DNA from: Prauserella isguenensis
GTDB taxonomy: Bacteria; Actinomycetota; Actinomycetes; Mycobacteriales; Pseudonocardiaceae
Direction of reading: 5' to 3'
Length of the DNA: 64,000 nucleotides
Assembly: GCF_014191605.1 (NCBI RefSeq)
Contig: NZ_JACHWU010000001.1
Span: 1,674,001-1,738,000 of the forward strand
Part shown: piece after piece, positions 1 through 64,000 of the stretch
Layout of the letters: every line of letters begins with the position of its first letter
Position numbering within the stretch: the first letter of the stretch is position 1
Notes under the pieces: model-generated
Told to the model about the DNA's origin: nothing
The model's input: the letters and a program-made list of their open reading frames with translations, nothing else
Database searches by the model: none
Made by a program: the position numbers and the translations under genes

Positions 1-503
1 ATAGGACCGACTTCGAACCGGTGACCGCTGCGGACCGGGAGATCATCGCGGAGCAGCTGGGCAGGCCGCCGCGGGCGCTGCGGGCGGTCGCGGCGCGATG
101 CCCGAGCGGGCATCCCAGCGTCGTCCAGACCAGTCCGCGGCTCGAGGACGGCACTCCGTTCCCGACGCTGTACTACCTGACGTGCCCGAACCTGAACTCG
201 CTCGTCGGCGGGCTCGAGGCGCGCGGTGTGATGCGGGAGATGACCGAGCGGCTCGATTCCGACGAGGAGCTCGCCGCCGCGTATCTCCGTGCCCACGAGG
301 AATACCTGGCCGAACGTGACGCGATCGACCCGCTCGGCCACGAGGTCACCGCGGGCGGAATGCCGAAGCGGGTCAAGTGCCTGCACGTGCACCTCGCGCA
401 CACGCTCGCGCGCGGCGAAGGTGTGAACCCGTTCGGGGACGAGACGCTGCAGTTGCTGCACGACCTCGGCTGGCCGAACGGCGACTGCGCGGCCCACGAC
501 TGA
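1..503 (+). CDS. DUF501 family protein (5' end outside window)
   Basis: Conserved actinobacterial DUF501 protein of unknown function. The reading frame is open to the first base of the window. The GTG at 21 is probably internal, because the codons before it read RTDFEPV, which matches how these proteins usually begin; the true start is likely one or two codons outside the window. Family signatures visible include EIIAEQLGRPPRALRAVAARC, FPTLYYLTCPNL and, near the end, a KCLHVHLAH motif with conserved Cys and His. It precedes a lytic transglycosylase and ppx, matching the M. tuberculosis Rv1025-Rv1026 neighbourhood. No function should be assigned beyond the family name. Confidence 0.88.
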   Translation, partial: RTDFEPVTAADREIIAEQLGRPPRALRAVAARCPSGHPSVVQTSPRLEDGTPFPTLYYLTCPNLNSLVGGLEARGVMREMTERLDSDEELAAAYLRAHEEYLAERDAIDPLGHEVTAGGMPKRVKCLHVHLAHTLARGEGVNPFGDETLQLLHDLGWPNGDCAAHD

Positions 504-645
504 CGCCCCACATCGCGGCGACACCGGTACGGGTAGCCCGACCGGACCAACCTCACGAGTAGCCACTCGTTCGCGTGTGGAAGCCGTTTCCGTTGGGCAT
601 TCCTCCGGCGGACACGAGCGTCGCAGGCGCACGCGAGGAGGGGGC

Positions 646-2448
646 GTGAACAGACCGCGAAGAGCCCGGTTCCGGCACAAGTCGGCGGCCATCCTGCTGA
701 CGGTATCGCTGGCGGTGGTGCCCGCGGCGTTGCTGAGTGACCGGGCCGAACACGCGTACGGATCGACTGATCCGACCGCTGCGGCCGAACCCGGCGACGG
801 CGCAGGCAGTACCGAGAGCGGTAATCCGGTGGGAGTCGACGGCAGCCTGCCGTCCCCTCCTGCGCTCGACGAACTGATGATCGAGATGCCCACACCGGGG
901 CCGTTGGGAATCCCCGGGAGCATGCTCGAGGCGTACCGCCAGGCGGCGCGCACTCTGGGTGCCGAACTGCCGGACTGCGGTGTGGACTGGGCCCTCCTGG
1001 CCAGTGTCGGACGCTCGGAGTCGAACCACGCGCGGGGCGGGTTCGTCGACGCCGACGGCACGACCCGGGAACGCATCACCGGGCCGGTGCTGAACGGTGG
1101 CCCCGGGGTCGCCGCCATCCGGGACACCGACGGTGGGGTGCTCGACGGCGACACGACGTGGGACCGGGCCGTCGGCCCGATGCAGTTCGTGCCCGACACG
1201 TGGAGGAAGTACGGCGCGGACGGCAACGGCGACGGCCGGGCCGACCCGAACAACATCCATGACGCGACGCTCACCGCAGGGCGGTACCTCTGCGCGGGCG
1301 GGACGGACCTCCGGAACGGCGGCGAATTGCGCGCGGCCCTGCACCGCTACAACGACTCGCGCTCGTACGTCGAGACCGTGATCCGCTGGGCCCAGGCTTA
1401 CCGCGACGGTGTGCTGCCCATCCCGGACAGCGACGTGCCCCTCGGCGTGCCCCCGGACCTCGTTGCCGAGCCCCCCGAGCCGAAACCCGACCGGCCGCCT
1501 CCGCCCGACGTCATGGCAGCGCCCGAACCGCAGAACGGCGGTCCGCGGCCCGGCGGTGGCTCCGGTGGCCATGCGGACGGTTCTGCGGAGGGCTCTGCGG
1601 GCGACGCCGGCAGACCCGGAAGCGGCAGCGGCGAGGCCACGGCGCCGAAACCGGGACCGCACCGTCCGAACCAGCCCGGCAACGGCGGCAACGGCGGTCA
1701 CGGAGACAACGGCGGCCACGGTGGTGGCTCCGGTAGCCACGCCCCCGATCACGGCAACGGAGCCGGTAGGCCCGGCCCGGGCGGCGGCCACGGTGACGGT
1801 TCCGGCGACGCCGGTCCTGGTACCGGTAACCCTGGGACCGGCAACCCGGGGACTGGCAACCCGGGCACGGGTAACCCTGGGACGGGGAACCCGGGCACCG
1901 GTAACCCTGGGACGGGGAACCCAGGGACTGGCAACCCGGAGACCGGCAACCCGGGGACCGGCAACCCTGGGAACGGTGGGGGCCACGGAGACGGCGGTGC
2001 CGGGGAGGGCAACGACGGCGGCACCGGCAACGACGGCGGCAATGGCAACGACGCCGGCGACGGTGCCGACGACGGTCCTGACGGTGGCGACGGGGACCAC
2101 GGTGGTGGGCCCGGCGACGGAGGCGACAGCGGACGACCGCCCGTGCCGGAGTGCCCGCGACCGGACGACTCCGAGGAGTCGACCGACGGTGCCACTGCGG
2201 GCCAGGGCAGCGCCGGGGCAGGCTCCGTCCAGGCGCCCACCGGTGACGACTCCGCAGGCAGCTCGGACGGGACGACCACCGGCGAGGAGACCACCGAGCC
2301 GCCCTCGTGCGTGTGCCCAGGCCATCCCGACGACGCGGACGACGACGAGGTCATGGCGCCCGAGGATTGCGAGTGGCCGGAGGAGGAGTCGATTCCGCCT
2401 CCGTCCTCGAGTGCTCCGCTGTCGTCGACGCCGCCCCGGGAGAACTGA
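646..2448 (+). CDS. secreted lytic murein transglycosylase with Gly/Asn/Pro repeat tail
   Basis: Predicted to cleave the MurNAc-GlcNAc bond of peptidoglycan outside the cytoplasmic membrane. The frame extends upstream, but GTG 646 is preferred because an AGGAGGGG ribosome site lies just upstream and it gives a basic start followed by one hydrophobic segment (about residues 13-31), a signal peptide or anchor. Residues about 95-265 are an MltB/SLT_2-like domain: GRSESNH carries the probable catalytic Glu (about residue 125), followed by GPMQFVPDTWRKYG and RYNDSRSYV. From about residue 290 the protein is low complexity, rich in Gly, Asn, Pro and Asp, with ten GTGNP repeats, then an acidic Ser/Glu-rich end with a few cysteines. 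The catalytic domain resembles mycobacterial LpqU-type proteins; the tail is unusual and may span or bind the wall. Confidence 0.9.
   Translation: MNRPRRARFRHKSAAILLTVSLAVVPAALLSDRAEHAYGSTDPTAAAEPGDGAGSTESGNPVGVDGSLPSPPALDELMIEMPTPGPLGIPGSMLEAYRQAARTLGAELPDCGVDWALLASVGRSESNHARGGFVDADGTTRERITGPVLNGGPGVAAIRDTDGGVLDGDTTWDRAVGPMQFVPDTWRKYGADGNGDGRADPNNIHDATLTAGRYLCAGGTDLRNGGELRAALHRYNDSRSYVETVIRWAQAYRDGVLPIPDSDVPLGVPPDLVAEPPEPKPDRPPPPDVMAAPEPQNGGPRPGGGSGGHADGSAEGSAGDAGRPGSGSGEATAPKPGPHRPNQPGNGGNGGHGDNGGHGGGSGSHAPDHGNGAGRPGPGGGHGDGSGDAGPGTGNPGTGNPGTGNPGTGNPGTGNPGTGNPGTGNPGTGNPETGNPGTGNPGNGGGHGDGGAGEGNDGGTGNDGGNGNDAGDGADDGPDGGDGDHGGGPGDGGDSGRPPVPECPRPDDSEESTDGATAGQGSAGAGSVQAPTGDDSAGSSDGTTTGEETTEPPSCVCPGHPDDADDDEVMAPEDCEWPEEESIPPPSSSAPLSSTPPREN
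1819..1968 (+). repeat. ten in-frame 15-bp repeats encoding GTGNP
   Basis: Ten tandem 15-bp units encode eight GTGNP, one ETGNP and one more GTGNP. Third positions vary among units (aac or ccc/ccg/cct differ), so the peptide is kept more strictly than the DNA. It lies inside the transglycosylase gene and is a likely site of length change between strains. Confidence 0.95.
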
Positions 2449-2504
2449 CCACGGATGAGCCGATCGTCCTCCGCGGGCGGTACGGCCGGCCGGCCGGCAG
2501 CGTT

Positions 2505-2510
2505 TAGTGT
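2505..2510 (+). promoter_or_regulatory. probable -10 element of a leaderless ppx transcript
   Basis: TAGTGT sits six bases before the ppx ATG and there is no Shine-Dalgarno sequence. Transcription would start at or next to the A of the start codon. No convincing -35 is visible. Confidence 0.45.
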
Positions 2511-2516
2511 TGGCGC

Positions 2517-3470
2517 ATGCCTCGTGTAGCCGCCATCGACTGTGGGACCAACTCGATCCGTCTGCTTGTCGCGGAGCTGACACACCGCCACGACGGCAGT
2601 GTCGACCTGCGTGATCTGCACCGGGAGATGAGGGTGGTGCGGCTCGGCCAGGGCGTGGACGCCACCGGCCGGCTCGCGCCCGAAGCGCTGGAGCGCACGC
2701 GGGAGGCGCTGGCCTCCTACACGGTCGCCGCCCGCCGGAAGGGTGCGGAGAAGGTGCGCATGGTCGCCACGTCGGCGACGCGCGACGCGAGCAACCGCGA
2801 CGAGTTCTTCGCCATGACCCGCGAGGTGCTCGGTGTGGAGGCCGAGGTCATCACCGGGGACGAGGAGGCGCGCCTGTCGTTCACCGGAGCGGTGGGTGAA
2901 CAGGATCCGGACGACGGGCCGTTCCTGGTGGTGGACGTCGGTGGCGGCTCGACCGAGCTCGTGCTGGGGACGTGGGACGGCGCTCAGGCCGAGATCCTGG
3001 CGGCGAAGTCCGTCGACATCGGGTGCGTGCGCCTCACCGAGCGGGCTCTGCCGAACGACCCGCCGACGGCCGAGGACATCGAGACGGCCCGTGGTGTCGC
3101 CCGTGAGGTGTTGGCGGAGGCGTTCGACGTCGTCGACGTGGCCAAGGCGCGGACGTGGATCGGTGTGGCGGGCACGATCACCACGTTGTCGGCGCTCGCC
3201 CAGGACCTGCCGGAGTACGACTCGCAGGCCACACACCTGTCGCTGCTCTCGCACGGCACGATCGACCGCGTGACCGCCGAGCTACTCGCCGCCGACCACG
3301 ACGCGCGCGCGGCCAAGAAGGTCATCCACCCGGGAAGGGTCGACGTCATCGGTGCGGGCTCACTCGTGGTGCAGACGCTCGCCGAGGAGCTGCAGACCCG
3401 AGGCGGGCCCGACTCCCTGGTGGTCAGCGAGCACGACATCCTCGACGGCATCGCGCTGTCGCTGGCCTGA
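2517..3470 (+). CDS. ppx: exopolyphosphatase, Ppx/GppA family
   Basis: Cytoplasmic Ppx/GppA phosphatase predicted to hydrolyse inorganic polyphosphate or pppGpp. At 317 residues it is the short actinobacterial form with only the two ASKHA ATPase-fold domains. The start reads MPRVAAIDCGTNSIRLLVAE, the phosphate-1 motif; VVDVGGGSTEL near residue 140 is the second phosphate-binding motif with its catalytic-type Glu/Asp setting; VAGTITTLSAL and RVDVIGAGSLV follow in the C-terminal half. It stands downstream of the DUF501 and transglycosylase genes as in mycobacteria. The start has no ribosome site and is probably leaderless. Confidence 0.93.
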   Translation: MPRVAAIDCGTNSIRLLVAELTHRHDGSVDLRDLHREMRVVRLGQGVDATGRLAPEALERTREALASYTVAARRKGAEKVRMVATSATRDASNRDEFFAMTREVLGVEAEVITGDEEARLSFTGAVGEQDPDDGPFLVVDVGGGSTELVLGTWDGAQAEILAAKSVDIGCVRLTERALPNDPPTAEDIETARGVAREVLAEAFDVVDVAKARTWIGVAGTITTLSALAQDLPEYDSQATHLSLLSHGTIDRVTAELLAADHDARAAKKVIHPGRVDVIGAGSLVVQTLAEELQTRGGPDSLVVSEHDILDGIALSLA

Positions 3471-3540
3471 CGACACCCCGCCGGGCACGCTCCACCCGTT
3501 GTACCCCTGACGTTGCACCCCTGACGAGGTCCAGCCCGTG

Positions 3541-3588
3541 GCGCTCCGCCCGGGGCTCGCCGACGGAAGCGTGCCACGGGCGGAGCGC
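3541..3588. terminator. bidirectional hairpin between ppx and the S10 peptidase
   Basis: A perfect 12-bp stem, GCGCTCCGCCCG at 3541-3552 with CGGGCGGAGCGC at 3577-3588, separates two converging genes. An overlapping alternative stem (CCCGTGGC with GCCACGGG) can also form. There is no T-run, as is common in high-GC actinomycetes. Confidence 0.6.
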
Positions 3589-3599
3589 GCCGGTCCGCC

Positions 3600-5099
3600 T
3601 CAGCGGTTGGACGCCGACTTGACGAACGTGGCCAGGTCCTTGCCCTGCTGGACCCGTGACTCGGGGTGGACGTACATCATGTGGCCCGCCGGGTAGTAGG
3701 CCGTCTCGACGTTCCCCCGCAGCTCGTCGGGGATCTGCAGCTGAGCGATGACGTGCTCGGCCGCGTAGTAGGGCGTGGCGCCGTCGTAGTGGCCGAGCGC
3801 GACGTGCACCTTCAGGTGCGGGTTCTCGCGCATGGCGCCGCTGAGGGAGTCGACGACCGACACGGCGCGTCCCTCGAAGTCCGAATAGGACCAGGCCCGG
3901 TTCACGTCGGTGGAGAGGATCTCGTACGGCAGGTCGCTGCTGTACTGCAGTTCGGCGCGCACGTAGTGGTTGAGAGCCGCGGAGTAGGCGCCGATGATCC
4001 GCGACACCGACGCGTCGTCGCTCATGTGCTCACGTCCGCCGTCGGGCTCCCACGTGGTGAACCGGCCGTCCATCCGGCCGGTGACGAGCCCTTCGTCGCG
4101 CAGCAGCTCGGTGAAGAACCGGACGTGCTCGATGCGCAGGTTGACGCGGTCGACGTAGGCCTCGGACAGGCCGGTCAGCTCGGCGAGCTTCGCCACGGTC
4201 TCGGCGCGCTCGTCGGCGTCGAGACGGGCACCGCGCTGCAATGCCCACGGAAGGTCGCGGGAGGCGAACTCCTCCGCCTCGGCCAGCACGTCCTCCAGCT
4301 CCCTGTCGCCGTGCTTGCCGTGGTAGTGCGCGATGGCGGCGTAGGTGGGCACGAACAGCGAGTACGGCAGGTCGTTGCCCTCCGTGAACCGGATCGTGCC
4401 CATGTCCAGCACGGACGAGATGAGCAGCAGTCCGTTCAAGTACAGGCCGTGGCGGCTCTGCAGGTGCGCGGCGAGCGCGGCAGCGCGCAGGGTGCCGTAC
4501 GACTCGCCCGCGACGAACTTCGGCGACAGCCACCGCTGGTTGCGCGAGGTCCACAGCCGGATCACCTCGCCGACGGATTCCACGTCGGGTGTGAAGCCGT
4601 GGTACTCGGCGGGCTTCTCGCCGTCGACCGTGCGCGAGAAGCCCGTCGACACCGGGTCGATGAACACCAGGTCGCTGTGGGCGAGCAGGGTGTCGGGGTT
4701 GTCGGTCAGGCCGTACGGCGGCGGCTCGGGGGCGTTCACGTCGCCGGACACGACGCGCCGCGGACCGAGTACGCCCAGGTGCAGCCAGATGCTCGACGAG
4801 CCGGGACCGCCGTTGAACGCGAAGGTCACGGGCCGCGTCGTCGGGTCCGCGCCGTCGAGCGTGTAGGCCGTCACGTAGACCTCGGCCTTCGCCTTGTGCC
4901 CGTCGAAGGTCCCGTCGTTGAGGACCTCCTTGCGCAGCACGATCCGTCCGGTCTGCGCCGTGTAGGCGAGCTTGCGGCGCTTCACGGTGATCGAGTGCTG
5001 CGTGGTGACCAGGTCGTCGGTCGGCTCGGCCTGCGGCGTGGCCGCCGCGGTCTCGGTCTCGGCTGTGGTCGTCGAAGCGGTGTCAGGCGTTTCTGGCAT
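3600..5099 (-). CDS. S10 family serine carboxypeptidase-like protein
   Basis: Alpha/beta-hydrolase of the S10 (serine carboxypeptidase) family, 499 residues. Visible are the oxyanion-type FAFNGGPGSSS motif (about residues 93-103), the nucleophile motif GESYG with Ser near residue 200, the acid in HYDGATPY and the histidine in AYYPAGHMMYVH near the C terminus. There is no clear signal peptide: the first about 30 residues are Thr/Ala/Glu-rich and hydrophilic, so the protein may be cytoplasmic, unlike eukaryotic members. Substrate unknown. It converges with ppx and diverges from the glycosyltransferase. Confidence 0.9.
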   Translation of the reverse strand: MPETPDTASTTTAETETAAATPQAEPTDDLVTTQHSITVKRRKLAYTAQTGRIVLRKEVLNDGTFDGHKAKAEVYVTAYTLDGADPTTRPVTFAFNGGPGSSSIWLHLGVLGPRRVVSGDVNAPEPPPYGLTDNPDTLLAHSDLVFIDPVSTGFSRTVDGEKPAEYHGFTPDVESVGEVIRLWTSRNQRWLSPKFVAGESYGTLRAAALAAHLQSRHGLYLNGLLLISSVLDMGTIRFTEGNDLPYSLFVPTYAAIAHYHGKHGDRELEDVLAEAEEFASRDLPWALQRGARLDADERAETVAKLAELTGLSEAYVDRVNLRIEHVRFFTELLRDEGLVTGRMDGRFTTWEPDGGREHMSDDASVSRIIGAYSAALNHYVRAELQYSSDLPYEILSTDVNRAWSYSDFEGRAVSVVDSLSGAMRENPHLKVHVALGHYDGATPYYAAEHVIAQLQIPDELRGNVETAYYPAGHMMYVHPESRVQQGKDLATFVKSASNR

Positions 5100-5198
5100 G
5101 CCCCCAACCTATGCGCTCGCGCCGACAGGGTCGGCGGAATTCACGTGGTGCGGAAATTCGTTGTGCCCGTGATCGCCGGTGCTGCGAGGATCCTCGAT

Positions 5199-6392
5199 AT
5201 GCATCTGGTCATGGTCGGCGTCACCGCGCCGAGTCACGTCTATCCCGGTCTCGGGCTGATCGCCGAGCTGGTGGCCCGGGCGCACCGGGTGACGTACGTC
5301 GTCGGCGACCGGCTGGCCGACCTGGTCGCACCGACGGGCGCCGAGGTGGTCACCCACGCATCGATCATGCCTGCGGCCGACGAGCACTGGCCCGAGGACA
5401 CGGGCGAGGCGATGCAGGTGTTCCTCGACGACGCGATCACGGCGCTTCCCGCTGTGTACGACATCGACCGGCCCGATGCCGTGCTCTACGACATCGGTGG
5501 CTTCGCGGGGCGCGTCGCCGCGCACCGGTGGGGTGTACCTGCGGTGCAGCTGTCCACTGCGTACGTCGCGTGGGAGGGCATGGCCGAGGAGATGGCGGAG
5601 TTCAACGCGGCGTTGCGGGCGTCGCCGTCGGGCGCGAAGTACTACGCGACACTGCGCGCGTGGCTCGACGAGAACGGCATGGACATCGACGCCGACGAGT
5701 TCACCGGAACGCCGCCGTCGTGCGTGGTGCTGATCCCCCGCGTGCTGCAACCGAACGCCGACCGCGTCGCCGATCGCTACGTGTTCGCGGGTCCGTGCGT
5801 CGATCCGGCCCGGCGCACCGGGTGGACGCCCGAGCCGGGTGACGACCGACCGCTCGTGTACGTCGCGCTGGGAACGAGCTACACCCAACGGCCCGACATC
5901 TACCGCGCCTGCATCGACGGGCTCGCCGGTGACTACCGGGTCGTGCTGGCCACTGGCAAGGTCGACCCGGCCGATCTCGGCGCGCTGCCGCCGGGCGTGA
6001 CGGCCGACCGAACCCAGCCGCAGCTCGACGTGCTGGAACACGCCTCGGTGTTCGTCAGTCACGCGGGAATGGGCAGTGCGGCGGAATCGCTGTGGTTCGG
6101 CGTGCCGACGGTGCTCGTGCCGCAGGCCGTCGACCAGTCGGCCAACGCGGCCATGCTCGCCGCGGTCGGATCCGGAGTGCAGCCGGACGAGCCGTGGGAC
6201 GCCCCCACCCTGCGCGCCGCGGTCGACGCCGCACTCGGCAAGGCCGACCGGGCGAGGGAACTACGGAGCGAGGTCCGCGCCGGCGGCGGTATCGACAGGG
6301 CTGCCGACGCGGTCGAGCGGCTGTGCACGCACGCCGACGGACACGAGCGACGACGGGGTGACAATGGCGCCTGTGGGACGGACGCTGGCTGA
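5199..6392 (+). CDS. GT1 glycosyltransferase, macrolide-transferase (MGT) type
   Basis: Predicted nucleotide-sugar dependent transferase of the UDPGT/MGT subgroup (OleD-like), about 397 residues. The frame is open far upstream, but ATG 5199 begins with the family N terminus MHLVMVGVTAPSHVYPGLGL and has GAGGAT nearby. The C-terminal donor-binding half has VFVSHAGMGSAAESLWFGVP followed by VLVPQAVDQSANA, the expected sugar-nucleotide motif. These enzymes usually glycosylate and inactivate macrolides or other small hydrophobic molecules; the acceptor cannot be read from the sequence. Its end overlaps the next gene by 29 bases, so the two are probably co-transcribed, though no functional link with DNA repair is evident. 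Confidence 0.88.
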   Translation: MHLVMVGVTAPSHVYPGLGLIAELVARAHRVTYVVGDRLADLVAPTGAEVVTHASIMPAADEHWPEDTGEAMQVFLDDAITALPAVYDIDRPDAVLYDIGGFAGRVAAHRWGVPAVQLSTAYVAWEGMAEEMAEFNAALRASPSGAKYYATLRAWLDENGMDIDADEFTGTPPSCVVLIPRVLQPNADRVADRYVFAGPCVDPARRTGWTPEPGDDRPLVYVALGTSYTQRPDIYRACIDGLAGDYRVVLATGKVDPADLGALPPGVTADRTQPQLDVLEHASVFVSHAGMGSAAESLWFGVPTVLVPQAVDQSANAAMLAAVGSGVQPDEPWDAPTLRAAVDAALGKADRARELRSEVRAGGGIDRAADAVERLCTHADGHERRRGDNGACGTDAG

Positions 6393-7074
6393 ACTGGACG
6401 CGGACCTGACCGAATGCCGTGCGTGCCCGCGGCTGGTCGAGTGGCGCGAGCACGTCGCGGAGACCAAACGCGCGGCCTATGCCGACGAGACGTACTGGGG
6501 CAGGCCGGTGCCGGGGTTCGGGCCGGCCGATGCCGCGCTGGTCATCGTCGGCCTGGCGCCGGCCGCCCACGGCGCCAACCGGACCGGTCGGATGTTCACC
6601 GGCGACCGCTCCGGCGACGTGCTGTACCGGGCCATGTACGACGTCGGCCTCGCCTCGCAGCCGACCGCGACCCATGTCGGCGACGGCTTGGAGCTCTACG
6701 GCACGCGGATCACCTCACCCGTGCACTGCGCCCCGCCCGCCAACAAACCGACCCCGGCCGAACGTGACACGTGCGGCGGCTGGCTCGCCGAGGAGCTCGA
6801 CCTGCTCGCGCCCACCGTGCGCGCGATCGTCGTGCTGGGAGCGTTCGGCTGGCAGGCGTTGCTGCCGGTGCTCGCGAGGGCGGGCTGGGGGGTGCCGCGG
6901 CCGAGGCCGACGTTCGGCCACGCCGCCCACATCGAACTCGCGGGCCCGGCCCCGCTGCACCTCGTCGGCTGTTACCACGTCAGCCAGCAGAACACCTTCA
7001 CCGGACGGCTCACCCCGGAGATGCTCCGCGACGTCCTGGGCAGGGCGAAGGAACTCGCCGGCCTCGGCGGGTGA
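6364..7074 (+). CDS. uracil-DNA glycosylase family 5 (UdgB-like)
   Basis: DNA repair glycosylase predicted to remove uracil and other deaminated bases. About 236 residues. Cysteines in ECRACPRL near residue 18 and further ones in HCAPPANKPTP and DTCGGWL fit the four 4Fe-4S ligands of families 4 and 5. VIVGLAPAAHGANRTGRMFTG is the active-site motif of family 5 (Ala/Gly replacing the acidic residue of other families), and GCYHVSQQNTFTGRLT is the second motif with the catalytic-region His. The ATG at 6364 lies inside the glycosyltransferase end, with GGGGTGAC just upstream. Confidence 0.9.
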   Translation: MAPVGRTLAELDADLTECRACPRLVEWREHVAETKRAAYADETYWGRPVPGFGPADAALVIVGLAPAAHGANRTGRMFTGDRSGDVLYRAMYDVGLASQPTATHVGDGLELYGTRITSPVHCAPPANKPTPAERDTCGGWLAEELDLLAPTVRAIVVLGAFGWQALLPVLARAGWGVPRPRPTFGHAAHIELAGPAPLHLVGCYHVSQQNTFTGRLTPEMLRDVLGRAKELAGLGG

Positions 7075-7166
7075 CGTGTGCCGGTGCAGCGTCGAACGCC
7101 TCGTGCAACGTCGAAGCGCGTCGGCGGTGGGACTCGGCCGGCCGGAACCGGGAGGCAGGGGTCCGA

Positions 7167-7421
7167 ATGACTGTTCCGCGGTGCGAGTTGCGGCCGCTCG
7201 ACGGCCGCAACCTCGCCGACCTGCTGGCGGTCGCCGTCGCTCACGCCGACCCGCTGGAGGTCATGCCGCCCGTTCCCGGGGAGGCGGGCTGGAACGAGAC
7301 GGGGAGCCGTGCTCACCGTCGATGGAGATCGGGTCGACGCGGTACTCGACCTCCGGAACGGCCCGTGAGTCGCCGCGGCGGACCTGCTGCGACCCTTGCG
7401 GCACCCGCTAGGTCCGTGTAA
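7167..7421 (+). pseudogene. decayed GNAT-like acetyltransferase fragment
   Basis: A start with a GGAGG ribosome site at 7151 opens a short frame beginning MTVPRCELRPLDGRNLADL and continuing to HADPLEVMPPVPGEAGW, which resembles the N terminus of actinobacterial GNAT acetyltransferases. After about residue 45 the frame becomes Arg-rich and unlike a protein, while another frame from about 7310 reads VLTVDGDRVDAVLDLRNGP and then stops. This looks like a gene broken by frameshift and deletion. Apart from this remnant I see nothing coding between 7075 and 7520. Confidence 0.38.
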
Positions 7422-7520
7422 AGGTCCTGTCAACTGAATCGTTTGGGTTCAGGCGGCGACACCGATCACACCTGGCCAACCCGGTGAGTGGGTACTGGCG
7501 GTTAGTGGGAAACTGAGCAC

Positions 7521-8843
7521 ATGGCAGTCAAGTCGGAACCGACGAGGATCCTCATCCTCGGCGGCGGATACGTCGGCCTCTACACGGCGCTGGGCCTTCA
7601 GAAGAAGCTCCGGGCCAACGAGGCCTCCGTGACGATCGTCGATCCGCAGCCGCACATGACCTACCAGCCCTTCCTGCCGGAAGCGGCCGCCGGGTCGATC
7701 GAGCCTCGGCATGTGGTGGTGCCGCTGCGCCGGGTGCTCCGACGCTGCCACGTGCTCACCGCCCGGGTGAACAAGATCGAGCACGAGCGCAAGACCGTGA
7801 CGGTCGAAGCCGCAGACGGGCACATCGAGCAGCTCGGTTACGACGTCCTCGTCGTGGCGCTCGGCTCCGTGCCGCGGCTGCTGCCGATCCCGGGGCTCGC
7901 CGAGCAGGGCATCGGCATCAAGACGGTCGGCGAGGCCATCTACCTGCGCAACCACGTGCTGACCAAGCTCGACGAGGCGTCCAGCACCCTCGACCCCGAC
8001 CTGCGCAAGCGATTGCTGACCTTCACGGTCGTCGGCGGCGGCTTCGCCGGCATCGAGGCGTTGGCCGAGCTCGAGGACATGACACGCGACGCCTCGACCT
8101 ACTACGAGAACATCGAGCCCGACGACATCCGCTGGGTGCTCGTCGAGGCGGCGGGCCGGATCCTGCCGGAGGTGCGCGACACCCTCGGCGTGTGGACGGT
8201 CGAGCAGCTCGAGAAGCGCGGCATCGAGGTGTACCTGTCCACGGCGGCGAAGTCGTTCGAGAACGGCCACGTCGTGTTGTCCGACGGCACCGAGTTCGAC
8301 AGCGACACCATCATCTGGACCGCGGGCGTGAAGGCCAACCCGGTGGTCGCCGAGTCCGACCTGCCAACCGACAAGCGCGGCCGTCTCGAGGCGACCGCCG
8401 CGCTGAACGTCGTCGGCCACTCGGACGTGTGGACCGCCGGTGACGTCTCCGCCGTGCCGGACCTCTCGCGCACCGAGGAGGACCCGACGGCCACGTGCCC
8501 GCCGAACGCGCAGCACGCCGTGCGGCAGGCCCGCCACCTGGCGAAGAACATCATCGCCTCGCTGCGCGGCGGGAAGCCGACGGACTACTACCACAAGAAC
8601 CTGGGTGCGGTCGCCGGTCTCGGCCTGCACAAGGGTGTGGCCGACGCGATGAAGATGAAGATCAAGGGCTTCCCCGCCTGGCTCTTCCACCGGGCCTACC
8701 ACGTCCACGCGATGCCGACCTTCAACCGCAAGGTCCGCATCATGCTGGACTGGGCCCTCGGCGGGCTGTTCAAGCGCGAGACGATCTCGCTCGGGCAGAT
8801 CAACAACCCGAAGGAAGAGTTCAACCGGGCGTCCAAGTCCTGA
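7521..8843 (+). CDS. ndh: type II NADH:quinone oxidoreductase
   Basis: Single-subunit, non-proton-pumping NADH dehydrogenase that feeds electrons to menaquinone at the inner face of the membrane. At 440 residues it has the normal length. The FAD-binding motif ILGGGYVGLYTALGL is at about residues 11-25, the second Rossmann motif TVVGGGFAGIEALAELEDM near residues 172-190 binds NADH, and WTAGVKANPV plus VWTAGDVSAVPD are the conserved C-terminal FAD contacts. The C terminus contains the Lys/Arg-rich amphipathic stretch expected for peripheral membrane attachment. It stands alone and ends at a strong hairpin. Confidence 0.95.
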   Translation: MAVKSEPTRILILGGGYVGLYTALGLQKKLRANEASVTIVDPQPHMTYQPFLPEAAAGSIEPRHVVVPLRRVLRRCHVLTARVNKIEHERKTVTVEAADGHIEQLGYDVLVVALGSVPRLLPIPGLAEQGIGIKTVGEAIYLRNHVLTKLDEASSTLDPDLRKRLLTFTVVGGGFAGIEALAELEDMTRDASTYYENIEPDDIRWVLVEAAGRILPEVRDTLGVWTVEQLEKRGIEVYLSTAAKSFENGHVVLSDGTEFDSDTIIWTAGVKANPVVAESDLPTDKRGRLEATAALNVVGHSDVWTAGDVSAVPDLSRTEEDPTATCPPNAQHAVRQARHLAKNIIASLRGGKPTDYYHKNLGAVAGLGLHKGVADAMKMKIKGFPAWLFHRAYHVHAMPTFNRKVRIMLDWALGGLFKRETISLGQINNPKEEFNRASKS

Positions 8844-8866
8844 CCGCCCACCGCGACCGTCGACAT

Positions 8867-8896
8867 GCGGCCCCGAGGTGATGACCTCGGGGCCGC
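8867..8896 (+). terminator. ndh terminator hairpin
   Basis: Perfect 12-bp stem, GCGGCCCCGAGG with CCTCGGGGCCGC, and a six-base loop, 24 bases after the ndh stop. Confidence 0.8.
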
Positions 8897-9025
8897 ATTC
8901 GTGTGTGGGTGTCCGAGTCCGACGCGGCCGAGCGCTGCGGCGTGCTCGCGCGTGGACGGCCTCGCTCCGGGCGGGTCATGGGGTTGAGCGACATCAGCGG
9001 TGCGCAGGGCTTTAAGCTGCTAGGT

Positions 9026-9099
9026 GCCCCCGTAGCCCAACCGGCAGAGGCAGTCGGCTTAAAACCGATTCAGTGCGGGTTCGAATCCCGTCGGGGGCA
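9026..9099 (+). tRNA. tRNA-Leu, anticodon TAA, with short variable loop
   Basis: A 74-nt cloverleaf can be folded: acceptor GCCCCCG/CGGGGGC (perfect 7 bp), anticodon stem GTCGG/CCGAT with loop CTTAAAA (anticodon TAA at 9060-9062), T arm GCGGG-TTCGAAT-CCCGT and discriminator A at 9099. CCA is not encoded. The D arm has only three good pairs (10-25, 11-24, 12-23) with GGCAGA in the loop, as in leucine tRNAs, but the variable region is just TCAGT (five bases) instead of the long extra arm of normal bacterial tRNA-Leu. It should read UUA, a very rare codon in such genomes. The interval 8897-9025 before it has no gene; a weak -35-like TTGAGC lies at 8984. Confidence 0.85.
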
Positions 9100-9208
9100 C
9101 TTCAAGGATGCGAACGGTGCTGCCGGACGACATTCCGAGGCTGATCGACCCTGTCCGATCGGTCGACGTTCGCGGAGCGCTCGTGCTGCGGTGAGGGCGC
9201 CCGTGTTG

Positions 9209-10060
9209 TCAGAACAGGGTCGCTGGTTCGACCGGCTCCGGCTCGGGCAACGGGTCGAGGTCGGGCACCAGGGTTCGGACGTCGTGGTGGAATCGGCGTG
9301 CCAGCATGGGCGCGTCGCGGTTGTCGGGAGTGTGCAGGAAGACCGTGGGTGAGCGGCCTTCGCGCAGCCAGTCGGCTACCACCGTGGTCCACGGCTCCCA
9401 GCCCGCGATCGTCTCGTCGACCGAGTCCCTGCCGAGGTAGCGCACGATCGGCCGGTCGGTCAGCGCGCGTGTTCGCCGCGGCAGCCGTGGTTTCTGCCTC
9501 CATGCTTCCTGTTCGGCGTCACTGGTCGGCGGGTTGCGGAACAGCAGGGTCGTGTCGAAGGGGACCCACTCGGCGTTCGCACCCGTGAGCGTGGCCTCGA
9601 GTCGGGAGGCTGCGCCGGCGTCGGTGAAGAACACGGGATCTCGCACTTCGACCGCACGCGGGAGGTCGGGCGGGAGCCTGCGCAGGAACCGGCCGAGCGC
9701 GTCGAGCGCAGGCGGGCCGAACGACCGTGGCAGCTGTGTCCACAGCACCGCGCGCTCGCCGAGCGGTTGGATCGCGTCGAGGAACGCGCGCATCTCGGCC
9801 TCGACACCGGCGAACCGGCGCTCGTGCGTGGCGATCCTCGGCAGTTTCAGTACGAACCGGAAGTCGGAGTCGGTCTGGGCCGCCCAGCCCGCGACGGCGT
9901 CGCGCGTGGGCGTGGCGTAGAAGGTGGTGTTGCCCTCGACCGCGTTGCACCAGCCGGCGTAGGCGCGCAAGCGTCGCGCGGCCGGCAACGACGGTGCCAC
10001 GAACCGTCCCTGCCAGGCCTGGTGTGTCCACATCGCACAGCCGACATGAAGGCGTGCCAT
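9209..10060 (-). CDS. DUF72 (YecE-like) family protein
   Basis: Member of the DUF72 family, a TIM-barrel fold of unknown function, 283 residues. Family features visible: HVGCAMWTHQAWQGRFV at the N terminus, AVEGNTTFYATPT, FVLKLPRIATHERR, and the later AVEVRDPVFF and the YLGRDS segment before the C terminus. A good ribosome site (GGGAGC) precedes the ATG at 10060. It is followed on the same strand by nothing obvious and lies downstream of the LLM oxidoreductase, 74 bases away, so the two may share a transcript. Confidence 0.88.
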   Translation of the reverse strand: MARLHVGCAMWTHQAWQGRFVAPSLPAARRLRAYAGWCNAVEGNTTFYATPTRDAVAGWAAQTDSDFRFVLKLPRIATHERRFAGVEAEMRAFLDAIQPLGERAVLWTQLPRSFGPPALDALGRFLRRLPPDLPRAVEVRDPVFFTDAGAASRLEATLTGANAEWVPFDTTLLFRNPPTSDAEQEAWRQKPRLPRRTRALTDRPIVRYLGRDSVDETIAGWEPWTTVVADWLREGRSPTVFLHTPDNRDAPMLARRFHHDVRTLVPDLDPLPEPEPVEPATLF

Positions 10061-10134
10061 TCGATCAGCTCCCTTCGACCGCCACCCACGTCTCCACCCG
10101 TCGGTGGCTACGCGCTGCGCCTGTCGCCCCGCGC

Positions 10135-11157
10135 TCAGTGCCAGCCGAGTGCCGGCGCCACATGGGTGAGGATGCCGTCGAGGATGTGCGCGTTGTAGTC
10201 GACCCCGAGCTGGTTGGGCACGGTGACGAGCAGCGTGTCGGCGGCAGCGATCGCCTCGTCCGCCGCCAGCCGCTCGACGAGCACGTCCGGCTCACCGGCG
10301 TACGAGCGCCCGAAGACGGCGCGGGTGTCTGCATCGAGGTAGCCGACCTTGTCCTCGGACTCGCCCGCGTCGCCGAAGTACATGTCGTCGAGGTCGCTGA
10401 CGATGGGGAAGATGCTGCGGCTGACCGAGACCCGCGGTGTGCGTTCGTGTCCTGCCGCGTGCCACGCCTCGCGGTAGGCCTCGATCTGCTTGCGTTGCTG
10501 GACGTGCAGCGGCTCACCGCTCTCGTCGTCCTTGAGCGTCGAGCTCTGCAGGTTCATGCCCAGCCGTGCAGCCCACTCCGCCGTGGCGTTGGAGCCAGAG
10601 CCCCACCAGATGCGCTGGCGCAGGCCGTCCGAATGCGGCTCGATGCGCAGCAGGCCGGGCGGGTTGGGGAACATGGGGCGTGGGTGCGGCCGCGCGAAGC
10701 CCTGGCCGTCGAGCGTCGAGAGCAGCGTCTCGGTGTGCTCGCGGGCCATGTCCGCGTCACTCGCTCCCTCCCTGGGCTCGAAGTCGAAGTAGCGCCACCC
10801 GTCGACGACCTGCTCGGGCGAGCCGCGGCTGATGCCGAGCTGCAGTCGTCCGCCCGCGATGAGGTCGGCGGAGCCGGCGTCCTCCGCTGTGTAGAGCGGG
10901 TTCTCGTAGCGCATGTCGATCACGCCGGTGCCGATCTCGATACGGTTCGTGCGCGCGCCGATCGCGGCCAGCAGCGGAAACGGCGACGAGTGCTGCCTCG
11001 CGAAGTGGTGGACGCGGAAGTAAGCGCCGTCGGCCCCGAGCTCCTCCGCCGCGACGGCGAGCTCGATCGCCTGAAGCAACGCGTCCGAGGCCGAGCGTGT
11101 CTGCGAGTGCGGCGCGTCGGACCAGTGGCCGAAAGACAGGAACCCGATCTTCTTCAC
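10135..11157 (-). CDS. LLM-class flavin-dependent oxidoreductase
   Basis: Luciferase-like monooxygenase family protein using FMNH2/F420 chemistry on an unknown substrate. The open frame reaches 11319, but homologues begin (M/V)KKIGFLSFGHW, so GTG 11157 is chosen (340 residues); its ribosome site GGAA is close and weak. Conserved segments: AAEELGADGAYFRVHHFARQ, RTNRIEIGTGVIDMRYENPLY, and RLQLGISRGSPEQVVDGW, typical of the bacterial luciferase barrel. The 250-bp gap between it and the divergent GH106 gene holds the GH106 promoter. Confidence 0.87.
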   Translation of the reverse strand: MKKIGFLSFGHWSDAPHSQTRSASDALLQAIELAVAAEELGADGAYFRVHHFARQHSSPFPLLAAIGARTNRIEIGTGVIDMRYENPLYTAEDAGSADLIAGGRLQLGISRGSPEQVVDGWRYFDFEPREGASDADMAREHTETLLSTLDGQGFARPHPRPMFPNPPGLLRIEPHSDGLRQRIWWGSGSNATAEWAARLGMNLQSSTLKDDESGEPLHVQQRKQIEAYREAWHAAGHERTPRVSVSRSIFPIVSDLDDMYFGDAGESEDKVGYLDADTRAVFGRSYAGEPDVLVERLAADEAIAAADTLLVTVPNQLGVDYNAHILDGILTHVAPALGWH

Positions 11158-11359
11158 TTCCGGTGCAACGCGCTGCGACGGGATTTGTTCCGCGGTGCGG
11201 CGGAACGGCCTTACGTCGGCGTTGCCGAAGAACCTCGACACGTTAAGGAAAGACCGCGACGTCGCTGTGAACCGTGGAACGTCGTGTCCAGCGGCGACGC
11301 CGCGGGGTCGCCAGGTCACCGGCGCCGGAAATGGCCCGATCGGCCGGTAGGGCTTGCGG

Positions 11360-11389
11360 TTGACTGTTCGCTTCGCAAACGATTAGCTT
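11360..11389 (+). promoter_or_regulatory. sigma-70-type promoter for the GH106 gene
   Basis: TTGACT at 11360-11365 and TAGCTT at 11384-11389 are separated by 18 bases. The predicted start falls near 11396, inside the adjacent palindrome. Confidence 0.6.
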
Positions 11390-11391
11390 TC

Positions 11392-11405
11392 TTGAAACGT
11401 TTCAA
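11392..11405. promoter_or_regulatory. LacI-family operator overlapping the transcription start
   Basis: TTGAAACGTTTCAA is a perfect 14-bp palindrome with the central CG typical of LacI/GalR-family operators in actinobacterial sugar genes. It sits immediately after the -10 of the GH106 gene, so binding would block initiation. No LacI-family gene lies in the window, so the repressor must be encoded elsewhere. Confidence 0.7.
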
Positions 11406-11422
11406 CGATGAGGCGGGTGGAA

Positions 11423-14311
11423 ATGCTCAATCGCAGGCAGTTCATCTACGGCGGAGCGTTGACGGGGATTGCGGTGGTCAGCGGCGCGGCACTGCCCGCG
11501 CAGGCGGCGCCAGGGACGATTCCAGGCGGTGGGTCGGATTCGCTCCGCTGGCCCGCGTTCGATCGCGAAACACGGCCTTGGACCCGTTGGTGGTGGCTGG
11601 GCAGTGCAGTCACCGAGGACGGTCTTCGAGAGGAACTCGATCAGCTCGCGGGCAACGGTTTCGGCGGAGTCGAGATTCAACCCATCTACGAGTCCCAGGG
11701 CGATGAGGATCGGATCCGGTGGTACCTGAGTCGTGAATGGTTCACTGCTCTGGACACGGCGCTCCGGTCGGCGGCGGAGCGTGACCTGGGCGTCGATCTG
11801 ACCTCCGGTTCTGGCTGGACTTTCGGCGGGCCGTGGATGGACGTGCGGCACAGCGCCGGTCGTGCTCTCGTCGAATACTGGGAGCTGCGCGGCGGGCAGC
11901 GGCTCGACGAGCCGGTGAAAACGATCCACCCGCCACATCCGGAGCTGGTCGACGAGGAGCGACTGTCGCGGCCGGACCTGCGCCCACCGATGTCGCCCAT
12001 TCCCGAGCCGGACCTTGCCGCGCTCGTGGCTCGCGAGGTCGACACCGGCGACACCGTGGATCTGACCGCGCGTGTGGACGAAGACCGGAAACTGGACTGG
12101 ACCGCCCCGCCCGGCCACTGGAAGCTCACCGGTGTGTTCAACGGCTGGGTCCTCAAGCGGGTCGAACGAGCCGGCCCCGGTGGCAAGGGCCTGATGGCGG
12201 ACTACTTCGACGACAGCGCGATCCGGCGCCATCTGGATCACTTCGGCGACGCCGTCGGCGGGCGGAACGGGATCCGCGCGCTGTTCCACGACTCCTTCGA
12301 ACTGGGCGGAATCGACTGGACACCGACAGCGCTGCGGGACTTCGCACGGCTCCGTGGCTACGACCTCACGCCGCACCTGCCGGAGCTCTTCGATGAGCAC
12401 GCCGCGCCCGAGAAACGGGCCCGGCTGTTGACGGACGTCCGGGAGACCTTCTCCGATCTGTTCCTCGAGCGTTTCGCGCGGCCGTTCACCGAGTTCAGCG
12501 GGAAGCGCGACTGGCTCACCCGGAATCAGGCACACGGCTCGCCCGCGAACCTGCTCGACATCTACGGTGCGGCCGACATTCCGGAGACCGAGTACACCGG
12601 CGGCGAGAACATCCCGATTCCGGGTCTGCGGCATGGCGCAGGTCCTCAGGATCCGGTACCGCTGGTGTGGCGCATGGCGTCCTCGGCCGCTCACCTGAAC
12701 GGCGGCAAGCTCGTCGGCGCCGAGACGGTCACCTGGCGCGACGAGCACCATCACGTGTCGTTGTCCCAGGTGAAGCCTGCTGTCGACATCCTGTTCGCCG
12801 CCGGGATCAACCACGTGGTGTTTCACGGCACGACGTACTCACCGCAGGAAGCCCCGTGGCCGGGCGTCAACTTCTACGCGGCCACCCAGTTGCGACCGGA
12901 GAACCCCTGGTGGCGGTACGTCTCCGAGCTGACCGGATACATCACGCGCTGCCAGTCGATTCTGCAGCATGGTCGGCACGGCAACGATGTACTCGTGTAC
13001 TGGCCGCAGCACGATGTGTGGGCCACGCCGAACGGCGGTGGTATGCGGGAGCGGGACGGTGAGCTGACTCCGGATTATCACTGGGACGGCGAAGGCTGGA
13101 TGTATCCACATCCGAGTGGTGCCGACGAAGTCGCCGGTGGCTTGGAGCGTAGGGGCTGGCAGTTCGACTGGGTCTCCGATCGGCAGCTGGCCGAGTTCGA
13201 CGGTGGGCGTAGCGGTGTCTCCAATGGACGGTCTGGCTACGCGGCTGTCATCGTCCCCGGCGCCGAGCTGATGCCGGTGGGCACGCTCGCGAAGCTCCAC
13301 GAGCTCGCTGCCGCCGGAGCGACGGTGATCTTCGTGGGCGCACCTCCCCGTGACGTTCCCGGCTTGGGTGGGCTCGACGAGCGTCGCAACAGGTTGCGGG
13401 AATTGACTGCCGCACTGACCGCGGGCACGGACGCTCGTGGGACGCGCCGGGTGGGCGCGGGCCGGGTCGTGATCACCGACCGCGGCGGTGTGGACGATGC
13501 GCTCGCCGATGCCGGCGCGGTGCGCGAACCGTTGGCCGATGCGGGTCTGCACGTGCTGCGCCGGTTCCACGACGAGGGCGCTGACTACTTCGTGGCCAAC
13601 CTGACCGCGGAACCGGTCCACGGCTGGCACAGGCTGGGAACCACGGCGGCGTCGGTAGCCGCGCTCGATCCGCTGCGAGACGAACGTGGCCGCGCCCGGC
13701 ACCGGCGTGCGGGACGCGGAAGCCAGGTGCAGGTGTCGCTCGACCCCGGGGAGAGCGTCGTCCTCAGGGCATTCGAACGGAGCCGCATCAGCGCACCCGG
13801 TTACCGCACGTCGACCCCGACCGAAGAGCGCCGCGACCTTCCCGGCCGATGGTCTCTGGAGTTCCTGGACGGCGGTCCGGACCTGCCACGCCGGCGCACG
13901 CTGGACGCACTCGTGTCGTGGACCGAACTGGGTGGACAGGAAGCGGCGTTCTCGGGCACCGCGCTGTACTCGTTGACGTTCACGCTGGCGCCGGCCGACG
14001 CGAAACGCGCTTGGGCGCTGGACCTCGGCACCGTGCGGGAGACCGCCCGCGTGACGGTGAACGGCACCGAGGTCGGCGTCGCGTGGTCGATCCCGTTCCG
14101 GATTCCGCTCGGTGAGGCGCTCCGGCCCGGCGAAAACGTGCTGGACATCGAGGTGACGAACCTCGCGGCGAACCGCGTGCGGGCGATGGCGCGCGCCGGG
14201 ACGCTGCCCGACGACCACTTCATGAGCTGGCGGACCACGCCGCCTGGAGAATGGGACGTGGAGCCGTCCGGGCTCCTCGGCCCGGTACGGCTGGTCGAGG
14301 TCGAAGGGTGA
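11423..14311 (+). CDS. secreted GH106-like alpha-L-rhamnosidase
   Basis: Large exported glycoside hydrolase, 962 residues from ATG 11423. This start is preferred to the in-frame ATG 11408 because GAGG lies nine bases upstream of it, whereas 11408 directly abuts the operator. The N terminus MLNRRQFIYGGALTG and the hydrophobic run ending AQAA form a twin-arginine signal. Then come TRPWTRWWWLGSAVTEDGL, GFGGVEIQPIYE and DLTSGSGWTFGGPW, the family 106 hallmark segments, a central barrel with HDSFELGG and VVFHGTTYSPQ, and a C-terminal beta-sandwich (LDLGTVRETARVTVNGTEVG). Family 106 enzymes release L-rhamnose from plant or bacterial polysaccharides; substrate is inferred only. Sugar-responsive control by a LacI-type repressor is suggested by the operator. 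Confidence 0.87.
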   Translation: MLNRRQFIYGGALTGIAVVSGAALPAQAAPGTIPGGGSDSLRWPAFDRETRPWTRWWWLGSAVTEDGLREELDQLAGNGFGGVEIQPIYESQGDEDRIRWYLSREWFTALDTALRSAAERDLGVDLTSGSGWTFGGPWMDVRHSAGRALVEYWELRGGQRLDEPVKTIHPPHPELVDEERLSRPDLRPPMSPIPEPDLAALVAREVDTGDTVDLTARVDEDRKLDWTAPPGHWKLTGVFNGWVLKRVERAGPGGKGLMADYFDDSAIRRHLDHFGDAVGGRNGIRALFHDSFELGGIDWTPTALRDFARLRGYDLTPHLPELFDEHAAPEKRARLLTDVRETFSDLFLERFARPFTEFSGKRDWLTRNQAHGSPANLLDIYGAADIPETEYTGGENIPIPGLRHGAGPQDPVPLVWRMASSAAHLNGGKLVGAETVTWRDEHHHVSLSQVKPAVDILFAAGINHVVFHGTTYSPQEAPWPGVNFYAATQLRPENPWWRYVSELTGYITRCQSILQHGRHGNDVLVYWPQHDVWATPNGGGMRERDGELTPDYHWDGEGWMYPHPSGADEVAGGLERRGWQFDWVSDRQLAEFDGGRSGVSNGRSGYAAVIVPGAELMPVGTLAKLHELAAAGATVIFVGAPPRDVPGLGGLDERRNRLRELTAALTAGTDARGTRRVGAGRVVITDRGGVDDALADAGAVREPLADAGLHVLRRFHDEGADYFVANLTAEPVHGWHRLGTTAASVAALDPLRDERGRARHRRAGRGSQVQVSLDPGESVVLRAFERSRISAPGYRTSTPTEERRDLPGRWSLEFLDGGPDLPRRRTLDALVSWTELGGQEAAFSGTALYSLTFTLAPADAKRAWALDLGTVRETARVTVNGTEVGVAWSIPFRIPLGEALRPGENVLDIEVTNLAANRVRAMARAGTLPDDHFMSWRTTPPGEWDVEPSGLLGPVRLVEVEG

Positions 14312-14485
14312 GGTCACGAACACCCGAACAAACCACGGGTGCGGAGAACCCTTCGCGTCGAGCGGCGGAAGTGAAAACCCTTCGCGCGTGATCGCAGGGC
14401 CGGGATACGGTCTTCCCGCCGGTGCCGCCGGATAGTCCGCGGCTGCGGCCGTCCGCTGATCCCAGCGTGAAAGTAGGTTTCATCA

Positions 14486-14878
14486 ATGGCGTGCCGTATG
14501 GGTGAGCTCGTGCTCGATTGCCACGACCCCGAGGTGCTGGCGCGGTTCTGGTGCGAGGTCCTCGATTTCGTCGAGCTCGGCCGGGAGCATCCCGAGGGCG
14601 TCGACGGCTACGCCATCGAGATCGGCCCGCGCGAAGGATTCGGCGGTCCGCAGCCGACGATCATCCTCCGCACCGGTGAGCCGGCCGAGGCGAAGTCCAA
14701 CCTGCACATCGACCTCAATCCCACCGATCGCGACTCCGACGCGGAACTCGAACGGTTGCTGAAACTCGGGGCACGTCCGGCCGACATCGGCCAGACCGGC
14801 GAGGAACCGTGGAACGTGCTCGAAGACCCCGAGGGCAACTCCTTCTGCCTGCTCAAGGGCCGTCTCGATCCGCTATGA
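14486..14878 (+). CDS. VOC family (glyoxalase-like) protein
   Basis: Small vicinal-oxygen-chelate fold protein, 130 residues. It begins GELVLDCHDPEVLARFWCEVLDF, contains SNLHIDLNPTDRD and ends with WNVLEDPEGNSFCLL, the standard beta-alpha-beta-beta-beta arrangement in two half-modules. Proteins of this type include dioxygenases, isomerases and antibiotic-binding proteins; nothing here fixes the activity. It is 174 bases downstream of GH106. The spacer has two copies of AACCCTTCGCG but no other recognisable element. Confidence 0.85.
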   Translation: MACRMGELVLDCHDPEVLARFWCEVLDFVELGREHPEGVDGYAIEIGPREGFGGPQPTIILRTGEPAEAKSNLHIDLNPTDRDSDAELERLLKLGARPADIGQTGEEPWNVLEDPEGNSFCLLKGRLDPL

Positions 14879-14933
14879 GGCCCGCGGACGTCCCGAACAC
14901 AGAACACGCGGGGAGTGCGATCGAGCGTTCGTC

Positions 14934-17009
14934 TCAGCAGCGTTCCTGCAGTCGCGACGGCCACCAGATACGTCCGCCGATGTCGATGGCCAGGGCCGGG
15001 ACGAGGAGAGACCGCACGATCAACGTGTCCAGCAGAACCCCGAACGCGACGATGAACGCGATCTGCGCGAGGAACAGGATCGGCAGCACGGCCAGTGCGG
15101 CGAAGGTCGCGGCGAGTACGACACCCGCCGAGGTGATGACGCCACCCGTGACCGTCAGACCGCGCAGTACACCGGCCCGGGTGCCCTGCCGGATCGTCTC
15201 CTCGCGAACCCTGGTCATGAGGAAGATGTTGTAGTCGATACCGAGCGCGACGAGGAACACGAATCCGAACAGCGGCACGACGGGATCAGCGCCGGGAAAG
15301 TCCAGCACGTGGTTGAACACGAGAGCGGAAACGCCCATGGTCGCGGCGAACGACAGCACGACCGTCCCGATCAGCAGCAGCGGCGCCAGCAGTGAGCGGA
15401 GCAGCAGCGCGAGCACCGCGAAGATCACCACGAGCACGATGGGAACGATCAGATCGCGATCTCGCTCCGAGATGTCCTGCGTGTCGAGCAGGGTCGCGGT
15501 GCGGCCGCCGACCTTCGCATCGGAGTCCGGAACCGCGTGCACGGCGCTGCGCAGCCGTTCCACGGTGGCGACGGCCGATTCCGAATCGGCCGGATCGGAC
15601 AGGACCGCCTCGATGCGGGCCAATCCGTTCGCGGTCCGGGGCTCACCGTTCGGGCCGGTCGTGACCGATACCTCGGAAACGCCGTCGACCTGTGCCGCGG
15701 CCGCCACGTCGGCTACCCGGTCCGCGTCGGTGATGATCGTGGCGGGGCTGCCGGAACCAGCGACGAAATGTTCGCTCAGGACCTCCTGGCCGGCGACCGA
15801 GTCCACCTCGTTCAGGAAGATGTCGGACTCGGCGGTGCCGGAGGCCCGCAGCTGTGGGAGGAACGCCGCCCCGACGAGCAGCACCACGGTGGTGCCCACC
15901 CAGATCAGCCTCGGTGACGAGCCGACGCGGGCCGCGATCCGTCGCCAGACGCCGCTCTCCTCGGGATGCGGTGAGCCCAGTTTCGGCCGGTACGGCCAGA
16001 ATGCAGATCGGCCGAAGACGGCGAGCGCAGCCGGAAGGAAGGTCGTCGACGCGACCAGCGCGGAGCCGATACCGATCGCGGCCACCGGCCCGAGGCCCTG
16101 ATTGGAGCGGAGGTCGCTGAAGAGCAGGCAGAGCACGCCGAGGATCACTGTGCCCGCCGATGCAGCGATCGGCTCGATGGTGGCCTTCCACGCGGTCGCC
16201 ATCGCGGCCAGCCGGTCGTCGGAGTCCCGCAACTGCTCCCGGTAGCGCGACACCAGCAGCAGCGCGTAGTCGGTCGCCGCGCCGAACACCAGGATGAACA
16301 GGATGCCCTGGCTCTGCCCGTTGAGGTCGATGAAGCCCTGGTCGGTGAGCAGGTAGACGACAAGACTCGCCAGCCCGAGCGCGAACACGCCCGACAGCAG
16401 CACCAGGACCGGAAGGATCGGGCTGCGGTAGACCACGACCAGGATGAGCGCGACGACCGAGCCTGCGACGAGCAGCAGGAGTCCGTCGATGCCGCCGAAC
16501 GCCTCGCCCAGGTCGGCGCCGAGTGCCGCGGGCCCGGTGACGAGCACCGTCAGGCCGTCGGGCCGGTCGGGGGCCAGGGTCTCGCGGATCTCCTCGACCG
16601 CCGTGTCGGGAGCGGCGTCGGCGGCGATCGGCACCACCAGTTGCAGTGCCCGGCCGTCCTCGGAGGGGATGGGCGGCGGCAATGCACCCGGCACGCCGGG
16701 TATCGCGGTCAGGTGCGCCGACTTCTCCGAGAGGAACCGTCGGTCTGCCGGCGTCACCTCGGCGGTTCGTTCGGCGACGACGATTGCGGGCACCGATTCG
16801 TCCTCGGTGAACATGCGCTCCAGCTCGGCCACATTGGTCGACTCGGCCGTCTCGGGCAGGAACGCGGAGTTGTCGTTCTCGGCGACCTCGCTGAGTTTGC
16901 CTGCGAACGGTCCGCCCACGCCGCCCACGACGAGCCAGCCGACGATCAGCAGAGCGGGAAGCAGCCACCGCAGGACGCCACGTCGACGTGCCGTGCCAGT
17001 AGGGTTCAT
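14934..17009 (-). CDS. MMPL family (RND) transporter
   Basis: Integral membrane transporter of the MMPL branch of RND exporters, 691 residues, probably driven by the proton gradient and exporting a lipid or hydrophobic compound. ATG 17009 is chosen over an upstream in-frame start because GGGAGAG sits six to seven bases ahead. The topology repeats twice: one helix (LLPALLIVGWLVVGG), a large extracytoplasmic loop, then a group of about five helices; FGAATDYALLLVSRYREQL and FLVALGIDYNIFLMTRVREE are the two repeated helix-4 motifs whose Asp-Tyr pairs relay protons. A MarR regulator is transcribed divergently from the same 85-bp gap, which suggests local control and a drug-efflux-like role. Confidence 0.92.
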   Translation of the reverse strand: MNPTGTARRRGVLRWLLPALLIVGWLVVGGVGGPFAGKLSEVAENDNSAFLPETAESTNVAELERMFTEDESVPAIVVAERTAEVTPADRRFLSEKSAHLTAIPGVPGALPPPIPSEDGRALQLVVPIAADAAPDTAVEEIRETLAPDRPDGLTVLVTGPAALGADLGEAFGGIDGLLLLVAGSVVALILVVVYRSPILPVLVLLSGVFALGLASLVVYLLTDQGFIDLNGQSQGILFILVFGAATDYALLLVSRYREQLRDSDDRLAAMATAWKATIEPIAASAGTVILGVLCLLFSDLRSNQGLGPVAAIGIGSALVASTTFLPAALAVFGRSAFWPYRPKLGSPHPEESGVWRRIAARVGSSPRLIWVGTTVVLLVGAAFLPQLRASGTAESDIFLNEVDSVAGQEVLSEHFVAGSGSPATIITDADRVADVAAAAQVDGVSEVSVTTGPNGEPRTANGLARIEAVLSDPADSESAVATVERLRSAVHAVPDSDAKVGGRTATLLDTQDISERDRDLIVPIVLVVIFAVLALLLRSLLAPLLLIGTVVLSFAATMGVSALVFNHVLDFPGADPVVPLFGFVFLVALGIDYNIFLMTRVREETIRQGTRAGVLRGLTVTGGVITSAGVVLAATFAALAVLPILFLAQIAFIVAFGVLLDTLIVRSLLVPALAIDIGGRIWWPSRLQERC

Positions 17010-17035
17010 CCTCACTCTCCCGGTCACCTCGCCCG

Positions 17036-17052
17036 CAATATTTCGATTGTCA
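17036..17052. promoter_or_regulatory. possible MarR operator between the MMPL and marR genes
   Basis: The gap contains CAAT and ATTG arms around a six-base spacer, followed at once by TTGTCA, whose reverse strand reads TTGACA. It is the only dyad in the 85-bp gap, but its arms are only four bases, so the call is tentative. Confidence 0.3.
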
Positions 17053-17094
17053 AACTACACGCGAGGAGTCGAACCGGCACGAAGGAGGTAGTAC

Positions 17095-17598
17095 ATGGCA
17101 GGCAGCGAGGCCGCGCGTGGCCGGCCGGATTCCGGCGATCCGGACGACGTGTTGATTCGCCTGCTGCGGCAACTGAACGTGGAGACGGACCGGTTCGCCG
17201 AGATGTTCGGTGAGGCGCACGGCTTGTATCGGACCGACCTCAACGCGCTCGTCGTGATCATGGATGCGGTTCACCGCGACGATGCGATCTCGCCAGGAGA
17301 ACTGGCCCAAGCACTGCATCTGAGCCCTTCGGCCACCACAGCGGTCCTCGACCGTTTGGCCAAGGCCGGGCACGTCGAACGGCGCCGGGGCGCGAGCGAC
17401 GGGCGGCGAACGGAACTCCGCCTTCCGGAGGCGACACTACGGCTCGGCGAAGAACTGTTTCGCCCGCTCGGGGCAGAGCTGGGGCGGGAGTGGTCGTCGT
17501 TCGACGCCGACGAGCGCGACACCATCGTCCGATTCCTCACGGTCAGCATCCGGGCGACCACCACCGTCCGAATGCGACTGGCCGACGACGGCAAGTGA
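17095..17598 (+). CDS. MarR family transcriptional regulator
   Basis: Winged-helix regulator of 167 residues with a strong AGGAGGT ribosome site five bases before ATG. The DNA-binding domain reads ISPGELAQALHLSPSATTAVLDRLAKAGHVERRRGASDGRR, i.e. recognition helix and wing with the conserved Asp-x-Arg. The C-terminal helices form the dimer interface. It is divergent from the MMPL transporter and most likely represses it, with release by a small phenolic or drug ligand; ligand identity cannot be read. Confidence 0.9.
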   Translation: MAGSEAARGRPDSGDPDDVLIRLLRQLNVETDRFAEMFGEAHGLYRTDLNALVVIMDAVHRDDAISPGELAQALHLSPSATTAVLDRLAKAGHVERRRGASDGRRTELRLPEATLRLGEELFRPLGAELGREWSSFDADERDTIVRFLTVSIRATTTVRMRLADDGK

Positions 17599-17655
17599 TC
17601 GGGTGCGGGCGAGTAGGCACACGGTAGCCTGCTCGACGGACGCGGACAGGCGACC

Positions 17656-17686
17656 GGGGCGGCGGACAACTCGTGCCCGCCGCCCC
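17656..17686. terminator. hairpin between converging marR and fasciclin genes
   Basis: GGGGCGGCGG (17656-17665) pairs with CCGCCGCCCC (17677-17686), 10 bp with an 11-base loop. It can serve both converging genes. Confidence 0.7.
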
Positions 17687-17704
17687 GTGCTCCGGTCTGT
17701 CGGG

Positions 17705-18394
17705 TCACTGCTTCCCGGGCTGCAGGACCTCGTCGATGACGAAAACGGTCGCGTTGGCCGTCGGCACGTTGCCGCACAGCACCTTCGCCCCGTTGACGGT
17801 CGGAGCGTCGGCGCTGCCGCCGATCTTCACCTCTCCGCCCTGGACGGTCTCGACCGAGCCTGCGTCGACGAGGCCCGCTGCGTCCATGCGCTCAGGCACG
17901 ACGTGGAAGGTCAGCGTCTTGGTCAGGTCTTCCTTCATCTCGGGGTCGTTGAGCAGCGCGTCGAGCTGGTCCGCCGGGATCTCGTCGAACGCGGGGTCCG
18001 CAGGTGCGAACACGGTGTAGTTGGCGTCCTGCTTGTTCAGGGTGTCGACCAGCCCGGCGGATTTCACCGCGGCGGTGAGCTTCTTCAGCAGCGGGTTGTT
18101 GCTGGCAGCGGTCCCGACCGGGTCGTCGACCATGCCCTGTACGGACCCTTCGTCGTTCGGGTCCGTGGGCACCTGCGAACAGCCGGGGCCGAAGACATCG
18201 TCGGCGGTGGTCATGCCGTCGTTCATGCCTCCGTCGCCCGACGAGCTCGGCGGAGCCGACGACGGTGCCTGTCCCTGTCCACCGCCCTGGTCGCTCTGGG
18301 CAGCGGTGTCGTCCCCGCTACCGCAGGCGCTCAGTCCGAGTGCGAGTGCGGCGACCGCACCCGTTACCGCGGCATGCCGACGAATGGTCCCCAT
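17705..18394 (-). CDS. fasciclin-domain lipoprotein (MPT70/MPT83-like)
   Basis: Surface lipoprotein of 229 residues with one FAS1 domain, related in kind to mycobacterial MPT83/MPT70. ATG 18394 is preferred to 18415 since GAGGAG precedes it by nine bases. The signal peptide ends in lipobox LSAC (Cys about residue 25), then a Ser/Gly/Pro-rich linker. The FAS1 domain (about residues 90-229) shows NPLLKKLTAAVKSAGLVDTL, YTVFAPADPAFDEIP, LTFHVVPERMDA and VFVIDEVLQP, its H1 and H2 boxes. The gene lies beside sigK/rskA and has a SigK-like promoter upstream; in M. tuberculosis the fasciclin antigens are the main SigK targets, so regulation by the linked sigma factor is inferred. Confidence 0.92.
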   Translation of the reverse strand: MGTIRRHAAVTGAVAALALGLSACGSGDDTAAQSDQGGGQGQAPSSAPPSSSGDGGMNDGMTTADDVFGPGCSQVPTDPNDEGSVQGMVDDPVGTAASNNPLLKKLTAAVKSAGLVDTLNKQDANYTVFAPADPAFDEIPADQLDALLNDPEMKEDLTKTLTFHVVPERMDAAGLVDAGSVETVQGGEVKIGGSADAPTVNGAKVLCGNVPTANATVFVIDEVLQPGKQ

Positions 18395-18441
18395 CGGAAT
18401 CAACTCCTCGTTCATCTGTGTACGTCGGTTCTCTCTCAGGT

Positions 18442-18469
18442 ATTCGGCGCCGCGGTTCGCACCGATTGG
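18442..18469 (-). promoter_or_regulatory. SigK-type promoter of the fasciclin gene
   Basis: Read on the minus strand, CCAATC (18469-18464) and CCGAAT (18447-18442) are separated by exactly 16 bases, about 48 bases before the start codon. It matches two other copies in this locus and resembles the mycobacterial SigK consensus as I recall it (CCATCC, CCGAAT). Confidence 0.7.
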
Positions 18470-18500
18470 TGTCCGAAGTGGAATTATCGAGGAGCCGCGG

Positions 18501-20144
18501 CTACGTGGCGGTGCAGAAGATCGAGTGCCACCCCGTTGCGCCGTCCGGGACCGGTGGTACCCGGCGAGCCTGCTGCGTGTAGCCGGATTTGTCGGTGGCG
18601 CGGCACTCGATGTCGTGGCCGCCCGGTGTGAACTCGAGCTCGGCTCGCCACATTCGCCAGGTCTGCTCGTTGACCTCCGTGGCGAGATCGGCCTGCTGCC
18701 ACGGGCCGCCGTCCACTCGCACCTCGACCGTATCGATAGCGGTGGGTTGCGCCCAGGCGACGCCGGCGATCGTGAACGCCCCGGCGGGGAACTTCTGGAA
18801 CGGCTGCGGGCGGTCGATCCGGGACTGGGTCTTGATCGGCGCACGTTCTGCCCAGCCGCGCTCTTCCCAGTAGGTCTGTTTGTCGAAGGTCGTCAGCTCC
18901 ATGTCGACGAGCCATTTGGTCGCGGACAGGTAGCCGTAGAGTCCGGGCGTCACCATCCGTACCGGGAAACCGTGCTCGACGGGCAGCGCTTCGCCGTTCA
19001 TGCCGTAGGCGAGGAGTGCGCCGCGGTCGGCCTCGCGCAGCACGTCCAGCGGGGTGCCTGCGGTGTAGCCGTCCACGCTCGTGCTGAACACCTGCTCGGC
19101 ACCGCTCCGGACGCCGACCTCGTCGAGCAGGTCCCGGATCGGGACGCCGGTGAACGTCGCGGTCGAGACGTAATCACCACCGACCTGATTGGACACACAG
19201 GTCAGCGTTACGGTCCGCTGCTCGACCCTTCGGGTGATCAGGTCGTCGAAGCCGAGTATCAACTCCTTGTCGACCATACCGTGGATACGGAGCCGCCAAT
19301 CGTCCAATCGGATCGTCGGCACGGACAGCGCGGTGTCGACTCGGTAGAAAGCCCTGTTGGGGGTGATGAACGACGGCGTCCCCAGTGAAGCGAAATCGGC
19401 GCCGCGCGGGACGGGCGGATTAGGGGGAATGCGCCGCCCGATCTCGGTGCGGGCCGCGTCCACTCCGGACCGGCTCGTGAGAAACCGTCCGCCCACCGCG
19501 GCTCCGCCGGCGACCGCCGTGACACCTGCGGCGGCGAGCACGAAGGTGCGCCGTGAGGTCGCCGAGGTTGTGGCCGCCGTCGCGACGTCGTCCCGAGCGT
19601 CCTCTCGGGCGTCCTCTCGGGCGTCCTCTCGGGCGTCGTCACGGTCGGCACCTTCCGTGGCCGTGCCGTCGTCGGTGCGGTGTGCGGTCGTCGAGCGCGA
19701 TGCGAGCCGGTGGAGCCACCCGAACGCCCCGAGGCCGGAGACCAGCGCCGCCACGGCCGGAAGGGCGTCGAGGACTGTCAGATCGCGACGGAGCGACGCC
19801 GCGACCACCCCGGCCACACCGAATGCTCCGATGACCGCGAGACCGGGTGTCGCGGTGCGCCGCGAGAGCAGCCCAGCGATGACCGCGAGCAGCAGAATCA
19901 CCAGACCCATGCCGCCGAGCAGGACGAGCTTGTTCGATTCGCCGAACTGTCGGATGGCGAACTGTTTCACCGGTTCCGGCGTGAGGTCGATCGCGGTGTT
20001 GCCGACGGCGAGGTACGGCGAAGCGTTCGGCCGGGTGAGCCCCGAGGCCAGATGCCCGATGCCAAGGGCCAATGCGACCGAGGAAATACTTGCGAACATC
20101 GCACGGAGCGCACCGGGCGGGGGAGTGGCCGCTGGAGTTGGCAT
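18501..20144 (-). CDS. membrane-anchored molybdopterin (sulfite-oxidase family) oxidoreductase
   Basis: 547 residues. N-terminal about 150 residues carry four hydrophobic segments (for example VALALGIGHLASGL and LVLLGGMGLVILLLAVIAGLL). A hydrophilic linker with AREDAREDARED repeats follows, then SRRTFVLAAAGVTAVAGG, a twin-arginine-like fifth segment that would place the rest outside. The catalytic domain has TLTCVSNQVGGDYVSTATFTGVP, whose Cys is the expected molybdenum ligand, and a C-terminal Mo-co dimerisation domain (VRVDGGPWQQADLA). ATG 20144 has no ribosome site but begins seven bases after a SigK-like -10, so a leaderless start is likely. Substrate unknown; extracytoplasmic sulfite or sulfoxide chemistry is the usual guess for this family. 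Confidence 0.9.
   Translation of the reverse strand: MPTPAATPPPGALRAMFASISSVALALGIGHLASGLTRPNASPYLAVGNTAIDLTPEPVKQFAIRQFGESNKLVLLGGMGLVILLLAVIAGLLSRRTATPGLAVIGAFGVAGVVAASLRRDLTVLDALPAVAALVSGLGAFGWLHRLASRSTTAHRTDDGTATEGADRDDAREDAREDAREDARDDVATAATTSATSRRTFVLAAAGVTAVAGGAAVGGRFLTSRSGVDAARTEIGRRIPPNPPVPRGADFASLGTPSFITPNRAFYRVDTALSVPTIRLDDWRLRIHGMVDKELILGFDDLITRRVEQRTVTLTCVSNQVGGDYVSTATFTGVPIRDLLDEVGVRSGAEQVFSTSVDGYTAGTPLDVLREADRGALLAYGMNGEALPVEHGFPVRMVTPGLYGYLSATKWLVDMELTTFDKQTYWEERGWAERAPIKTQSRIDRPQPFQKFPAGAFTIAGVAWAQPTAIDTVEVRVDGGPWQQADLATEVNEQTWRMWRAELEFTPGGHDIECRATDKSGYTQQARRVPPVPDGATGWHSIFCTAT
19597..19644. repeat. 12-bp tandem repeat in the oxidoreductase linker
   Basis: Three exact copies of GCGTCCTCTCGG plus one diverged copy. 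On the coding (minus) strand they encode the charged ARED repeats between the membrane domain and the twin-arginine segment. Exact DNA identity suggests recent slippage. Confidence 0.9.
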
Positions 20145-20151
20145 ATCGATG

Positions 20152-20179
20152 ATTCGATGCCGCGGCGGAGACCGATTGG
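20152..20179 (-). promoter_or_regulatory. SigK-type promoter of the molybdopterin oxidoreductase
   Basis: On the minus strand CCAATC (20179-20174) and TCGAAT (20157-20152) are 16 bases apart. The predicted start coincides with the ATG at 20144. The spacer also shares CGGT and CCGCGGC with the fasciclin promoter at the same positions. Confidence 0.68.
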
Positions 20180-20185
20180 TCCGGG

Positions 20186-20343
20186 TCAGTCCTTCTTGGA
20201 TGGCAGAGGGAGGAAGCCGCTCGTGCGCGCGACGTAGTCGGCGTACCCCGGTAGCGGCCCCGCAACCGTGCGATACCGAAGGTGACCACGACGACGAGCA
20301 GCGCCACACCGAACGCGAGCGTCGCTGCGGCCGGCAGGGTCAT
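20186..20343 (-). pseudogene. DUF1295 (steroid-reductase-like) gene with internal deletion
   Basis: ATG 20343 with GGGAGG upstream starts MTLPAAATLAFGVALLVVVVTFGIARLRGRY, the usual first helix of DUF1295 membrane proteins. After that the frame is lost, and a second frame on the same strand reads GYADYVARTSGFLPLPSKKD and stops at 20186, the usual C terminus of the same family. About 190 codons between them are missing. In M. tuberculosis the homologous gene (Rv0446c) lies directly before sigK, so this is most likely a relic of that operon. Confidence 0.72.
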
Positions 20344-20465
20344 CGGGTCGCCTCCCGGATCGCAGTCGTGGCGCCGACTCCGGCTGTCGCAGTACGCATG
20401 TCGAGTATTCCGAGCCGGGGTGTGGTGGATCGGCCGTGCGTGAATGTGTGCGCGTCGCCACACCG

Positions 20466-20493
20466 GCAATCGTTTCGCGGAGCGGCTCCGAAT
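20466..20493 (+). promoter_or_regulatory. SigK-type promoter upstream of the remnant ORF and sigK
   Basis: GCAATC (20466-20471) and CCGAAT (20488-20493), spacing 16. It is the third copy of the motif in 2 kb and points towards sigK, which has no obvious promoter of its own, so SigK autoregulation is inferred. The rest of the interval 20344-20634 holds no gene I can support. Confidence 0.65.
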
Positions 20494-20634
20494 GACGGTC
20501 ATGCACATCGGTGAACCGGAGACAGGGGCCGTGCCCGCTGACACGGCGCCACCGCCCGGCGTTGCTGTGTCCCCACCCCACGGCGATCGGTCGTGCGGTC
20601 GTGTTCCGTGCCGGACGAGGAACTGGAATGTGGC

Positions 20635-20856
20635 ATGACCGAACCGACCGTGGCGGTGATCGGTGCCGGGGCGTCAGGGCTGACGGCTGCCTATCGACTG
20701 AGCCGCCGCCACCGGTCCTCCGACGTCGCGGAGCTCTGCCGCGGCGAAACTCTGCCGCGGATGTGGGAGTTCTATCGGGCATACAGCGAAGCGGGATTCC
20801 GCTCCGGTTATCTCGACGTCCGGCAGTTCGGTATGCACAAGCCCACTCGTGACTGA
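20635..20856 (+). pseudogene. fusion scar: FAD oxidoreductase start joined to cyclopropane synthase end
   Basis: A 73-codon frame starts MTEPTVAVIGAGASGLTAAY, the dinucleotide-binding N terminus of a Rv0449c-like NAD(P)/FAD oxidoreductase, and from about residue 36 reads ETLPRMWEFYRAYSEAGF then RSGYLDVRQFGMHKP, the C-terminal end of a cyclopropane-fatty-acyl-phospholipid synthase (UfaA1/Rv0447c type). The DUF1365 gene that normally lies between, and nearly all of both flanking genes, are gone. The frame is still open and carries a weak ribosome site, so a short peptide might be made, but neither enzyme can function. Confidence 0.75.
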
Positions 20857-20879
20857 AGAATGTTCGAGCGGCGTGGGAG

Positions 20880-21509
20880 ATGTCGCGACCATGGGAGTTG
20901 ATCGGTGTGGATGAGGACCCTCAACCCGTTGAGGCGCCGCCGGGCTGGGCGGACGCACCACAGCCGGCTCCGAATGCGCGTGCCCTGTTGGTAGAGGTCG
21001 CCAAGGGTGACGAAGCGGCGTTCGAGCAGCTCTACGAGATGATCGCCAGGCCGGTCTTCGGACTGGTGCGGCGCTTGCTCCGGGACGCCGCGCAGTCCGA
21101 GGAAGTCACCCAGGAGGTGCTGGTCGAGGTGTGGCGGACCGCGACGCACTATTGGCCCGACAAAGGTAGTGCCATGACCTGGGTACTGACCCTCGCGCAT
21201 CGTCGGGCGGTGGACCGGGTGCGGGCCGAACAGTCTGCCGCCGACCGTGAGGCGAAGGTGGGTTCCCGATCGGGTGCGCCCGCGTTCGACGAGGTCAGTG
21301 AATCCGTGCTCAGTCGCCTGGAACAGCGCCAAGTGCGCCGATGCATGTCGACATTGACCGAACTGCAGCGGGAATCGGTGCTGCTGACCTATTACCGTGG
21401 CTACACCTACCGAGAGGCTGCCGAGCTGGTGGGCTCGCCGACGGCCACGGTGAAGACCCGCCTACGGGACGGGCTGATCCGCCTACGCGATTGCCTGGGG
21501 GTGGGCTGA
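20880..21509 (+). CDS. sigK: ECF RNA polymerase sigma factor SigK
   Basis: ECF sigma factor of 209 residues from ATG 20880; an in-frame GTG at 20907 is also possible. Region 2 reads FEQLYEMIARPVFGLVRRLLRD, SEEVTQEVLVEVWRTA and AMTWVLTLAHRRAVDRVR; region 4 reads LTELQRESVLLTYYRGYTYREAAELVGSP followed by TVKTRLRDGLIRLRDCLGV. The stop codon overlaps the rskA start (TGATG), a usual arrangement for translational coupling with the anti-sigma factor. Neighbouring fasciclin and operon relics identify it as SigK rather than another ECF. The promoter at 20466-20493 probably drives it through the remnant ORF. Confidence 0.9.
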   Translation: MSRPWELIGVDEDPQPVEAPPGWADAPQPAPNARALLVEVAKGDEAAFEQLYEMIARPVFGLVRRLLRDAAQSEEVTQEVLVEVWRTATHYWPDKGSAMTWVLTLAHRRAVDRVRAEQSAADREAKVGSRSGAPAFDEVSESVLSRLEQRQVRRCMSTLTELQRESVLLTYYRGYTYREAAELVGSPTATVKTRLRDGLIRLRDCLGVG

Positions 21510-22261
21510 TGAGCAACGAGATGGCGAGCCTCACCGGTGCCTACGCGGTGGACGCGCTCACAGGGCCGGAACGTGCCGAGTTCGAGCACCATCTCGCCGA
21601 ATGCGGCGAGTGCGCGCAGGAAGTGCGGGAGTTGCGGGAGACGGCGGGCATGCTCGGCCTCGCCGCTGCCGAGGACCCGCCAGCCGACCTCAAGGGCCGC
21701 GTACTGCACGAGATCACACACACCCGGCAGGAGCCGCCGACTGCGGCCGCACCGGTGCCGATCGGCACCCGGAAGTCGCGAGCGACGTCCCGGTGGGCCA
21801 CGCGCCTGGCGGCTGCCGCGTCCGTCGTCGCGATCGGCCTGGCCGCCGTGTTCGGTGTCGCCGCGTGGCAGTCACAGCAGGAACTCGAGCGGGCACAGCA
21901 GCGAATCGAGCAGGCTGGCGAGCGCGGAGCCGAGATGGCCCGCGTGCTGCACGCACCGGACGCCCGGATCATCCACGCGTCCGAGGGACGGGCGGTGGCG
22001 ACCGCGGTCGTCTCGGTCGACCTCGGCAAGGTCGTCTTCATGGGCGAACACATGCCGGCCGCACCCGAGGACAAGGTGCACCAGCTCTGGGCCATCGATG
22101 AGCAGGGAGCGACCTCGATGGGGGTGCTCACCGGTGGTGACGTACCGGTTGCGGCGGACATGCCGAGAGAGACCACGAAACTCGGTGTGACGACCGAACC
22201 GGCGGGCGGGTCGCCACAGCCGACCGCCGACCCGTTCATGTTGCTGTCCCTGCGTGCCTGA
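21509..22261 (+). CDS. rskA: anti-sigma-K factor RskA
   Basis: Single-pass membrane anti-sigma factor, 250 residues. The cytoplasmic anti-sigma domain (about residues 1-75) contains AEFEHHLAECGECAQEV, the HxxxCxxC zinc-type motif. WATRLAAAASVVAIGLAAVFGVAAW (about residues 92-116) is the membrane helix, followed by a predicted coiled stretch and the extracytoplasmic RskA C-terminal domain with VSVDLGKVVFMGEHMPAAPEDKVHQLWAI. In mycobacteria RskA holds SigK at the membrane until regulated proteolysis. One-base overlap with sigK. Confidence 0.92.
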   Translation: MSNEMASLTGAYAVDALTGPERAEFEHHLAECGECAQEVRELRETAGMLGLAAAEDPPADLKGRVLHEITHTRQEPPTAAAPVPIGTRKSRATSRWATRLAAAASVVAIGLAAVFGVAAWQSQQELERAQQRIEQAGERGAEMARVLHAPDARIIHASEGRAVATAVVSVDLGKVVFMGEHMPAAPEDKVHQLWAIDEQGATSMGVLTGGDVPVAADMPRETTKLGVTTEPAGGSPQPTADPFMLLSLRA

Positions 22262-22467
22262 ACCGGAAAGGTCTACGTGTGATGCCGGCCCCGGGCGCGC
22301 TGTGCGCCCGAGATCTCCTTGGTCAGCGACAACTCAAGGCTGCACGCGGCTGCACCCGGCACGCTCCGGAACTCGGCGACGAGCCGGCCGTGCATTGTCG
22401 ACCGAACGGATCGACGACGCGGTGTGACCACGGACGGCGAGCGGCCTACGCTGCACGTCGACCGGGG

Positions 22468-22487
22468 CCCGGCCCTCGGGGGCCGGG
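22468..22487 (-). terminator. hairpin after the small lipoprotein gene
   Basis: CCCGGCCC, loop TCGG, GGGCCGGG, 12 bases beyond the stop codon of the minus-strand lipoprotein gene. Otherwise 22262-22467 between rskA and this hairpin holds nothing I recognise. Confidence 0.6.
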
Positions 22488-22498
22488 GGCCGTCGAAC

Positions 22499-22864
22499 TC
22501 AGCACTTCTCCTTGGGGACGTAGCCCTGTTCGCAGGCGTATTCGAGCTGCGCCTCGCCCGCGGTGTCGTCGCGGCCGCGGCCGCCTGGGTCGAGGTAGCC
22601 CTGGTATTCCTTGCAGTCCGCGTTGAACTCGCCCGCCTCGAGCGCGCGTTCACCACAGCCGGGGCCGGTGTCCGCGGCTCCCCGGGGCCCGGCCGACGAA
22701 CCCGGCGAGCTCGGCGACTGCGGTACCGAACCCGAGGGCGGCTCGGCGGACGCCGACGTGCGCGGCGCGGGGGCGGGGCCCGGCTCCTCGGAGCATGCGG
22801 CGCCCCCGGCCAGCACGACGGCAGGCAACAGGAGTGCCGGTACAAGTCGTGCCCACGTCATCAT
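22499..22864 (-). CDS. small secreted Cys-containing protein, probable lipoprotein
   Basis: 121 residues, family not recognised. The first 24 residues form a signal peptide (RLVPALLLPAVVLAGGAAC) whose Cys could be lipidated, though the -3 residue is Gly rather than Leu, so the lipobox is atypical. A Pro/Ser/Ala-rich linker follows. The last 55 residues contain four cysteines (GCGERALEAGEFNADCKEY, EYACEQGYVPKEKC), suggesting a small disulfide-bonded domain. The start lies 127 bases from the divergently placed anti-sigma ATPase stop; no operon partner is evident. Confidence 0.7.
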   Translation of the reverse strand: MMTWARLVPALLLPAVVLAGGAACSEEPGPAPAPRTSASAEPPSGSVPQSPSSPGSSAGPRGAADTGPGCGERALEAGEFNADCKEYQGYLDPGGRGRDDTAGEAQLEYACEQGYVPKEKC

Positions 22865-22991
22865 TCACCCATTGTGGGGTCGTGTCGGAGGTGGTCCGGC
22901 TGCGGGTACCCGCAACCGGTCGCCCGGCGAGTCGCTCACCTGCAGCGCAGCCCCGCTTTCGAGGGGCGCGATCCCGCCGGACACAGTGTCG

Positions 22992-23456
22992 TCAGCGGCC
23001 GAACGCCGGTTGCGAAACCCCTCGTTCGGGCGATGCCGGTGGCGGGTACGGCAGCTCGGCCCATACGACCTTCCCGTCCTGCCCCGCGGGGCGGCGGGCC
23101 CGGTCGACACCCCAGTCGTCGGCCAGTGCCGCGACGAGCAGCAGGCCACGACCGTGGTCGACGTCCGGACCCGGATGCAGCACCTCGGGACGTCGCGGGT
23201 CGGCGTCGGACACCTCGATGCGCAGCCGCCCCGCGCCGGTGCGCACCCGCAGCCTGCACGGCGGACGTCCGTGCACGACGGCGTTCGTCGCCAGTTCCGT
23301 GACCAGCAGGAGTACGTTCTGCCGGGACGACTCGTCGGTGACACCGAGTGCGGCGTCCACGGTGTGTCGGGCGTCCGTGGGACTGCGCAGGTCGGTGGCC
23401 AGCGCGATGTCTACCACGAGGGTGTCGGCCGCGACGCGGCTCTGCTCAATCATCAT
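22992..23456 (-). CDS. RsbW-like anti-sigma/serine kinase ATPase (HATPase_c)
   Basis: GHKL-fold ATP-binding protein of about 154 residues if started at ATG 23456; a GTG at 23525 would add 23 residues. It shows the N box LLLVTELATNAVVHG, the G1 box VSDADPRRP and the G2 segment GRGLLLVAALADDWG. Proteins of this size are partner-switching anti-sigma factors or regulators of SpoIIE-type phosphatases. A SpoIIE phosphatase is divergently transcribed 270 bases away, suggesting a functional pair, but no STAS-domain anti-anti-sigma gene is next to them. Confidence 0.83.
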   Translation of the reverse strand: MMIEQSRVAADTLVVDIALATDLRSPTDARHTVDAALGVTDESSRQNVLLLVTELATNAVVHGRPPCRLRVRTGAGRLRIEVSDADPRRPEVLHPGPDVDHGRGLLLVAALADDWGVDRARRPAGQDGKVVWAELPYPPPASPERGVSQPAFGR

Positions 23457-23727
23457 CGTCGGCCCCGTCGGCTCGGCGGTCCTTGCCGTGGATGAGGCGG
23501 AGTCGGTGCGGACGGACGCGAACACCCAGTGCCCGGTGACTCCGCCGATCGGGCGTCGACCGCGGATTGTTCACAACCCCCGTGTGCCCTCTGTGGCGCC
23601 TCGGTACACGCACCCGGGCGAACTTCCCACGATGGTCTTCTTGGGTGACACCTCTGTGGGTAGTGCGAGACATCTTCGCTGGCAGCGGGCATAGTGGTAA
23701 CCCGGCTTCTGGCGGAGGTGAACCCCG

Positions 23728-25140
23728 GTGAGCGTCGAACGTGGGTTGAGCGGCCCGCTCAGCACGGAACTCGCCAGCGCTGTGCGCGCGGGGCGGTTGC
23801 CCCCCGACGGGTGGGCGGTGCTGGCAGACGTGCTCGCGAACCTGGACCCGGCGACGCCCGTGGGCGACGTCGTGGCGTCCTTGACCGATGCCGTGCCGGG
23901 CGAGCTGGGTGAAGCGGAGCTGCCCTCGCAGGAGGTGCGCACTCCCGCGCGTGGCAGGCCGGACCGCGACCTGCGGTGGCGGCTGGCCGACAGGCCCGTG
24001 ACGGGACCGCCGTCACGCGACGACGTCGACCGCACGGCCTTTCTCGACGAGGTCAGCCGCGCATCCGCGACGTCGCTCAACAGCACGGAGATGCTGTCCC
24101 AGGTCGCCGCGCTCGTGCAGTCCCACGGGCTTGCCGACAGCACGCGCGTGTGGCGCTCGACCGACGACGGTCTGCGGTGCGCGACCCCGTCGTCGGGGGA
24201 CGTGCGTCCCGACCTGACCGCCCAGCAGACCCTGATCACGCGGCGCTCCGTCCGCGCCGGGACGAGCAGGCTGAGCGTGCCGCTGCTGGCGGGCCGCCAT
24301 GCGCTCGGTGTGCTGGATCTGGAACGCAGGCATCGCGGCTTCACGGCCGACGACATCTCGCTCGCACACGCCGTCGCGAGTCGTGCCGCGCTCGGTCTGC
24401 GTAATGCCCACGAATACGAGCGGGAGCACGAGCTCGCGCAGCGCCTGCAGCACGCGATGTTGCCGGCACTGGTCGAACTGGACGAGTTCGACATCGCGGC
24501 GCGATACCGGTCGTCGACGCGCGGTGTCCACATCGGTGGGGACTGGTACGACGCCTTCAGCCGTTCCGACGGGACGGTCGTGCTCACCGTCGGCGACGTC
24601 ACCGGCCACGGTCTCGACGCGGCCGTCGTCATGGGACAGCTGCAGAACGCGCTGCGCGCCTACGCGATGGAGGGGCACGGGCCCGCGTCGTCGTTGCGGC
24701 TCGTGCACGAACTGCTGCGGGAGAGCCGGGGTTCGCTGTTCGCCACGGCCGTGGTCGTCGAGGTGCAGGTGCGCAGCGGCATGATCCGGTGGGCGAGTGC
24801 GGGGCATCCGCCGCCCCTGGTGCAGGACGCCGACGGGGATGTCGGATACCTCGACGCCGACCACGGACCGATGCTCGGCATCGATCTGTCGCCGTCGATC
24901 CCCGAACACCGGCGCAGGCTCACCCCGGGCTCGTCCGTCGCCCTGTTCACCGACGGGCTCATCGAACGCCGCAGCAGTGACATCGACGCCGGAATGGCGC
25001 GGCTGGCGACGGCGTTCGAACGGTGCTGTGACGGCACGGTCGGGGAACGGACCGACGATGTGCTGCACGAGATGCTCGGCGGCACCGATCACGACGACGA
25101 CGTCTGCCTGCTGCTGTGCCGTTGGCTGGGGCGCGCCTGA
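23728..25140 (+). CDS. GAF-SpoIIE PP2C-type protein phosphatase
   Basis: 470 residues, starting at GTG 23728 with GGAGGTGA just upstream. Residues about 95-235 form a GAF sensor domain (FLDEVSRASATSLNSTEMLSQV, LSVPLLAGRHALGVLDLE). A short helix (EREHELAQRLQHAMLP) leads to the SpoIIE/RsbU phosphatase domain, with GGDWYDAF, TVGDVTGHGLDAAVVM, WASAGHPPPL, LFTDGLIERR and the C-terminal DDDVCLLL acidic motif for Mn2+ binding. It probably dephosphorylates a STAS-domain antagonist in a stress sigma pathway, opposed by the neighbouring ATPase. The N-terminal about 90 residues are unassigned. Confidence 0.9.
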   Translation: MSVERGLSGPLSTELASAVRAGRLPPDGWAVLADVLANLDPATPVGDVVASLTDAVPGELGEAELPSQEVRTPARGRPDRDLRWRLADRPVTGPPSRDDVDRTAFLDEVSRASATSLNSTEMLSQVAALVQSHGLADSTRVWRSTDDGLRCATPSSGDVRPDLTAQQTLITRRSVRAGTSRLSVPLLAGRHALGVLDLERRHRGFTADDISLAHAVASRAALGLRNAHEYEREHELAQRLQHAMLPALVELDEFDIAARYRSSTRGVHIGGDWYDAFSRSDGTVVLTVGDVTGHGLDAAVVMGQLQNALRAYAMEGHGPASSLRLVHELLRESRGSLFATAVVVEVQVRSGMIRWASAGHPPPLVQDADGDVGYLDADHGPMLGIDLSPSIPEHRRRLTPGSSVALFTDGLIERRSSDIDAGMARLATAFERCCDGTVGERTDDVLHEMLGGTDHDDDVCLLLCRWLGRA

Positions 25141-25237
25141 CGGGGTCGGGCACGCGCGCGCGGTGGCGGCTGCCGAGGTGCGGCTCCTGCCGCTGCTCTC
25201 GACGCCCGACCGGCCGTACGTCACAGGGGCTAGGTTT

Positions 25238-25256
25238 TTAACTTAGGCTTGCCTAT
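25238..25256. promoter_or_regulatory. IdeR/DtxR iron box
   Basis: TTAACTTAGGCTTGCCTAT matches 14 of 19 positions of the IdeR/DtxR consensus, including the core TTAGGC and CCTA. It overlaps the -10-like TATCTT of the following gene, as expected for iron-dependent repression. Confidence 0.75.
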
Positions 25257-25259
25257 CTT
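25254..25259 (+). promoter_or_regulatory. -10 element of a probable leaderless transcript
   Basis: TATCTT ends seven bases before ATG 25267 and there is no ribosome site, so transcription likely starts at the ATG itself. Confidence 0.5.
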
Positions 25260-25266
25260 GGTCCGC

Positions 25267-26289
25267 ATGTCTGGAACTCTGCCCGGTCCCTACCGGATGT
25301 CCCGCCGGAGCCTGCTCAGTGGTGCCGCCGCTCTTGCCGCCACCGGCTTCCTGTCCGCGTGCGGCCCCAACACCTCGGACGACGACGGCGGAGGTGACGG
25401 CTCGGGCGGGTGGTCGTTCACCGACGACCGCGGCGAGAAGGTGACGCTCGAGAGCACCCCGAAGCGCATCGCGGGTCTCAACGACGCCATCGCGTCGCTG
25501 TGGAACTACGGCATCGTGCCGGTCGCGTCGTTCGGCTACACCGGCCTCGACGCCGACGTGAACTTCGACGGCAAGGACACCTCGAAGGTCACCGAGGTCG
25601 GCGCCACGTACGGCGAGATCAATCTGGTGCGCCTCGAGGCGCAGAAGCCGGATCTGATCATCACGCACGCCTACCCCGAGGACGCCTCCGGCAAGGTCGA
25701 CCCGAAGAAGCCGCTGTACGGCTTCAAGGACCTCAAGCAGCAGGAGGACGCCGCGAAGATCGCGCCGATCGTCGCGCTGGCGATGACCGGCTCCGCCGAC
25801 AAGGTCGTCCAGCGCACCACCGAGTTCGCGAAGTCGCTCGGCGCCGACCAGCAGCTGCTCACCGAGAAGAAGCGGGAGTACGACTCCGCGCGCGACCGGC
25901 TTCGCGAAGCCGCCTCGTCCGGCCTGACCGTGATGGCGGTCGCGGCCTACGAGACCGACGGCGTCCACATCGCCAAGGCCGAGGACGACCCGGCGCTGCG
26001 CAGCTACACCGAACTCGGCCTGAAGTACCCCGACCCGGGCGGCGATGCGTACTACTGGCGCCAGGTGGCGTGGGAGAACATCACCGACTTCCGCACCGAC
26101 GTGGTGCTCTACTCGCTGCGCGCCATGAGCGGCGACGAGATGCTCAAGCAGCCAACGTTCGCGAACCTGCCCGCCGCCGAGGCGAAGCAGGTCTACCCGT
26201 GGGAGTTCAGCGCGATGGACTACGTCGCGCAGGCCGCCACGATCAACCGCCTCGCCGAGAACCTGGAAGGCTCCCGCCGGGTCGTCTGA
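25267..26289 (+). CDS. iron-siderophore ABC transporter substrate-binding lipoprotein
   Basis: Exported binding protein of 340 residues. ATG 25267 gives MSGTLPGPYRMSRRSLLSG with a twin-Arg pair and lipobox LSAC. The mature part is a class III periplasmic-binding fold: WSFTDDRGEKVTLESTPKRIAGLNDAIASLW at the start, then LEAQKPDLIITHAYPE, the long connecting helix region and VYPWEFSAMDY near the end. The iron box just upstream supports a role in ferric-siderophore capture. No permease or ATPase gene is adjacent, so it must work with a transporter encoded elsewhere. It converges with the coiled-coil gene across a hairpin. Confidence 0.9.
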   Translation: MSGTLPGPYRMSRRSLLSGAAALAATGFLSACGPNTSDDDGGGDGSGGWSFTDDRGEKVTLESTPKRIAGLNDAIASLWNYGIVPVASFGYTGLDADVNFDGKDTSKVTEVGATYGEINLVRLEAQKPDLIITHAYPEDASGKVDPKKPLYGFKDLKQQEDAAKIAPIVALAMTGSADKVVQRTTEFAKSLGADQQLLTEKKREYDSARDRLREAASSGLTVMAVAAYETDGVHIAKAEDDPALRSYTELGLKYPDPGGDAYYWRQVAWENITDFRTDVVLYSLRAMSGDEMLKQPTFANLPAAEAKQVYPWEFSAMDYVAQAATINRLAENLEGSRRVV

Positions 26290-26296
26290 CGTCTCC

Positions 26297-26329
26297 GCGG
26301 TGGGTCCGCCACCCCGGCGGGCCCACCGC
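26297..26329. terminator. bidirectional hairpin
   Basis: GCGGTGGG pairs with CCCACCGC and inside it CCGCC with GGCGG, giving 13 bp around ACCCC. It lies between two converging genes. Confidence 0.75.
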
Positions 26330-26408
26330 GAGCGCGTCGGCGTCGGCGGGCCACGCCGTGGCCCCCGGCGACCCCGCGTCGGCGACCGGCGAGGTCATCG
26401 GGAGAGCG

Positions 26409-27653
26409 TTACTGCGAGGACGTGTCCTTCGGGCCGGGCGACGGCCGCTGCGCAGGAGTGCCGGGGGTCGTCGCCTCGGCGGACGAGTCGCCGTCTCCGG
26501 CGACGGAACCCGCCGACGCCGAGTTCCCGCCGTTCGACCGTGCGGTGTTCGACGTCGTGCTGCCCCCGTCGGCCGCCGTGCTGTTCGTGCCGACCTTCAC
26601 GGGCCGCTGTGCGGGTCGCGTGGCCTCGGGGTCTCCGGATCCGTCTGACGACTCCGACGTCGGATCGGCAGCGGCCCCGTTCCCGGTGGTGTGCGAGAGC
26701 TGGACGGCGTTGGCCGTCTTGGCCGCGTCGAACGGCGTGGTCAGCGACTCCGGCAAATCCGAGAGCTCGGTGTCCTCGTCGTCGACCGGATCGAGTGCCG
26801 ACTCGCCCGCGTGCAGGGCGTCCTCAGCGGCCTTGAGCCGGGCACGCGCCTCGTTGCGGATCTTGGTGAGCCGTTCGACGACCCCGTTCGCCTCGGAGGT
26901 CCGGCGCTCGGCGTCCGCGGTCGCGTCGTCAACGAGCTTCTTGGCCTTCGCGGTGGCCTCGTCGACCATGCGCTTGGCCTCGGTCGTCGCCTCGGCGATC
27001 CTGCGTTCCGCCGCGTTCTTGCTGGCTTCCTTGGTGTCGGCGACGTGCTTCTCGAGCGCGGCCTTCTCGGCGGTCATCTTCTTGTCGAACTCGCGCTCGA
27101 TGGTGCGGCGCTTCTCCTCGGCCTCGCGGTCGAGTCGCTCCTGCCGCTCGGCGGCCTCGGTCGTCATCTTCTGCACGTCGGCCTTGGTGGAGGCCAACGC
27201 GTCGGTGTGCTCGCGCTGCAGTTCCTCGGCGTGCTGGTCGAGGGTCTCGACCAGTTTCATGTAGCGCTCGTGCAGCTTCTTCGAGACCTCGCCGCTCTCG
27301 GCCCACGTATTCGTGGCCGCCTCCTCGGCGCGGTTCACGATCTCCTCGGCCCGCGTGTTGGCGAGGTCGACGGAACGCTGCATGCGCTCGTCGAGATCCT
27401 CGGGACGCTCCGGCGGCTTCTTCAGCTCTTCGACACGTTGCTGCAGCCGGGTCACCTCCCGGCGGGCGTTCTCGAGTTCGCGGGACAGCGTCGTGAGCCG
27501 GGCGTTCGCGTTGTCGCGATCGGCCACGATGCGCTGCACCTGAGCCTCGAGGTGCTCGACGTACTGCAGGACCTGGGCGCGGTCGAACCCGTGCCACGCC
27601 TGGCTGAATTCCCGCCGCAGCGGCAGCAGTCGGTTGTCGTGCTCGGAAGCCAT
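26409..27653 (-). CDS. DivIVA/Wag31-like coiled-coil protein
   Basis: 414 residues. The upstream part of the open frame to 27752 is discarded because ATG 27653 starts a sensible protein. Residues about 10-50 (LLPLRREFSQAWHGFDRAQVLQYVEHLEAQVQ) resemble the DivIVA N-terminal membrane-targeting motif, with FDRAQV in place of the usual FDxxEVDxFL. Residues about 50-290 are almost continuous Glu/Lys/Arg/Ala coiled coil, and the last 110 are disordered, Ser/Thr/Gly-rich. Likely a cytoskeletal scaffold for polar growth or membrane organisation; not the essential Wag31 itself, which is usually shorter and sits in the dcw cluster. Confidence 0.8.
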   Translation of the reverse strand: MASEHDNRLLPLRREFSQAWHGFDRAQVLQYVEHLEAQVQRIVADRDNANARLTTLSRELENARREVTRLQQRVEELKKPPERPEDLDERMQRSVDLANTRAEEIVNRAEEAATNTWAESGEVSKKLHERYMKLVETLDQHAEELQREHTDALASTKADVQKMTTEAAERQERLDREAEEKRRTIEREFDKKMTAEKAALEKHVADTKEASKNAAERRIAEATTEAKRMVDEATAKAKKLVDDATADAERRTSEANGVVERLTKIRNEARARLKAAEDALHAGESALDPVDDEDTELSDLPESLTTPFDAAKTANAVQLSHTTGNGAAADPTSESSDGSGDPEATRPAQRPVKVGTNSTAADGGSTTSNTARSNGGNSASAGSVAGDGDSSAEATTPGTPAQRPSPGPKDTSSQ

Positions 27654-27762
27654 ACTCAAGACCGTACCTTTGTGGGCGCCGGCTGTGGTGACAGGACTGT
27701 GACCCGGACGGGACCGTGCCCCGAACGTCCCGCGACCCGGTGTGGGCCGCAAGTCGGGGCGG

Positions 27763-28491
27763 TCAGACGGGTTCGGCGATGACGACCCGGTTCTCCTCGT
27801 ACCCGGTCGTCCCTCCCTGCCACCTGCCTCCGCAGGTGACCAGCACGGCGCGATGTCTGCCGCTCTGCCCGAACAGTTCGCGTGCGCGCGCGGGCACGTC
27901 GTCCTTGTGCAGCGTCAGGATGCGCGAGACCTCGTAACGGAACTTCTCCCCGCCGTCGTCCGAGACGACGACGCGGTCACCGACCCGCACCTGCCACAGC
28001 TCCGAGAACGGACCTTCCCTGCCCTGCCAGTTGACGTGCCCCGCGAAGACGCTCGCGCCGCTCGGGGCGCCCAGGCCGGCGCCCCACCACGTGGCCTCGC
28101 CGAGATTCTCGGGCACGGGCAGCACCGCGTCGGGACCGAGGTCGTGACGGACCAGTGTGGCCGAGCCGCCGTCCGGCAACCGGACCGTGCCGGGCCGTTG
28201 GCCGCTCGGCGCCGGCGTCACCTCCGGTTCGGTACGGCGGTCCGGTTCCCCGTTCGGGACCGGTTCGTCACGGGACGTCTCCTGTTCATCCGGTTCGTCC
28301 GATGTGGTCGGCTCCGGTTGCTCCGCTCCGGCGGACTGCCCGCGGACGACCTGCCGTTCGTCCGCCGGCTCCGCGGTACCGGCGACGGCGTCGGTGGGCG
28401 GCATCAGCACCGCCGCACCCACCAACGCCTGTGCCACCAGTACCGAGGCCGCGCCCAGCAGATAGGCACCGGCCCGGTCGCGCCTCGCCAT
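27763..28491 (-). CDS. class F sortase
   Basis: Membrane-anchored transpeptidase of 242 residues. One N-terminal hydrophobic segment (AYLLGAASVLVAQALVGAAVLM) is followed by a Glu/Pro/Thr-rich linker to about residue 100. The catalytic core has FAGHVNW (His), AVLVTCGG (Cys) and YEENRVV (Arg) in sortase order. The gene begins one base after the stop of the thioester-domain surface protein gene upstream, so the two are almost certainly one operon and that protein is the likely substrate. Confidence 0.92.
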   Translation of the reverse strand: MARRDRAGAYLLGAASVLVAQALVGAAVLMPPTDAVAGTAEPADERQVVRGQSAGAEQPEPTTSDEPDEQETSRDEPVPNGEPDRRTEPEVTPAPSGQRPGTVRLPDGGSATLVRHDLGPDAVLPVPENLGEATWWGAGLGAPSGASVFAGHVNWQGREGPFSELWQVRVGDRVVVSDDGGEKFRYEVSRILTLHKDDVPARARELFGQSGRHRAVLVTCGGRWQGGTTGYEENRVVIAEPV

Positions 28492-28492
28492 G

Positions 28493-30013
28493 TCAGTTCC
28501 CGGACAGCTGCCGGCGACGCGCGAGGAACCCGCCCGCGGCGGCCACCGCGACCGCGAGGCCGCCCAGGCCGATCAGTGCGCCCGTCGGTGTCGCCGTCGT
28601 GGTGGGACTCTGTGCCATCGGCTGCCCCTGCTCACCGGCGGGGATCACGGTCGGGACCTGATCCGCCTCGTTGCTGATCGTCAGCTCGAGCGTCCCGCCC
28701 GGTTGCACCTTCCCGCACGCTGACGGCGGATCGTCCGGATCGAACGCATCGGTGTAACCGTTCGGCGGGCTGACCTCGATCACGCAGATCCGCTGCGGTG
28801 CGCGCAGTCCGTCGACCGTGGCCACGCCGCCGGCGCCTTCGGTGGTGACGACGGCGGGCTTGCCGTCCTCGCCGACCAGCGGTTCGCCGTCGTCGCCCTT
28901 GGCGGCCGACTCCTTGTCGCCCGCGGTGACGCGCAACGGCACACCCGCGATGCCCTTCTCCGACTCGGCGTCGATCTTGGTGACCTTCACGCCGCCCGGT
29001 GCGTTCCTCGCCGTGCCGGTCGCCGAGGCCGTCAGTTCCTGTTCCCCGCCTGTCGACACCACGCGCTGGGTGTCGGCCGTGACCGGACTCTGGACGTACG
29101 GACGGGCGGCGGGGGCCGACATCGTGGCCGTCACCGACGGCTGCTCCGCCGTCGGCGTGACCCGGAACGTGGCGGTGCCGTCGTCACCGGTCGTCACGCT
29201 CGCCCGCTCACCGCCGACCCGGGCGCCCTCGGCGGACAGTGTCACCGGCACGCCGGGCACGCCCTTGCCCGCGGCGTTGGTCACCGATACGGACCACTCG
29301 CCGTCCTCGCCGATGGTCTGTTCCTGCTCCGGAGCCGTGACGTCGGCCTTCCACGGGCCGCGGTTGGCTTCGGCGTCGGCACGGAGCCGCTCCACCGCGT
29401 CCTTCGCGCCCTGCGGCAGCTTCGCGAACTGTCCCTCGACGTTGTAGGCGATCTGGTCGAACGGCAGGTCCCTGTCGAGATCCGCGGGCGTGCGCGGGGC
29501 GGCCGTCCACGAGTGCAGCAGGTGGGCCAGTGCGGCCGCCTCGTCGTCGCTCTGCGTGTCGCCGTAGCGCAGCAGCAGGTACGAGATGTTGGCGGCGGTG
29601 TCCTCCGGAATCTTCTCGCCCCATTTTGTGAGCAGCTCGTCACCGGGCTGGTACTGCTCGTCGGAGTCGGGTGCCTTCAGTGCGAACTGCACACAGAACA
29701 CCTGCTTGCCGCCGACGAGGTAGGAGCCGTGCCAGTCGCGCTCGCGGTCCTGGCCGCCGTAGGGCTGGCCCGGCGTGGTTTCGTGTCCGTTGCCCTCCTG
29801 CACTTCGGCCGAGGCCGCGGGGGCGACGACGACCAGCGAGAACGTGGCGAGTGCGAGGGCTACGAGGAGTCGCAGGGCGAGGGCGCCGCGCCGGACGAGC
29901 CCGGAACGCGGCACGGTCGACGGGCGCGGCACGGTCGACGAGTGCCCGGTGGCGGCGGAGCTCTGCGTGCGGGCAGAGCTCCGGTTGCGGGAAAGGCGCA
30001 GGGTAGGCGCCAC
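28493..30013 (-). CDS. surface protein with Cys-Gln thioester domain and Ig-like/SpaA-like repeats
   Basis: 506 residues from GTG 30013, which has GGGGGA five bases upstream; the frame further upstream is not coding-like. A long basic N-region and LLVALALATFSLVVVAPAASA form the signal peptide. The first domain (about residues 75-230) has YLVGGKQVFCVQF and, later, DQIAYNVEG, the Cys and (T/D)QxA Gln of a thioester (TED) adhesin domain able to bond covalently to host or environmental targets. Two Ig-like domains and a SpaA/Cna-B-like domain (GGVKVTKIDAESEKGIAGVPLRV, CVIEVSPPNGY) follow. The C terminus is a sorting-type tail: helix GALIGLGGLAVAVAAAGGFLA plus RRRQ, but only a poor LPxTG match (ATPTG). 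The 350-bp region upstream (30014-30362) has no gene. Confidence 0.88.
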   Translation of the reverse strand: MAPTLRLSRNRSSARTQSSAATGHSSTVPRPSTVPRSGLVRRGALALRLLVALALATFSLVVVAPAASAEVQEGNGHETTPGQPYGGQDRERDWHGSYLVGGKQVFCVQFALKAPDSDEQYQPGDELLTKWGEKIPEDTAANISYLLLRYGDTQSDDEAAALAHLLHSWTAAPRTPADLDRDLPFDQIAYNVEGQFAKLPQGAKDAVERLRADAEANRGPWKADVTAPEQEQTIGEDGEWSVSVTNAAGKGVPGVPVTLSAEGARVGGERASVTTGDDGTATFRVTPTAEQPSVTATMSAPAARPYVQSPVTADTQRVVSTGGEQELTASATGTARNAPGGVKVTKIDAESEKGIAGVPLRVTAGDKESAAKGDDGEPLVGEDGKPAVVTTEGAGGVATVDGLRAPQRICVIEVSPPNGYTDAFDPDDPPSACGKVQPGGTLELTISNEADQVPTVIPAGEQGQPMAQSPTTTATPTGALIGLGGLAVAVAAAGGFLARRRQLSGN

Positions 30014-30275
30014 TGGAGTCCCCCTAAGGTCACGAACTGCGCCCGCGGTGCACCGCGCCCCCAGAGGCGGTGAGGCGTGACAGGCCGGGGAGGGTCGGGG
30101 TGACCCCGGCCGACGACGCGACCGGCGCGGCGGGCACGCGTTCGGTAATCGGTCGGATACGGCTCGTGATACTCGCTTCCCGCAGCGCAACCGGCAATCG
30201 GCCACTTGAGTGGACCTTCTCCGATCTCGGGCAACGATGTTTCCCACGTCCCTGCCACCCGTGGCGGGGATCGTG

Positions 30276-30293
30276 GGTAAAGTCGGGTTTACC
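30276..30293. promoter_or_regulatory. inverted repeat GGTAAA-N6-TTTACC in intergenic region
   Basis: The 349-bp gap between the divergent surface-protein and Bax-inhibitor genes holds this six-base inverted repeat, about 70 bases before the GTG of the latter. It could be an operator; no regulator can be named. Nothing else stands out in the gap. Confidence 0.35.
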
Positions 30294-30362
30294 GACCTAC
30301 GGGAACCGGCCGGCGTGCCCGGTCGTTGTACCGGTGCAAGGCCAGTAGATCCAGGAGGATCA

Positions 30363-31181
30363 GTGCGAACCTCAAGCAACCCCGCCTTCCGCAACCTGCC
30401 GCAGGGCGCGGCCGGTCAGGCGCCGTACGCGGGTTTCCAGCAGCCGCAGGGCGGCGTCCCCGGCTACGGAACCCCGCAGGCCCCCTCGGGCGAAGCCGAC
30501 CGCCCGATGACCGTCGACGACGTCGTCATGAAGACCGGCGCCAGCCTCGGTGTGACGCTGGTCATCGGCATCATCACCGCGATCTGGGCCCAGGGGCAGA
30601 TCATGGCCGGCTCCATGGGTGCCGTCACCGGCGCCATGATCGGCGGCATGATCGTCGGCCTGATCCTGGCCCTGGTGATCATCTTCAAGCAGATGGTCAG
30701 TGCGCCGATGACGCTCGCCTACTCGGCGGCCGAGGGCGTGTTCCTCGGTGCGATCAGTGGCGTGTTCGAGATGATCGTCGAGGGTGTCGCGCTGCAGGCC
30801 GTCGTCGGCACCGCCGCGGTCTTCGTCGTGATGCTGGTCGTCTACAAGACCGGCGCCGTGAAGGTCACGCCGAAGTTCCGCAAGTGGATGATCGGCGCCA
30901 TCGGTGGCGTCGCCATCCTGATGCTGTTCAACCTGGTGATGAGCCTGTTCGGCGTCAACGTCGGCCTGCGCGACGGCAGCACCATGGCGATCATCTTCAG
31001 CATCGTCTGCATCGGCGTGGCCGCGTTCAGCTTCCTGCTGGACTTCGACATGGCCGACCAGGCGATCCGCCAGGGCGTGCCCGCCAAGTTCGCCTGGTAC
31101 GTGGCCTTCGGCCTGATGACGACGCTGGTCTGGCTGTACCTGGAGATCCTGCGTCTGCTGACCTACCTGCAGAGCGAGTAG
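30363..31181 (+). CDS. Bax inhibitor-1/YccA family membrane protein
   Basis: Integral membrane protein of 272 residues; GTG start with AGGAGG four bases upstream. The first about 50 residues are Pro/Gln/Gly-rich and cytoplasmic. Seven hydrophobic segments follow (VTLVIGIITAIWAQGQIM, AMIGGMIVGLILALVII, FLGAISGVFEMI, TAAVFVVMLVVY, WMIGAIGGVAILMLFNLVMSL, MAIIFSIVCIGVAAFSFLLDF, FAWYVAFGLMTTLVWLYLEILRLL). The DFDMADQAI stretch carries the conserved acidic residues of the TMBIM family linked to calcium leak in studied members. A strong hairpin follows. Confidence 0.9.
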   Translation: MRTSSNPAFRNLPQGAAGQAPYAGFQQPQGGVPGYGTPQAPSGEADRPMTVDDVVMKTGASLGVTLVIGIITAIWAQGQIMAGSMGAVTGAMIGGMIVGLILALVIIFKQMVSAPMTLAYSAAEGVFLGAISGVFEMIVEGVALQAVVGTAAVFVVMLVVYKTGAVKVTPKFRKWMIGAIGGVAILMLFNLVMSLFGVNVGLRDGSTMAIIFSIVCIGVAAFSFLLDFDMADQAIRQGVPAKFAWYVAFGLMTTLVWLYLEILRLLTYLQSE

Positions 31182-31203
31182 CGCACGCCACGTCTCCCTC
31201 CTG

Positions 31204-31240
31204 CAGCAGTCGCCCGGTCGAATCGGCCGGGCGACTGCTG
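31204..31240 (+). terminator. strong hairpin after the Bax-inhibitor gene
   Basis: A perfect 14-bp stem (CAGCAGTCGCCCGG with CCGGGCGACTGCTG) and nine-base loop, 22 bases after the stop. Confidence 0.8.
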
Positions 31241-31337
31241 TCGCTCAGGGGGTAGCGGGGGAGGTCGACACGAGCGACGCCCGGGTGATGCGACCTCGCC
31301 CCGGGGCCGCTCGTGGTTCACGTTCCGGCTGCGTCGC

Positions 31338-32369
31338 TCAGATCATGCGCTTGGCGCCGGAGAACTCGTCGTCGGTGTCCCACTCCTGCCAGTCGACGAT
31401 CGACACCGACTCGGAGGCGTTGGGCGCGTGGATCATCCGGCCGTCGCCGACGTACATGCCCACGTGGTGCACGCTGCCGACGCCGCCGGGCTCGGCGAAG
31501 AACAACAGGTCACCGGGCTGCAGATCCTCGACGGCGACGTCCTGGCCGTACGCGGCCTGCGCCGACGAGTCCCGCGGGATCGACACGCCGTGGGCCCGGT
31601 GGACGCTGTAGGTGAAGCCCGAGCAATCGAACCCGTACGCGGACACGCCCGCCCACAGGTAGCGCAGGCCCAGGAACTGCTTCCCGGTGGCGACCAGGTC
31701 GTCACCGGCCGGCGCGGCGGGCTGCTCGCCCTGGCCGTACACGTCGACCGCGTCCTGTTCGAGCCACGCGTGCGAGCCGTCCGGCAGGGCGACCCGCACC
31801 GCAGTCGGCGTCTCGGCGAGTACCGGCAGCCGTGTGTTGAAGCTGATCTCCGACAGCGGCTGCGCGCCGGTGGGGGTGCCCGTCAGCCATGTCTTGTCGT
31901 CGGTCACCTGCGCCCACGGACGGGTGTCGGTCAGGGTGTCGAACCGGTCGCCTGCGACGAGCTGGTCGACGGGCATCCAGCCGGGGTAGCCGCGGTCGTC
32001 GCGCGGGGTGTCCTGTCCCTCGACCACGACGTGGGCCCAGTCTCCGTCGACCTCGGTGACCTCGACCTCGGAACCGAGCACGGCCTGCGTCTCGAGCTTG
32101 CCGGTGAGCCAGCGCCGTGTCTCGGTGTCGGCCAGGTTCCGGTTCCACTGGTCCAGGTCGACCGGGTTGGTCAGCGACGGTGCGTCGACCGGCCGGTCCA
32201 GCCCCGGCTCGACCCACAGGGTCGCGGTGGTCACGTCGACGAAGGCGTGGTCACCCGCTTCGATGCCGTGTCCCTGTGCGGCCTCGTGCGGCGCGGCCGC
32301 CGCGGTGCCGGCGCTCGCGCCGACCAGCCCCGCGGCCAGCAGCGCGACCGTCGTTCTGCGGAGGTTCAT
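31338..32369 (-). CDS. exported NlpC/P60 endopeptidase with SH3-like domains (YkfC-like)
   Basis: 343 residues. ATG 32369 has GGAG seven bases upstream and overlaps the epimerase stop (ATGA). Residues 1-25 are a Sec signal ending AAAAAP. Two SH3-like regions (about 35-125 and 125-210; VTTATLWVEPGLDRP, YPGWMPVDQLV) resemble those of Bacillus YkfC. The catalytic domain has AYGFDCSGFTYSVHRAHG (Cys), LQPGDLLFFAEP and VHHVGMYVGDGRMIHAP (His). Predicted to cut the gamma-D-Glu-diaminopimelate bond of peptidoglycan peptides. As last gene of a permease-epimerase-hydrolase operon it likely supplies or consumes the dipeptide used by the epimerase. Confidence 0.91.
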   Translation of the reverse strand: MNLRRTTVALLAAGLVGASAGTAAAAPHEAAQGHGIEAGDHAFVDVTTATLWVEPGLDRPVDAPSLTNPVDLDQWNRNLADTETRRWLTGKLETQAVLGSEVEVTEVDGDWAHVVVEGQDTPRDDRGYPGWMPVDQLVAGDRFDTLTDTRPWAQVTDDKTWLTGTPTGAQPLSEISFNTRLPVLAETPTAVRVALPDGSHAWLEQDAVDVYGQGEQPAAPAGDDLVATGKQFLGLRYLWAGVSAYGFDCSGFTYSVHRAHGVSIPRDSSAQAAYGQDVAVEDLQPGDLLFFAEPGGVGSVHHVGMYVGDGRMIHAPNASESVSIVDWQEWDTDDEFSGAKRMI

Positions 32370-33460
32370 TCCTGTTCTCCTTTCACCCATGGAGCGAAAC
32401 CGATTCCCGGACCGGGATGGAGATGCATCTCGCTGCCGCGCAGGGTGTAACCACCGCTGAGGTCGGGGTCGTCGATCCACTCGGCCGAGTCGAGGTCGAC
32501 GAGGGTGACCGCGGGATGGGCGGCTGCGAGGTGGGCGGCCGCAGCGATGGAGATCCTCGGCTCCATCATCGCGCCGACCATGCATTCGATTCCGGCTGCG
32601 CGCGCGATGTCGGCGATGGCGAGTGCCTCGTCCATCCCGCCGCACTTGGCCAGCTTGATGTTGAGCATGTCGGCGGCCCGCCGCTGCACGATCTCCAGCG
32701 CGCTGTGCGGCGAGGACACCGATTCGTCCGCCATGACCGGGACGTCGACCGCGGCCGTCACCGCGGCCATGCCCGCCAGGTCGTGGTCGGCGACAGGCTG
32801 TTCGACCAGCTCGAGGGGGATCCCGGCATCCTCGATGGCCCTGATCACGCGGATTGCCGCCTTCACGTCCCAGCCCTGGTTGGCGTCGAGGCGGAACCGC
32901 ACGTCCGGCGCGGCGTCCCGGACCGCGCGGAGCCGCTCCAAGTCGGCGCGCCAGTCGTTGCCGAGCTTGATCTTCAGCACGTCGAAGCCGTCTCCGACCG
33001 CTTCGACGGCAGCGTCGGCCATGCGCTGCGGTGTGTCGAGGCTGACCGTCATGTCGGTGCGCAGCACCGTGGCGGTGTCCCCGCCGAGGGCCTCGGCCAG
33101 CGGCACGCCGAGCGTCCGGGCCCAGGCGTCGTGCAACGCCATGTCGGCCGCTGCCTTGGCTGCGAAGTTCCCGACGCAGGAGCCGGCGATGCCCGCCGCG
33201 ACCTCACGCCGTCCGGTGTCGGCCCGTTCGGTCAGGGCCTGTTTCACCGGCCCGTTCAACACCGCCAGTACCGAATCGACGGACTCGCCCGTGACGCCGA
33301 AGGACTGCCCCGCCGAGCCGTGGCCGACGGTGCCGTCGGCCAGCTCGAGCTCGACGAGCACTCCCAGCATCGTGTCGACACGTCGACGTGCCGTGATGAA
33401 CGGGCGCGCCAGCGGCGCCGAATAGCGCCGCGCCCGCAGGTCCGTGACAGCGGGCAGCAC
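32366..33460 (-). CDS. L-Ala-D/L-Glu (dipeptide) epimerase, enolase superfamily
   Basis: 364 residues. Predicted to convert L-Ala-D-Glu from cell-wall turnover to L-Ala-L-Glu so it can enter metabolism. The capping domain is followed by the barrel with the catalytic lysine motif FDVLKIKLG (about residue 160), metal ligands in FRLDANQGW, LELVEQPV and VMADESV, and the opposite-face lysine in LNIKLAKCGG; MVGAMMEPRISIAA is the typical late motif of dipeptide epimerases. Start is GTG, one base after the DUF819 stop; its own stop overlaps the NlpC/P60 start. Other substrate specificities exist in the superfamily, but the context supports this one. Confidence 0.9.
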   Translation of the reverse strand: MLPAVTDLRARRYSAPLARPFITARRRVDTMLGVLVELELADGTVGHGSAGQSFGVTGESVDSVLAVLNGPVKQALTERADTGRREVAAGIAGSCVGNFAAKAAADMALHDAWARTLGVPLAEALGGDTATVLRTDMTVSLDTPQRMADAAVEAVGDGFDVLKIKLGNDWRADLERLRAVRDAAPDVRFRLDANQGWDVKAAIRVIRAIEDAGIPLELVEQPVADHDLAGMAAVTAAVDVPVMADESVSSPHSALEIVQRRAADMLNIKLAKCGGMDEALAIADIARAAGIECMVGAMMEPRISIAAAAHLAAAHPAVTLVDLDSAEWIDDPDLSGGYTLRGSEMHLHPGPGIGFAPWVKGEQE

Positions 33461-33461
33461 C

Positions 33462-34607
33462 TCAGATCACCCCCAGCACGTTCACCGTCGCCAGGCCGAC
33501 GAACGTGCCCGAGAACGCGCCGATCAGAGCGAAGAGCACACCCACCGGGACCATCTGCCGGTGGAAGGCACTGGCCACGACCGGCGCGGAGGCCATGCCG
33601 CCGAGGTTGGCCGTGCTGGCCACCGCCAGGCTCGCCAGTTCGGACTTCGTCAGCTTGGCGTAGACGACCATGACGGTCGCGTGCACGATCAGTGCGATCA
33701 CGCCGATCAGCAGGTACAGCGGCGCCTCGGCCAGCGACGAGAAGTCGGACCCGGAGGCGATGATGCCGATGATCACGTACAGCATCACCATCGCGAGCTC
33801 GGAGGAGCCGGCCGTCCTGCCGAGCCGGGTCGAGGCGATGACGAGGCCGAGCACGCTGACGATGAGGATCGTCCAGGTGGTGCCGGTGACGACGTCGCCG
33901 AGCTCCGGCAGCAGACCGCCGACCCAGGTCGCGAGGGCGGATACGAGCAGGCTGAAGCCGATCAACGTCATCAGCGACGTCAGGTCGATCGACCGTTCCT
34001 GCTCGTCGGCCGCGTGCCCGTCGAAGTCGATCGCCTTCGCCTTGGTCCACTGGTTGAACCGGTCGGCGACGCCGACGGAACTGAACATCACCAGCAGCCA
34101 CAGTGAGTAGAGCACCGTGTCGACGATGAGCACATAGCCGATCAGCGTCTCCGGTGCATCCACAATGGACTGTACGGCGACCAGGTTCGCGGAACCACCG
34201 GTCCACGACGCGGCGAGCGCACCGAGCGCCTTGTAGGCCTCACCTTCCAGTGTCGCCTGGAAGATCAGGAACGCGACGACGAAGCCGATGGCGATGCTGA
34301 GCGCCGAGACGACGAACGTCAGCAGCAGCCTGGGGCCGAGCTTGATGATCTTGCGGATGTCGCATTTGAACAGCAGGAGCAGGATCATCGCCGGCAGCAG
34401 TGCGTCCTTCACCGCGTCGCCGGTCGCGTCCACGGAGTCGGAATCACCGAACACGCCCAGGGTGTTCAGCAGTGCCGCTCCGAGGTAGAGGAGCACGAAT
34501 CCGGGTACGTACTTGAGGAACCGGTACTGCCGGCGCTGCGTGACGTAGACGATGGCCGCTGCCAGTCCCAGCAGCACACCGAGATAGAGGAATCCGTCGG
34601 TAATCAT
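33462..34607 (-). CDS. DUF819 family multi-pass membrane protein, probable permease
   Basis: 381 residues with ten or more hydrophobic segments. It matches DUF819 (YjcL-like) by LLPAMILLLLFKCDIRKI, AALAASWTGGSANLVAVQ and, near the end, LASLAVASTANLGGMASAPVVASAFHR, an inverted-repeat transporter-like layout with GGSAN and GGMASAP motifs in the two halves. It is first in the operon with the epimerase and NlpC/P60 hydrolase, so I infer uptake (or export) of cell-wall di- or tripeptides; the family has no established substrate. Confidence 0.85.
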   Translation of the reverse strand: MITDGFLYLGVLLGLAAAIVYVTQRRQYRFLKYVPGFVLLYLGAALLNTLGVFGDSDSVDATGDAVKDALLPAMILLLLFKCDIRKIIKLGPRLLLTFVVSALSIAIGFVVAFLIFQATLEGEAYKALGALAASWTGGSANLVAVQSIVDAPETLIGYVLIVDTVLYSLWLLVMFSSVGVADRFNQWTKAKAIDFDGHAADEQERSIDLTSLMTLIGFSLLVSALATWVGGLLPELGDVVTGTTWTILIVSVLGLVIASTRLGRTAGSSELAMVMLYVIIGIIASGSDFSSLAEAPLYLLIGVIALIVHATVMVVYAKLTKSELASLAVASTANLGGMASAPVVASAFHRQMVPVGVLFALIGAFSGTFVGLATVNVLGVI

Positions 34608-34642
34608 GTTCGCGTCGCCGCCGTCCTTTCTTCCTCACAACG

Positions 34643-34696
34643 CAAAAAAGTCGGAAACGCGCACCGACCGCTCGGGTCGTGTGCGTGTTTCCGACT
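34643..34696 (-). terminator. long hairpin with T-run between DUF3870 and DUF819 genes
   Basis: On the minus strand a stem of about 21 bp (outer AGTCGGAAAC with GTTTCCGACT) with one bulge is followed by six T. This is a textbook intrinsic terminator for the upstream DUF3870 gene, and also could attenuate transcription into the DUF819 operon, whose ATG is 36 bases further on. Confidence 0.8.
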
Positions 34697-34745
34697 GGGT
34701 CCGGCCCGGTGAGGGGCCAGGCAATCGCTGGGTGCTACGGAGACG

Positions 34746-35120
34746 TCAGCCCGCGGCGAGTCCGACCGCGCTGCGATACTTGGTCGCGGCGTGGTGCAGA
34801 GCCGCTATCAGGGCCCGCTGTGACGAGCCGTGATAGCGCGCGGCGATGCGCTCCGTGAGCAGATCTTCCTCCGTGATGCACTCTCGAACGAACAAGCCTT
34901 TGACGAACCTGTTCGTCAGGGCCAACGTCGCCGAGCACTCGGCATCAAGGATTCGGTGGGTGTCCGGATCGATCTCGAAGGCGATGAAGAACAGCCCGTA
35001 CTGGCTGGTGATCGGGTTGTTCGAGGGTGCTTTGGCCTCGCCCGTGACGAAGACCGATGTGGACATGGCGAGACAGTAGGACAGGCCCACCTTCTCTCGG
35101 TAGTCCTCGTCGTCGCTCAC
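34746..35120 (-). CDS. DUF3870 domain protein
   Basis: 124 residues, matching DUF3870 by VFVTGEAKAPSNNPI, LFFIAFEIDPDTHRILDAECSATLALTNRFVKGLFV and a C-terminal RYHGSSQRALIAALHHAATKYR. The family has no known function; its members often occur near metabolic or sensor genes. It precedes the DUF819-epimerase-NlpC operon on the same strand but is cut off from it by a strong terminator. The 188 bases upstream (35121-35308) hold no other gene. Confidence 0.8.
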   Translation of the reverse strand: MSDDEDYREKVGLSYCLAMSTSVFVTGEAKAPSNNPITSQYGLFFIAFEIDPDTHRILDAECSATLALTNRFVKGLFVRECITEEDLLTERIAARYHGSSQRALIAALHHAATKYRSAVGLAAG

Positions 35121-35308
35121 CGGCAGACGTTACTCAACCGTCACCTGCCCCCGCACGCACGCGGCCACGCACAGTGCATTCGGGAGCAGGTTCGGGATGG
35201 GCGTTATCGAGGGAGGCCGGTTGTCAGAAGCCGACTCCCGAAGTCAGGGATGCGCCGAGGTTCTGCCACTTGCACCGCTACGCAGGTCCGGTAGAACTCT
35301 GCCTCGTT

Positions 35309-36529
35309 TCAGCTGAGGCGTTCGAGGACCATGGCCATGCCTTGGCCGCCGCCGACGCACATGGTTTCGAGGCCGAACTGCTTGTCGTGGTGCTGCAGCG
35401 AGTTGATCAGCGTCGAGGTGATGCGGGCGCCGGTCATGCCGAAGGGGTGGCCGACGGCGATGGCGCCGCCGTTGACGTTGAGTGTGTCGAGGTCGATGCC
35501 GAGGTCGCGGTAGGAGGGGATGACCTGGGCGGCGAAGGCCTCGTTGATCTCGACGAGGTCGATGTCGCCGATGGACATGCCTGCGCGGGACAGTGCCTGC
35601 TGGGAGGCTTCGACGGGGCCGTATCCCATGATCTCGGGCGAGAGTCCGGACACGCCGGTGGACACGACGCGGGCGAGCGGGGTGAGGCCGAGCTGCTTGG
35701 CCTTGGTGTCGCTCATGATCACCAGGGCGGCGGCGCCGTCGTTGAGGGGGCAGGCGTTGGCGGCGGTGACGCGGCCGTCGGGGCGGAACACCGGCTTGAG
35801 ACCGGACACGCCTTCGAGGGTCACGCCCGCGCGGGGGCCGTCGTCGGCGTCGACGACGGTGCCGTCGGGCAGGGTCACCGGGGTGATGTCCTTGGCCCAG
35901 AAGCCGTCGGCGATGGCCTTCTCGGCGAGGTTCTGCGAGCGCACGCCGAACTCGTCCATCTCTTCGCGGGAGATGCCCTTCAGTCGGGCGAGGTTCTCGG
36001 CGGTCTGGCCCATGGCGATGTAGACGTCGGGCAGCTGCCCGTCCTCGCGCGGGTCGGTCCAGCCGTCGGTGGCCTGCTCGGCGGTGGCGGCGGTGCGGGC
36101 TTCGGCGTCGGCGAACAGCGGGTTGTGGGTGTCGGGCAGCGAGTCGGAGTTGCCCTTGGCGAACCGGGACACCGTCTCGACGCCCGCGGAGATGAACACG
36201 TCGCCCTCGCCCGCCTTGATGGCGTGCATGGCCATGCGGGTGGTCTGCAGGCTCGACGAGCAGTAGCGGGTGATGGTGCAGCCGGGCAGGTGGTCGTAGC
36301 CGAGCAGGCTCGCCACGACGCGGCCCATGTTGAAACCGGACTCGCCGCCGGGCAGGCCGCAGCCGAGCATCAGGTCGTCGATGTCGGCCGGGTCGAGCTG
36401 GGGAACCTTGTCGAGGGCAGCGCGCACCATCTCCGCGGCGAGGTCGTCGGGGCGCTTGTCCACCAGTGATCCCTTACCCGCCCTGCCGATGGGCGAACGG
36501 GCTGCGGACACGATCACGGCTTCAGGCAT
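35309..36529 (-). CDS. thiolase (acetyl-CoA C-acyltransferase)
   Basis: 406 residues from ATG 36529, chosen over GTG 36538 because AAGGAG lies eight bases before it. Predicted to cleave 3-ketoacyl-CoA in beta-oxidation or to condense acetyl-CoA. Nucleophilic Cys is in [15 protein letters not shown] (about residue 91); [30 protein letters not shown] (His) and [16 protein letters not shown] (second Cys) complete the active site. It is a single gene, preceded by a TetR-like palindrome, so fatty-acid or ligand-dependent repression is likely. Confidence 0.93.
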
Positions 36530-36553
36530 GGTGGACACTCCTTCGGATCGACC

Positions 36554-36567
36554 TAAGCGGATGCTTA
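36554..36567. promoter_or_regulatory. palindromic operator upstream of the thiolase gene
   Basis: TAAGC-GGAT-GCTTA, 25 bases before the ATG, right after a -10-like TATACG on the minus strand. The form fits a TetR-family operator of fatty-acid genes; the regulator is not in the window. Confidence 0.55.
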
Positions 36568-36641
36568 CGTATATCCTGCCTTCCGCTGCGCGCCCTGGCC
36601 AGTGGTGTTATCGCGCGTCACGTCACTGGCACCATCACGCC

Positions 36642-37037
36642 GTGTCGACCCACCGGAGCAGGGCGTTGCGCCCGCGGACGATCGGTCTCTGGGCAGGCGG
36701 TCTGTTGCTGGTCGCCGCAGCGGCGGCCACCACGATGTTGCTGTTGCTCGGCGGCGGCAGGCCCGACGACCGCGCCAGGTTGGACGCGCGGCGGACCGCG
36801 TCGAGCCTCGTCATCGGCACGGGTGGGGAACGGGACGGAACTTCCCGCCCGGGTGGGAGACGCGGCCGGCGGCGGGCGATGATGCGTGTCACGCCCAAGG
36901 TGCTCTGCGGCGTGCCGGCTCGGCGCGGCACCGGGGCCACCCCGGTACCGATAACGGGCGCACGGCGGTCCGGTGCGTGCCGGCGGGATGCGCGGTGGCG
37001 GCCGGCGGGCTTTCGACGTCGACCTGGGGTTTGGTGA
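36642..37037 (+). pseudogene. truncated membrane protein (pentapeptide-repeat type N terminus)
   Basis: GTG 36642 starts MSTHRSRALRPRTIGLW followed by a strong membrane segment (LLLVAAAAATTMLLLLGG) and RARLDARRTASSLVIGTGG, the sequence that precedes the repeat region in many actinobacterial pentapeptide-repeat proteins. Immediately afterwards the frame turns into Arg/Gly-rich noise and stops at 37037. The large repeat domain is absent, so this is probably a remnant. No clear ribosome site. Confidence 0.45.
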
Positions 37038-37091
37038 TGGCGGAGCGGCGCGGGAGGCCCGCAGGCTCCCCGCGCCACCCCGCGGTGGTCG

Positions 37092-38972
37092 TCAGCCGGT
37101 CGTGGCGATGCGGCCGTTACCGCCCACCGGGTACTGGTCGGCGGTGACGGAACCGTCCAGCCCTTCGATGAGGTAGCCCTCGACGGCCTGCTGATACGTG
37201 GCGCCGACCGAGGTGAAGTCCAGGTCGCCGAACGGATAGCCGTCGCCGCCCCGCGCAGAGAAGTCGTTGGTGGCGACCGAGATCGGCGCCCCCTCCACGA
37301 CCTCGCCGTTCTCGACGACGACCGTGCCGTCGTCGAGCATCACGTTCTGCACGCGTTCGCCCGGCTCCACCACCTCACCGCTGTTCTCGTCCACGACCTG
37401 GGCCTTGGCGCTCGGGTCGTAGGTGAACTTCACGCCCGAGACCTGCATGAACGCGCCCGCGGCGTCGGGGGCGGCGGCCACGCCGCGCTCGAGCAGCTGA
37501 CGGAACGTATCTCGCGGGACCTCGGGCACGACCGCGACGAAGTTCGAGAACGGTGCGACGTCGTAGGTGTCGAGCGCGCTGATGTCGCCCGCGGGCAGCG
37601 TCGAGTCGTTGCGGATGCCGCCGCCGTTCTGGATGCCGACCTGCGGCGGCGTCACGCCGTACTCCTCCGCCTTCTGCTCACCCGTCCAGCGCAGGCCGTC
37701 GGCGACGAGGTTGCCGAGGTTCGTCTCCCGGCTGCGCACGTCGTTCCGGACGCCGTTGAGCGGCACCTCGCTCGTCGCGACGGTCGTGTCGGCCAGCTCC
37801 TCCAGATGCTGCGCGACCGGCTCCTCCACCTCGGAGCGGATCGTCGTGTCCCCACGGACCGCGTCGGGGCCGACCCCGGAGACGCGCACCGGGCCCGACT
37901 CGGCCTCGTCGACGTCGATGACCTCACCGCGCCGGTTGAAGTTCAGCACCAGCCTGCCGACGTACTTGTAGTCGCCGGTCGTGGTGACGACGGGAACGCG
38001 GTTGCCGTCGGCGTCGTCGGCGTAGAGCGGGAAGTCGCGCTCGGCCTCGTCGCCGGGGACGAGCCGGTCGTCGTCGCCTGCGAGGATCTCGCCGCCGCCC
38101 GCGCCGACGACCGCGTCCACGCCCTTCAGCTGCGGCACCAGCTCGAGTTCGTTGTCGATGTCCTGCAGGTGTGAGACGAGCAGCACCTTGTCGATACCGC
38201 GGTCGGCGAAGTCAGCGGCGAGCGCGTTGGTCAGCTCGGCCATCTCGGCGTCGACCTCGACGTTCCGGGGGCTCGACAGCGACGGCAGCTCCGGCGTGGT
38301 CAGGCCGATCATGCCGATCCGCTGGCCCCGGGAGCGCAGCACCTTGCTCTTGAGGATCGTGCCGTCCTCGGCGTGTGCGTCGAGCGTCGGCTCACCGGAG
38401 ACGTCGACGTTCGTGCTCACGAACGGCAGTGAACCGTCGAACGCGGAGATGAAGTCGGCGAACGTCTCGGGGCCGAAGTCGAACTCGTGGTTACCGATCG
38501 TGGAGGCGTCGAAGTCGATCCCGTCGACCGCGCGGGCGTCGTAGAAGGGCGCGCCCTCCTCCTGGCTGGCGGAGAACTCGGGACCCGCCAGGAAGTTGTC
38601 GCCGCCCGAGAGGGTGACCTCGCCGCGCCACGGCGACTGCCCGGGCCTCGGTGGGCCCGTGAGGGCGTCGGAGCGCAGGTCGTCCATCACCGTCGCCATG
38701 CGCGACGGGCTGCCGTACGGGTTCTGCCCGCCGTCGACGATCTCGCCCTCGTCGGCACCGTCTCCCGGCACACCGAGCAGCGCGGACTCCATGTCGTTGG
38801 CGAACAGGACGTTGAGGGTGAACGTGGGGACGTCGTCGAAGAACCAGCCGAACGGGTTCGGGTTCGGTGCGGCTCCGGCGGCGCCCCCGGACGCGGCCAG
38901 CAAGGCGCTCGCGAGCGCGGTGGCGGTGGCGGCTCGTGCCACCCGCTTGTGCCGTCTCGGCAGGGCTTTCAC
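37092..38972 (-). CDS. secreted 5'-nucleotidase / UshA-like metallophosphatase
   Basis: 626 residues. GTG 38972 has AAGGAG eight bases upstream. Signal peptide to about residue 35 (ATALASALLAASGGAAGAAP). The metallophosphatase domain has LFANDMESALL in place of the usual NDxHG, LSGGDNFLAGPE, TIGNHEFDFG and VLLVSHLQD; the usual first His seems replaced by Glu. The C-terminal nucleotidase domain begins near residue 400 with SRETNLGNLVADGLRW, then GIQNGGGIRNDS and SVATNDFSARGGDGYPF. It would release phosphate and nucleosides from external nucleotides. No C-terminal membrane anchor, so it is likely secreted. Confidence 0.9.
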   Translation of the reverse strand: MKALPRRHKRVARAATATALASALLAASGGAAGAAPNPNPFGWFFDDVPTFTLNVLFANDMESALLGVPGDGADEGEIVDGGQNPYGSPSRMATVMDDLRSDALTGPPRPGQSPWRGEVTLSGGDNFLAGPEFSASQEEGAPFYDARAVDGIDFDASTIGNHEFDFGPETFADFISAFDGSLPFVSTNVDVSGEPTLDAHAEDGTILKSKVLRSRGQRIGMIGLTTPELPSLSSPRNVEVDAEMAELTNALAADFADRGIDKVLLVSHLQDIDNELELVPQLKGVDAVVGAGGGEILAGDDDRLVPGDEAERDFPLYADDADGNRVPVVTTTGDYKYVGRLVLNFNRRGEVIDVDEAESGPVRVSGVGPDAVRGDTTIRSEVEEPVAQHLEELADTTVATSEVPLNGVRNDVRSRETNLGNLVADGLRWTGEQKAEEYGVTPPQVGIQNGGGIRNDSTLPAGDISALDTYDVAPFSNFVAVVPEVPRDTFRQLLERGVAAAPDAAGAFMQVSGVKFTYDPSAKAQVVDENSGEVVEPGERVQNVMLDDGTVVVENGEVVEGAPISVATNDFSARGGDGYPFGDLDFTSVGATYQQAVEGYLIEGLDGSVTADQYPVGGNGRIATTG

Positions 38973-39094
38973 GGCGGGGACTCCTTGTTACGGACGTGAC
39001 GGTCGAAACCACGTGAGCTAAGCACAGTGGTCCTTTTCGGACAATGAAATCGAAAAGAACCCCGACTAACGATGTGCAACGGTCATCGGCTGAT

Positions 39095-39100
39095 TACTCT
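39095..39100 (+). promoter_or_regulatory. probable -10 element of a leaderless cbs transcript
   Basis: TACTCT lies six bases before ATG 39107 and no ribosome site is present. Same geometry as at ppx and metB. Confidence 0.45.
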
Positions 39101-39106
39101 GGCGGC

Positions 39107-40480
39107 ATGGAATACGCCGAACACGTCATCGACCTCGTGGGAGACACCCCGTTGGTCAAGCTGAACTCCGTGACCGACGGAGCAGGCCCGCTCGTGCTGG
39201 CCAAGGTTGAGTACGTCAACCCCGGTGGCAGCGTGAAGGATCGCATCGCGCTGCGGATGGTCGAGGCCGCCGAGGCGTCCGGGGAGCTGAAACCGGGCGG
39301 CACGATCGTCGAACCGACGTCCGGCAACACCGGGATCGGGCTCGCGATGGTTGCGCAGCGCAAGGGTTACCACTGCGTGTTCGTCTGCCCCGACAAGGTC
39401 AGCGAGGACAAGCGCAACGTCCTCGAGGCCTACGGCGCGCGGGTCGTCGTCTGTCCGACCGCGGTGCCGCCCGAGCACCCGGAGTCGTACTACAGCGTCT
39501 CCGATCGGCTCGTCACCGAGATCGAGGGCGCGTGGAAGCCCAACCAGTACGCCAACACGAGCAACCCCGAGAGCCACTACCACTCGACCGGCCCCGAGCT
39601 GTGGCAGCAGACCGACGGCAGGCTCACCCACTTCGTCGCGGGTGTCGGCACCGGCGGCACGATCTCCGGCACCGGCCGCTACCTCAAGGAGGCCTCCGAG
39701 GGCAAGGTCAAGATCGTCGGCGCCGACCCGGAGGGTTCGGTGTACTCGGGCGGTACGGGACGGCCGTACCTCGTCGAGGGCGTCGGCGAGGACTTCTGGC
39801 CGGAGACCTACGACCGCGACGTCGCCGACGAGATCATCGCGATCTCCGACGCCGACTCGTTCATCATGACGCGCCGTCTCGCCGCCGAGGAGGGCCTGCT
39901 CGTCGGCGGGTCGTGCGGCATGGCCGTGGCCGCCGCGGTGGAACTGGCCAAGCGGTGCGACCCCGACGACGTCATCGTGGTGCTGCTACCCGACGGCGGC
40001 CGTGGCTACCTGGGCAAGGTCTTCAACGACTCGTGGATGGCCTCCTACGGTTTCCTGCCGCCCGATTCGACGGACGCCACGGTCGGTGACGTGTTGCGCC
40101 GCAAGGACGGCACCCTGCCGGACCTCGTGCACACGCATCCTCACGAGACCGTCACGGAGGCCGTGGCGATCATGCGCGAGTTCGGCGTGAGCCAGATGCC
40201 GGTCGTCAGCGCCGAGCCGCCCGTGATGGCCGCCGAGGTCGTCGGCGCCGTCAACGAACGGGACCTGCTCGACAAGCTGTTCGGTGGCAAGGTCGCACTC
40301 GCCGACATGTTGCAGGACCACATGTCGCCGCCGTTGCCGACGATCGGCGCCGGCATGTCCATCACGGCCGCCATCAACGCGCTGACCTCGGCCGATGGTG
40401 CCCTCGTGCTGGAAGGCGGCAAGCCGGCCGGTGTCGTCACCAGGCAGGACCTGCTCGCGTTCATCTCCGGTCGGGAGTGA
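39107..40480 (+). CDS. cbs: cystathionine beta-synthase
   Basis: PLP enzyme of 457 residues condensing serine and homocysteine to cystathionine. Catalytic domain: VEYVNPGGSVKDRIAL with the PLP lysine, VEPTSGNTGIGLA phosphate-side motif, VAGVGTGGTISGTGRYLKE binding the cofactor phosphate, and SCGMAVAAA. A pair of CBS domains (about residues 335-455; TVTEAVAIMREFGVSQMPVV and ITAAINALTSADGALVLEGGKPAGVVTRQDLL) provides the regulatory module. With metB downstream it forms a reverse-transsulfuration/transsulfuration pair, as at Rv1077-Rv1079 in M. tuberculosis. Confidence 0.95.
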   Translation: MEYAEHVIDLVGDTPLVKLNSVTDGAGPLVLAKVEYVNPGGSVKDRIALRMVEAAEASGELKPGGTIVEPTSGNTGIGLAMVAQRKGYHCVFVCPDKVSEDKRNVLEAYGARVVVCPTAVPPEHPESYYSVSDRLVTEIEGAWKPNQYANTSNPESHYHSTGPELWQQTDGRLTHFVAGVGTGGTISGTGRYLKEASEGKVKIVGADPEGSVYSGGTGRPYLVEGVGEDFWPETYDRDVADEIIAISDADSFIMTRRLAAEEGLLVGGSCGMAVAAAVELAKRCDPDDVIVVLLPDGGRGYLGKVFNDSWMASYGFLPPDSTDATVGDVLRRKDGTLPDLVHTHPHETVTEAVAIMREFGVSQMPVVSAEPPVMAAEVVGAVNERDLLDKLFGGKVALADMLQDHMSPPLPTIGAGMSITAAINALTSADGALVLEGGKPAGVVTRQDLLAFISGRE

Positions 40481-40606
40481 GCGGCGTTCGGTTTGCCTGG
40501 TTCTGCCCGCTGCCCAGCGGGGCGTTCCGGGTCACGATCGGGTGTATCCGCTAGCGTGTGCCCGAGCTAGAGACAGAATGTCCTCGTCAAGGGGGTTCAA
40601 GCCCAC

Positions 40607-41998
40607 ATGAGTGCTCCGCAGCCACCGAACCAGCCCGGGGGTGGCGAGCAGCAGCCGCCGCAGGGGTCGCCGAGCGGTTCCCAGCCTGCTCAGGACGGTC
40701 CGTTCGAGTCGGCCGAACCGACGCAGGTCGTGCAGCCCGGCCAGTCGGGCCAGGGTGGCCAGATGCCGCAGCAGCCCGCCGACCAGGGAAGTGAGGCGGC
40801 CCAGGCGCCGCAGCAGCCCGCCGACCAGGGTGGCGAGGCGACCCAGGTCGTCCAGCCTGCGCAGCCCGGTCAGCAGCCACCGCAGGGCGGCCCCGAGTCG
40901 ACGCAGCTCGTCTCGCCCGACATGCAGCCGCAGGCGTCGATTCCGTACGCCCCGCCACCGAGCGCGGCGGACAACCCCGCTGCGGTGAACCCCCAGGGCT
41001 ACGGCGCCCCTCAGGGGCAGCAGGGTTTCGACCCCTCGCAGGGACAGCAGGGCTTCGGCGCACCGGCCCAGCCCGGCGGTTTCGACCCGTCGCAGGGGCA
41101 GCAGGGCTTCGGTGCTCCCGGCCAGCCGCCGCAAGGCGGTTACGGCCAGCCGCCGCAGGGCTTCGGCCCGCCTCCCGGTCAGCCGGGTGGCTTCGGCGGA
41201 CCGCCTCCGGGCCAGTTCGGGGGTCAGCCGGGCTACGGAGGCCAGCAGGGCGGCGGCAACGACACGGCGAAGACGCTTTCCATGCTTATCGGAGGCGTCA
41301 ACTGCGGATTGGGCGCCATTTTCCTGATCTTCGGCCTGATCAGCGCCATCTCGTTGAGCGGCTACTCCTTCGTGTCCACGGGCGCCGTCTTGATGAGCTT
41401 CTTGCTGCTGATCCCGTACGCCGGCATGGTCGCCGGTGGTGTGATGGTCTTCCTTCGCAAGCGGATCCAACACTTCCTGCTGGTCGGATCAGGTGGCGCG
41501 ATCCTTCTACTGGCCATCATCACTGTGGCGATTTACTTCACCGCAACCGCGATGATCGGGATTTTCGTCGGTATCATCGCGGCCGGTTCCGGAATCCTGG
41601 GCTTCTTCCCCCAGACCCGCGCGTACCTCGGTATGGACAGCGTCCCGGCCGGTCCCGGTGGCCCGGGCGGCTTCGGTGGTCCCGGTGGCCCGGGCGGCTT
41701 CGGGCAGCCGCCGCACGGTCAGCCCGGTGGCTTCGGTCAGCCCGGTCATCCCGGTCAGCCCGGCCAGCCGCCGCAGCAGCCCGGTCAGCCGGGCGGCTAC
41801 GGCCCGCCGTCCGGTGGCTTCCCCCAGCCCGGCGGCCAGAACCCGCCGTCGGGCGGCTTCGGCCAGCCCGGTGGGCCCAATCCGCAGTCGGGCGGTTTCG
41901 GTCAGCCCGGCCAGCCGCCGCAGCAACAGCCGGGGCAGCCCGGCGGGTACGGTCCGCCTCCGCAGGGGCCGCCTCCGGGCCAGCCGCCGCAGTGGTGA
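40607..41998 (+). CDS. Pro/Gln/Gly-rich membrane protein A (Pra position)
   Basis: 463 residues. The N-terminal about 220 residues are low complexity with repeated PADQG, QGQQGFDPSQ and GQPPQ blocks; four hydrophobic segments follow (LSMLIGGVNCGLGAIFLIFGLI, VLMSFLLLIPYAGMVAGGVMVF, FLLVGSGGAILLLAIITVAIYF, IGIFVGIIAAGSGILGF), then a second Pro/Gly/Gln-rich tail of about 120 residues ending GQPPQW. No RDD or other domain is recognised. Its place between cbs and metB is that of mycobacterial proline-rich antigen Pra, but I see no homology in the membrane part. AGGGGG is the ribosome site. Confidence 0.8.
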   Translation: MSAPQPPNQPGGGEQQPPQGSPSGSQPAQDGPFESAEPTQVVQPGQSGQGGQMPQQPADQGSEAAQAPQQPADQGGEATQVVQPAQPGQQPPQGGPESTQLVSPDMQPQASIPYAPPPSAADNPAAVNPQGYGAPQGQQGFDPSQGQQGFGAPAQPGGFDPSQGQQGFGAPGQPPQGGYGQPPQGFGPPPGQPGGFGGPPPGQFGGQPGYGGQQGGGNDTAKTLSMLIGGVNCGLGAIFLIFGLISAISLSGYSFVSTGAVLMSFLLLIPYAGMVAGGVMVFLRKRIQHFLLVGSGGAILLLAIITVAIYFTATAMIGIFVGIIAAGSGILGFFPQTRAYLGMDSVPAGPGGPGGFGGPGGPGGFGQPPHGQPGGFGQPGHPGQPGQPPQQPGQPGGYGPPSGGFPQPGGQNPPSGGFGQPGGPNPQSGGFGQPGQPPQQQPGQPGGYGPPPQGPPPGQPPQW

Positions 41999-42006
41999 GG
42001 TCCTGA
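41969..42006 (+). repeat. 38-nt direct repeat, copy 1
   Basis: Identical at every base to 43077-43114. It spans the last nine codons (PPPGQPPQW), the stop and eight non-coding bases of the first membrane protein gene. Confidence 0.95.
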
Positions 42007-42095
42007 GCGGACGCGGTGCTGAACAACGTGGCATCGATCCGTGGTGCTGATGCGCCGAGCACAGACCGATCGTTGGCGAAAGGGTTCGTGGACGC

Positions 42096-43106
42096 ATGAG
42101 TGCGCCGCAACCGCCGAACCAACCCGGCGCGCCGGGACCGCAGCCCTACGGGGCCGGCGGTTTCGGCGCGCCGCAGGGTTTCGGCGGGCAGCAGGGTTTC
42201 GGCGGGCAGCAGCAACCGGGTTTCGGTGTGCCCGGCCACCCGCCTGCCGGTCAGCCGGGTGGCTTCGGCAGTCCTCCTCTGACGCAGTTCGGGCCCGCGG
42301 GTCCCGGCGGTCGTTCGAACGTCGGAGCCTGGATCACCGGCAGTGCCATTGCGCTCCTCGGCCTCGTCACGCTGATCCTGTCGATCACGCTGTGGGTCGA
42401 CATCGGAAGCGCACCGGAGGTGCCGGAGGCCGCGGGCCGAGCAGGCATGACGTACGACCGGTGCGTCCAGCAGCTCGGCGAAGGGCATCAAAGCTGCGAG
42501 CAGCTGCGCGCACTCCAGGAGAACGCGGCGGACGCGCGCGAGCAGGCCGAGGACACGATCGCGACCCTCACCTTCCACGTCGTCATGCTGCTGGTGTCCG
42601 GTGTCCTCGCCGTCGGCGCCGGTGTGCTGTGGGCGCTCAACGACAAGCTTCCCTCGAAACTGCGCAGGAACCTACCGATCATGGCGGCGGCCGCGGGCCT
42701 GCTGATGCTGTTGTTCTCGGTGATGTTCCTCAACGAAGGGGGGAACGTGACGCGGGTCGTGCTCACGCTGATCTTCGGCATCGTGATCCTCGCGGTGGGC
42801 ATCTTCGGCTCGAGTTTCGCCACCGCCCGAGTGCTGGGCCTCGAGACGAAGTCCGGAGGCCCTGGCAACGAGGGTCCTCCCGGACCTCCGGGCGGCTTCG
42901 GCGGCCCGCCGGGTCCGCCCACCGGTTATGGCTATGGCGGTCCGCCGGGCCCGCCCGGCGGTTATGGCGGCCCGCCGCAGGGACCGCCTCCGGGTCAGCA
43001 GCCGGGTGGTTTCGGCGACCCTCGTCCGCAGCCGCCTCCGGGGCAGCCCGGTGGTTACGGCGGTCCGCCTCCGGGACCGCCTCCGGGCCAGCCGCCGCAG
43101 TGGTGA
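42096..43106 (+). CDS. Pro/Gly-rich membrane protein B
   Basis: 336 residues. It opens with the same residues as the preceding protein (MSAPQPPNQPG) and ends with the same nine, but its four hydrophobic segments (VGAWITGSAIALLGLVTLILSITLW, FHVVMLLVSGVLAVGAGVLW, LPIMAAAAGLLMLLFSVMFL, VVLTLIFGIVILAVGIFGSSF) are different. Between the first two, a charged stretch contains two cysteines (CVQQLGEGHQSCEQL) likely outside the membrane and disulfide-bonded. Function unknown; adjacency, shared ends and similar composition suggest the two proteins work in the same place. No clear independent promoter. Confidence 0.8.
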   Translation: MSAPQPPNQPGAPGPQPYGAGGFGAPQGFGGQQGFGGQQQPGFGVPGHPPAGQPGGFGSPPLTQFGPAGPGGRSNVGAWITGSAIALLGLVTLILSITLWVDIGSAPEVPEAAGRAGMTYDRCVQQLGEGHQSCEQLRALQENAADAREQAEDTIATLTFHVVMLLVSGVLAVGAGVLWALNDKLPSKLRRNLPIMAAAAGLLMLLFSVMFLNEGGNVTRVVLTLIFGIVILAVGIFGSSFATARVLGLETKSGGPGNEGPPGPPGGFGGPPGPPTGYGYGGPPGPPGGYGGPPQGPPPGQQPGGFGDPRPQPPPGQPGGYGGPPPGPPPGQPPQW

Positions 43107-43114
43107 GGTCCTGA
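43077..43114 (+). repeat. 38-nt direct repeat, copy 2
   Basis: Second exact copy, covering the end and stop of the second membrane protein gene. Recombination between the copies would delete the second gene cleanly, leaving the first intact. Confidence 0.95.
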
Positions 43115-43204
43115 ACAGCAATACGTACCGGCGCCCCGGTCGCTGTCGAGCGGCCGGGGCGCCGTCGTTTCCCGTCTCGGGGTGTCCTGCGTCGGAGCCC
43201 GCAA

Positions 43205-43210
43205 TAGGGT
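43205..43210 (+). promoter_or_regulatory. probable -10 element of a leaderless metB transcript
   Basis: TAGGGT ends six bases before ATG 43217; no ribosome site. Confidence 0.4.
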
Positions 43211-43216
43211 GGGCAC

Positions 43217-44374
43217 ATGTCCCACGAATCCGCCGACACAGGCTTCTCCACCCGCGCCATTCACACCGGTCAGGAACCCGACCCGCGAACCGGGTCGGTC
43301 ATCGTGCCGATCTACCAGACCTCCACGTACGCCCAGGACGGTGTCGGCGGCACCCGGGAAGGCGACTACGAGTACTCGCGCACCGCCAACCCGACGCGCA
43401 CCGCCCTCGAGGAGGCGCTCGCCGCGCTGGAGAACGGCCGCCACGCGCTCGCGTTCGGCTCGGGCATGGCCGCGAGCGACGCCGTGCTGCGCACCACGCT
43501 GCGGCCCGGCGACCACCTGGTCCTCGGCAACGACGTCTACGGCGGTACGTTCCGCCTCATCGACAAGGTCCTCACCGGCTGGGGAGTCACCTACAGCGTC
43601 GCTCACCTGTCCGATGTGGACGAGGTGCGCGCCGCGATGCGCCCGGAGACGAAGCTCATCTGGTGCGAGTCGCCCACGAACCCGTTGCTGGGCATCTCCG
43701 ACATCACCACCCTCGCTGCGATCGCCCACGAGGGCGGCGCGAAGCTGGTCGTGGACAACACGTTCGCGACGCCGTACCTGCAGACTCCACTCGACCTGGG
43801 CGCCGACGTCGTTGTGCACTCGACGACGAAGTACCTCGGGGGGCACTCCGATGTGGTCGGCGGCGCGGTTGTGACCGGCGACGACGACCTGCGGGAGCAG
43901 CTGTTCTTCCTGCGTAACTCGGCGGGAGCTGTGCCGGGCGCCTTCGACGCGTGGTTGACGCTGCGTGGCCTCAAGACCCTGTCGGTGCGGATGGAGCGGC
44001 ACTGCGACAACGCCGAACGCATCGCCGCGATGCTGCAGGACCACCCGAAGGTCGCGCGGGTGTACTACCCGGGGCTGGCAGAGCACCCCGGACACGACGT
44101 CGCGGCGAAACAGATGCGGCGGTTCGGCGGGATGGTCGCGTTCGACCACGTCGACGGGGAGCAGGCGGCGCTGAAGGCCGCCGCGGGCACGAACGTGTTC
44201 ATCCTGGCCGAGTCGCTCGGCGGGGTCGAATCGTTGATCGAACACCCCGGGCGCATGACGCACGCGTCGGCCGAGGGTTCGTTGCTGCAGGTGCCCGCGG
44301 AACTGGTGCGGCTGTCCGTGGGCATCGAGGACGGCGCCGACCTCATCGACGACCTGCGGCAGGCCCTGGCCTGA
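43217..44374 (+). CDS. metB: cystathionine gamma-synthase
   Basis: PLP enzyme of the Cys/Met metabolism family, 385 residues, making cystathionine from O-succinyl- or O-acetylhomoserine and cysteine. FSTRAIHTGQEPDP opens the family; YSRTANPTRTALEEALAALE, LAFGSGMAAS, VVDNTFATPYLQ and VVHSTTKYLGGHSDVVGG (PLP lysine) follow, then SLGGVESLIEHPGRMTHAS and LVRLSVGIED near the C terminus. A cystathionine gamma-lyase activity cannot be excluded, because the two share all these motifs. Location downstream of cbs matches mycobacterial metB. Confidence 0.92.
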   Translation: MSHESADTGFSTRAIHTGQEPDPRTGSVIVPIYQTSTYAQDGVGGTREGDYEYSRTANPTRTALEEALAALENGRHALAFGSGMAASDAVLRTTLRPGDHLVLGNDVYGGTFRLIDKVLTGWGVTYSVAHLSDVDEVRAAMRPETKLIWCESPTNPLLGISDITTLAAIAHEGGAKLVVDNTFATPYLQTPLDLGADVVVHSTTKYLGGHSDVVGGAVVTGDDDLREQLFFLRNSAGAVPGAFDAWLTLRGLKTLSVRMERHCDNAERIAAMLQDHPKVARVYYPGLAEHPGHDVAAKQMRRFGGMVAFDHVDGEQAALKAAAGTNVFILAESLGGVESLIEHPGRMTHASAEGSLLQVPAELVRLSVGIEDGADLIDDLRQALA

Positions 44375-44389
44375 CCGCTTCGGCGACGG

Positions 44390-44665
44390 CTACGGCCGGT
44401 AGTTGCGCGGCGCCTCGTCGTCGCCACCGGCCGGGCCGTGCTGGTCGCCGGGGCCGGTGGCGGGCAGGTCCTCGCCGTCCACGCAGCCGCCGATGAAGTG
44501 CACGTTGTCGGCGTGCCGTACGTACTGACCGGGATCGCCACACGAGGCGTAGCCGACCGTGAACACGGCCGCGCCCGCGAGGGCCATGGCCGACACGATG
44601 CCGGCGAGCATTGGTGTGACACGGCCCTGCGAGCGTGCGTCTCGCGGTACCGACGGCCGTGCCAT
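44390..44665 (-). CDS. small membrane protein, unknown
   Basis: 91 residues from ATG 44665, which has GGAGGA five bases upstream, a strong site that supports this being a gene. One hydrophobic segment (MLAGIVSAMALAGAAVFTVGYA, about residues 19-40) is followed by an exported Asp/Gly-rich tail with two cysteines (ASCGDPGQY, GGCVDGED). Family not recognised. It is divergent from threonine ammonia-lyase and converges with metB. Confidence 0.72.
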   Translation of the reverse strand: MARPSVPRDARSQGRVTPMLAGIVSAMALAGAAVFTVGYASCGDPGQYVRHADNVHFIGGCVDGEDLPATGPGDQHGPAGGDDEAPRNYRP

Positions 44666-44773
44666 GCTGTTCCTCCGGTCGTGGATGCGTCCCCTGGGCC
44701 GGCTCCAGGGTACCCAATGCTTACGCGCCACATACACGCAAGCTCCGATATCGGAGGGAGAGTCGTCACAGAC

Positions 44774-45997
44774 ATGACCGCCACGCGGCTCGTCGACCTT
44801 GACCGCATCCGACAAGCGCGGGACCTGCTCAGCGGGGTCGTCCGCGTGACCCCGATGGAGCACGCGCGCGAGTTCGCCGACGCCTTCGGCGGCCCGGTCC
44901 ACCTCAAATGCGAGAACCTGCAGCGTACGGGCTCGTTCAAGGTGCGGGGCGCGTACACGCGGATCCACGGGCTCTCCGCCGAGGAACGTGCTCGCGGGGT
45001 CGTCGCGGCGAGCGCGGGGAACCACGCTCAGGGTGTCGCCCTGGCTGCCTCGCTGGTCGGCACGCAGGCGACCGTGTTCATGTCGCGGAAGGCACCACTG
45101 CCGAAGGTTGCCGCCACGCGCGGTTACGGCGCCGACGTCAACCTCGTGGGCACGGCGTTCGAGGAGGCTTTCGCGGAGGCGGCCGAGTTCGCGGAACGTA
45201 CCGGCGCGGTGTTCATCCACCCGTTCGACCACCCCGATGTCATCGCAGGTCAGGGCACGGTCGGCTTGGAGATCCTGGAGCAGGTGCCGGACGTCGGCAC
45301 GGTGCTGGTGTCCACCGGCGGCGGCGGGCTCGTATCGGGTGTGGCGAGTGCCATCAAGGCGAGCAGGCCGGAGGTGCAGCTCGTCGGGGTGCAGGCCGAC
45401 TCCGCGGCCGCGTTTCCGCAGTCCCTGGCCGCGGGCGCACCGGTGGGACTCGAGAGCACGCACACGCTCGCCGACGGTATCGCCGTGGCACGGCCGGGGG
45501 ACCTGACGTTCGAGCACGTGACGACGCTGGTGGACGACGTCGTGACGGTAGGGGAGGAGACGCTGTCACGGGCGGTCCTGAACTGTCTGGAGCGGCGCAA
45601 ACTCGTCGTCGAACCCGCGGGGGCGGCGCCGGTGGCGGCCCTGCTCGAGCACGAGGGCGCGTTCGAACCGCCGGTCGTGGCGGTGCTGTCCGGCGGCAAC
45701 GTCGATCCGCTGCTGCTGATGCAGATCATCCAGCACGGCATGACGGCCGCGGCGCGGTACCTGCACGTGCGGCTGTGGGTGCCGGACCGGCCGGGATCGC
45801 TCGCGGGCGTGGTCACGCGGATGAGCGAACTCGGAGCGAACATCGTCGACATCGAGCACTCCCGCATCTCCGGCAGGCTCGGCATCGGCGAGGTCGAGGT
45901 GGCGCTGAAACTGGAGACGCGCGGTCCGGAGCACTGCGACGACGTCATCGCCGAGCTTCAGCGGGCCGGCTACACGGTGGCCTCCGCCGACCACTGA
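44774..45997 (+). CDS. ilvA: threonine ammonia-lyase with C-terminal ACT domain
   Basis: PLP enzyme of 407 residues deaminating threonine to 2-oxobutanoate for isoleucine synthesis or catabolism. LKCENLQRTGSFKVRGAY holds the PLP lysine, ASAGNHAQGVA and STGGGGLVSGVASAI bind substrate and phosphate, and LSGGNVDPLLL is the late motif. The last about 75 residues (HVRLWVPDRPGSLAGVVTRMSELGANIVDIEH) are one ACT domain. This short single-ACT form is common in actinobacteria and may be the catabolic type. ATG 44774 lacks a close ribosome site; GGAGGGAG is 15 bases away, so the start is slightly uncertain. Confidence 0.92.
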   Translation: MTATRLVDLDRIRQARDLLSGVVRVTPMEHAREFADAFGGPVHLKCENLQRTGSFKVRGAYTRIHGLSAEERARGVVAASAGNHAQGVALAASLVGTQATVFMSRKAPLPKVAATRGYGADVNLVGTAFEEAFAEAAEFAERTGAVFIHPFDHPDVIAGQGTVGLEILEQVPDVGTVLVSTGGGGLVSGVASAIKASRPEVQLVGVQADSAAAFPQSLAAGAPVGLESTHTLADGIAVARPGDLTFEHVTTLVDDVVTVGEETLSRAVLNCLERRKLVVEPAGAAPVAALLEHEGAFEPPVVAVLSGGNVDPLLLMQIIQHGMTAAARYLHVRLWVPDRPGSLAGVVTRMSELGANIVDIEHSRISGRLGIGEVEVALKLETRGPEHCDDVIAELQRAGYTVASADH

Positions 45998-46011
45998 CCG
46001 CGCACGGCGGC

Positions 46012-46117
46012 GCCCCCGAGGGCACCTTGGTGGCTCCCGCCCGCCAGCCCGACCACCGCCCCTCATCGGGACGCTGACGCGTGGCTGGGGCGGAGGCCCG
46101 AAGGTGCCCTCGGGGGC
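46012..46117. terminator. long imperfect hairpin between converging ilvA and hpd
   Basis: GCCCCCGAGGGCACCTT (46012-46028) and its exact complement (46101-46117) form a 17-bp stem. Inside it, GCCAGCC can pair with GGCTGG and CCGCC with GGCGG, so most of the 106 bases fold. It can terminate both converging genes, but is much larger than needed. Confidence 0.65.
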
Positions 46118-46137
46118 TTCTCACCCCCTCCCCCGGG

Positions 46138-47935
<1,798 letters not shown>

Positions 47936-47961
47936 TCCACGTCGTACCCCTGCGCCCCCGG

Positions 47962-48420
47962 TTACTTCGCGGCGATGAGGGCTTGCGGTGCCGCCTGCTT
48001 GATCCGGGTCTGCAACCACTGCAGCTGCCGAGTGGTGTCCTGCTCGCACGCGTCCACGAGCTGCAGTAGCTCTCTGTCGCGCAGTCCCTGCGCCGCCTGG
48101 CCCACGACCGTCCAGGTCATATCGACGAACGAGCCCAGCATGTACAGGTCCTGCAGGTCGCGCAGCAGTCCCACACCGCCGCTGCGGGTGCTCTCGAGGC
48201 CGGTCGCGCGCAGCCGTTCGGGTTCCTGTTCGCGGTTCTCGCCGTAGCGACGAACCACCGGTGTCAGTGCCTCGAGTTGCTCGTCGACCTGGCGGGCGAG
48301 GACCTGGCAGAGGTACTCGACGTCAGGTTCCTCGCCATGGCCGTCGCTCACCTGACGGAAGGCGTCCGCCAGAGAGCGGAGCGAGGAATCGAGCAGACCG
48401 ACGTAGACGGGCAGGTGCAC
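47962..48420 (-). CDS. conserved helical protein linked to the bis-MGD oxidoreductase
   Basis: 152 residues, all predicted helical, starting at GTG three bases after the stop of the oxidoreductase gene, so translationally coupled. HLPVYVGLLDSSLRSLADAFRQVSDGHG and a middle VDEQLEALTPVVRRYGE suggest a four-helix bundle in the style of ferritin-like proteins, but the di-iron ligands are not obvious. I do not recognise a named family. It may be a chaperone or accessory protein of the enzyme. Confidence 0.8.
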   Translation of the reverse strand: MHLPVYVGLLDSSLRSLADAFRQVSDGHGEEPDVEYLCQVLARQVDEQLEALTPVVRRYGENREQEPERLRATGLESTRSGGVGLLRDLQDLYMLGSFVDMTWTVVGQAAQGLRDRELLQLVDACEQDTTRQLQWLQTRIKQAAPQALIAAK

Positions 48421-48423
48421 GGT

Positions 48424-50952
48424 TCAACTCCTTCTTGCGGCGTGCGGCAACACGGGCTGAGGCACGCCGGGCGTGTGTTCCGGACTGGGTACCTGCCCTG
48501 GTGGATCGGCGACGCCGGGGTCCTCTCGCGTCTCGGCGCCCTGATCGCCCCGGGTCGCGGGGACGGTCGCCGGGTCGTGCGGCGCGGATGCGGTGGTGGT
48601 CGGAGCGGGCGCGCAGCGCTGTCCCGGTGCGAGCTTCGTGACCCGGACGGCCGAGACCTTGAACAGCGGCTGCTTGGAGACGGGGTCCCACTCGGTCTGC
48701 GTCAGCTCGTTCGCTGCCGTCGGCTGCCGGTCGGGAGCGCCCGTGTCCCAGTAGCCGTAGTGAAAGGGGAGGAACACGGTGCCGTCGCGGCCACGCCCGA
48801 TCCTCGCGGGCGCTTCCATCGCGCCACGACGGGACTCGACCCGCACCAGGTCACCCTCGTCGACGCCCAACGCCTCGGCATCCCCCGGCGAGAGTTCCAC
48901 CCAGGGCTCGGGGGCGGCCTTGCGCAGTTGCCTCCCGCGGCCGGTCTTGGTGCGCGTGTGGAAGTGGTAGACCGTGCGCCCCGTTGTGCAGATGTAGGGG
49001 TACTCGTCGCTCGGCGCGTCCGGGGCGGGCGTGTACTCCGCGGTCTTGAGGAAGGCGCGGCCGTCGGGCCTCTCGGCCTGGTAGTTCGTCGGCGGGGTCG
49101 CACCGCCGGTGAGCAGGTCGTGCCCGTAGCTCTCGCACACCTCCGGAGCCGTCGGGAACACCCCGTCGGAATAGAGCCGGTCGCTGCCGTCGGGGTTCTC
49201 GGCGTTGCACGGCCAGGGCACCCCGCTGCCGCCGCGGAGCTTGTCGTAGGACAGCCCCGTGTAGTCGCACAGCCTCCCTCGGGTGCACTCCTTCCACGCC
49301 TCGAACGCGCTTTCCGGATCATGCCACTTGACGAGTGGTTCGCCGTCGCGGTCGCGCAGGTCCATTCGCCGCGCGTAGTCGAGGAAGATGTCCAGGTCGC
49401 TGCGAGCCGCACCGGGCGGTTCGACGGCCTGCTCCGACAGGTGGACCGTCCGGTCGGCGTTGGTGAACGTGCCCTGCTTCTCGCCCCACATCGCGGCGGG
49501 CAGTACCACGTCGGCGAACTCTGTGGTCTCGGTGGGAAAGCCGTCCTGGACGACGACGAAGAGGTCCTCGCGGCCGAGGATGTTGCGGATACGGGGAAGC
49601 TCGGGCATCGAGGCCGCGGGATTGGTGGCCGAGATCCACAGGAAGTCGATGGAGCCCTGTTCCACGTAGCGCCAGATCTGCATGGCGTGCGTCGGCGGGG
49701 CCCAGTGGGGGATGACGAGCCGGTCCACGTTCCACAGCTCGGCAAGTTGGTCGATGTGGTTCTGGTTCTGCCAGTTGCGGAACCCGGGCAGGTCGCCGTC
49801 GGCACCGCACTCGCGGGTGTTCTGAGCCGTCGGTTGCCCGTTCATCTGGAGCACGCCGCACCCTGGACGGCCGAGCAGCCCGCGGAGCAGATGCAGGTTG
49901 TTCACCTGGCACGAGGCGGCGGTGGCCTGGTGGGACTGGTAGAAGCCTTGCAGGACGGTGGAGAGCACTCGCTCCGAGGTCCCGAAGATCTCTGCTGCTC
50001 GACGGAGGTCGTCCGGTGACACCCGGCAGATCTCGCTCACCTTCTCCGGGGTGTAGGCCTCGACGGTGCGCGCCAGCTCCTCGAAGCCGAGCGTGTGGGC
50101 CGACACGTACTCCTCGTCGACCCACCCCTGTGTGATCAGCTGGTTCACCAGGCCGTTCATCAGGGCGAGGTTCGTGCCCGGCAACGGTGCGAGATGAACG
50201 CCGCCGGACTCGACCGCGGCGTCCGCGACCTTGGTGCGCCGCGGGTCGACCGCGACGATCCGAGGCCGGTCGGGGCCGTGCAGCCGGTCGAGCACCCGCA
50301 TCCACAGAACCGTCTGCGTTTCGGCCATGTTGTGTCCGAACAGGAAGAGCGCGTCGCAGGAGTCGATGTCGGTGTAACTGCCCGGCTGGCCGTCCGAGCC
50401 GAAGCTCTCCTTCAACGCGGCTGCGGCGGTGGCCGTGCACAAGCGGGTGTTGCCGTCCATGTGCGGTGTGCCCAGACCTGCCTTGCCGATCACGCCGAGT
50501 GTGTAGTACTCCTCGAGAAAGAGCTGACCGCTGGTGTAGAAGCCGTGCGACGACGAACCCACCTCGTCGAGCAGTTGCCGGGACCGCTGCACTATCCGGT
50601 CCATGGCGGTGTCCCAGTCGGTCTCCACCAGCTCGCCGTTCTCGCGGATCAACGGACGGGTGAGACGGTCCCGCCCGTTCCACTGCCACGAGCCGTACAG
50701 GCCCTTCGGCCCCAGCCTCCCGTGGTTGACGACGTCGTCGGTGCGACCACGGACACCGACCATGCGCCCGTCCTTGACGGCGATGTCGCAGGCACAGCCG
50801 TTGCTGCACAGCACGCAGGCCGACTGCACCCAACGTTGCACGTCGGACTCGGCCACCCCCTCCTCCAGGTGTTGATCGAGGCGGACCGGCCACGAGGTGC
50901 CCCGGGCATGGGGTGTGCGCTGGCCCCAGATATCGGCAATACGGTCCGTCAT
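48424..50952 (-). CDS. molybdopterin (bis-MGD) oxidoreductase, Nas/Fdh type
   Basis: Large cytoplasmic subunit of 842 residues. The 4Fe-4S motif reads CVLCSNGCACDI; the usual fourth cysteine (GRLCxKG) is Gly in GRLGPKGLYG, so the extra Cys in CAC may substitute. NTRLCTATAAAALKESFGSDG holds the molybdenum-ligand cysteine as in assimilatory nitrate reductase. LFLFGHNMAETQT, NPAASMPELPR and VVQDGFPTETTEFADVVLP are dinucleotide-binding segments, and GRTVYHFHTRTKTGR to the FLPFHYGYWDTG region is the C-terminal beta-barrel (Molydop_binding). The last 70 residues are Pro/Thr-rich with no motif. No nitrite reductase or transporter is close, so nitrate is not proven as substrate. Confidence 0.9.
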   Translation of the reverse strand: MTDRIADIWGQRTPHARGTSWPVRLDQHLEEGVAESDVQRWVQSACVLCSNGCACDIAVKDGRMVGVRGRTDDVVNHGRLGPKGLYGSWQWNGRDRLTRPLIRENGELVETDWDTAMDRIVQRSRQLLDEVGSSSHGFYTSGQLFLEEYYTLGVIGKAGLGTPHMDGNTRLCTATAAAALKESFGSDGQPGSYTDIDSCDALFLFGHNMAETQTVLWMRVLDRLHGPDRPRIVAVDPRRTKVADAAVESGGVHLAPLPGTNLALMNGLVNQLITQGWVDEEYVSAHTLGFEELARTVEAYTPEKVSEICRVSPDDLRRAAEIFGTSERVLSTVLQGFYQSHQATAASCQVNNLHLLRGLLGRPGCGVLQMNGQPTAQNTRECGADGDLPGFRNWQNQNHIDQLAELWNVDRLVIPHWAPPTHAMQIWRYVEQGSIDFLWISATNPAASMPELPRIRNILGREDLFVVVQDGFPTETTEFADVVLPAAMWGEKQGTFTNADRTVHLSEQAVEPPGAARSDLDIFLDYARRMDLRDRDGEPLVKWHDPESAFEAWKECTRGRLCDYTGLSYDKLRGGSGVPWPCNAENPDGSDRLYSDGVFPTAPEVCESYGHDLLTGGATPPTNYQAERPDGRAFLKTAEYTPAPDAPSDEYPYICTTGRTVYHFHTRTKTGRGRQLRKAAPEPWVELSPGDAEALGVDEGDLVRVESRRGAMEAPARIGRGRDGTVFLPFHYGYWDTGAPDRQPTAANELTQTEWDPVSKQPLFKVSAVRVTKLAPGQRCAPAPTTTASAPHDPATVPATRGDQGAETREDPGVADPPGQVPSPEHTPGVPQPVLPHAARRS

Positions 50953-51085
50953 GTCCGGCTCCGGATCCTGTCGGCGGTGCAGACCGCGCAGTACCCCGTC
51001 GTTCTGCTTCGCCAAACTTGACCGTGCACGGGGAGCGTCGTCGGCGCGCACGGCGCGTGCGCAGGACGTCGACGCGCTCCCACCG

Positions 51086-51892
51086 TCAGCCCGCGGTCTG
51101 CTCCAGGTATCTCGCCACCGACCGGTCGACGATCCGGCTCGCCCCGCCGGAGATCGTCGCGTCCCACCAGGCGCCGTAGACGTCGTCGAACGCGAAACCG
51201 GCGAGCATCTCGCCGGCGCGCCGGACGACACTGGGCCGTTCGGGGATGTGGTTCGGGTAGCTGTACATGAACGCCACGAGCTCGCGGTTCGGCACGACCT
51301 GCACGATGTCGCCCGAGAACAGGGCGCCCTTCCCGGCGGCGCCGTCGCTCCAGTGCAGCACGGTTCCGCCCGCGAAGTGGATGCCGAGGTTGACGAGCGT
51401 CAGGTCGTCGGCGAGGCGGAGTGTGTCGCCCGCCCAGAACCGGATCCGCCCACTCGGCCTGCCGACCCACGGGCGGTCGCGTTCGTGCAGGTGGATGGGC
51501 ACGTCGAAGGCGTCGGCCCAGTCGACCATCGTTGTGTAGTAGTGCGGGTGGCTGATGGCGATCGCCGTGATCCCGCCGAGCTCGGTGACCCGGCGGATCA
51601 TCTCGTCGTCAAGGTACGCGACACAGTCCCACAGCACGTTTCCCGACGCGGCCGGCACGACGAGCGCTCGCTGGCCGATCCCGAGCCGCTCGCGGGTGCC
51701 GACGCCGTACACGCCGGGCGCCTGCTGTTCGACGGCGACCGTGTAGCCGGCTTCGCGCAGCCGGGCGAGGTTCGTCCACTGCTGGCCGGACGGCGGCACG
51801 TACTGGCGTTCGTCCTCGCAGATCGGGCAGTCCGGCCGCGGCTGGGCGTACTGCGTCCCGCACGTGAGGCAGATGGGCAGTTCCGGGCTCAT
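51086..51892 (-). CDS. MBL-fold hydrolase with N-terminal zinc ribbon
   Basis: 268 residues. The start ICLTCGTQYAQPRPDCPICED is a CxxC...CxxC zinc ribbon. The metallo-beta-lactamase fold follows: VLWDCVAYLDDE, AISHPHYYTTMVDWADAF (a variant of HxHxDH with His-Pro-His-Tyr), LVNLGIHFAGGTVLHW and ALFSGDIVQVV. The missing Asp in the HxHxDH box suggests altered metal use. It precedes the bis-MGD enzyme on the same strand by 133 bases, so co-transcription is possible, and it ends before nothing else. Confidence 0.86.
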   Translation of the reverse strand: MSPELPICLTCGTQYAQPRPDCPICEDERQYVPPSGQQWTNLARLREAGYTVAVEQQAPGVYGVGTRERLGIGQRALVVPAASGNVLWDCVAYLDDEMIRRVTELGGITAIAISHPHYYTTMVDWADAFDVPIHLHERDRPWVGRPSGRIRFWAGDTLRLADDLTLVNLGIHFAGGTVLHWSDGAAGKGALFSGDIVQVVPNRELVAFMYSYPNHIPERPSVVRRAGEMLAGFAFDDVYGAWWDATISGGASRIVDRSVARYLEQTAG

Positions 51893-51961
51893 GGGCACCA
51901 GCGTGGCAGAGCAGGCCGCCGTCGACTCGCGGAAGCAGGAACCGGCCCGTGGGCCGATACG

Positions 51962-52003
51962 ACGAGCGGCGCGCCCCGGCCGGAGCCGGGACGCGCCGCT
52001 CGT
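51962..52003 (-). terminator. greA terminator hairpin
   Basis: ACGAGCGGCGCG pairs with CGCGCCGCTCGT and CCCGGC with GCCGGG inside, an 18-bp stem with loop CGGA, 20 bases after the greA stop. Confidence 0.82.
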
Positions 52004-52022
52004 GGTCGTGCTGCCGGGCCCG

Positions 52023-52523
52023 TCAGCTGGCGCTGTAGGGTACCGCCTTGAGCAGCTTGACCTTCTCGGTCTTGCCGTTGGGCAGCGGGTACTCCCGCGT
52101 ATCGCCCTCCTTGGCACCGAGCAACGCCTGCCCCAGTGGCGAGTCCGGCGAGTAGATCTCGAGTTCGCCCCCGCCGCCTTCTTCACGTGTCGCGAGCAGG
52201 AACGTCTCGGAATCGTCATCGCCGTCGTACTGGATGGTCAGCACCATGCCCGGCTCTGCGATTCCGTCGTTGGACGGAGCCTCGCCCACCTTGGCATTGC
52301 GCAGGAGCTCCTGCAGGTGACGGATGCGGGCTTCCTGCTGGCCCTGTTCCTCGCGGGCCGCATGGTAGCCACCGTTCTCCTTGAGGTCGCCTTCCTCGCG
52401 GCTGTCGTTGATCTTCGCGGCGATGACCGGACGATTCTCGATCAACTCATCGAGCTCGCTCTTGAGCCTGTCGTAGGCATCCTGGGTCAGCCAGGTCACC
52501 TTGGTGTCGCTCACGGTCACCAT
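52023..52523 (-). CDS. greA: transcription elongation factor GreA
   Basis: Rescue factor that inserts its coiled coil into the RNA polymerase secondary channel and triggers cleavage of backtracked RNA. 166 residues. The N-terminal coiled coil holds the tip acidic pair in [22 protein letters not shown]; the C-terminal FKBP-like domain includes [18 protein letters not shown]. The start is ATG 52523 or GTG 52520, both directly behind AGGAGGAG; spacing favours GTG 52520. Position before DUF4307 and mca matches Rv1080c-Rv1082. Confidence 0.95.
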
Positions 52524-52710
52524 CTCCTCCTAGCCTGCCGAGCCTGGGTGTGCAGGCCGGCCGCCACGCTCGGCGGCGTGGTTCGAAATAAGGAAAGACA
52601 CGGCCCCGCTAGGACCGTGCCGATAGCCGAGCATAGCACGAAACCACCGCCGGATGCCGCTCAGCGCAATTGCCGCCGGACACTCGGCGCTCGTTTCACT
52701 CCGTTGGCCG

Positions 52711-53205
52711 CTAGGGGCTTGACAGATATCGCGGAACATCGTAGCTGCAGCCGTAGACGTCCGCGGTGACAGGCCGCCCGATGCTCTGGATCACCGTGGA
52801 GACGCGTTCCAATCCCGGTGCGACCAGGATCTCTTTCCGCCCGCTCTCCTGGCCGGAGCGGTTACGTGCACGTACAATGCACACGCCCTCCCGGTCGGGT
52901 TCGTTGCGCGAGACGTCGATGGTGATCTGCACGGCGTCGCCCGGCCGCTCCTCGTACGTCACACGCTGGGCGTCGATGGGTGCGCCCGCGAGATTCTGAT
53001 ACCCGACATATGCCGCGACACCGCTCACGACCAGCGCGATCGCGGTGAACGTCCACACCTGCCACCGGCTGCGGCGCCGATTCGGCTTGCGCGCGGCCCC
53101 GTAACGGTCGGCCATCCGGTCCCGGGCGTGTTGCGGGTCCGGCTGCGGCGCACCGGCCGCCTGAGCGTCGGCCGCGGCGTCGTCGGGTGTCGGCTCCTCG
53201 GGCAA
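52711..53205 (-). CDS. DUF4307 membrane protein
   Basis: Single-pass membrane protein of the DUF4307 family, function unknown. From TTG 53205 (GGGAGG eight bases upstream) it has 164 residues; ATG 53115 (MADRYGAARK) is an alternative that leaves only the family core. One helix, WTFTAIALVVSGVAAYVGYQN, then an extracytoplasmic domain with ITIDVSRNEPDREGVCIVRARNRSG and YGCSYDVPRYLS, two cysteines. Divergent from mca, as in mycobacteria (Rv1081c). Confidence 0.84.
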   Translation of the reverse strand: MPEEPTPDDAAADAQAAGAPQPDPQHARDRMADRYGAARKPNRRRSRWQVWTFTAIALVVSGVAAYVGYQNLAGAPIDAQRVTYEERPGDAVQITIDVSRNEPDREGVCIVRARNRSGQESGRKEILVAPGLERVSTVIQSIGRPVTADVYGCSYDVPRYLSSP

Positions 53206-53471
53206 AACGGAGGCCTCCCGGTCGGGACTGTCGTGGCTACCAGGAAGATGGATGTCGTCCCCGGCGTTACGAGTATCCGGGGAGGCCCGTCGGGTGCGGG
53301 CTCCGGGGTCGGCAGGCCCGTCCGGGGATCGCGCCGGTGGGGCCGCGCGCACCGGGGCGTGGGAGGTGACGCCGGCGGGCACGACCCGGTGTGTCGGCGG
53401 GGGCAGTACGCCGGCACACGGCAGTGGACAGCAGCGGATACAGCACAGGTGTGAGAGGGGTCTGGTCGGTC

Positions 53472-54404
53472 ATGACTGGATCGAACGGAACGGGATCGGT
53501 CGAAGCCGGGCAGGTCGAGGCGGCGAGCAAGGGCTTGCGGCTGATGGCCGTGCACGCCCATCCCGACGACGAGTCGAGCAAGGGCGCGGCCACCATGGCC
53601 CGGTACGTGGCCGAGGGGGCCGACGTCATGGTCGTGACCTGCACCGGAGGCGAGGCCGGCGACGTACTCAACCCGGCGATGGACCGGCCCGAGGTGCACG
53701 AGCACATGGACGAGATCCGGCGTGAGGAGATGGCCACCGCCGCGAAGATCCTCGGCGTGCAGCACCGCTGGCTCGGCTTCGTCGACTCGGGGCTGCCGGA
53801 GGGCGACCCGCTGCCGCCGCTGCCCGAGGGCTGCTTCGCGAGGGTGCCGCTCGAGGAGCCGACCGAGGCCCTCGTGCGGGTCATGCGGGAGTTCCGGCCG
53901 CACGTCGTGATCACCTACGACGAGAACGGCGGCTACCCGCACCCGGACCACATCCGCACGCACGAGGTGTCGATGGCCGCGTTCGACGCCGCCGCCGACC
54001 CGGATCGGTTCCCGGACGCGGGCGAGCCGTGGCAGGCGTCGAAGGTCTACTACGTCCACGGCTTCTCCCGTGCCCGCATCACCGCGTTCCACGAGGCGCT
54101 GCTCGAGGCCGGGCAGGAATCGCCGTGGGCGGAGTGGCTGGAACGGTGGGACCCGGACAAGCCCGACATCATGGAGCGGGTGACCACCCAGGTGCCGTGC
54201 TCCGAGTACTTCGAGCAGCGTGACGACGCACTGCGTGCGCACGCGACCCAGATCGATCCGACCAGCCGGTGGTTCGCCGTCCCGCTCGAGACGCAGCGCA
54301 GGCTGTGGCCGACCGAGGAGTACGAACTCGCCCGCTCGCTTGTCGACAGCACCGTTCCGGAGGACGATCTGTTCGCGGGCGTGCGAGAGAAGGTGAACCC
54401 CTGA
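53472..54404 (+). CDS. mca: mycothiol S-conjugate amidase
   Basis: Zinc amidase of 310 residues that cleaves mycothiol conjugates to mercapturic acids for export, a detoxification step specific to actinobacteria. [20 protein letters not shown] holds the zinc His-Pro-Asp-Asp motif near residue 28; [16 protein letters not shown] contributes the catalytic Asp/His and the third zinc His; [18 protein letters not shown] near the end is typical of Mca rather than MshB. Stop overlaps the next gene by one base. Confidence 0.95.
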
Positions 54405-54733
54405 TGTTGCCTGCGGCGATGACCGGTCCGGCCATGGCGGCGACCGAGGTGCTGGCCCAGCAGCAGGACACCGGCGGGCAGGGACAGGACTTCGGCAAGT
54501 CCTCCCCGGTCGGGCTCCTGCTGATGCTGGTGTTCCTGATCGCGGTCGTCTTCCTGGTTCGGTCGATGACGAAGCACCTCAAGCGCGTTCCGGCGAGCTT
54601 CGACGACTCCGGCAGCGGGTCCGGCGAGGACTCGTCCGGAACCGGTGACGGTGATGGCGACGGCGACGCGGCGAGCGGGGCAGAGACGGTGTCGGCTTCA
54701 CCCGGCGAGCAGGCCAAGCGCGACGAATCCTGA
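54404..54733 (+). CDS. small membrane protein coupled to mca
   Basis: 109 residues, translated from an ATG overlapping the mca stop (TGATG). One membrane helix (VGLLLMLVFLIAVVFLVRSM, about residues 36-56) and an acidic, Gly/Ser/Asp-rich cytoplasmic or exported tail. It occupies the place of Rv1083 in M. tuberculosis. Function unknown; perhaps an accessory to Mca or to export of conjugates. Confidence 0.88.
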   Translation: MLPAAMTGPAMAATEVLAQQQDTGGQGQDFGKSSPVGLLLMLVFLIAVVFLVRSMTKHLKRVPASFDDSGSGSGEDSSGTGDGDGDGDAASGAETVSASPGEQAKRDES

Positions 54734-54757
54734 CCTCCGCCCGCGGCCGGAACGTCG

Positions 54758-55387
54758 TCAGGCGAACAGGAACGTGTGCCCGGACGGCAGGTGTACGGGC
54801 GCGAACGTCGTCGCAGGCCGGTCCGCGACCTGGATGACGGCCGTCCACCCCGGCGGCTCCCCGGTCCGGGTGCGGAACACGGCGCCGGTCATGGGCAGGC
54901 CGAGCCGGTTGCGGTAGAACCCGGCCGCGGCGGTCGGTGTGACCGACGTGTGCACCAGACGGCGCGGGGTTCCCGGGGCCGCCGAATGCGTCCACCCGGC
55001 GAACGTGCCGGGCTGCCACAGCGAGACGGCCGCGCCGAACGGGTCGACGATCGTGGCGAGCACGCCCAGGTCTCCGATCGGCGACGGCTCGGCGACCGAC
55101 GTGGCGCCCGCGGAGACGGCGGTGTCGTGCACGGCGGCCGCGTCCTCGACGGCCACGTAGTAGCTGACGCGCGGCTCGGTCCCCGGCGGACGGGCGTCGC
55201 TGTCGACTCTGCTCACGCCCGCCATCCAGTGGCCGTCGAAGCGGGCCTTGCGCGCCGTCGCCGGGTCGCGGTGATCGTCGGGGTCGACGACGCATTCCCA
55301 GCCCAGCGCGGCATCCAGTTCCCGCTCCGTCGCGTCGAGGTCGGGTGTCTTCAGGTCCATCCAGCAGAACTCGCCGGCCGGGCGCAT
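54758..55387 (-). CDS. VOC family protein with two glyoxalase-like modules
   Basis: 209 residues from ATG 55387. First module: [30 protein letters not shown] to [17 protein letters not shown]; second: [25 protein letters not shown] to PSGHTFLFA. The two repeated modules make one complete VOC active site. Related proteins include the hydroxylase-like antibiotic-resistance and PhnB groups; no activity can be fixed. The residues upstream in the frame are ignored since they are Arg-rich and unlike a protein. Confidence 0.83.
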
Positions 55388-55565
55388 ACGGAGGATCGTG
55401 ACCGCCCGGTTGGTCCGATGCAACCGGAATGCCCCGTTGCTGCGCAGCGGGTGGTGGTGCGGTGACGGCCGCGACGGTCGCACCGTGTTGCCGAGGACCG
55501 GTGACAAGTCTCGTCTCCGACCGGGCACACGTGCGTGGCGCGCGGCGGCAAGGGAGACTCTCGGT

Positions 55566-57593
<2,028 letters not shown>

Positions 57594-57702
57594 GTCGGGG
57601 CGCAGGCCGCGTGTGTCCACTGTGGCTCCCGGCGGAGTGAAGACCGCGGGGACCGGTGCGTGTCACAGTGCGCTCGCCCGGATCGTCCGGCACGCTGGCG
57701 GC

Positions 57703-59589
57703 ATGAACTCCCTGACAGACGTCCTCGACGGCCGGTGGGCGGGTATCCGCCGTGACGTGCGTGCGCAGGTGGCCGACACAGCCCAGCCCGACGCGTACGG
57801 CCTGGGCCGTGAGGAGCACCGCGCGCAGGTGCTCGGGCAGCTGCACGAACTCGCCGCGACGGGCAGGCCGCACCTCGGTTTCCCCGTCGAGTACGGCGGC
57901 AAGGGCGACATCGGCGGGACGATCGTCGCGTTCGAGATGCTCGGGTTCGGCGACCTGTCGCTGATGGTCAAGGCCGGTGTGCAGTGGGGACTGTTCGGTG
58001 GCGCGGTGGAGTTGCTCGGCACGCGCGAACACCACGAGAAGTACCTACGGCCGATCATGGACCTGGAGTTGCCAGGATGCTTCGCGATGACGGAGTACGG
58101 CCACGGCTCGGACGTGCAGAACCTACGCACCACGGCCACGTACGACCCGGCCGCCGAGGAGTTCGTGATCCACACGCCGGACTGGTCGGCGCGCAAGGAG
58201 TACATCGGCAACGCCGCGCGTGACGGGCGGATGGCGGCGGTGTTCGCCCAGCTCGTCACCGGCGGCGAGAGTCGCGGTGTGCACGCGTTCCTGGTGCCGG
58301 TCCGCGATGACGCGGGTGTCGCGATGCCGGGCGTGACGATCGAGGACTGCGGCCACAAGGCCGGTCTCAACGGGGTCGACAACGGGCGGCTGACGTTCGA
58401 CGAGGTACGCGTGCCGCGGACTGCGCTGCTGAACCGCTACGGCGACGTCGCCCCGGACGGCACGTATGCGAGTCCGATCGAGAGCGACGGCAAACGGTTC
58501 TTCACGATGCTCGGCACGCTCGTGCGCGGCCGGGTCAGCGTGGCGGGAAGCGCGGGCAGCGCGACGAAGCGGGCGCTGACGATCGCGGTGCGATACGGCG
58601 ACCGGCGCACGCAGTTCGAACGGCCCGGAACCGACGACGAGATGGTCGTGCTCGACTATCTCGGCCACCAGCGGAAACTCCTGCCGGCGCTCGCGACGAC
58701 GTACGCGCTGCACTTCGCTCAGGAGGAACTGGTGTGCGCGCTGGACGAGTTGCAGCACACCTCCGAACCCGCCGAACGCAGCCGCCGCGAACTGGAATCG
58801 CACGCCGCGGGGGTGAAGGCGGCCGCGACGTGGCATGCGACGTCGACGATCCAGGCCGCGCGGGAGGCGTGCGGCGGCGCGGGGTATCTCGCCGAGAACA
58901 TCCTGCCGCAGCTCAAGGCCGACACGGACGTGTTCACCACGTTCGAGGGCGACAACACGGTGCTGTTGCAGCTCGTGGCGAAGGGGTTGCTGACGAGCTA
59001 CAAGCAGGAGGTGCAGGACCTCAGCCCACTCGAGACGGCGCGGTTCGTCGCGGAGCAGGTCGTCGACACCGTGATCGAACGGACGTCGGCGCGCAAGGTG
59101 ATCGAACGGATCATGGATGCGAGCCCGAAGCGGGACGACGAGGACTCGTTGTTCGACCGCGCCTGGCAGATCGCCGCGTTCGAGGACCGCGAGGAGCACG
59201 TGCTGGACAGTCTCGTCAAGCGGTTGCGCAAAGCGGGCCGTGACAACGGTTTCGAGGTGTTCAACAGCGCGCAGGACCACGTGCTGCGGGCGGGCCGCGT
59301 GCACGTCGACCGGATCGTGCTCGAGGCGTTCGTCGGCGCTATCGACCGGTGCACCGACCCGGACACGAAGGCGCTCCTCGACCGGGTGTGCGATCTCTAC
59401 GCGCTGGCCAACATCGAGGCCGATCGCGCATGGTTCCTCGAGCACGGCCGGTTCACGGCCCAGCGGGCCAAAGCCGTTGTCGCAGCGGTGAACGAACTGT
59501 GCGGCGAGTTGCGCCCGCGGGCCCGCGAACTCGTCGACGCGTTCGCCGTCCCCGAGCAGTTCCTGGCCGCACCGATCATCGCGGACTAG
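57703..59589 (+). CDS. acyl-CoA dehydrogenase/oxidase family protein
   Basis: 628 residues, the length and layout of the acyl-CoA oxidase branch: N-terminal helical domain, FAMTEYGHGSDVQNLRTTATYD (beta domain, flavin contacts), GRVSVAGSAGSATKRALTIAVRYGDRRTQF (Arg/Gln flavin contacts), EACGGAGYLAENILPQLKADTDVFTTFEGDNTVLLQLVAKGLL with the expected catalytic Glu region, and a C-terminal ACOX-like helical domain of about 200 residues. It would introduce the first double bond into fatty acyl-CoA. The last four bases overlap the converging Nudix gene. Confidence 0.92.
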   Translation: MNSLTDVLDGRWAGIRRDVRAQVADTAQPDAYGLGREEHRAQVLGQLHELAATGRPHLGFPVEYGGKGDIGGTIVAFEMLGFGDLSLMVKAGVQWGLFGGAVELLGTREHHEKYLRPIMDLELPGCFAMTEYGHGSDVQNLRTTATYDPAAEEFVIHTPDWSARKEYIGNAARDGRMAAVFAQLVTGGESRGVHAFLVPVRDDAGVAMPGVTIEDCGHKAGLNGVDNGRLTFDEVRVPRTALLNRYGDVAPDGTYASPIESDGKRFFTMLGTLVRGRVSVAGSAGSATKRALTIAVRYGDRRTQFERPGTDDEMVVLDYLGHQRKLLPALATTYALHFAQEELVCALDELQHTSEPAERSRRELESHAAGVKAAATWHATSTIQAAREACGGAGYLAENILPQLKADTDVFTTFEGDNTVLLQLVAKGLLTSYKQEVQDLSPLETARFVAEQVVDTVIERTSARKVIERIMDASPKRDDEDSLFDRAWQIAAFEDREEHVLDSLVKRLRKAGRDNGFEVFNSAQDHVLRAGRVHVDRIVLEAFVGAIDRCTDPDTKALLDRVCDLYALANIEADRAWFLEHGRFTAQRAKAVVAAVNELCGELRPRARELVDAFAVPEQFLAAPIIAD

Positions 59590-60026
59590 GCGCGTTCGAG
59601 GCGGTACGACGCCGCCGCGTCGGGTGCGGTTCCCGTGGCCAGTGCGTCGAGGGCCAGGCGGGTCGCGGGGAACAGCGCGTCCGGCAGGTCGTCGTCGGCG
59701 AACCATTCCCAGGTGCGGAACACCTGCGGTTCGAGCACCTGTGGTTCGCCGCGGACGTCTCTCGCGACAGCCACGGCGGTGGCCGTGACGCCCGGTTCGG
59801 GCGCCAGCACGAGGTGTGCGACGTCGACGGATCCCGCGGCCAGCCCGGTCTCCTCGGCGAGTTCGCGTGCCGCGGCGCGTTCGAAACTCTCGCCGGGGTC
59901 GACCGCGCCACCGGGCAGGCACCACACGGTCGGTTCGTCGGCCTTGTCGCGCAGCCCGAGCAGCACGCGTTCGCGGGCGTCACACACCACGACGCCGACT
60001 CCGACCGTGCCGTTGCCGCTCGCCAT
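59586..60026 (-). CDS. Nudix hydrolase
   Basis: 146 residues. The Nudix box is complete: GGAVDPGESFERAAARELAEETGL. N-terminal part VGVGVVVCDARERVLLGLR and C-terminal TWEWFADDDLPDALFPATR are typical of the ADP-ribose/NTP pyrophosphohydrolase-like group. No ribosome site is strong before ATG 60026. Substrate cannot be inferred. It is followed by, and slightly overlaps, the acyl-CoA oxidase-like gene. Confidence 0.92.
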   Translation of the reverse strand: MASGNGTVGVGVVVCDARERVLLGLRDKADEPTVWCLPGGAVDPGESFERAAARELAEETGLAAGSVDVAHLVLAPEPGVTATAVAVARDVRGEPQVLEPQVFRTWEWFADDDLPDALFPATRLALDALATGTAPDAAASYRLERA

Positions 60027-60102
60027 CAGCGCAGTCCGGTGACGGACTCGGCGCGGGTCATCGGTTCTCCTCGAACGTTCCGGGGTGCTCGTCGGCCGCA
60101 GC

Positions 60103-61056
60103 CTACGCGTCGACGTGCCAGTCCCGTGCCTGTGACGGCGGCCTGCCGTATCGCTTGCGGTAGGCCGCGGCGAACCGGCTGGCACTGGAGAACCCCCACC
60201 GCGCCGCGACGTCGCTGACCGTCGGCGCGGCCGGTCCGACGAGGTCGGCGTGCGCGCGGCGCAGTCGCACGTCCGTCAGGTACTCCGTGGGAGTGGTTCC
60301 GACCCACCTGCGGAATCCTTCCTGCAGGCGACGTGCCGTCGTGCCCGCGACGGTCGCCATCTCGACCGCCGTCCACGCCCGGCCGGGATCGTCGTGCAGC
60401 TCGCCGAGCAGCCTGCGGATCGAGCGCGGTCGGGCGGGCGCGCCCTCGCCCGAATCGGGGCAGCTCGCGAGCAGGAACCCCGCGGCGACCGCACCGGCGA
60501 GCTGCTCCCGCACCGGCCCGACGTCGGAGAACAGGTCCGGGTTCTGCAGATGCGCGGCGAGACTGCCCACGACCTGCCGCCAGGCGTGTGCGCGGCCCGC
60601 GTCGAGCTGCAGCTGGTCGGGGAGTTCCGCGCGCAGCCCGGACCGATCGGTGCCGATGATCCGTTCCGACTCCCGGTCGAGCCACGCGCTGTCGAACTTG
60701 ACGCCCAGCACGGTGCAGGTGGCATCCCAGTGGCTGATGAGCGATGGCGTGTCGGCGCGGAAGATCGTGCCCTGCCCGGGTACCGACGACACCGGCCCGC
60801 GGGCGCCCCGGCTCTCCAGATGTCCCGTGAGCGGCAGGTTCACCTCGTAGGCACCGGGGTAGTCGCACTCGATGCCGGCGTCGGCGCCCCATCCGACGTG
60901 CCCGACCAGCACCGGGCCGAGGTCGAGGGTGCGCAGCGTCAGTCGCGGCTCGCGGCCACCACCCAGCGGCCGGAGCTCGTGGGGAAAGTACGCGTCCGCC
61001 ACCTGCCGGGACGCCTGGTCCCAGTCGTGCGGTGCGCGACCACGTCGTGCGCGCAT
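60103..61056 (-). CDS. gcoR: AraC family regulator of gcoAB (GcoR-like)
   Basis: 317 residues. The N-terminal half ([44 protein letters not shown]) is an AraC-binding-type cupin domain; the C-terminal 100 residues carry two helix-turn-helix motifs ([41 protein letters not shown] and [25 protein letters not shown]). It is divergent from gcoAB exactly as an AraC-type gene is in Amycolatopsis, so it is expected to activate gcoAB in response to guaiacol. ATG 61056 has a TACGGT -10-like hexamer eight bases upstream and no ribosome site. Confidence 0.87.
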
Positions 61057-61140
61057 AGGCACAAACCGTACCCGAGTCACGGATCACGAACTAGGAACCG
61101 TCCGACCGGTGTGTGCAGCGGCTCCCGTCGGCGGCCGGCG

Positions 61141-61161
61141 GGAACGACGAAAAATCGTTCC
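61141..61161. promoter_or_regulatory. inverted repeat in the gcoR-gcoAB gap
   Basis: GGAACGA (61141-61147) and TCGTTCC (61155-61161) form a perfect 7-bp dyad with a 7-base A-rich centre, flanked by GGCCG arms that can extend it. It is 107 bases before the gcoA ATG, a likely activator or repressor site. Confidence 0.55.
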
Positions 61162-61267
61162 GGCCGCGCGATCGGTGTCGTGGGCGCGCGAAGCGTGTCG
61201 CCCGGGCGTCCAGACGGCCCTACCGTCCGTGCTCATCCCGGACAACGACGTGGGAGGAGACGCCCTC

Positions 61268-62491
61268 ATGACGACCACCGAACGGCCTGATCTGTCCTGG
61301 CTCGACGAGGTGACGATGGCCGATCTGGAACGCAACCCGTACGCCACGTACGAGCGGTTGCGTGCCGAGGCGCCGCTGGCATACGTGCCCGTGCTGGGCT
61401 CGTACGTGGCCTCGACCGAGGAGGTCTGCCGCGAGATCGCGACGAGCCCCGACTTCGAAGCTGTCATCACCCCCGCAGGTGGTCGCACCTTCGGACACCC
61501 GGCGGTCATCGGTGTCAACGGCGACGTGCACGCCGACCTGCGCACGATGATCGAGCCCGCCCTGCAGCCCGCCGAGGTCGACCGGTGGGTCGACGACCTC
61601 GTGCGGCCCATCGCGCGTCGCTACCTGGAGCAGTTCGAAAGCGACGGCCAGGCCGAGCTGGTCGCCCAGTTCTGCGAGCCGGTCAGCGTGCGTTCCCTCG
61701 GTGACCTGCTCGGACTGCACGACGTCGAATCGGACAAGCTGCGCGAATGGTTCGCCAAGTTGAACCGTTCGTTCACCAACGCGGCGATGACCTCCGGCGG
61801 CGAGTTCGCCAACCCGGAGGGGTTCGTCGAGGGTGACGAGGCCAAGGCCGAGATCCGGTCGATCGTCGACCCGCTGATCGACAAGTGGATCGAACACCCC
61901 GACGACAGCGCCATCTCCCACTGGCTGCACGACGGCATGCCGCCCGGCCAGACGCGCGAGCGCGAGTACATCTACCCGACGATCTACGTCTACCTGCTCG
62001 GCGCGATGCAGGAACCGGGCCACGGCATGGCGTCCACGCTCGTGGGGCTGTTCGGCAGGCCGGAGCAGCTGGAAGAGGTCGTCGACGACCCGACGCTGAT
62101 CCCGCGTGCGGTCGCCGAGGGCGTGCGCTGGACGTCGCCGATCTGGTCGGCCACCGCGCGGATCTCCACCAAACCGGTGACGGTGGCGGGCGTCGACCTG
62201 CCCGAGGGCACGCCGGTGATGATGTCGTACGGCTCCGCCAACCACGACACGGGCCGGTACGAGGCGCCGACCACGTACGACCTGCACCGTCCGCCACTTC
62301 CGCACCTCGCGTTCGGCGCCGGCAACCACGCGTGCGCAGGCATCTACTTCGCCAACCACACCATGCGCATCGCGCTGGAGGAGCTGTTCGAGGCGATCCC
62401 CAACCTGGAGCGCGACACTCGCGCAGGCGTCGAGTTCTGGGGCTGGGGGTTCCGCGGACCGACCAGCCTGCACGTGACCTGGGAGGTCTGA
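61268..62491 (+). CDS. gcoA: aromatic O-demethylase, cytochrome P450 subunit (GcoA)
   Basis: P450 of the CYP255A type, 407 residues, the same length as GcoA. It O-demethylates guaiacol and related methoxyphenols to catechol plus formaldehyde. ATG 61268 has GGAGGA nine bases upstream. Heme ligand Cys356 lies in [18 protein letters not shown]. The I-helix reads [15 protein letters not shown] rather than the usual acid-Thr pair, a hallmark of GcoA, and [21 protein letters not shown] and [17 protein letters not shown] agree closely with the Amycolatopsis enzyme as I recall it. One base separates it from gcoB. Confidence 0.95.
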
Positions 62492-62492
62492 C

Positions 62493-63503
62493 ATGACGTT
62501 CGCGGTCACCGTCGGCGGCAACAGCGTCGAGTGCGGTGAGGACCAGGCGCTGCTGGACGCCTGCCTGCGGGCGGGGGTGTGGATGCCGAACTCGTGCAAC
62601 CAGGGCACGTGCGGCACGTGCAAGCTGCACGTCGTCGCGGGCGAGGTCGACCACGGCTCGTCGCCGGTGGAAACACTGTCCGACGAGGAACGCTGCGCGG
62701 GAATGGCGCTGGCCTGTCAGGCGCGGCCGCGTGGCGACGTCGAACTGCGTCCGCAGGGCACGAGCGCCGCGCGGACGGCGAACCCGTTGCGGGACATGGT
62801 CGGCACGGTGCGGGAGGTCTCCGACATCGCCCGCGACACCCGGCGGATCCTGCTCGGGCTGAACGAGCCGTTGACGTTCGACGCGGGCCAGTACGTCGAA
62901 CTGGTCGTGCCCGGTTCCGGCGAGCGCAGGCAGTACTCGCTGGCCAACACGGCCGACGAGGACAAGGTGCTCGAACTGCACGTCAAGCTCGTGCCCGACG
63001 GCGTGGCCACCCACGGCTGGCTGTTCGACGGTCTGGCCGAGGGCGACGAGGTGGACATCTCCGGCCCGCTGGGTGATTTCCACCTGCCTCCGGAGTCCGA
63101 GGACGACGGCGGGCCGATGGTCCTCATCGGCGGCGGCACGGGACTGGCGCCGTTGATCGGCATCGTGCGGACGGCCCTGCGCAGGCACCCGGCGCGGGAG
63201 GTCGTGCTGTACCACGGGGTTCGCGGTGAGGAGGAGCTCTACGACGGTGACCGGCTCACCGAGCTGGCCGAGCAGCACCCGAACTTCCGGTTCGTCCCGG
63301 TGCTGTCGCACGAGCCCGCCGACGGCTATCGCGAGGGCTTCCCGACCGACGCGTTCGTCGAGGACGTCTCCACGGCGCGCGGCTGGACGGGCTGGCTGTG
63401 CGGCCCGCCCGCGATGGTCGAGGCCGGGGTGAAGGCGTTCAAGCGCAGGCGCATGGCGCCCCGGAACATCCACCGGGAGAAGTTCACGCCTGCCGACGCC
63501 TGA
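62493..63503 (+). CDS. gcoB: aromatic O-demethylase reductase (GcoB)
   Basis: Three-domain reductase of 336 residues that passes electrons from NADH to GcoA. The 2Fe-2S domain comes first (MPNSCNQGTCGTCKLHVVAGEV plus LACQ), then the FAD-binding RQYSLAN region and the NAD-binding domain (VLIGGGTGLAPLIGIVRTAL, WLCGPPAMVEAGV). Such a fused one-protein partner replaces the usual ferredoxin plus reductase. GGGAGG lies six bases before ATG. Reads as one transcript with gcoA. Confidence 0.95.
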   Translation: MTFAVTVGGNSVECGEDQALLDACLRAGVWMPNSCNQGTCGTCKLHVVAGEVDHGSSPVETLSDEERCAGMALACQARPRGDVELRPQGTSAARTANPLRDMVGTVREVSDIARDTRRILLGLNEPLTFDAGQYVELVVPGSGERRQYSLANTADEDKVLELHVKLVPDGVATHGWLFDGLAEGDEVDISGPLGDFHLPPESEDDGGPMVLIGGGTGLAPLIGIVRTALRRHPAREVVLYHGVRGEEELYDGDRLTELAEQHPNFRFVPVLSHEPADGYREGFPTDAFVEDVSTARGWTGWLCGPPAMVEAGVKAFKRRRMAPRNIHREKFTPADA

Positions 63504-63522
63504 ACGGGCGGACATGTGACAG

Positions 63523-63538
63523 GCCGCCTTCGGGCGGC
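63523..63538 (+). terminator. hairpin after gcoB
   Basis: GCCGCC, loop TTCG, GGCGGC, 20 bases after the gcoB stop. Confidence 0.6.
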
Positions 63539-63574
63539 GGTGCCGGCGCTCGCGGCCCGAGCGCGAGCGTCCGG

Positions 63575-63609
63575 GTGTGCCGGCGGGTCCACGTGGCCCG
63601 CCGGCACAC
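63575..63609. terminator. second, stronger hairpin after gcoB
   Basis: A perfect 13-bp stem, GTGTGCCGGCGGG with CCCGCCGGCACAC, loop of nine bases. Between 63610 and the hemolysin gene I see only the possible fragment listed next. Confidence 0.7.
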
Positions 63610-63690
63610 TCCGGTGAACGACGACTGCGATGGCCAGTTCGGTCCGACCAGCAGGCCGACGACGGCCGCCGTGACGATCGCGACGGCACG

Positions 63691-63801
63691 GTGACCGCGG
63701 TGCTGTGGGGCGCGCTGCACGGCCTCGGCATGGTGGAACGCGCAGGCCGGTTGCGCGCGCAGCACCGCGACGAGTGCGTCGCCGAGCTCGCCTGCCCGTG
63801 A
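63691..63801 (+). pseudogene. possible C-terminal fragment of a TetR-type regulator
   Basis: A short frame reads VTAVLWGALHGLGMVERAGRL and stops at 63801. The AxLWxALHGLxxLExAG pattern is common in the ligand-binding C terminus of TetR proteins. No DNA-binding domain precedes it, only the two terminator hairpins. Weakly supported. Confidence 0.25.
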
Positions 63802-63817
63802 CGGCCCGCGCCCGGTG

Positions 63818-64000
63818 TCAGTACATCGCGAGCCAGATGGCGATGTAGTGGCAGATCGCGGCCAGCACGGTGCAGAGGTGGAAGAACTCGTGATAGCCGA
63901 ACGTCTTCGGCCAGTAGTTCGGCCAGTGCGTCGCGTAGAAGACCGAACCGAGGGTGTACAGCGCGCCCCCGACGAGCAGCAGTACCAGCGCGGCGGCGCC
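63818..64000 (-). CDS. hemolysin III (PAQR family) membrane protein, C-terminal end
   Basis: The last 60 codons of a gene running off the window's right edge. The reverse frame reads [20 protein letters not shown], then [18 protein letters not shown] and ends [12 protein letters not shown]: the final two helices of the PAQR/YqfA fold with the conserved HEFFH and CHY histidine sites. Its position after mca and the DUF255 gene, on the opposite strand, matches Rv1085c. Despite the name, haemolysis is not an established role. Confidence 0.88.

Follow-up and report, generated by a model that had tools for sequence, protein, structure and literature searches.

The sigK locus and its features

The window analysed here, a stretch of 64,000 nucleotides of Prauserella isguenensis DNA, contains intact genes for the sigma factor SigK, its anti-sigma factor RskA, a fasciclin-domain lipoprotein and a membrane Moco oxidoreductase, set among fragments of FAD oxidoreductase, CFAS, DUF1295 and photolyase genes. 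The features are as follows, with omega values referring to the branch leading to the window.

17705..18394, minus strand: MPT83-like fasciclin-domain lipoprotein gene, intact, lipobox LSAC (Pfam Fasciclin 9.2e-31; omega 0.18)
18442..18469, minus strand: predicted SigK-type promoter of the fasciclin gene, CCAATCG-N15-CCGAAT (PWM score 21.5; strict genome match)
18501..20144, minus strand: gene for the membrane Moco oxidoreductase, sulfite oxidase/MsrP superfamily, intact (Pfam Oxidored_molyb 3.7e-44; omega 0.26)
20152..20179, minus strand: predicted SigK-type promoter of the Moco gene (PWM score 17.0; strict genome match)
20186..20343, minus strand: DUF1295 relic, 19 C-terminal codons (low end) out of frame with 31 N-terminal codons (158 nt versus 780)
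20407..20433, minus strand: decayed SigK-type promoter of DUF1295 (spacer 14 versus 15; CCGAAT changed to CGGAAT)
20466..20493, plus strand: predicted SigK-type promoter of the sigK operon, autoregulatory type, GCAATCG-N15-CCGAAT (PWM score 18.7; strict genome match)
20635..20715, plus strand: FAD oxidoreductase relic, first ~26 codons (Shine-Dalgarno GGAGGG changed to GGAATG)
20726..20856, plus strand: CFAS relic, last ~43 codons and stop, in frame with the FAD relic
20880..21509, plus strand: sigK, intact (NCBIfam NF007228 SigK, 269.7 bits, cut-off 226; omega 0.10)
21509..22261, plus strand: rskA, anti-SigK factor gene, intact (Pfam RskA_C, PF10099, 2.9e-25; RskA_N, PF22618, 1.1e-6; omega 0.25)
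22282..22420, plus strand: photolyase relic in two scraps, one N-terminal (22282-22359, +1 frameshift) and one internal (22360-22420)

The sigma factor is identified as SigK by an NF007228 score above the cut-off, by the presence of both RskA domains in the gene that follows, and by predicted SigK-type promoters, conserved in relatives, before its own operon and before the fasciclin gene. The GTG at 20907, which has its own GGGAG ribosome site, is the likely sigK start, the ATG of rskA overlaps the sigK stop codon, and the start of the fasciclin gene was picked from its GAGGAG ribosome site. A tandem DDARE-type repeat (GCGTCCTCTCGG units) lies within the Moco enzyme gene at ~19590-19650, where the alignment to the congener locus L031 breaks.

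Relics of the enzyme genes

The ORF at 20635-20856 (plus strand, 73 codons) joins MTEPTVAVIGAGASGLTAAYRLSRRH in frame to the C-terminus of a CFAS protein, RMWEFYRAYSEAGFRSGYLDVRQFGMHKPTRD, which ends at the stop codon. In Pfam its front half matches NAD_binding_8 (5.9e-6) and its back half the last 38 positions of CMAS (0.0054). In the DUF1295 relic, the 31 N-terminal codons are 84% identical and the 19 C-terminal codons 89% identical to an intact congener. DNA alignment shows the FAD-CFAS and DUF1295 scraps to be collinear with two intact congeners at ~78-88% identity, which excludes a chance resemblance. Both relics had been proposed in the first-pass annotation from the sequence alone, and the Pfam matches and the collinear alignments show them to be real. 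That annotation confined the damage to 20186-20856; damage is indeed present there, but it extends further, to a deletion between the divergent genes and to photolyase scraps at 22282-22420. In the photolyase relic, ~25 codons from the start of the gene, disrupted by one inserted base, are followed by a piece from ~codon 184 onward. The spliced alignment of this relic to a congener photolyase scores 218 as compared to a maximum of 192 with shuffled tails.

Intact clusters in close relatives

A search for sigK orthologs in 60 related genomes found them in three of the six congeners: Prauserella salsuginis DSM 45264 (G005, 91% identical), G006 (90%) and G001 (76%). The first two, whose DNA is 85-88% identical to the window, contain the complete cluster, in which fasciclin, Moco and DUF1295 genes on the minus strand are divergent from FAD, DUF1365, CFAS, sigK and rskA genes on the plus strand. 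The ancestral operon postulated from the window is thus found intact in close relatives. Directly after rskA, each of the three congeners that have sigK carries a photolyase gene, as do many Streptomyces loci. These congeners also share with the wider family a DUF1295 gene that diverges from FAD; in many Streptomyces loci DUF1295 is in line with the operon, and the divergent orientation therefore looks to be an older trait of the family. The two remnants thus point in opposite directions by inheritance, and the inversion that had been suspected from their orientation is not required.

The third congener cluster (L033, in G001) also speaks for an intact ancestor, although it has frameshifts in FAD and DUF1365. 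We have not counted the split FAD and DUF1365 frames of L033 and of L036 (G011) as further decay; in G001 draft errors are the likelier explanation because split frames recur in its photolyase and in a CFAS paralog that is unrelated. We note that in many family members, among them L033, L035, L037 and L133-L135, DUF1295 has another CFAS gene as its neighbor, a more distant one (~30% identical); the intact congener loci L031 and L032 are without this second CFAS, an older loss in that lineage. In a comparison of window positions 14000-27000 with G001-G006, congeners G002-G004 lack the sigK block altogether, only 360 bp separating the flanks in G003, and G001 has the block and the flanks on separate contigs, which suggests a patchy or mobile locus within the genus.

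Deletions

The comparison was made with one genome per species, and the deletions are read from the assembly. Relative to the two intact congeners, the net loss is 3052 or 3040 nt (~3.05 kb) from the FAD start to the CFAS stop, 622 nt inside DUF1295, and 131 or 115 nt between the two divergent start codons. Collapse of an ancestral FAD-DUF1365-CFAS/DUF1295 cluster by several deletions, as first suggested from the remnants, is thereby supported. Read by eye, the FAD-CFAS joint has only a few bases of homology; the DUF1295 joint, which is out of frame, has a short and imperfect match close by (GGCCGCTAC / GGCCCGGCTAC). The deletion joints are not flanked by long repeats, which argues against assembly collapse.

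None of the lipid operon genes (FAD, DUF1365, CFAS, DUF1295) is intact in the window, where scraps only are found. The P. isguenensis genome (4.95 Mb, 100% completeness) contains no DUF1295 (PF06966), DUF1365 (PF07103) or photolyase domain (PF00875) anywhere and no full-length FAD ortholog; a generic CFAS paralog that is also present in the congeners is still there. The scraps adjoin parts that are in use: the DUF1295 tail lies at the Moco promoter, the FAD start lies downstream of the sigK promoter, and the CFAS tail precedes sigK, such that the distance from the sigK promoter to sigK is now ~400 nt as compared to ~3.5 kb before.

SigK-type promoters

The motif CCAATCC-N15-CCGAAT is found upstream of the FAD operon, Moco and fasciclin genes in many family members, and a SigK-type motif lies ~15-50 nt before sigK in most relatives that have no operon. 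High conservation of SigK sites among Actinobacteria and, in M. tuberculosis, autoregulation of sigK via the Rv0449c promoter have both been reported (PMC7509140), and the pattern observed here fits them. In the window, predicted SigK-type promoters are retained at three sites, those of the sigK operon, the Moco gene and the fasciclin gene, and the sigK-operon promoter has the same PWM score as in both intact congeners. A strict form of the motif (SCAATCS-N16-CGAAT) has exactly three matches in the 4.95 Mb genome, all of them at this locus; there are no matches to a reversed control in the same genome, and none to the motif itself in the three congeners without sigK.

The fourth promoter, that of DUF1295, has decayed relative to the P. 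salsuginis site (GCGATCC-N15-CCGAAT), and the other three have been kept. It is also weak in the intact congener locus L032, so it may have been dispensable earlier. At the Moco gene the predicted -10 ends 7 nt before the ATG (window 20144-20152), with the same spacing in congeners, and its mRNA is probably leaderless. A looser motif, SMMATCS-N16-CGAAH, was uninformative, as codon-like CATC matches dominate genomes with and without sigK; most of its 58 matches in P. isguenensis are of this uninformative kind, and weaker candidate SigK targets may lie elsewhere in the genome. Away from the sigK locus, the strict motif has a single match in each intact congener: L160 (G006:C3:48196-48223) and L159 (G005:C2:434995-435022), the latter upstream of a permease-like ORF.

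Selection on the relics and on their neighbors

Parsimony counts on the window branch give 16 nonsynonymous and 11 synonymous changes for the FAD, CFAS and DUF1295 scraps (omega 0.56, with ~1.0 for the CFAS part; the DUF1295 scraps are too short to be assessed alone), as compared to 66 and 110 (omega 0.21) for sigK, rskA, fasciclin and Moco genes together. The contrast between the scraps and their live neighbors has a Fisher p of 0.037, with only 27 substitutions on the scrap side, and the scrap branch length is partly older than the deletions, a time that the low omega of the live genes spans too. Between the two intact congeners the same stretches have an omega of 0.20. The scraps are truncated or frameshifted relative to intact orthologs, with relaxed selection for those that were counted, as expected of pseudogenes. 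The short ORFs are not kept by purifying selection, which is in favor of the first-pass annotation. Survival of sigK, rskA and their promoter, also part of that annotation, is borne out by intact domains, low omega and the kept motif. Its further claim, that the locus shows the pair to be kept for the fasciclin and Moco genes, is too strong as worded; these genes are plausible targets, as suggested by promoter motifs and selection.

The joined ORF deserves closer scrutiny, since it is in frame, retains a GxGxxG Rossmann start and a promoter, and stops 23 nt short of the sigK ORF, as might be expected of a new functional small protein or of a translated leader coupling translation to sigK. We regard either role as very unlikely. 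The ORF lacks the Shine-Dalgarno found in both intact congeners, its 12 nonsynonymous and six synonymous changes include replacements of residues that are identical in the congeners (V13A, L21R and W to R), and it occurs in no other genome examined; sigK has its own GGGAG site, and an in-frame joint is expected by chance one time in three. Because the Shine-Dalgarno is lost and omega is 0.56 in the scraps as opposed to 0.21 in the live neighbors, the ORF is best read as a relic, its peptide presumably being without function, although the omega test with its 27 changes is not strong by itself.

The genome is a draft of 15 contigs and was judged from the assembly alone, such that the deletions could be artefacts or mis-joins, but this is barely credible given at least four separate lesions that include frameshifts and point decay, the lack of long repeats at their ends, their location in one 1.84-Mb contig, and the absence of the missing families from the whole genome. 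It is just as improbable that P. isguenensis was without the operon from the start, having acquired a sigK-rskA-fasciclin-Moco cassette that was minimal already. Such a history would fit the uneven distribution of the sigK locus among the congeners (G002-G004 lack it, and in G001 it is on another contig) and the minimal cassettes found elsewhere, but the collinear DUF1295, FAD, CFAS and photolyase scraps at congener-level identity show that a full cluster was once present; that cluster may itself have been transferred before its collapse. Rather less remote, though still unlikely, is that sigK and rskA are themselves decaying and simply have not been lost yet, in keeping with the three congeners without the whole locus and with dead enzyme genes on both sides of the pair. 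Against this, omega on the same branch is 0.10 for sigK and 0.25 for rskA and 0.56 for the scraps, a difference to which constraint before the deletions contributes; both reading frames are open and three of the four SigK promoters are intact.

Parallel erosion in the Pseudonocardiaceae

A close sigK is present in 100 of 200 sampled family genomes, and among those 100 a FAD gene lies within 6 kb of sigK in 40 and elsewhere in 26, with none in the remaining 34. Visible erosion beside an intact sigK-rskA pair occurs at loci of four other lineages (L131, L132, L042 and L136). L131 (Actinopolyspora) lacks two segments that L133 and L134 have, one of ~3.1 kb reaching from FAD to a point before sigK and one of ~2.0 kb that runs from DUF1295 into the second CFAS. 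L132 and L042, from two Amycolatopsis, are eroded relative to L135; they are counted separately here and may share an early event. In L136 (Prauserella muralis) DUF1365 is down to 38 residues. These loci resemble the window in having FAD, DUF1365 or DUF1295 as scraps, and differ in their deletion ends, in loss of the second CFAS in three of them, and in fasciclin and Moco genes that are unlinked where found.

Motif scans of the four genomes place a SigK-type site before an unlinked fasciclin lipoprotein gene with an adjacent Moco gene in G211, G206 and G021; the scan of G070 gave no match of this kind. At L131 no SigK-type promoter scores above threshold; those of the sister loci are weak and lie ~4.05 kb upstream. 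G206 has another fasciclin locus (L154, G206:C1 3324000-3331000), in which the fasciclin gene keeps a strict SigK-type promoter; the neighboring Moco gene matches in pieces only (aa 44-83, 382-431 and 462-546) and is apparently decaying.

A collapsed SigK cluster

Taken together, the window very probably represents the remains of a SigK-controlled cluster that collapsed by deletions and kept its regulators and two probable target genes. The ancestor would have had fasciclin, Moco and DUF1295 genes on the minus strand, divergent from FAD-DUF1365-CFAS-sigK-rskA-photolyase on the plus strand, with a SigK-type promoter before each transcription unit. Deletions with little homology at their ends would then have occurred on this species' own branch, taking the DUF1295 interior, all that lay between the early codons of FAD and the late codons of CFAS, some of the leader region between the divergent genes, and the bulk of the photolyase. 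Judging from the retained motifs, SigK would still autoregulate and drive the fasciclin and Moco genes, and the cell would have lost one arm of a photo-oxidative stress regulon, that for lipid modification and photorepair. By analogy, the lost genes are plausibly that arm and the retained genes an envelope arm; membership in a photo-oxidative (singlet oxygen) regulon is suggested by a resemblance in gene content.

At stake is the purpose of SigK, and with it the placement of the mycobacterial antigens MPT70 and MPT83 under its control. The locus separates a retained core (SigK itself, fasciclin and Moco) from the dispensable FAD-DUF1365-CFAS-DUF1295 and photolyase genes, showing which parts of a control system related to that of tuberculosis can be discarded and which are kept. 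It offers a small model for the signal and function of the fasciclin/Moco pair apart from other targets, and the reduction of the strict motif to three promoters, the scars and the parallel cases amount to a natural knock-out series.

Comparison with known systems

In the mycobacterial sigK locus (Rv0449c-Rv0444c), FAD-type, DUF1365, CFAS (UfaA1) and DUF1295 genes precede SigK-RskA. The window resembles this locus and its MPT70/MPT83 regulon in having SigK-RskA with a fasciclin antigen-type gene as candidate target, and differs in that its four enzyme genes are dead. The Pseudonocardiaceae depart from the mycobacterial arrangement in that DUF1295 is divergent rather than in line between CFAS and sigK, and the Prauserella congeners in having a photolyase after rskA and fasciclin and Moco genes linked to sigK.

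The RpoE of Rhodobacter sphaeroides is in a different ECF group from SigK, and yet RpoE-ChrR, like the SigK cluster, is a sigma/anti-sigma pair beside cyclopropane/FAD-type genes. These genes, RSP_1090/91, lie beside rpoE in a singlet-oxygen regulon that also includes CfaS, the photolyase PhrA and a fasciclin gene, and full activation of RpoE requires RSP_1090/91 and CfaS (PMC7074977). No homologs of RSP_1087-1091 or of the fasciclin gene are listed for R. capsulatus (PMC7074977), a loss analogous to that in the window. The Chlamydomonas singlet-oxygen response includes CFA1/2, DUF1365, DUF1295 and a fasciclin protein (PMC4067076), and in M. kansasii light induces the homologs of MPT83/MPT70 (PMC9861118).

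We suggest, tentatively and as one possibility that we do not favor strongly, that the SigK regulon has been repeatedly pruned across the Pseudonocardiaceae to SigK-RskA and a fasciclin lipoprotein, with or without the Moco redox enzyme, the lipid/photolyase arm being dropped. Because the Rhodobacter cyclopropane genes help to activate their sigma factor, each collapse may rewire the input of SigK from a photo-oxidative to another envelope signal, and fasciclin/Moco would be its core function; if true, this core would be why mycobacteria keep MPT83/MPT70 under SigK.

A minimal mpt83-sigK-rskA cassette is described, for example, in Yersinia enterocolitica (Veyrier 2008, as cited in PMC7509140). 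The window is similar to it, with intact SigK and RskA and an intact MPT83-type fasciclin lipoprotein preceded by a predicted SigK site, and without the lipid operon. It is distinguished by being visibly the product of loss, and by the Moco enzyme that remains with its own SigK-type promoter. The locus is a reductive collapse to this already known minimal cassette, with scars that can still be read.
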